Positions 1 through 26,681 of a DNA stretch of 26,681 nucleotides are shown here, piece after piece; positions within the stretch are counted from its first letter, which is position 1, and every line of letters begins with the position of its first letter. The translations under genes and the position numbers were made by a program. Under the pieces are notes generated by a model that ran no database searches, was not told where the DNA came from, and was given only the letters and a program-made list of their open reading frames with translations. Origin of the DNA: a virus. The stretch is taken from IMG/VR virus record IMGVR_UViG_3300006870_000071, positions 1 to 26,681 of that record. One strand, written 5' to 3'.

Positions 1-224
1 AAAGACATTCTAGGTAGGGTAATTGCAATACCCTTATTCAATTCTGCCTGCTGCTCTATCTTTGCAAGAAACTTTTGCATCGGACCATAAGATAATCCGA
101 CTTTAGTTTCATCAACTATATTATTTTTTTTATCTTCGTGTCTGATGTAAATATTGTTGAAAAGGGTGCCAAAACTAACAATAGTTTTTCGTATTATCTC
201 GTGATAAAAATAAGTTCCTAGCAT
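1..224 (-). CDS. 15: Tail sheath stabiliser/completion protein gp15, N-terminal part (cut by window edge)
   Basis: An open frame starts at the ATG at 224 and runs off the left edge after 74 codons. The translation begins MLGTYFYHEIIRKTIVSFGT and continues with LFNNIYIRH and then ITLPRMS. T4 gp15 has the same pattern: a MFGYFYN-type start, an R-K/R-x-x-x-x-x-G-x-LFxNIxI segment and a later LPR motif. In T4, gp15 forms the hexameric ring that closes the tail tube and sheath and joins the tail to the neck. The start is supported by a GGAGAA Shine-Dalgarno 7 bases upstream. It shares one base with the gp14 stop (TAATG), so translation is probably coupled. T4 gp15 is about 270 residues, so most of the gene lies outside the window. 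The identification rests on N-terminal similarity plus its place after gp13 and gp14. Confidence 0.85.
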   Translation of the reverse strand, partial: MLGTYFYHEIIRKTIVSFGTLFNNIYIRHEDKKNNIVDETKVGLSYGPMQKFLAKIEQQAELNKGIAITLPRMS

Positions 225-1684
225 TAATATTCTCCAAAGGGATTACTTTCAGTGAAGTCCAAAATAGAATCTGCTTCTAATTCTATTTCTTCGTTAGAGT
301 CATATGGATCTTCATAACTGTCCCTATCATAATTTTGAACAGTATATGTAGCACCAGATATTGATCCGACTACAACTTCTCCAGGATAGAATGTACCAGT
401 ATTTAGATAAACTTGAGCGTCTATTGGTGGATTATACTCATTTTGCTGTGCTTCAACTACTTTAAAGTCTCTTATCTTGGCAGTAGTCCCCGATGTTTGT
501 CCCGTGATAGTTTCATTATAAACAAATGTTCCTATACCAACACTTCCCAGAGATTGGAAAGTAACAGTAGGTGCTGATGTATATCCACTTCCACCATTCA
601 ATATTCTTAAGGATTCTATTTCGGAATTTGAATTTACTCTGGCGATTGCTGTTGCTGTAACGCCACTTGTAGGATCACTTATAGTTACTGTAGGAGATCC
701 AGAATATCCATTTCCAGATTCTGTAATTGTCAATCTGGATACACTGAATAGTGTTCCACCAATAGAGCATGTTGCAGCAGCACCTGTACCATTTCCTCCA
801 GCAATTGTTATAGTCGGTGGTGATGTATATCCCGAACCACCATTAGTTATTTCTATACGATTAATTGATTGAATATTGCCAACTGAAGTTGTTATTGCTA
901 CAGCAGTTGCCTGTTCTCCAACAACGTTTCCATATTGATCTAAAGGAGGGTCTGAAAATGTAATAATTGGAGTTCCAGTATATCCAGATCCATCATCATT
1001 AATAAATACTTGATTTACTGCACCAGATGTTATGGTTGCCTCTGCTGTTGCGGTCCTAATCCCAGAATTAATCAATCTAAGAGTTGTAATATATCCCTCT
1101 TCTTTAGTTACAGAGTCAATTCCTTCAATTCCGGTATCAATTTCTTCATTCTCATATTCATAGAGTTCGCATTGAAGTTCATAAACATAGTTTTTCCCCA
1201 ATTGATAAAATGGTTTTTCAAACTCAACTCTTTTTATTTCAAAAAGTCTTTCTCCTAATGGAAAATAAATTAAATCCCCCTCCATCGGTCTTGCAATACT
1301 ATTGAGATCATAATTAGGATTTTCGGACACCAAAATTTCCCTTTCTAATCCTTCCTGTATCGCAATTAAAAATGGGGAGATAAATTCTTCAAATCTTTCT
1401 TTGGAAATTATTAGATTGATCTCATTTTTCAATCTTAATCCAAATTTGGTCATAATATCACTACCAGGAGAATACCCCTCATAATTATCCAAATATGCTT
1501 CTATTAAAAATGAATCGTCAAATTTTGAAGTATTAATTTCATTTAAAATAGAATCCGTACTTAAAGCCTTTCTTGGGAGATAATACACGTCTATTCCGTA
1601 TATTTTCAATTGCTCATTAATTAAATCTTGAATGAGAAACTGTTCCGTAGAAGAACCTTGTAGAAAAAATGGATTTAGTGCCAT
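224..1684 (-). CDS. 14: Neck protein gp14 with inserted GGSGY repeats
   Basis: This is the head-completion (neck) protein that, with gp13, closes the portal after DNA packaging and makes the docking site for the tail. The N-terminal 200 residues carry the conserved core: MALNPFFLQGSSTEQFLIQD, the YYLPRK motif, and the block GDLIYFPLGERLFEIKRVEF followed by FYQLGKNYVYEL (about residues 135-170). Residues about 205-375 hold four GSGY-x-x-x-P-x-x-T repeats spaced about 40-50 residues apart. Residues 385-450 hold two GExIxGxxSGATA-type segments, and the tail is acidic. T4 gp14 is about 256 residues, so the repeats account for the extra length. I recall similar repeats in cyanophage gp14 proteins. 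The start lies 5 bases after the gp13 stop with only a weak AGG upstream, so coupling to gp13 is likely. Core identity is confident; the function of the repeats is unknown. Confidence 0.88.
   Translation of the reverse strand: MALNPFFLQGSSTEQFLIQDLINEQLKIYGIDVYYLPRKALSTDSILNEINTSKFDDSFLIEAYLDNYEGYSPGSDIMTKFGLRLKNEINLIISKERFEEFISPFLIAIQEGLEREILVSENPNYDLNSIARPMEGDLIYFPLGERLFEIKRVEFEKPFYQLGKNYVYELQCELYEYENEEIDTGIEGIDSVTKEEGYITTLRLINSGIRTATAEATITSGAVNQVFINDDGSGYTGTPIITFSDPPLDQYGNVVGEQATAVAITTSVGNIQSINRIEITNGGSGYTSPPTITIAGGNGTGAAATCSIGGTLFSVSRLTITESGNGYSGSPTVTISDPTSGVTATAIARVNSNSEIESLRILNGGSGYTSAPTVTFQSLGSVGIGTFVYNETITGQTSGTTAKIRDFKVVEAQQNEYNPPIDAQVYLNTGTFYPGEVVVGSISGATYTVQNYDRDSYEDPYDSNEEIELEADSILDFTESNPFGEY
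230..235 (-). promoter_or_regulatory. Shine-Dalgarno for gp15
   Basis: GGAGAA on the minus strand lies inside the last codons of gp14, with 7 bases between GGAG and the gp15 ATG. Together with the TAATG overlap it fixes the gp15 start. Confidence 0.7.
561..1005 (-). repeat. Four-unit GSGY repeat array inside gp14
   Basis: Four coding repeats read GSGYTGTP, GSGYTSPP, GNGYSGSP and GSGYTSAP (near gp14 residues 228, 279, 322 and 361). Each is followed by a beta strand of the type TxTI or TVTF. The second and fourth units are close at DNA level and share GGATATACATCA with similar flanks, which suggests duplication by recombination. The same motif occurs in three other genes of the window. Confidence 0.75.
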
Positions 1685-1689
1685 AATGA

Positions 1690-2526
1690 TTAACCTATAA
1701 AATCAAGAGGTGGTAATTCATATTCCATAGTCATTCTTTGTTTAATATCTTCCAATTCTCTCTCAGCATCTTCATATAACTGTCTTCCATTTAATTCAAT
1801 TCCACCGGGAAGTTTTACGCCATTAAACTTAATTAAATTTTGACCCCACTGCCTTTTGATCAGAGCAGTTAAATATTTTTTGACAAAACTATCATTATAT
1901 ACCTGAACAAATGATGCTGGATCCAAAGCCCGATAACATTCAATCACTATAAAATCGCCAGCAGATTGTGATCCCCAATCTATATCTAAATATAGTCTAT
2001 CCTGCCTTTTATTAAATCTAACTTGCTTATCAGTGGTCAAAAGAAAATCAATATCTTCCAAATAAGATTTGACCATCGCATATTGGAGAAGTTCTACAGA
2101 GTTAAAATAATATAGATCATTTAAGAACAATTGATATTTAATGCTAAACATTCCTCCAGATATGGAACTAGTGTCAAATTTAAAAATTTTTTCAATTCCA
2201 ATGACCGAATCCGGAACTTGTATGAAATTTGAGTTTTCATAAAAATTGAATGTAGTTGCAGCAATTCCTGTAGAAGTTGCGGTCGTAGTCACAATTCCAA
2301 CTCCATCAGTTCCTTTTGCTCTACCTCTAGCAATATCATCATCTGTTATCTTATATTTAAGATACATTTTTTCAACACCATCATAATGACGTTCATTAAA
2401 ATATTGAAGAGCGTCATCCACCAAATCATCAATTTGATCATCGGCAACATTAATTTCTAATACTGGTGCTCCGAGTCTTCTTAAACAATAATCAATAAGT
2501 CCTTGTCTAGTAGTTGGTTTTGCCAT
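1690..2526 (-). CDS. 13: Neck protein gp13
   Basis: This is the head-completion protein that works with gp14 at the portal vertex after packaging. The N-terminus reads MAKPTTRQGLIDYCLRRLGA, then PVLEINVADDQIDDLVDDAL and QYFNERHYDGVEKMYLKYKI. This is the characteristic start of gp13 in T4-like phages. The central part has the ESVIGIEKIF-type strand (here DSVIGIEKIFKF) and an IDWGSQSAGDFIVIECYRAL segment. The C-terminus is helical and charged (ERELEDIKQRM) and ends PPLDFIG. Length is 278 residues against about 309 in T4. The start overlaps the stop of the upstream fibre gene by one base (TAATG), and a strong GGAGG Shine-Dalgarno lies 9 bases upstream. It is followed after 5 bases by gp14. No unusual insert is seen apart from a short Thr/Ala-rich stretch near residue 80. 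Confidence 0.9.
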   Translation of the reverse strand: MAKPTTRQGLIDYCLRRLGAPVLEINVADDQIDDLVDDALQYFNERHYDGVEKMYLKYKITDDDIARGRAKGTDGVGIVTTTATSTGIAATTFNFYENSNFIQVPDSVIGIEKIFKFDTSSISGGMFSIKYQLFLNDLYYFNSVELLQYAMVKSYLEDIDFLLTTDKQVRFNKRQDRLYLDIDWGSQSAGDFIVIECYRALDPASFVQVYNDSFVKKYLTALIKRQWGQNLIKFNGVKLPGGIELNGRQLYEDAERELEDIKQRMTMEYELPPLDFIG

Positions 2527-3806
2527 TAGTATGATCCTCCATCGATTGTGCTTGTCCAGATTGGCTCATCAAAAGCATCTGTAGTAAGAATGTAGTTTGA
2601 AGTTGTAAGAGGATTCTCTGTGCTTGGTGAAGAGATAAATTCGCCATCATTTCTAAAGAATCCAATTCCATTTGGTCCAGAATACAAATCTTCAGCATAA
2701 TATATACTATCATAAAATATAGAAGTACCACCGACTGATAAATTTGTAAGGATATTTGTGTCGTTTTGGAATGTAGAAACGCCAGAGACATTAAGGTCAT
2801 CTAATTCAGTGTAACCATCTACATCTAAGTTACCATTAGCGTCTATTGTTCCAGTGAATGTTGCAATTCCACTAACAGTTAGTGCTGCACCAACAACCAG
2901 TTGTGAACCATCAAAAGTGAAGTTGGCGTCATCCTCAAGTTCTCCATCAATACCAACAATGACAACTCTATTTTCTGTAAGATCTTCTACCTTAAGGGAA
3001 TTGGCATCAATACCACCATTAGCATCTATTAATGAAGTGAAGATTGATGTATTACTAAAGGAAGAAATTCCAGATACAAATAATTGATTGGTTTCAACTG
3101 AAGTGGCAAATCTTGCAGTTCTCCAACGTTTTCCATCAATACCCAAATCATAAGCATTGTTATCATTTGGAACTAAATCTGATACAAATTCACCACCAAC
3201 ATCAATATCATCACCTGTAGAATCACCGATACCAATTGTACCGCCTCTGAAGGTTGCATTACCTATAAATTCTGATGTTCCTTGAACATAAAAACTTCCA
3301 CCAACGGTTAAGTTTTTATTGATTCCAACACCACCATCAACTTGTAATGCGCCAGTATCTGGATTTCCCAATACATTATCAGTTGTATTAGTTACAGTGG
3401 TTAATCCAGTTACACTTAATTCATTATTAATAAGAACATCGTTAGAAAATGTGGATAGTCCCGTTACGAATACATTTTCGCCTACATTTAAACTTTCACC
3501 AACATATAAATTTTTCTCAATTCCTGCACCACCAACAACAACAAATGCTCCAGTTGATGGTGATGTTGATTGTTGTGTATTTGCGAAGGTTACAAAACCA
3601 GTAGCAACTAATGATGTAGCATCTATAGTATTTGTTAAATAATATTTTTCAGTGATAGAATCCCAGACTAAAATATAACCATCCTTATTTTCTTTATCGT
3701 CAGCAACAACATCAAATAGGTTATTTAATCTTGAAGGTGGAGATGATGCATTAGATAAGACACGTACTACATTTTGAGAACCAACTCTTGCTTTTATGGT
3801 GGCCAT
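2526..3806 (-). CDS. Repeat-rich fibre protein in the wac (whisker) position
   Basis: A virion fibre is likely. The N-terminal 60 residues (MATIKARVGSQNVVRVLSNA, then LVWD and YYLTN) form a distinct head, probably for attachment. From about residue 80 the protein is built of short repeats of the type VTGLSTFSND, VSGISSFSNT and VSGIATFTGT. It also has two longer copies of TGAxxVxGGxGIxKNLxVG (near residues 84 and 150), a pattern typical of trimeric beta-structured phage fibres. NAYDLGIDGKRWRTARFA (near residue 220) is a fibre motif common in phage tail and chaperone-cleaved fibres. No foldon-like or peptidase domain is seen at the C-terminus, which ends PIWTSTIDGGSY. T4 has the neck whisker fibritin (wac, 487 aa) at this place just before gp13, but sequence similarity to fibritin is not visible, so equivalence is positional only. 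A GGAG lies 10 bases before the ATG, and the ATG overlaps the preceding stop by one base. Confidence 0.7.
   Translation of the reverse strand: MATIKARVGSQNVVRVLSNASSPPSRLNNLFDVVADDKENKDGYILVWDSITEKYYLTNTIDATSLVATGFVTFANTQQSTSPSTGAFVVVGGAGIEKNLYVGESLNVGENVFVTGLSTFSNDVLINNELSVTGLTTVTNTTDNVLGNPDTGALQVDGGVGINKNLTVGGSFYVQGTSEFIGNATFRGGTIGIGDSTGDDIDVGGEFVSDLVPNDNNAYDLGIDGKRWRTARFATSVETNQLFVSGISSFSNTSIFTSLIDANGGIDANSLKVEDLTENRVVIVGIDGELEDDANFTFDGSQLVVGAALTVSGIATFTGTIDANGNLDVDGYTELDDLNVSGVSTFQNDTNILTNLSVGGTSIFYDSIYYAEDLYSGPNGIGFFRNDGEFISSPSTENPLTTSNYILTTDAFDEPIWTSTIDGGSY
2533..2540 (-). promoter_or_regulatory. Strong Shine-Dalgarno for gp13
   Basis: GGAGGATC on the minus strand, with 9 bases between GGAGG and the ATG. 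It lies inside the 3' end of the preceding fibre gene and is the strongest ribosome binding site seen in the window. Confidence 0.75.
3302..3555 (-). repeat. Long direct repeat pair inside the fibre gene
   Basis: Two coding segments (about 3501-3555 and 3302-3356) encode TGAFVVVGGAGIEKNLYVG and TGALQVDGGVGINKNLTVG. They remain alignable at DNA level. The surrounding gene carries further short S-T-F repeats. These look like duplicated fibre shaft units. Confidence 0.65.
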
Positions 3807-4147
3807 TACCTAGTCACTCCCGCTCTTACTAATGCCGACCCTTCTATAGCCTTAGTTACTGTTCCATTACCCGCAGTTAACTTTATATCATAAACATATC
3901 TACCTGGTTTTAAATCTACTGTAACTGTTGAGTCTAATGATATTTGAACCCGCCCCTCAGAAAAAGGTTCTACAATGGTTGATGCGAAAGATACTGCTGT
4001 AGAACTACTGTATGTCTTTCTAAGTTGAGCATCTACAGCATATCCACTTAAATTTATAAAATCATTTGTAGTGGTATCTTCCAACTGAAAAGTTGTATCA
4101 AAGTCAAAACCCTGTTCAATTATTACATTTGATACAAATACTGCCAT
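3806..4147 (-). CDS. Small beta-rich virion protein (BppU-N-like pattern)
   Basis: 113 residues. The pattern is a beta sandwich: GFDFDTTFQLEDTTTNDFI, then NLSGYAVDAQLRKTYSSSTA, then RVQISLDS, then LKPGRYVYDIKLT and a closing AIEGSALVRAGVTR. The order 'linear gain, NL-S/T-GY, A-x-x-R-K, PGRYVYD, EG-x-x-x-V' resembles small phage proteins related to the N-terminal domain of baseplate upper proteins (BppU type) and is common in marine phages. No signal peptide or membrane segment is seen. It is the first gene behind a late promoter box whose near edge is 28 bases upstream of the ATG, and no Shine-Dalgarno is visible. It precedes the fibre gene with a one-base overlap, so it may help attach that fibre; this last point is inference. 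The specific role is unknown. Confidence 0.65.
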   Translation of the reverse strand: MAVFVSNVIIEQGFDFDTTFQLEDTTTNDFINLSGYAVDAQLRKTYSSSTAVSFASTIVEPFSEGRVQISLDSTVTVDLKPGRYVYDIKLTAGNGTVTKAIEGSALVRAGVTR

Positions 4148-4170
4148 TATTCAGATGGGAATGTTTTCTA

Positions 4171-4182
4171 TAGATATTTATA
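4171..4182 (-). promoter_or_regulatory. T4-type late promoter (TATAAATA)
   Basis: TATAAATATCTA on the minus strand lies in a 56-base non-coding gap. It contains the full T4 late box TATAAATA (4175-4182), which in T4 is recognised by the gp55 sigma factor with gp33 and the gp45 clamp. Its near edge is 28 bases upstream of the 113 aa gene, giving an expected leader of about 20 bases. The same 12 bases precede gp8. Confidence 0.75.
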
Positions 4183-4203
4183 TTAACGAAATCCCAAAAA
4201 AAA

Positions 4204-4401
4204 TTATTTATTATTTAGTAAGTCCTTTAGTAATGTTTTAATTTCTTCAATATCACTTTTCATTTTATCCAATTCTTTTTTCTGTGCGTCCCTATAGTTC
4301 AAAGAATTTATATATTGGTTGTATGAAGTGGTGTCACAATTTATTATGGCACCACTCTTCTCATCCCTATAAAGATTTTTGTATCCCTCTACTTTTATCA
4401 T
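4204..4401 (-). CDS. Small conserved coiled-coil protein, function unknown
   Basis: 65 residues. The N-terminal half has GYKNLYRDEKSGAIIN followed by a short Tyr/Asn-rich helix. The C-terminal half is a strongly charged heptad helix (KKELDKMKSDIEEIKTLL), predicting a coiled coil. I recall small proteins with the YKNLYRDEKTGAI-type start in T4-like cyanophage structural clusters, without an assigned function. Its ATG overlaps the TGA of the 2355 aa gene as ATGA, so it is probably translated by re-initiation after that gene. Only a poorly placed GAG sits directly before the ATG. It is the last gene before the 56-base gap. A tail or baseplate assembly role is plausible from position only. Confidence 0.7.
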   Translation of the reverse strand: MIKVEGYKNLYRDEKSGAIINCDTTSYNQYINSLNYRDAQKKELDKMKSDIEEIKTLLKDLLNNK

Positions 4402-7400
4402 CTCAATGCGATTGTTCTAAGGTCTTTTATTTTTGGAGCATGTGCCTGGTCCGTACCAGACAATACAATTTTGATAGTATATCCAGTAAACAGATCTAAG
4501 TTATCTGCTGTAAATTCATACTCAAGATACTGATTTTCTAGACTTGCAGGAACAAAAGTATCCGGATTTCCACTATTTTTGGCAGGGTTGATAGGAGTAA
4601 TTGTCCCATCAGTACCTATATTAATATTATCATATCCTGGGAACAATTCAAATTCTTGTGCCACTTCACTAGAATCTGCCCTAATCAAACTATAAAGAAC
4701 TCTAAAATCAGCAGACTCGTGCCTGTAAGCACCAAGAATCACTTTCAATGAAGTTGCTGCTTGAGAAAGATTCACTGTATTTGATACATATACTGCTGCA
4801 TGTGGATCAAAGAGTATAGAATTAACTCTATTATCTGCAGAATAATCTGAAATTGGTCTATTTAATCTGTTAAGTTTAAATTCTGTTATAGCAGTATCTG
4901 TGTAAATCATTGGAGACAGATTACTATCTGTCGTAGATAAAACTATTCCTGTAGTGAATGATTTATTTCTTGGTAAAGAAGTTAGTTTTGTAGTTTCATT
5001 TATACTTGAAGCAACCATTCTTACAGAATTTAATTTATTAACTTCATTCAACTCTACAAACTCAAATCCATTATCTATAAATGGTGTTTCACTTCCATTA
5101 ACACTCCTACCACTAATAGTTCTTATCGATGCTTCTACTGATGTTGAAGAACTTGGGGTCAATATATCATAATTTGGAACAATCTCATTAAATTGAATAT
5201 TTTCAGTTGCCTTGCAGAAATTACCACCAACTGAAGATTGTGTTGTAAATGATAGTTCTGGGCGGTTATTATTATTGGTAGATCTATCTACTCCATTAGA
5301 ACTCATGTCAATAGCAATACGATATTCATCTATACCATTTCCTAAAGAAGAAACATCATGTGTTATTCCATTGATTCTTCTAAGAGATACACCATTTAAC
5401 TCATATTTTGTAACTGTATCTCCAACTTCATGAGGTTGTGCTTTACCTTCTACTGCCCTAGAATTTATGGTTAAAGTGCCATTTCCAACATTACTATAAG
5501 CAATTATTTCACCACCAATTTTAACATATCCAAGATAAGTTGGAGATACTGTTTGCCCTTCAAATGTTGTAAAGGTTGATGTACTTGCTACACTAATTGA
5601 TGTTGTTTCATTAATAGAAAGTGTAGAACTTAGTACAGTTGATGATACACTTGGTTCAATATCTGTAAGAATAACCTTATCTGTTCCAGAATACATTCCA
5701 TGATCAAAATGACTTACACTAATATATTTTCCAGAATTTAAATCTTCGCCTCCGTTAGAAGATAATATTTCTATAGTTGGGAGGGATATGGTAGATCCAG
5801 AATCATTATAATAAGTTAATCCAGCACCAGTAGTTACAAATGAATCGGATGTCCCCTGAACGCCAGAAACATATAATGTATCTAAATCGACAACCGAAGA
5901 TACTGTGAATGTAGCATCTCTTCCTATACTACTAGTAACACCAACAACATCGCCAACTTGATATCCATTTCCAGCACTTGATATAGAATTAAAACTTAAA
6001 GAACCTCCAGATCCAGTTACATTCAATACAAGACCAGATCCGTTTCCAGTTACTGATGTTGTTTGAAGATCATAAGTTCCTGTTCCATAATTTATGCCAC
6101 CAGAAGTATTACTAATATTATCGGCAGGACCACCAGTTCCTACAATATATGCATAAGTAAAAGTATTATTTCCAGCAATCTTTCTACCAGTTGTTAATAT
6201 ACCAATGGCTCCCGAATCGGATGTTGTAGTTATTCCTAATGTTAATGTTTTCGGTAAAGTTGTAATTGGATTGTTGTTTAAAATTTCAACATATCCATTA
6301 CTTTCATCCAATGTTGGATTATAGAAGAACGCTGTACCTGTTGATGATGTAAAGTTTGCCTTATAAAGTTTAAACTTCATATCTTGAAGTTGATTGGCAG
6401 TCCAAATAGATCCATTCTGAGACTTAAAGAGACTTCCAAGAGCAAATTGTTTGGAATAGATTACCGATTCTGAGTTAGGTAAAGATTGTGTATTTACAGT
6501 TTCTTCACCCATCTGTGCTATCCACATTTCATATTCATTACTAGTTTCGGCAACTGCAACAATTGCATATTCTTGTCCAGGAGCAAGATATATTGGATAA
6601 TCAAATGTTACTCTTGTAGGTGTTTCTCCATTTGTTGAAACATTTACTTCAGATGGCGTTAAAGTAACGGGATTTCCAATTACAGTTCTTGTTGGAGTAC
6701 CCAGTTCAACTGTCCTGATTTCAATTCTTACTGGATCATTTCCAGAAGGTTTATTGGCGAAGAAAAGATCTGCAGCAGTTAAAAATGCACCATTTGCATC
6801 ATCGTTCTGTCCATTAGCAGTAGGTGCTTCAATATTTCCACCAACACTGAATGATTGTGCTAATGGATCATAGAAAGTAGTTACTACTCTTGTCGTTTGT
6901 TGCTGGCGAACTTCAAATCTTCCTTCAGATTTATATGTAGTTTCTGCGGAAGATATTAATTTGCTTCCAGGAAGAGGAGTTTTATTTGTAGAACTGCTAG
7001 TCAATCTGTAAGTTTTTGTTCCAGTAGTAATTCTAACTGTTGGTGCTGGAGTTGTATGTGGATTCTGCAAGAAGAAAGAACCAATAATATCACCACTAGA
7101 ATCTGAAATAAGGCGGAGATCTTTAACGTAGGCTACAGCACCACTATTCTGACCAACTAATTTCACACCAACTTTTACATATCCATAATACTTTCCTTGC
7201 GCTTCTTCAGAAAGTGCAAAAGTGTCTACATTTAATAATTTTGATGATTGATTGTATGACTGAGATAGTGTTTCTGTACTAAAATATGGATTTGTGGTAA
7301 ATGTTTTTGATGGAGAATCAAAAGGACCATCCTTATGGTTTCCAGAACACAATCTGAATGATATAACTTCATTTCCACCATCATATCCAATCACAGTTTC

Positions 7401-10400
7401 TCCAACTTCAAATGTTCCTATTGATCCATAATTTGTCAATGATGAACTATTAGAAATTTCTAATAATTTTGGAATATAATCTACACTACCATTACCATCA
7501 AAGAATTGATAGAATTTTGTAAGTGGTTTTAAGTTAGCAGCATAGAAGTGTGTGTTTCTGGATCTCATGTATTGTTCGTTTCCAGAAGAAATAAGAACAT
7601 CTCTGGAAGATACACGTGTTCTCGTTTGTCCCCGAAGATTTACATTAGCAACTCTTCTTGTTGTAGTTGAAGAGGAGTTTTCAAGTCTAATAGTTCTTAC
7701 CCAAGTATCACTAGATGGTGATAATTTAATATTTCCATTGTATGAAACTACGTTGAATGGATTTACATTTTCCACCCTTGTTGCCAGTGGTTGTTCAATC
7801 CAACCAATGCTTTCATACTTTAAAGTTATAGTATTTCCAGTTTTTTGAACGTTAGAATCTAAAAGATTGAAATTGGAAGATAAATCCAGATTTTCGTCGG
7901 TGATTTCGGATTCTGGAGAAATTGCACCCTTTAAAGTATTAGTACTAATAATTGTAGTCAGTTCTTGTGAATTTGGATCTATCTCAATAGAAGATACATC
8001 TACATTAATCAAAGAATTATTTTTAAAATCATCAACAAAAAATCCAGTTTTAAATCTATTATTTCCTTGAGCGTCTTGTACTTGAAGAGTTTGTGTATTT
8101 AACTCCAACAATGAAAGAGATGTTACTCTTTCTAAATTTTCAATTCTATCTTCAAGTTTACCAATATCCCTCATCGTATATCTTCTGTTATCTACAAGAG
8201 ATATAGTAGCATCATTTGGATCATAAAGGTATGCTGGAAGTGTAATTGTACCGACCTCCATAAGTCCATCTGGATTCGAATTGACTGGAGGTTTTGGATT
8301 TATTTCTGAAGTTCCTTTCTTCACAATAAAGTTTCCAAAAATATCCAAATATACCTTATCAATTCTTGGCAGGTAATAAGTATATCCAATTAAAGAACTT
8401 TCATTTGGTTTTAAAACAAATTTGGGTAAAGTTCCAAAATCTCTTGAATCAAAATCAAATGGAGACTTATCTGTGGCAGTAAACTGCGATACTCTTGGTC
8501 TAAAATCCAAGGTGTCAGACGATCTTATTTGTCTTGGACCAATATTTGGAATATCTTCTGAAAATCTTTCTTTATCATAACTTAGGACCGTGTAAACGTC
8601 CCCATCATCGGAAGATGGTATTGTGTAGTGATCAAATATTACTTTTAGTTTCTTTGATGGTATTGGAGTATTCAGATTTCTAATAATTTTCGAATAATCA
8701 TAATATTGGTCTTTTTGTCCCTTATCTAAGATATAAGAAGAAGTAATATCCTTATAAGATCCTTTTATAATTAATTGTAAAGGATAAGAACCATTAGATT
8801 CTTCTAAAGTTACCGTTTCCCCAGCAACAAATCTATCTTTATTCAAATATACTACCGATAATTTAAACCCTGATTTAGAAATCACTCTCGCTACGGCATT
8901 GCTTGAGAGACTCTTAATATTTTCTCCTATAATGGCATTACTTACCGCAGAACTATCAAAGAATTGAATTTGATCTAAAATTGGAGAATTTTTGTCAAGA
9001 GACTCATACACCGCAATAACTTTTACTACATCTGGCCAATTTAAAGAAATTTCTTCATCTTGAACCCTCAGTCCATAATTTTTATTGTAAGTTAATCCAT
9101 CATCAATAGATGAATTTTCATTACTTCCAGATTGAGGATACTTTGAATATACGATATCAAGAACAGAACTTTTGGTATATTCCTTTATCTTATTCTGAAT
9201 ACCAGATTTCTTAAGTGTTACATTAACTACAGCATTACTCCCATTTGTCAATCCATTAATGGTTACTTGACTTCCATCGTTGTTTATAGTAAATGAATCA
9301 GAAGTTACTGTCCCAATTCCACCGCCACTGTAATGAACAGAGTATCTTTCCTCGTCAAAAGACTCAAATACAATTCCAGATGTAAAAGAACTGGTATCAA
9401 TTGTTAATTGTCCACCCGATATAGTTTGATTTTCAATCTGATCTGAGATTTTTAATGTAGAACTAGAAAGATTTACTGATTCTATATTGGACTCTGTAAG
9501 TTGTGCATAAAGATAACTTTTTTCTTGATTTTTTAAAGTGGGATAACCCAATTTTACACTGTTAAAAGTTCCAACCCCAACAGAACCATTTCTGACGCCA
9601 GATACTGTGGTTGTTGTAGTTAAAGTTAAACTGGTAGTGTTGTTTGCTGTTACTCTATTAAAAGTTTCATCACCAGTTCCAGTTTGATATCTAATAATAT
9701 CTCCTTCTTTAATTCCACCAAATGTTTTTCCAGAACTTGTTAATGTGTTTCCAGAAATTGATATATTAGAAATTCCATTTGGTAAATTAAAAGAATCTAA
9801 TACTGAATCAGCAACAAAATCTGCCCCAAATCCAGAAACAGCAGTTGTTTGTTTTGTCGATTTAATATCTTTAGTTCCATACACAACAATTGACTCAATT
9901 GTTGCAGAAACATCGATGCCATTGATAATTAATTGTTCGCCAGCAGAAAATGTACCTGAAGTCTCTCTTAAAGAAATCGTGCTTCCAGTACCAGAATCTA
10001 CTGCGTATCCACTAGCACCACTACTCTTTCCCTTAATATAAGTTGAAGTTATAAGTCCTAATGGTGCTACAGGAGTATTTAAAGTGAGTTTTGTATGTGT
10101 TTGAATATCATACAAGTACAAATCCCAATTGGTTGCTGCTCCTTCATAAGCAGCATCGGTTAAATTAAAAGTATATACTCTAGCATTTCCAATTTTATTT
10201 CCTGTACCACCAAATTGATCATAAAGATCAATTTTTTCTTTTTGTTTAGGTGAACCAGAAACATTATTAACTCTTAAGAGATTTCCCATCTCAAAAGATA
10301 CATTTGCATTAGAAATTTGTAAAGTATCTCTCGGTTTTTCTACATCTATAATAGAATTAGAAACAGTTTCTACATTATATCCACCGACATAAGCTTCTCC

Positions 10401-11465
10401 AGGAGAAACTTTAACGCACATTAAATCATCTGATGGAGTATTTAATTGATCTGTGGATTGAGTTTCAAAAAATAGACCATCATTACCTAACTTATTATTT
10501 AAAGAATTATGCACACTTACCTTAAAGTTATCTAATGCATAATGTCCAGATTCTTCGTAGGTTCTTTCCGCAATATAATCACCAAGTCTGGAAAGTTCTG
10601 TTTTAGACTCTATTTTCTTTATTTTTCCATCTTGTACTCTAAGTAATTCAATAAAATTGGTATCATTAATATCTGTAATTAATTTTTTTGTAAGAGTTAA
10701 TTTGATTTGCAGTCTATCAGCACCTGGTGCTGCATAGTTTGTAAATCCTTTAGCATTATCATACAGAGATTCATCATCTTTTGCATTTACTAAAAGTTCT
10801 TGTATTGATAATCCTACTCTATATGAAGGTGTATTTGTGTAATCATCGAGTATGATAGTTTGTTTTGATACAGCAGCAAAATGTCCTCTTACAAAATAAA
10901 CCCCATCACCAATAGATGCCGCAGACCCAATCGAAGTCGCATCCAAATTAATTAGAGATGCAAAAGGAGTTCCTGCATTAATAGTAGTATTTCCATATAT
11001 TATATTTTCATCGCAATATAAAGATTCCCCATCTTCAAACTGCTCAAAGTCAAAATTACTATTAGAATTTTTATATTTTACATAAATTGTTACGTATTCA
11101 ATATTAGAATTATTGGGTAAAGAGACATATTGTACCGTTGCTGTACTTCCAGATAGTTGCCCAGTTATAGTTTTTCCTATAAACTTATCAATATATAAGG
11201 ATATGTTAATACCAAGTTGTTGAGTATTTAATTTTACAGCATAAAATTGTCCATCATATACAATATTTCCTGGAATTACTACAGACCCTTCTTTAAAGGT
11301 ATAACTACCAAAAGATTCAATTTGATTTTGCAGTATTGATTGTAAGGTTGTCAGTTCTCTTGCTTGAACCGGATATCCTGGCTTAAATAAGACCCTATAA
11401 AAATTCTTATCAGAATCAAAATCATCAAAATATGGATTGATATTTAAATCTGTTTTTTGTGCCAT
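4398..11465 (-). CDS. Very large DUF4815-type virion (baseplate/fibre) protein
   Basis: 2355 residues. The N-terminus (residues 12-66) reads YFDDFDSDKNFYRVLF, KPGYPVQARELTTLQSIL and FKEGSVVIPG, the signature of the DUF4815 family known from cyanophages. Further known blocks follow. RYTMRDIGKLEDRIENLE (about 1093-1112) is a helical linker. YDPLAQSFSVGG through VTFDYPIYLAPGQEYAIV and IAQMGE to SLFKSQNGSIWTANQLQDMK (about 1530-1705) is a large conserved beta domain. The C-terminus GTDQAHAPKIKDLRTIAL is a common ending of such proteins. Between them lie several GExIxGxxSGA modules (near residues 97, 473, 845 and 1432), one GNGY repeat (1827) and one GGEIIAYSN...GHEVGD-type module (1977-2020). Position after gp8 suggests it replaces T4 gp9 to gp12, the peripheral baseplate and short-fibre proteins. 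It starts 5 bases after gp8 with a weak ribosome site. The exact role is inferred. Confidence 0.8.
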   Translation of the reverse strand: MAQKTDLNINPYFDDFDSDKNFYRVLFKPGYPVQARELTTLQSILQNQIESFGSYTFKEGSVVIPGNIVYDGQFYAVKLNTQQLGINISLYIDKFIGKTITGQLSGSTATVQYVSLPNNSNIEYVTIYVKYKNSNSNFDFEQFEDGESLYCDENIIYGNTTINAGTPFASLINLDATSIGSAASIGDGVYFVRGHFAAVSKQTIILDDYTNTPSYRVGLSIQELLVNAKDDESLYDNAKGFTNYAAPGADRLQIKLTLTKKLITDINDTNFIELLRVQDGKIKKIESKTELSRLGDYIAERTYEESGHYALDNFKVSVHNSLNNKLGNDGLFFETQSTDQLNTPSDDLMCVKVSPGEAYVGGYNVETVSNSIIDVEKPRDTLQISNANVSFEMGNLLRVNNVSGSPKQKEKIDLYDQFGGTGNKIGNARVYTFNLTDAAYEGAATNWDLYLYDIQTHTKLTLNTPVAPLGLITSTYIKGKSSGASGYAVDSGTGSTISLRETSGTFSAGEQLIINGIDVSATIESIVVYGTKDIKSTKQTTAVSGFGADFVADSVLDSFNLPNGISNISISGNTLTSSGKTFGGIKEGDIIRYQTGTGDETFNRVTANNTTSLTLTTTTTVSGVRNGSVGVGTFNSVKLGYPTLKNQEKSYLYAQLTESNIESVNLSSSTLKISDQIENQTISGGQLTIDTSSFTSGIVFESFDEERYSVHYSGGGIGTVTSDSFTINNDGSQVTINGLTNGSNAVVNVTLKKSGIQNKIKEYTKSSVLDIVYSKYPQSGSNENSSIDDGLTYNKNYGLRVQDEEISLNWPDVVKVIAVYESLDKNSPILDQIQFFDSSAVSNAIIGENIKSLSSNAVARVISKSGFKLSVVYLNKDRFVAGETVTLEESNGSYPLQLIIKGSYKDITSSYILDKGQKDQYYDYSKIIRNLNTPIPSKKLKVIFDHYTIPSSDDGDVYTVLSYDKERFSEDIPNIGPRQIRSSDTLDFRPRVSQFTATDKSPFDFDSRDFGTLPKFVLKPNESSLIGYTYYLPRIDKVYLDIFGNFIVKKGTSEINPKPPVNSNPDGLMEVGTITLPAYLYDPNDATISLVDNRRYTMRDIGKLEDRIENLERVTSLSLLELNTQTLQVQDAQGNNRFKTGFFVDDFKNNSLINVDVSSIEIDPNSQELTTIISTNTLKGAISPESEITDENLDLSSNFNLLDSNVQKTGNTITLKYESIGWIEQPLATRVENVNPFNVVSYNGNIKLSPSSDTWVRTIRLENSSSTTTRRVANVNLRGQTRTRVSSRDVLISSGNEQYMRSRNTHFYAANLKPLTKFYQFFDGNGSVDYIPKLLEISNSSSLTNYGSIGTFEVGETVIGYDGGNEVISFRLCSGNHKDGPFDSPSKTFTTNPYFSTETLSQSYNQSSKLLNVDTFALSEEAQGKYYGYVKVGVKLVGQNSGAVAYVKDLRLISDSSGDIIGSFFLQNPHTTPAPTVRITTGTKTYRLTSSSTNKTPLPGSKLISSAETTYKSEGRFEVRQQQTTRVVTTFYDPLAQSFSVGGNIEAPTANGQNDDANGAFLTAADLFFANKPSGNDPVRIEIRTVELGTPTRTVIGNPVTLTPSEVNVSTNGETPTRVTFDYPIYLAPGQEYAIVAVAETSNEYEMWIAQMGEETVNTQSLPNSESVIYSKQFALGSLFKSQNGSIWTANQLQDMKFKLYKANFTSSTGTAFFYNPTLDESNGYVEILNNNPITTLPKTLTLGITTTSDSGAIGILTTGRKIAGNNTFTYAYIVGTGGPADNISNTSGGINYGTGTYDLQTTSVTGNGSGLVLNVTGSGGSLSFNSISSAGNGYQVGDVVGVTSSIGRDATFTVSSVVDLDTLYVSGVQGTSDSFVTTGAGLTYYNDSGSTISLPTIEILSSNGGEDLNSGKYISVSHFDHGMYSGTDKVILTDIEPSVSSTVLSSTLSINETTSISVASTSTFTTFEGQTVSPTYLGYVKIGGEIIAYSNVGNGTLTINSRAVEGKAQPHEVGDTVTKYELNGVSLRRINGITHDVSSLGNGIDEYRIAIDMSSNGVDRSTNNNNRPELSFTTQSSVGGNFCKATENIQFNEIVPNYDILTPSSSTSVEASIRTISGRSVNGSETPFIDNGFEFVELNEVNKLNSVRMVASSINETTKLTSLPRNKSFTTGIVLSTTDSNLSPMIYTDTAITEFKLNRLNRPISDYSADNRVNSILFDPHAAVYVSNTVNLSQAATSLKVILGAYRHESADFRVLYSLIRADSSEVAQEFELFPGYDNINIGTDGTITPINPAKNSGNPDTFVPASLENQYLEYEFTADNLDLFTGYTIKIVLSGTDQAHAPKIKDLRTIALR

Positions 11466-11470
11466 GTTTT

Positions 11471-13018
11471 TTAGAATTCCAGAATGATTTTAACGTCTTC
11501 TTTTTGCCTAAGATTTCTCTCAACTTCGGGTCTATTATCGATGTAAATAATTGCCCCTGTCTTCTTATTTATCTCTGGTGTAGCAAGTCCCTTGATGAAA
11601 TTAACACCCAAATTCACTCCATTTAAAGTTGTCCCATTAAAGGAAGAATCTATACTTGTATTACCAATGCCAGATATACTAATATTTTGGGGAACACTAT
11701 CTACTTCAGAAACAAATTCTATTACATTAGAAGTTGTTCCAATCCCAACATCAACATTTGTCCCGTCTCTTTGATTTAAAGAATTTGGAAAATAAAGTGA
11801 TCTATCTCTAAAATATTTTAGAATTTTTGTATCTTTATCCCAAGAAGCTACATAACCTTTTGCTTGATATTCAGTTTCATCAATTGTTCTAACCTGAGAA
11901 ACCACATCACCAATACTTGGAGTTCCTGCAAAATCTCCACTTAACTTTATAGAATAAAGTGATGAATATGATGATCCAGTAAAAGTGTTTCCAATTCCAC
12001 TAGAAGTGTATTGTGATACATTTTTTACAATTCCAACTTGTGAAAATTTTGTATCAACTGGAAAATCTTTTGTAGAATCATCAAACCTAGCATAAACTAA
12101 AACTCTGTCGGCACCCAATTCTGTGTAAATATCATATCCATGTCCCCTTGATGGAGGAATAATTGGAATTAAAGTTGCTGGATCAGATATATCCGATCTT
12201 TCAAAATCAACAATTCCCCAAGTATATCCACTGCCACCAGTCAGTACTTCCGCTTTAGTTATAATACCTCCTTTTGTTGTTATTCTAACTGTACCTCCAC
12301 TACCATCACCTAAAATATCATATGTCCCATTCGTATATCCGCTACCGCCATTTTCAATATAAACAACTTTAATTTGGTCGTTATCATTACCAGATTCTCT
12401 CACATCAACAATTTGAGAGTCTTCTGTAGTTGTCAACCAATTGTTAGGAAGAACAATATATTCTGTAGAATCAAACTTGATTACATCATTTGGAGATATG
12501 GAAAACAAGTATTTCCAAATATATCCATCGACGTATTCAACTGGTTGTAAATCTGTTGATGTTGGTTCATATAAGGAAGAATTTCCTTCTGGTTTGGTTC
12601 CGGAAGAACCATTACTCAAACAAATATAAACTCTAAAATCTTTATTGATTACATAATAATCCGAATTGTATAATGTAGTTGTTCCAGAATTTGGAGTTGG
12701 GTTCAAGGCACTATAATCGTGTCTATACATATCATAGTTTGTGTCGGAAGTCCACTGGACTTTTCTTACCACTCTTCTAATGTTTTCACTAGTAATTCTC
12801 TTACCAAATAATGCAGTATCTCTATAATGATTGAGATACTGCGTATTGTCCGTAGGAGCTGGAGGCGACTCATCCCAACCAGAGTCCCTACCAAATCCCG
12901 TAGCACTTGAATTTGGCAATCCTAAAAAGACATAATATGAATTATTATCATCTAATACAGAATTTATAAAATTATCAGCATTCAATATTCTAAATTGATC
13001 TGTTACTACAGCAGCCAT
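11471..13018 (-). CDS. 8: Baseplate wedge subunit gp8
   Basis: This is a wedge protein that in T4 forms a dimer binding gp7 and gp10 in each of the six baseplate wedges. The start MAAVVTDQFRILNADNFINS, then YYVFLGLPN, then the motif VRKVQWTSDTNYDMYRHDYS (about residues 84-103) and VINKDFRVYICLSNGSSG (about 123-140) are typical of gp8 in T4-like marine phages. VEYVDGYIWKYLFSISPNDV (about 162-181) is another conserved block. Length is 515 residues against 334 in T4. Part of the excess is a GGSGYTNG...GGSGYTWG repeat pair at about residues 219-275. It is the first gene behind a late promoter box 20 bases upstream; no Shine-Dalgarno is visible in the A/T-rich leader. The 2355 aa gene follows after 5 bases. 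Confidence 0.85.
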   Translation of the reverse strand: MAAVVTDQFRILNADNFINSVLDDNNSYYVFLGLPNSSATGFGRDSGWDESPPAPTDNTQYLNHYRDTALFGKRITSENIRRVVRKVQWTSDTNYDMYRHDYSALNPTPNSGTTTLYNSDYYVINKDFRVYICLSNGSSGTKPEGNSSLYEPTSTDLQPVEYVDGYIWKYLFSISPNDVIKFDSTEYIVLPNNWLTTTEDSQIVDVRESGNDNDQIKVVYIENGGSGYTNGTYDILGDGSGGTVRITTKGGIITKAEVLTGGSGYTWGIVDFERSDISDPATLIPIIPPSRGHGYDIYTELGADRVLVYARFDDSTKDFPVDTKFSQVGIVKNVSQYTSSGIGNTFTGSSYSSLYSIKLSGDFAGTPSIGDVVSQVRTIDETEYQAKGYVASWDKDTKILKYFRDRSLYFPNSLNQRDGTNVDVGIGTTSNVIEFVSEVDSVPQNISISGIGNTSIDSSFNGTTLNGVNLGVNFIKGLATPEINKKTGAIIYIDNRPEVERNLRQKEDVKIILEF

Positions 13019-13033
13019 ATTAATATAGTTTTT

Positions 13034-13045
13034 TAGATATTTATA
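13034..13045 (-). promoter_or_regulatory. T4-type late promoter (TATAAATA) for gp8
   Basis: TATAAATATCTA on the minus strand lies in the 32-base gap between the giant gene and gp8. The late box TATAAATA is at 13038-13045, with 20 bases between it and the ATG, so the expected leader is only about a dozen bases. It is identical over 12 bases to the box before the 113 aa gene. Confidence 0.78.
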
Positions 13046-13050
13046 ATACT

Positions 13051-16000
13051 TTAGGGGGGAGTTGGATTTCTCTTACGAAGAGCACCTGTTTCTCTTATAC
13101 CAACATTTCTTCTTTGAATTATTGGGTATGTAGAAAGACCAGAAACAATATTTCCTGTTACACCTATAGAAATTGGATTGGAAGATCTTTGTAATCCAGA
13201 AGTATTTGACAGTCTTCCCCAAGAGAAATGTCCAACAGGAGTGTATATAGATCCTTGAGTTGCAATTCCAACCAAATTGGAATTAGAATGTACTCTACAA
13301 GTTATGATACCTGTGCTTTCATTCAACTGATCAACAACATAAATGTTGTCAAGATAATTAGTTCCAATCCCAATAGTTTCCGCATCAGATGAATTTATCG
13401 AAGTAACTCCATTTCCAACAACAGTGTCAAAAATATAGATTGGATATCCTACTTGCAGTTGAGTTCCAATTAAAGATTCTAAAGTAAACTCTATAGCTAA
13501 ATTTGGAATTGTTGTTGATGCAATTCCAACAATAGATCCAGATTCTCCCTGAATATTTGTGAAATTCTTTACAAGTTCGATTGAATCATTGCCAGTCATT
13601 GTAGATATTGAAGATGTCGATGTCCCACCAACGATTAATCCATCAAAAGAACTAAAATCAGGATCTTCATATCTAAACAATTCAACACCATCGACAAATA
13701 TTTCAGTATCAGTTGTGGATACATCACTAATTATATTTGCTACTGGGAATACCAATGTTTCAATAGAATCTCTTGCTTTAGAAACTATTTCACCATTTAT
13801 ATTTTTATCAACTTTTTGCTTTATCAAACTTAATGGTCTATAATTTTCACTAATGCCGGGACCAGAATACAAGTTTGTTTCAAACTTATCGGAGAATGAT
13901 AAATCTGTAACAGTTCTCTTATCCTGAGATAAAATATTTGGATATTCATTGGATTTGAGTATCTGAACCACATCTCCTACCTTTATAGTTTCATTGATAT
14001 TGGTTACCTTTGTAACATCAACACCAGTTCCTTCATAAAAATAAATCGAAATATTATCATCTGGTTTTGGGGCAGTTGTAAATGTTAATGAAGTTCCACC
14101 ACCGAAATTATAAGAGAACCCTGGTTTCTGAAGAATACCATTAATGAATATCAATAAGCAGTTTTCAAGTTTAATTCTTGATCCTTTTTTAGTCTCAAAA
14201 CTGAGAAGATCTCCATTGTAAAATAGGGGGAAAGTTGTTCTAGATCCATTTTGATAGTTTTTAATGGAATCAATAAAATCTAAATCTCCAAATTCCCAAG
14301 AAGCAAATTTATCTCGATATGTTTCCAATACGAGCAATTCAAAATCATGAATTGGAGATGATAATCTATAATCTGTAACTAAACCAACAGGTTTAAATAC
14401 ATCTCCTCTTTGGAAAGAATATCCTTTCTTAGTTATCTCAAAATCAGTTACTCCATAATAGGTTGAACCAATTCCAGTCGCACCTACAGGTCCAACATTT
14501 AAACTAATAGATAATCCAATTCCAGTCTGTGTTGTCAGTCCAATACCAAGTCTAGAAACACCTATTACTGAAAGATTTTCATAAGAGGGTGATGACACAA
14601 ATATTTGTGGATTAGTATAACCTGTTCCACCAGCACCAATGTTAAAGGAAAGTGAACCTCCAGCACCAACAACTGCAGTAATACTTGCAGGATCTCCACC
14701 ATGATTGGAATCATAAACAGTAACTCCAATTGAAGTAAGACCATTATATCCAGAACCATAAGTTCCACCTACTAATCCCGTTGTAATTCCAGCAATGGAA
14801 CCTCCAGCACCAACTACAGCGGTAACAGATGCCCCGACAAGAGGAGCAAAACCAAGTCCAGGTGTAGAACCATACGAAACAATAATTCCACCCCTTGGAG
14901 TTTCATTTTGATTTATGTCATAATCGGAAAAAACATACTCTAAAGGATCTGTATCTGGTTTTGTTATACCAGAAAAAACTAATGTTGTTATTCCAGCAAT
15001 AGTATCTTCTAAAATATCAAAATTACCATTTGGATTATTATCAGTCGATGGTTGTTGGAAAATACCATTTATCAGAACAATTCCGCTTCCACCAATAGTT
15101 CCAATACCTGTGGTATCAGCACCACCAACTTTCATTGTAAATGTTCTTCCAATTCCATTAAACTGGTCGGACAAATCATCATATATTTTATTTGTCGTAT
15201 AAGTAGATCTTAAAAATACTCTTCCATTAAAATCTGAAGTTTCGTAATCTATGTTGTAAATTGTTCTTTCAATTTGGGGATTTCCTCTTGGTGGATCTAC
15301 AAAGTGTAGTTCATTTTCTACAATATTATATGAACCTCTATAAATGTCTACCACTGTAGATGAGGTGTGAGAAGTTGCACTAGTTCCAACAAATCCTCTC
15401 TTTGTACTGACTAAATTAAACGATCCATTATTTGTAATTGGACCAGAGGTTGTAGTTCCTAATCCAACATTAACAACTTTAAAATATTCATCATCTATCT
15501 TCAAAATATCTGAAGGAATTATTGAAGATATTCCACTTAAAACAAATAATTCATCTGTATCAGAAATATTTTGAGATAAAGTATGTGATACATTTGTAAG
15601 AATTATTGGACTTTGGACAAGATCGTCAAGGGTAATAATTGCTTTTTCATTTTTCTTCTTCATTTCAAATTGATGTGCATTACCGCCACCAAGATTTGTA
15701 AATGTTACTGCTGTCCCAGAAATACTTGTAGATATCTGGAATTTATCATAATCAAGATTATTAACAATAGCAAAAACCGTAGAAGGTAATGTTCCGCTAG
15801 TAACACCATCAGTGTATACCATAGAAGTTCCTGCAATTCCAGCAACTGTTGATTTTGGAGTATAAATTAATTCTTCTCCATTTTTAAAGAAGTGGTTTTG
15901 TATATTAAACTCACCTGTTGATGGATTAAGAATATTTTCATCTGTTGGGTTAAATGTTTTGACAAAAATGGGAACTCCATCTGATGTTAAATTAAAGTTA

Positions 16001-19000
16001 GATCTATTAATTCTACTTCCATTTATTGAATTATAGAATTGTATATCTATAGATTCTTCAATATTTCCATATTCTAATAATGGTGGATCATTGTCTCTAT
16101 CCAAAATGGTATAAAAACACTGACTAAACGCTGAAAGAGTGATAGTTTCTGATGAATATTCTGCATCTGGATAGAAGTTTAATTCTAAATCTGATCCACT
16201 ATTATCTCCACCAAAAGTTCCTATTCCAGAAGCACTATCAAAGGTTCCAATACCACTTACACTAAGAAGAGGTGATTGCTGAACATAAACGTCAGTTCCA
16301 TCTTGTATAAGCATTATTTGATGAATAGCTTTAGTAGATCCAATGCCAACTTCTACTAAAGATTTGAATGAATTGAAAAGACCTTTGTCTATCGATACAA
16401 TGTTCGTATTTCCTGTTCCAACCGTGAAATCGGAACGATATAAAATAGATCTCTCATAACCAACTGGTTGACTATCTGTTTTAAATCTATAAAAACCAGT
16501 TCCTAAAGTTGTGGTTCCGAATCCAACAATCTTTGCTCTAAAAGTATTGTTATTTGAGGAAGTATTCGTATAATTTAATGATAAAATTCCTCCGGAAGAT
16601 ATATTCGCACCAAAAGATCCTATGAAATTGTTAGATATTTCGGATGTTTCAGATTCTGTATCAAAATAATATTCCGATAAGTATGTATTAGAACCATCGG
16701 AAGTTACATATAATTCAACAAAGTTCATTTGGTTTGTTGAATTATCAATTACTTGAACATTGGCATACAAAGAGTTTGAATTTGAATCTAGGTTTACAAC
16801 AGTAGACGTTTCTCCAGAAGTAATAATGCCAGCAGAACTTACTAAATCTACAAAACCTACTGCAGTTGTTCCAAAACCTACTGCGGAAGATCTAAAAGTA
16901 TTTCTTACAAGTTTTAGATCATAGTCAATATCATATGGGTTTTCTGGAACAAATCTTAAATATCTATTATTAAATTCATCTTCTATAATGATAAATTCGC
17001 CATAATTTTCTCCTAAAATATGGACTTCGGATGATCCAACGTTAGAAATGTTACCTTTTTCAACTAAGTAATAATCATCATTGTCATTTAATAAAACAAT
17101 CTCCGTAAATTGAATTTGACTACCATCAAGATTTGTTATTCTAACTAAAAGATTTTCATATGAAATTGAGGGATCTAACAATAAAACATTTAAAAATTCG
17201 CTAGGTTCATCTTCAAAATTGGAAAATTTATTACTAATATCATCTATTGCAAGAACGCGGTTTCCAATATTATCAATATAATCTGTAAGTCTTACAGTTT
17301 CTAACTTAATATATCTAGAATTTCCAGTTATAGGATCAATATCAATATCCTTTACATTATCAAAATTATAAATTGTATCTACTCTAAGATCATCTATATA
17401 ATCAATTATAACATTTGATTGGTCAATTCCTAAAAGATCGGAAGCATTGGTTTCTTGCTCTATTTGAGTATCAGCAAAATCTTTTAGTCCACTAGTATGC
17501 AATAGTGGTTTTATATTTTTTTCTACTTCTTTATATTCTTTGGTGCTCTTTACAGAGTATGAAAGATTTTGATAGTAATCATTATTTGATGTAACTTGAT
17601 TGTCCAGACTTAATTTTCCAATCTCATCTATCCATCCAACATTCTTTGGAATTGAATAACTAACATTAAAAGTTCCTTCATTAATATCAATTTGAATAAT
17701 TGTCGCTACTGTTGAAGAATATTTTCCAGTAATAACTTCACCAACGGATAGTTCATAAGTTCCCGATACTTTAAGGGTGGTTCCATCATAACTAGAAACA
17801 AATAAATCCCGTTCAGTGTTATTTGTAATTAACTGCTCACCAATAGAGAATGACAATTTACTTTGCTTCACATCAAAAGTAGGATAATCGTTAAAAGATA
17901 TGATTTTTGGATATCCTTCTTGTATAGTTTTAGCAGTTCCTATATTAGTAGTTAATCCGGAAGGTCCATAATATGAATCTGCCAAATCAAATACTACCTT
18001 ATCATATGGAGATGTCTCTTGATAATTAGATACCTTAAAGAATCTATATCCATAATCTTCAGAATTAAATCCAGATCCATCATCAAGTTGTTGTATTCCT
18101 TCAAGAAATACTAAATCTCCGACAGCAAATGGTAAAGGGTCATATCCAAAAGTTGGTTTAGTTATTTCGCACGTAAATGTGGTGTCAGAATCTGCAGTTA
18201 CTTTTTGAATAGAAATTCCATTAGTATTATTAACTGCAAATAATTCTACAGTTTGTTCTGGAAGACCTTTTGGTTTGTCCTCTATTTCTATTCTTCTTAT
18301 GGTATCACCAACCAAAGAGGCATTAAGAATTCCGGAATCAATTTTTTCCCTAGTAGAAGAATTTACAATAACAATATCTGGTGCTTGAATATATCCTTTG
18401 CCACCATCTAGAATTGTTATAGTGTCTATTGTATTCGAATTTGAAAGTATTATATTTGAAGATACAAAAGCTGTTGGATTGAGGGTCGGATCAAATGGAT
18501 ATTCAAATTTTTCATTTTTAATTCTTTGCTGTTTTATATTGCCAATAGAAGAAGACTTTGCAAGAACATATGAATCTTTCCCATCAGTTGAAGTAATACT
18601 CTGAACTACTGGTATTTTTTTATAACCATATCCTCCAGAAGGTAATTCTATTTTATCAATTCCTCCTTTTGCAGTTTTTGATCTTGTGGTGTATTTTAGA
18701 ATATCGCAGTCTTCGGAGGAGTAAGAAAGATTTTCTGGAACGTTTTTGAGTAATACGCTAAATGTTTTTTCTCCCACTCCAATAATGTTATATGTTCCAG
18801 TATATGTACTATTTGTGAAAAATATTTCAGAATAATTTTTTACGTCTTTATCAACAATACCCAAAACTCCATTATTCTCCAAGTTGTAATAAAGTAAATT
18901 TGGTAATTTGGAATCATAGTTTATAGTAATAGAAGCATTTGCCGTACCAACTGTGCCTACCTCAACAATATTAAATTGCCTCTCCAATGATGTAGATTTA

Positions 19001-22000
19001 AACTCATCTTTAAATTCAGAATCTCTATAAATCTTAAAACTATACCCATAAAGTGAAGAATCTGATAAATCAAATACTAAATTATTATTTTTTATCGTTT
19101 TCAATCTTGGATTAATTAAAGATATAAACTGAGACGCACCACCAGTTCCTGTGATGTCAATAGTTTGTGGTGGAGTGGCTATAGAATCTAAGTAAGTGCT
19201 GCAAAGTTTAATAGTATCAGAATCTACTTTGAATACATAATAGTCGCCTGTTGTTATTCCAGTTGCTGGTGTAACTGCAGAATAATATATTTTATCCCCA
19301 GTTCTTAAATGATGATCATTAAGTGTAATTGCATTTAGTGTTGTACTAATTACAGAAGAATCAAACTCTATAGGATTGACCAGTATTCTGTTTTGATCTT
19401 TAGAAATTCTTACAGAGGTAGAAGTCCCGATTCCAACAGATAGATTTGGATTTACTGTTAAATTAATAACATCTCCAGTAAGCATTTCATGAGATGTTGA
19501 TACTGAAACAATAGCTTTTATTCTCTCAACATTTCCTGTAACTTGCTCATACACAGATTCTAAAGAATACAAATCACTATCAATACCGCCAGAATGGAAG
19601 AATAACTCATCAGAATTTATTGAAGTTTTTAATCCAATAATATTTTTACCCTTATTGACTATAAAAAGGTTGGATGGGGATAGTAAACTATATGAAGATA
19701 CGCCATCAGTTGAAATTGATAGTGTTGTTCCATTTGCAGTATAAACAACTTGTTGGTTATTTTTAAATGGGTGGTTTTCAATGTAAATAGATTTTGTGGG
19801 AATTTGTCTGGAAACATTCAATTCATCACCAAAATTAAAAGTCGCAATATGAGATAATCCTGCTGTTGTGCCAAATCCGACCGATTCTAATGGATTGAAG
19901 AATACTATATCATCAACTTTAGATGTAAAAATTTCAGTTGAAAAATCAATACTGAATGAATCGGATTTAAAGTTTACTATAGAATTTTCATCATGAGAAA
20001 CACCTGTCAGTCCTCTTTCAACTCTCAGTATATTTTTATTTTCAAATACTTCTAAGACTTTAAGAGTTTCTGTACCAATTCCAATACTGCTTCCCACAGA
20101 AACATTTTGTGGAATTTTGGATAAGTATATTTCTGTTCCACCAATACTTATTGATGATGGAATTTGAGAAATTAAAGTTGAACTTTTGGGAGTAATCTTT
20201 ACTTTATGAGATCCGTTTAATCTGGAAAGAGTTGTAGAAAAACCTGAAATAGTTACAACATCTCCATCATCAAGTGAGTGATAGGGTAATATGGTTACCT
20301 TTACATTTTCTTCATTTTCCCATGTAAATATGGAATTTTCATATACTAGTGCTTCTGTTTCTACATTAAGAATATCTTTTCCTTCCAAAGAAGATACGTA
20401 TGCATAAGCATCAGATCCACCTGTTCCAGAATTGTCAAAATTTAAAATATCTTCAATTTTATAATTTGAACCAGAATTTATTACTTCAAATCTTTCTACT
20501 TCTCCCGTGGAAACAGAATCTAAGACTATTTTTTGATCTTTATAATCATCTATTTTAGAAATAAAATCATAATTGGAATATACATCAGAAATTTTATATG
20601 GGAAAGTATTTCTAAGTAATTTAGAATTTCCAAAGTCAAAAGATTGATCTAAAGTATCATTTTCTTCTAATGTTTGTGATTTATATTCATTTCCGATAAA
20701 ATATGGGAAAGCAGGATTTCCATTTTCGTCAATTGTTGCATAATATGCATATACTCCATTTGGAAACTCCTTAGTTACTCCATATCTACCATTTTTTTCA
20801 TCTAAAGTCGTATTTGAGGAAGAAAACTTATAATCTTCAACAAAAAATCCTTCTTCAAAACCATCTGGTCTATCAGTATATGTGGCATCTAACGAATAAC
20901 CAGATACAACTCTTGTTATTGTAGATGATCCATTATTTGGATTAGATCGCGCAAATGGACCATAAATTGGATTTCCATCATATGCCCACCCTATAATACC
21001 AGATATATTGTTCTCTCTTTCTCCGAATGAAGTTCTCAATTCTTCAAAATATGAAGATACTGTATATTTTAATTTATTGTCTGTTTCCAGTAAAACTTCA
21101 TCTCCAAATTTATAGTTATTGTTTACAGTAAGACTTCTAATATTTGGAAAGAATTTTACTCCTTTTCCGGAAGAATTTACTGTAATATATGTCTGACTAT
21201 CAGAATATCCAATTCCAGAACTCAATACAATAACCTCTACAATTTTTCCATTGTCAATAATGGGTCTGAGTTTTGCTCCAGAACCAGTTCCACTTAAATC
21301 TGTAACAATTAAATCTGGTAAAGAATAGTATTCTTTACCCCCATATTGTATATTTACTGATACTATTTGTCCATTTGAAATATTTGGTCTTAATGCTGCG
21401 CTTTTTCCATTTTTTACTGTTATTACTGGATTTTTTTGATAGTTTAATATTGTAGATCCATAACCTGTTCCATTATCATAAAGATATAATTGTTCGATCT
21501 TACCCCTAACAATGGGTGTTGATACAACTTCTTTGTATATTTGGGTTGTAGTTCCAAAACCAATGGGACTATATTTTATAGATACTGAGATTTCTGGGTA
21601 ACTGAAGTATTGATAACCAGATCCTCCATCAGAAAACTTTTCATATTCTTTTCTATTATAAAAAGAGTTATCGGTCCCTCCAACTCCAGCATTACATATT
21701 CTAAAAGAATCTTCGTCAATTTTTAAAACATAATACTGACTTGATTTTGATAGACCCGATATTTGAGAACTTTCATAATCATACTCAATCAATTCTCCAG
21801 TATTAAATCCATGATTTTTAAAATTAATAGAATTTGTTATTGTTGATATCCCAGACGGATTAACGATCAGTTTTCTATTAGTGTACCCACTACCACCGTT
21901 CACTACTTCAATTTTTGAAATTGTATTATTTAAATTTGTAGTGGTAATTTTATGTTTTCCAGCAGTTCCTGTTGAAAATCCTATTACATTTGAATTACTT

Positions 22001-24684
22001 TCATAATCTTCATATGTTTCATACAATGAAACTGTTTTATTGTTTTCAACTTTTACAAAATAAAATCCATTATTTACTAAAGTATCAGTTCCGAACCCAA
22101 CTTTTATTGGAAGATTTCCATTTGAATTGTATAGAATTTTATCACCATTGTTTAAATTATGATCTTCCAATAATACAATTCTATTTCCAGTCGTACTAAT
22201 TCCTCCACCATTTACCGTAGTTCTTCCGTCAAAACTTATTTCTCTTACTCTCTTCGTGATTATTGGTTTTAATGATGCGCCAGATCCATTTCCTCCAGAA
22301 ACTTCTGCGGAAAGAATTTTATCAATATCGTAGTTTTGAGAATCAATATAAACTTCTTTTATAGATCCACTAATTACTGGTTGCGCTAAAGCGTTAGTTG
22401 TACCTGAAGAAATGGATATTTGTGGAAGATTTATAACATCGTAATTTTCTCCCCCAACCAAAATATCAACAGACTCTAAAGGTCCATAATATACTTTATC
22501 ATTTGACTTATAATTACTAATCTCAACTCCATTAATAAGCATTCCCGTTACACCGGGAACAGTTTCTTTTCCAGGACCTTTTATTTTAGATTGGAGAGGT
22601 ATTTTTTTCAGTATATTTTGGACTCCAATTTCACCAGATTTGTGGGAATAAAGCGTAAAAGTTCCCCTTACAGATCCTGAATCTGGGTTTTTAAATTTTA
22701 TTGGATTTATTCCAATAAAATGTGGAGAAGAATATAATTTTATTTGTTTTTTATTAGTTAAAACCTCAACATAGTAACTTCCAGTATTTAATCCCACCAA
22801 CGGTGTTGAGTCTGGTTGATAAAAAACTCTATCTCCAGTTAAAAATGGAGAGTTATTTTCAAATCCAATTATTGTTGTATAATCACCATCACCAATATTA
22901 TCTTCTACTGGAACACCAGTCGAATCACTATTAATGTCCAAACTTATAGTATATCTGTAATTGTAAGGATTTTCGATAGATTCTGATGGTAAAGAATTTG
23001 ATGCTACGTAAGAATAGTCCTCTCCATCAAAATATAAATTTTGTATATCTGACGTAATTACGTTATTTCCATATTCTAATGAAACTCCAGAACTTTTTGC
23101 GGTATTAAGTTTTCTCCTTAGATCATACTTTGAATTTGGATTTTTACCGGGGAAAGAACCGTCTATTACTACAGAATTTTCGGCAGATAAAACTCGACTG
23201 ATATGAGGATCATCACTTCCACTAATAACAATATCATTATCTCTTTCAACCAACTCTACCCTATCACCAGATTTTAAACTAGATCTATCAATTTTGTCCG
23301 ATAAGATATAATTCGATTGATCATTAATTATTCCATATCTTGTTGAAGTATTATAAATCCATGAATTGGCAAAGATTTCTTTATATGTTTTATTGTTTGA
23401 ATTTTTAACTTCATCACCTATAAATTTAATAGATAAGATATCACCTTCAGAAGTATTAATCTCTTCAGAAGATGGTGTAAAATCAGATAATACACCTAAA
23501 ATCCTAAACTCAATTTTCTTTGTATTATCATTATTTTCATAACCATAATAAGTTTCATCATTTATAATTAAAGAATTTTTTGAAATATTTTCTGTCAGTC
23601 CAGAACATCCCAAAAACTGATTTACTGTTTTACTTGTGTATGTAAAAGTATTATTTCCTACAATCAATGTTCCACTCTCAGGGAATCCAATTGTAGAATC
23701 TACTGTTATTACAGAAGAATTAGTAGATGCTTCTAAGATTGATTTGGTATTTGGAGTTATGACAAAATTCCCTTGAATTGCAGAAAACTCACTATTCCCA
23801 ACATATAGAGATATTTTATAATATTCCTTATTTTTTCTGAAAAAAGGTTCTACAGAAGAAACGGAAGCATTTGTTAGAGGATCATTAGATTTAAATATTG
23901 TTTGTCCTAATAAGTTATTTACGTTTTCACCAGATATTTTTTCAACAATGATTACTTCCTCCTTTACATATTCTGCAAAAGAAGGTTTTATTAAGTAATT
24001 TTCTAAATTTATAACTTTTGGATTTTCATTATAAAGAACATTAAATAAAACTCTAAAAGATTCATCAGTGCCCTTTGCCCTATAAAAAGAATTTATTTCC
24101 TTCAAAAAATTACCAACATTTAATTCCGAAGTAAATTCAGTTTGTTCTAATCCAGGAGATATAGTATACTTTAATTTTTTATAAAACTCCTGTAGAAATA
24201 AAGAACTCAAATTCTTTACTTCAGACCCCAAATTGTGTTCTGCAGTAGAACTAGTTGAAAATATTAATTCTTCTCTATTTAAGTCTTGTTCATACGCAGT
24301 AATTCCACTAAAACCACGAATACATCCAGTAAAAGTATTTCCTACAATGTTGGTATAAGTAATTATTTCGTCATCAATTTTTAAGAGGCCATATTTTTGA
24401 GGATATCCTTTTGTACTAAAAACTTCTATTTCAATATCATCGATTGCTACTGCGGAAGTTAATGTAGTAAATCCAACAACAACATCTGATGTAAGATTAT
24501 CAACCTTCAAATATTGGTCTAAATTATCAACAATATCGACTGGTCCGCCCTGATATTCTTGAGATATGTAATATTGTTTTAAAAATTCAGAAACCTTTGG
24601 ATTTTCTTCCAATATAAAACTTGGAAGATGACTTTCAATAATCTGCTGAACCTTTACCCTAGATTCAAAACCAGTCTGTATCAT
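13051..24684 (-). CDS. 7: Giant baseplate wedge protein in the gp7 position
   Basis: 3877 residues in one uninterrupted frame, against 1032 for T4 gp7. Its place between gp6 and gp8 and the cyanophage-type start (MIQTGFESRVKVQQIIESHL, then FLKQYYISQEYQGGP and NLDQYLKVDNLT) indicate the wedge initiator gp7. Most of the length is a string of beta modules. IDDEIITYT...RGFSG occurs at 98-130 with relatives near 328, 1536 and 3060. GMLINGVEISNYKS is at about 712. H-x-L-x-x-GD modules start near 603, 831, 951, 1630, 1780 and 2921. GGSGY-type repeats are densest at about 925-1170. A YHYH domain lies at about 1225-1335. YDDLSDQFNGIGRTFTMKVG is near 3170, with ING-x-x-Q-P modules near 3198 and 3503. 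The end reads RKRNPTPP. No enzyme motif is seen. It starts one base after the gp6 stop with a weak AAGAAA upstream. Role in the wedge is inferred from position; the many modules suggest surface or receptor-facing parts. Confidence 0.78.
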   Translation of the reverse strand: MIQTGFESRVKVQQIIESHLPSFILEENPKVSEFLKQYYISQEYQGGPVDIVDNLDQYLKVDNLTSDVVVGFTTLTSAVAIDDIEIEVFSTKGYPQKYGLLKIDDEIITYTNIVGNTFTGCIRGFSGITAYEQDLNREELIFSTSSTAEHNLGSEVKNLSSLFLQEFYKKLKYTISPGLEQTEFTSELNVGNFLKEINSFYRAKGTDESFRVLFNVLYNENPKVINLENYLIKPSFAEYVKEEVIIVEKISGENVNNLLGQTIFKSNDPLTNASVSSVEPFFRKNKEYYKISLYVGNSEFSAIQGNFVITPNTKSILEASTNSSVITVDSTIGFPESGTLIVGNNTFTYTSKTVNQFLGCSGLTENISKNSLIINDETYYGYENNDNTKKIEFRILGVLSDFTPSSEEINTSEGDILSIKFIGDEVKNSNNKTYKEIFANSWIYNTSTRYGIINDQSNYILSDKIDRSSLKSGDRVELVERDNDIVISGSDDPHISRVLSAENSVVIDGSFPGKNPNSKYDLRRKLNTAKSSGVSLEYGNNVITSDIQNLYFDGEDYSYVASNSLPSESIENPYNYRYTISLDINSDSTGVPVEDNIGDGDYTTIIGFENNSPFLTGDRVFYQPDSTPLVGLNTGSYYVEVLTNKKQIKLYSSPHFIGINPIKFKNPDSGSVRGTFTLYSHKSGEIGVQNILKKIPLQSKIKGPGKETVPGVTGMLINGVEISNYKSNDKVYYGPLESVDILVGGENYDVINLPQISISSGTTNALAQPVISGSIKEVYIDSQNYDIDKILSAEVSGGNGSGASLKPIITKRVREISFDGRTTVNGGGISTTGNRIVLLEDHNLNNGDKILYNSNGNLPIKVGFGTDTLVNNGFYFVKVENNKTVSLYETYEDYESNSNVIGFSTGTAGKHKITTTNLNNTISKIEVVNGGSGYTNRKLIVNPSGISTITNSINFKNHGFNTGELIEYDYESSQISGLSKSSQYYVLKIDEDSFRICNAGVGGTDNSFYNRKEYEKFSDGGSGYQYFSYPEISVSIKYSPIGFGTTTQIYKEVVSTPIVRGKIEQLYLYDNGTGYGSTILNYQKNPVITVKNGKSAALRPNISNGQIVSVNIQYGGKEYYSLPDLIVTDLSGTGSGAKLRPIIDNGKIVEVIVLSSGIGYSDSQTYITVNSSGKGVKFFPNIRSLTVNNNYKFGDEVLLETDNKLKYTVSSYFEELRTSFGERENNISGIIGWAYDGNPIYGPFARSNPNNGSSTITRVVSGYSLDATYTDRPDGFEEGFFVEDYKFSSSNTTLDEKNGRYGVTKEFPNGVYAYYATIDENGNPAFPYFIGNEYKSQTLEENDTLDQSFDFGNSKLLRNTFPYKISDVYSNYDFISKIDDYKDQKIVLDSVSTGEVERFEVINSGSNYKIEDILNFDNSGTGGSDAYAYVSSLEGKDILNVETEALVYENSIFTWENEENVKVTILPYHSLDDGDVVTISGFSTTLSRLNGSHKVKITPKSSTLISQIPSSISIGGTEIYLSKIPQNVSVGSSIGIGTETLKVLEVFENKNILRVERGLTGVSHDENSIVNFKSDSFSIDFSTEIFTSKVDDIVFFNPLESVGFGTTAGLSHIATFNFGDELNVSRQIPTKSIYIENHPFKNNQQVVYTANGTTLSISTDGVSSYSLLSPSNLFIVNKGKNIIGLKTSINSDELFFHSGGIDSDLYSLESVYEQVTGNVERIKAIVSVSTSHEMLTGDVINLTVNPNLSVGIGTSTSVRISKDQNRILVNPIEFDSSVISTTLNAITLNDHHLRTGDKIYYSAVTPATGITTGDYYVFKVDSDTIKLCSTYLDSIATPPQTIDITGTGGASQFISLINPRLKTIKNNNLVFDLSDSSLYGYSFKIYRDSEFKDEFKSTSLERQFNIVEVGTVGTANASITINYDSKLPNLLYYNLENNGVLGIVDKDVKNYSEIFFTNSTYTGTYNIIGVGEKTFSVLLKNVPENLSYSSEDCDILKYTTRSKTAKGGIDKIELPSGGYGYKKIPVVQSITSTDGKDSYVLAKSSSIGNIKQQRIKNEKFEYPFDPTLNPTAFVSSNIILSNSNTIDTITILDGGKGYIQAPDIVIVNSSTREKIDSGILNASLVGDTIRRIEIEDKPKGLPEQTVELFAVNNTNGISIQKVTADSDTTFTCEITKPTFGYDPLPFAVGDLVFLEGIQQLDDGSGFNSEDYGYRFFKVSNYQETSPYDKVVFDLADSYYGPSGLTTNIGTAKTIQEGYPKIISFNDYPTFDVKQSKLSFSIGEQLITNNTERDLFVSSYDGTTLKVSGTYELSVGEVITGKYSSTVATIIQIDINEGTFNVSYSIPKNVGWIDEIGKLSLDNQVTSNNDYYQNLSYSVKSTKEYKEVEKNIKPLLHTSGLKDFADTQIEQETNASDLLGIDQSNVIIDYIDDLRVDTIYNFDNVKDIDIDPITGNSRYIKLETVRLTDYIDNIGNRVLAIDDISNKFSNFEDEPSEFLNVLLLDPSISYENLLVRITNLDGSQIQFTEIVLLNDNDDYYLVEKGNISNVGSSEVHILGENYGEFIIIEDEFNNRYLRFVPENPYDIDYDLKLVRNTFRSSAVGFGTTAVGFVDLVSSAGIITSGETSTVVNLDSNSNSLYANVQVIDNSTNQMNFVELYVTSDGSNTYLSEYYFDTESETSEISNNFIGSFGANISSGGILSLNYTNTSSNNNTFRAKIVGFGTTTLGTGFYRFKTDSQPVGYERSILYRSDFTVGTGNTNIVSIDKGLFNSFKSLVEVGIGSTKAIHQIMLIQDGTDVYVQQSPLLSVSGIGTFDSASGIGTFGGDNSGSDLELNFYPDAEYSSETITLSAFSQCFYTILDRDNDPPLLEYGNIEESIDIQFYNSINGSRINRSNFNLTSDGVPIFVKTFNPTDENILNPSTGEFNIQNHFFKNGEELIYTPKSTVAGIAGTSMVYTDGVTSGTLPSTVFAIVNNLDYDKFQISTSISGTAVTFTNLGGGNAHQFEMKKKNEKAIITLDDLVQSPIILTNVSHTLSQNISDTDELFVLSGISSIIPSDILKIDDEYFKVVNVGLGTTTSGPITNNGSFNLVSTKRGFVGTSATSHTSSTVVDIYRGSYNIVENELHFVDPPRGNPQIERTIYNIDYETSDFNGRVFLRSTYTTNKIYDDLSDQFNGIGRTFTMKVGGADTTGIGTIGGSGIVLINGIFQQPSTDNNPNGNFDILEDTIAGITTLVFSGITKPDTDPLEYVFSDYDINQNETPRGGIIVSYGSTPGLGFAPLVGASVTAVVGAGGSIAGITTGLVGGTYGSGYNGLTSIGVTVYDSNHGGDPASITAVVGAGGSLSFNIGAGGTGYTNPQIFVSSPSYENLSVIGVSRLGIGLTTQTGIGLSISLNVGPVGATGIGSTYYGVTDFEITKKGYSFQRGDVFKPVGLVTDYRLSSPIHDFELLVLETYRDKFASWEFGDLDFIDSIKNYQNGSRTTFPLFYNGDLLSFETKKGSRIKLENCLLIFINGILQKPGFSYNFGGGTSLTFTTAPKPDDNISIYFYEGTGVDVTKVTNINETIKVGDVVQILKSNEYPNILSQDKRTVTDLSFSDKFETNLYSGPGISENYRPLSLIKQKVDKNINGEIVSKARDSIETLVFPVANIISDVSTTDTEIFVDGVELFRYEDPDFSSFDGLIVGGTSTSSISTMTGNDSIELVKNFTNIQGESGSIVGIASTTIPNLAIEFTLESLIGTQLQVGYPIYIFDTVVGNGVTSINSSDAETIGIGTNYLDNIYVVDQLNESTGIITCRVHSNSNLVGIATQGSIYTPVGHFSWGRLSNTSGLQRSSNPISIGVTGNIVSGLSTYPIIQRRNVGIRETGALRKRNPTPP
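20700..21010 (-). other. YHYH domain within the giant gp7-position protein
   Basis: Residues about 1225-1335 carry IIGWAYDGNPIYGPFARSN, then LDEKNGRYGVTKEFPNGVYA and NGNPAFPYFIGNEYKS. This order (GWAYDGxPIYGP, D-x-x-NGR-x-x-T-x-E-x-PNG-x-YAY, G-x-PAFPY-x-IG) matches the YHYH domain family, which is found in many bacterial secreted proteins and whose function is not established. The domain sits between GGSGY repeats on both sides. Confidence 0.8.
21170..21910 (-). repeat. Cluster of degenerate GGSGY repeats in the giant gene
   Basis: Coding repeats read GGSGYTNRKL, GGSGYQYFSYPEI, NGTGYGSTILN, YGGKEYYSLPDL and SSGIGYSDSQTY, spaced about 40-90 residues (about residues 925-1170). Each is followed by an I-x-V strand and often by a SGTGS or GKG turn. 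Single further copies lie near residues 738, 1400, 2012, 2091, 3304 and 3350. Confidence 0.65.
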
Positions 24685-24685
24685 A

Positions 24686-26662
24686 TTAGTTTCTTGTTAA
24701 ATTCCCGTTTGAGTAACTTGATGTATAATAATCTCTAGTAAACACATTTCCAGTTATTTCATCACCAGAAGCAATTACATCTCTAACCATATTTATCTTA
24801 CTTTTTGGAATATCAAATGAAAGATATAAATCTTTTAATCCAATAACATCGTTAGATTCTGGAAAGGCTTGGATTTCTATAATTCCATTCTCTCTTTCTG
24901 TTGATGTTATATTGATTGTTCCTATTTTAATCTCGCCTTTAACATAATCGACTGTTCCCACATTTTTTCCAACAACAGTTCCATCTGCTTTAACTATAGA
25001 AATAACTCCAGTTTTTGCAGTAACATTACTAGGTCTAGATAAAAATACTTGTCCTGCCTCAGTTGCATTATTCACCGAGGTTCCACGAGAAAGAACATTC
25101 GGCGTGTCTGTAAAATATACTATAGAAGATTCTCCAGAAACTTTAAATCCGGTCGATTTTATATTATATCCCTGCGGTTTTATATGGAATTGATTTCCAA
25201 AACACAATTCATATTGTGCAAATTGATTCAAAGATGCTGCTAAATCCCTTCTTATTCTCACTTTAGTAATATTGGATGTAATTGATTTATCAGTATTGTC
25301 GATTAATTGAAGAACTCTACTATACTTAAATCTTCCACCAAATTTATTAAGATCTAAAGATTTGGAATATGTAGTTAAATTGTTTGATACTCTAGTCTTT
25401 AAGGATTCTACACTGGAGATTTGAGAATTATTATAGTAAACAGCAGAATCAATCTCAACATAAAGAATCTTGAGATCTGTAATCTTTGTATTGATACCAG
25501 AAACAGTGTATTGTTTTAACTGATTTAAAATTTGTGCTTTATTAAAGTCTGAAACAAATGTTCCATTTTTTGGTTTAATGCTCAGAATAACATTTCCAAA
25601 TTGTGGAGGATCTAATTCTTCACCACCAACAACAGAAACAGATTCTGTATCAGGATATATTCTTTTTATAATGGCTTCATAATCTCTTGATGTTACTGCT
25701 CTATTCTGTGCAGAATAAATTTTTGGAGCATAATATTTTATAGAATCAACACTTTCAATACTAGAACCATTTTGTGATGCTTGATTTGTGGTTACTGTTA
25801 CTATTCCTGGGGAAATTATTTCTCCTTCAGAATCTACAATAGATCCAGAGAATGCAAATGTACTCGCACCGTTCCCATCCTTTCCATCAGTTACAATATA
25901 ATTTGCAGTAATAATAGTTCCATCATTACCATACTCATCTCCCAACTTCTTACCAAATATGCCATCTCCAAACTTTAACTCATATTTTTCATCTTGTATT
26001 TCTTGGAGAAGATAAATTCTAGAGGATGATGTTGTTTCTAAAATATTATCAAGTTGTTTATACTCTACTCCCAAAATATCTTCTTCTACATCCTCTCCAA
26101 CCTTTCTCACATAAACAGATAAAGTAGAAGTGTCAATAAAAGAATTATTTAAAACAAATCTTTGATCCAAAGATCCATCATAAATGAATTTTTTTGTTAA
26201 ATACGTTCCCTGATATACTTCTATCTCATTGAATGATGCTACTCCATTTTCCACAGGTGCGGTTATATCCTGTGGAATTGAAAAAGTATACGTATCATCA
26301 TTTGCGTTTCCTACGCACACTAGACCCCTCTTCAAGGTGACAGTGGGAGTAACTATACTAGTAGATACCTGAAAGGAAATAATTGCCTTTGCTGCCGTTC
26401 TAGAACGTGGTACATAACCAATATTCCTTGCAAGCGATACCACATTCTCACGAAGAGTGGCAGAGTCCAAGAAAGACTCATTTACAATCATATTACTGTT
26501 GAACGCAGTAATATAAGTATTATATGCAAGAGTATCAATCAAGACAGAAAAGTTTGACCCTTCAAAATCAAAGTCACTAAATGTGCTGTTTGCACGAAGA
26601 TAGTCTTTGATTGAGGTTTTTATCTGATCAAAATCTAGATTTGTAAACTTAGTAAAAGGCAT
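24686..26662 (-). CDS. 6: Baseplate wedge subunit gp6
   Basis: This protein dimerises between wedges to form the inner ring of the T4 baseplate. Length is 658 residues, almost the same as T4 gp6 (660). The start MPFTKFTNLDFDQIKTSIKD, then FEGSNFSVLIDTLAYNTY and ENVVSLARNIGYVPRSRTAA, is very close to cyanophage gp6. A Baseplate J-type block lies at about residues 305-367: YYAPKIYSAQNRAVTSRDYE, IIKRIYPDTESVSVVGGEE and QFGNVILSIKPKNG. The C-terminal third is variable beta structure. The start is secure because an in-frame TAG lies 5 codons upstream with no other start codon between. The only purine-rich site is GAGG, 12 bases before the ATG. The giant gene follows after a single base. Confidence 0.93.
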   Translation of the reverse strand: MPFTKFTNLDFDQIKTSIKDYLRANSTFSDFDFEGSNFSVLIDTLAYNTYITAFNSNMIVNESFLDSATLRENVVSLARNIGYVPRSRTAAKAIISFQVSTSIVTPTVTLKRGLVCVGNANDDTYTFSIPQDITAPVENGVASFNEIEVYQGTYLTKKFIYDGSLDQRFVLNNSFIDTSTLSVYVRKVGEDVEEDILGVEYKQLDNILETTSSSRIYLLQEIQDEKYELKFGDGIFGKKLGDEYGNDGTIITANYIVTDGKDGNGASTFAFSGSIVDSEGEIISPGIVTVTTNQASQNGSSIESVDSIKYYAPKIYSAQNRAVTSRDYEAIIKRIYPDTESVSVVGGEELDPPQFGNVILSIKPKNGTFVSDFNKAQILNQLKQYTVSGINTKITDLKILYVEIDSAVYYNNSQISSVESLKTRVSNNLTTYSKSLDLNKFGGRFKYSRVLQLIDNTDKSITSNITKVRIRRDLAASLNQFAQYELCFGNQFHIKPQGYNIKSTGFKVSGESSIVYFTDTPNVLSRGTSVNNATEAGQVFLSRPSNVTAKTGVISIVKADGTVVGKNVGTVDYVKGEIKIGTINITSTERENGIIEIQAFPESNDVIGLKDLYLSFDIPKSKINMVRDVIASGDEITGNVFTRDYYTSSYSNGNLTRN

Positions 26663-26663
26663 A

Positions 26664-26681
26664 TTATCTTGCTGCCTCTAA
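26664..26681 (-). CDS. Possible last codons of the upstream gene
   Basis: In one frame the right edge reads five codons L-E-A-A-R followed by TAA, ending one base before the gp6 ATG. This spacing fits the compact packing of the rest of the cluster. In T4-like cyanophages I recall gp25 (baseplate wedge) directly before gp6, so this could be its C-terminus, but five residues cannot identify a protein. Confidence 0.3.
   Translation of the reverse strand, partial: LEAAR

Follow-up and report, generated by a model that had tools for sequence, protein, structure and literature searches.

The gene at positions 13051..24684 (minus strand) of the window, the whole 26,681-nucleotide stretch of viral DNA analysed, encodes a 3877-aa baseplate wedge protein in the gp7 position. 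The protein is the usual giant gp7 of marine and freshwater cyanobacterial viruses, an ordinary representative of a well-populated family. Sequence and model comparisons support a gp7 core, homologous to residues ~727–813 of T4 gp7, within the N-terminal ~300 residues. The whole protein is probably a giant gp7 from a T4-like cyanophage: a scaffold of beta modules, anchored in the wedge, on which host-contact structures are presented.

Gene, neighbourhood and family

The open reading frame has an ATG start and no internal stops, in agreement with a sequence-only reading of the same DNA, which had described a single unbroken frame of 11.6 kb. It begins one base after the gene for a gp6-like baseplate wedge protein (24686..26662, minus strand, 658 aa; PF21379, phrog_219) and is followed by that for a gp8-like baseplate wedge protein (11471..13018, minus strand, 515 aa; PF09215, phrog_438). 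Downstream of the latter are a DUF4815-type gene, a gp13-position gene and a gp14-like neck gene (T4_neck-protein). The order gp6-gp7-gp8 is the same in the cyanophage isolates inspected. The DUF4815 protein (window 4398–11465, 2355 aa) has isolate relatives of ~2400–2760 aa, named VrlC, VriC or structural protein, and is covered by PHROG profiles mainly over residues 1 to ~1270.

Broken frames are found in the S-SKS1 record and in copies of the gene on contig 3300007960_000264, and an assembly or frame artefact was weighed as the source of the length. It has a negligible probability. The gene is tiled by overlapping, independent metagenome contigs with 98.5–100% identity and zero gaps (L002, gene bases 1–8487; L082, gene bases 6141–11634), and complete relatives measure 3861, 3867, 3870 and 3895 aa. 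The gap-free independent coverage rules the artefact out for both frame and length. Megablast of the gp7 gene against phages gave no match.

Two irregular records were seen among the relatives. The copies L027 and L112 (contig 3300007960_000264; 58% identity) have one in-frame stop near residue 2225, a nonsense variant or a sequencing error, in a gp7 gene that is otherwise colinear. The annotation of S-SKS1 (L163, NC_020851) splits gp7 into two partial genes with a gap, yet the underlying sequence is matched all along; the split is probably due to frame errors in the record.

The profile phrog_2885 ('baseplate wedge subunit'; 4179 positions) matches residues 2–3314 (3346 bits, E=0) and also the C-terminal 579 aa (E=3.4e-137). 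A search with residues 1–300 finds 462 phage records, every one of which carries the name Synechococcus, Prochlorococcus, cyanophage or marine virus. The gp7-position proteins of annotated isolate records (coding length minus stop) comprise 1937 aa in S-CREM2, 1942 in S-H34, 3328 in S-RIM44, 3895 in S-SRM01, 4067 in Bellamy, 4107 in DSL-LC03, 4156 in S-SM2, 4225 in ACG-2014f, 4314 in S-CAM7, 4749 in S-T4, 5195 in P-SSM2, 6076 in syn9 and 6198 in S-RIM14. The size of the window protein is ordinary, since 3877 aa is mid-range in the family.

Environmental relatives (47–68% identity) align over 96–99.7% of the window residues that they span and are colinear essentially throughout; the three followed end to end are those of 3861, 3867 and 3870 aa. 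An exceptional size, a question raised by the earlier reading, is thus not upheld: close relatives with the same length and module order were looked for and found, and many isolates have longer versions. The earlier picture of conserved ends with beta modules and a YHYH domain between them is retained. Its restriction of conservation to the ends and a few blocks is not, the whole length being colinear among close relatives.

S-SRM01 and S-SKS1 ('baseplate wedge initiator', PHROG 2885) have the same synteny and whole-length colinearity. S-SRM01 is 49% identical to the window protein overall and 61–64% in the first 300 residues. Differences from these two are point changes and short indels, and the window protein is without a large insert. 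Matches to the window protein in syn9, S-CREM2 and S-H34 comprise the N-terminal core followed, in unchanged order, by the YHYH block; S-RIM14 has in common with it the gp7 position, a KGT motif and a YHYH domain. Most other modules are unrecognisable in these four, which are considered together with phrog_701 and phrog_4406, and an insert of ~500 aa is present near residue 114 in syn9.

Some members of the family have been detected in virions. The 'baseplate wedge initiator' of S-SZBM1 (6619 aa) is represented by 71 peptides from purified virions (PMC9146016), and ORF122 of S-CREM2 by 91 unique peptides in the virion proteome (PMC10665884). Both are gp7-position proteins other than the window protein.

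The gp7 core

T4 gp7 is reported to be absent from cyano- and pelagimyophages, with VrlC in its place (PMC7029224). GenBank records name the protein gp7 or baseplate wedge initiator, at odds with that report. The core of the window protein (residues 156–300, 23785..24219, minus strand) contains the motif FYxxKGTdeSfrxLFxvLYxE. With a profile of residues 1–700, hhalign pairs residues 193–293 with T4 gp7 727–813 (32% identity, P=2.2e-5); the block common to both is SFYRAKGTDESFRVLFNVLYNE in the window protein and DFYSTKGIEASYKFLFKVLYNE in T4 gp7. The HMMER score against T4 gp7 is 20.6 bits (best of 1000 shuffled T4 sequences, 7.2), and for the core segment alone 22.6 bits (best of 1000 shuffles, 8.4). 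T4 gp7 matches phrog_2885 at the same place (E=1.3e-4).

Structure-model alignments comprised the window and IMG/VR loci. In a Foldseek search with the AlphaFold2 model of residues 1–700, ranks 1, 4 and 8 of 350,542 chains are T4-type baseplate chains of gp7 length, at TM-scores of ~0.1 and with low core pLDDT: 9f4a_A0 (1031 residues) of a Klebsiella T4-type phage, 5iv5_BJ (1004 residues) of T4 and 5hx2_A, T4 gp7. The last is named gp7 in its entry; entries 5iv5 and 9f4a contain a gp7 of about these lengths. Model pLDDT is <50 at residues 1–69, 173–187 and 222–239, within the shared core, as might be expected for helices packing against gp6. The model being weak precisely there, the fold matches count as support and do not decide the matter.

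The homology is confined to ~100–150 N-terminal residues (~156–300 against T4 ~727–813). The helical part before it (residues 1–65, 24490..24684, minus strand; low-confidence AlphaFold2 helices at 13–18, 22–27, 29–43 and 52–55) resembles T4 ~650–700 by eye, T4 Pfam Gp7_helical being 643–689; residues 8–66 alone give no significant profile match to T4 gp7. Only part of the T4 domain V region aligns to the window protein by hhalign. PDB profile searches with two alignments (A1 and A2) gave no match at E up to 1.

An unrelated protein might occupy the gp7 position, T4 gp7 having been replaced by VrlC as PMC7029224 would have it. Consistent with this, no counterpart of T4 gp7 residues 1–640 is detected, and no Pfam gp7 model is above threshold on the window protein (Gp7_5th and Gp7_6th match T4, not the window protein). 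Such a replacement is nevertheless unlikely: T4 gp7 is matched by sequence and profile, with fold matches as support, and in these phages the VrlC-named proteins have a gene of their own, located after gp8. The gp7 identity, formerly a matter of gene position, now has sequence matches and supporting fold matches behind it. The protein is classed as a diverged gp7 relative, not a full T4-type gp7, because the T4 N-terminal ~640 residues are missing and Pfam domains V and VI were not found. T4 gp7 (1032 aa) is likewise encoded between gp6 and gp8. The shared core is N-terminal in the window protein; T4 has it in the final third of its gp7. The window protein is without the N-terminal ~640 residues of T4 and has ~3500 residues after the core.

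Modules, YHYH domain and insertion sites

Modules were searched for with profiles of 75-residue tiles (window protein and 41 near-full-length relatives) against all window proteins. By profile self-comparison three types of beta module are repeated, each in several copies, all on the minus strand. Type 1 occurs inside the gp7 region at residues 66–145 (24250..24489), matching residues 308–360 with E=1e-6, and as a second copy at residues 308–375 (23560..23763). Type 2 occurs at residues 603–670 (22675..22878), 823–898 (21991..22218), 941–1001 (21682..21864; matching residues 1774–1829, E=7e-10), 1633–1681 (19642..19788; weak), 1774–1829 (19198..19365) and 2918–2997 (15694..15933; weak). Type 3, a GGxGYT repeat for which no Pfam model matched in the scans made, occurs at residues 727–811 (22252..22506), 1085–1160 (21205..21432; matching gp14, E=1e-6 to 4e-6) and 2001–2125 (18310..18684; matching gp14, E=4e-7), with weaker copies elsewhere. 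It is also present in the gp14-like protein (residues ~210–386; window 224–1684) and the gp8-like protein (residues ~213–266). One module is therefore used in neck and baseplate proteins of this phage.

The presence of a YHYH domain is confirmed (PF14240, E=8.4e-24; residues 1223–1321, 20722..21018, minus strand), with a match at profile positions 89–185 of 193 only. YHYH domains have been predicted in a jumbo-phage survey to be tail-associated Zn hydrolases, with AOO14285.1 as an example (PMC7824862, the only relevant literature found on YHYH function). AOO14285.1 is the gp7-position baseplate protein of S-RIM14 (6198 aa, L294:11788–30384), so the prediction concerns this very family. By it, the interior domain would be a Zn-dependent hydrolase helping to breach the cell envelope, and the strict conservation of the core DGxPIYG and LDxxNG agrees with that. 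The conserved aspartates are still present. DGxPIYG, LDxxNG and YxY blocks are common to the window protein and bacterial YHYH proteins (PF14240).

The conserved bacterial histidines are missing in the window protein, in which no more than the C-terminal half of the model can be recognised. In a sample of 44 bacterial YHYH proteins, picked by a pattern requiring DGFPIYGP, these histidines (three, in GH and the first YHYH) are conserved in 40, 40 and 42; at the same positions the phage proteins have His in 0, 0 and 1 of 13, the residues being E/N/K, mostly A/S/T and mostly V/L/S. AOO14285.1 has N, A and L. No H-aromatic-H motif (HxH with an aromatic centre) is present in residues 1040–1340 of 78 family members, in 49 of which the second YHYH motif is YAYF (YAYY in the window protein). 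The best PDB match of the YHYH-region model (pTM 0.40) is a baseplate chain of phage JBD30, generic beta-barrels were matched as well, and no hydrolase is among the structure matches. A hydrolase is very improbable. The histidine test is strong, not final, since the sequences diverge over the N-terminal half of the YHYH alignment and a metal site might be formed from other residues. Judged from its residues, the domain is most likely kept for binding or structure rather than as a metal hydrolase.

Except at fixed sites, the longer relatives keep colinearity with the window protein. P-SSM2, S-T4, ACG-2014f and S-CAM7 share its N- and C-terminal blocks and their order, and have inserts of ~100 to 1065 aa, absent from the window protein, at residues ~3310–3340 and ~3674–3703. 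The former site (14665..14757, minus strand) is empty here and holds ~1065 extra aa in P-SSM2 and ~560 in S-T4; the latter (residues 3674–3703, 13576..13665, minus strand) holds ~120–400 aa in longer relatives. Over 78–98% of its length the insert of S-T4 resembles annotated tail fibres from other cyanophages (S-CAM9, S-8S55, S-SCSM1), and it has homologues among repeated genes at other places in ACG-2014f genomes. In P-SSM2 the insert gives a match to tail-fibre PHROG 5342 (E=2.5e-100); since other gp7 families match it too, it may consist of shared beta modules rather than fibre. A block of ~400 aa (residues ~2489–2889, 16018..17220, minus strand) is missing from DSL-LC03 and contig L038 at near-identical borders, which suggests a discrete block.

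Proposed role in the baseplate

T4 gp7 is a monomer, present in six copies per tail, and with gp8 makes the platform for gp6 (PMC3004832). By analogy, the core of the window protein, placed in the N-terminal ~300 residues by sequence similarity, and supporting fold similarity, to T4 gp7 ~727–813, would join gp6 and gp8 and start and hold each wedge, with a single chain in every wedge and six in the virion. Each chain would have a mass of very roughly 0.4 MDa, as estimated from its length. The remaining ~3500 residues, a beta-module chain with a degenerate YHYH domain, would form a large outgrowth around the baseplate and take over the role of the T4 peripheral pins. Insertions at fixed borders are seen in relatives; the similarity of the inserts points to a host-contact function. 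Sequence is gained or lost at fixed borders and one segment, that of S-T4, is fibre-like, on which grounds the outgrowth is proposed to present changeable host-contact parts.

A more far-reaching version is offered tentatively. The protein would be a rearranged gp7, with an N-terminal wedge core and an arm of several thousand residues bearing fixed sites for fused tail-fibre segments. One polypeptide would then be both wedge protein and bearer of the peripheral, receptor-binding role divided in T4 among gp10, gp11 and gp12, and the YHYH domain, lacking its histidines, would bind glycans or proteins.

The family is a known one, and with so many matching records and longer versions size alone is not special. 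What is added to the first reading is the location of the gp7 core, the missing YHYH histidines and the insertion site. A gp7 core is placed where gp7 has been reported missing (PMC7029224), and the histidine test of the proposed YHYH hydrolase is negative in AOO14285.1, the example given with the proposal. With the insertion site for fibre-like segments mapped, sequenced isolates can be used to test whether gp7 content is linked to host range.
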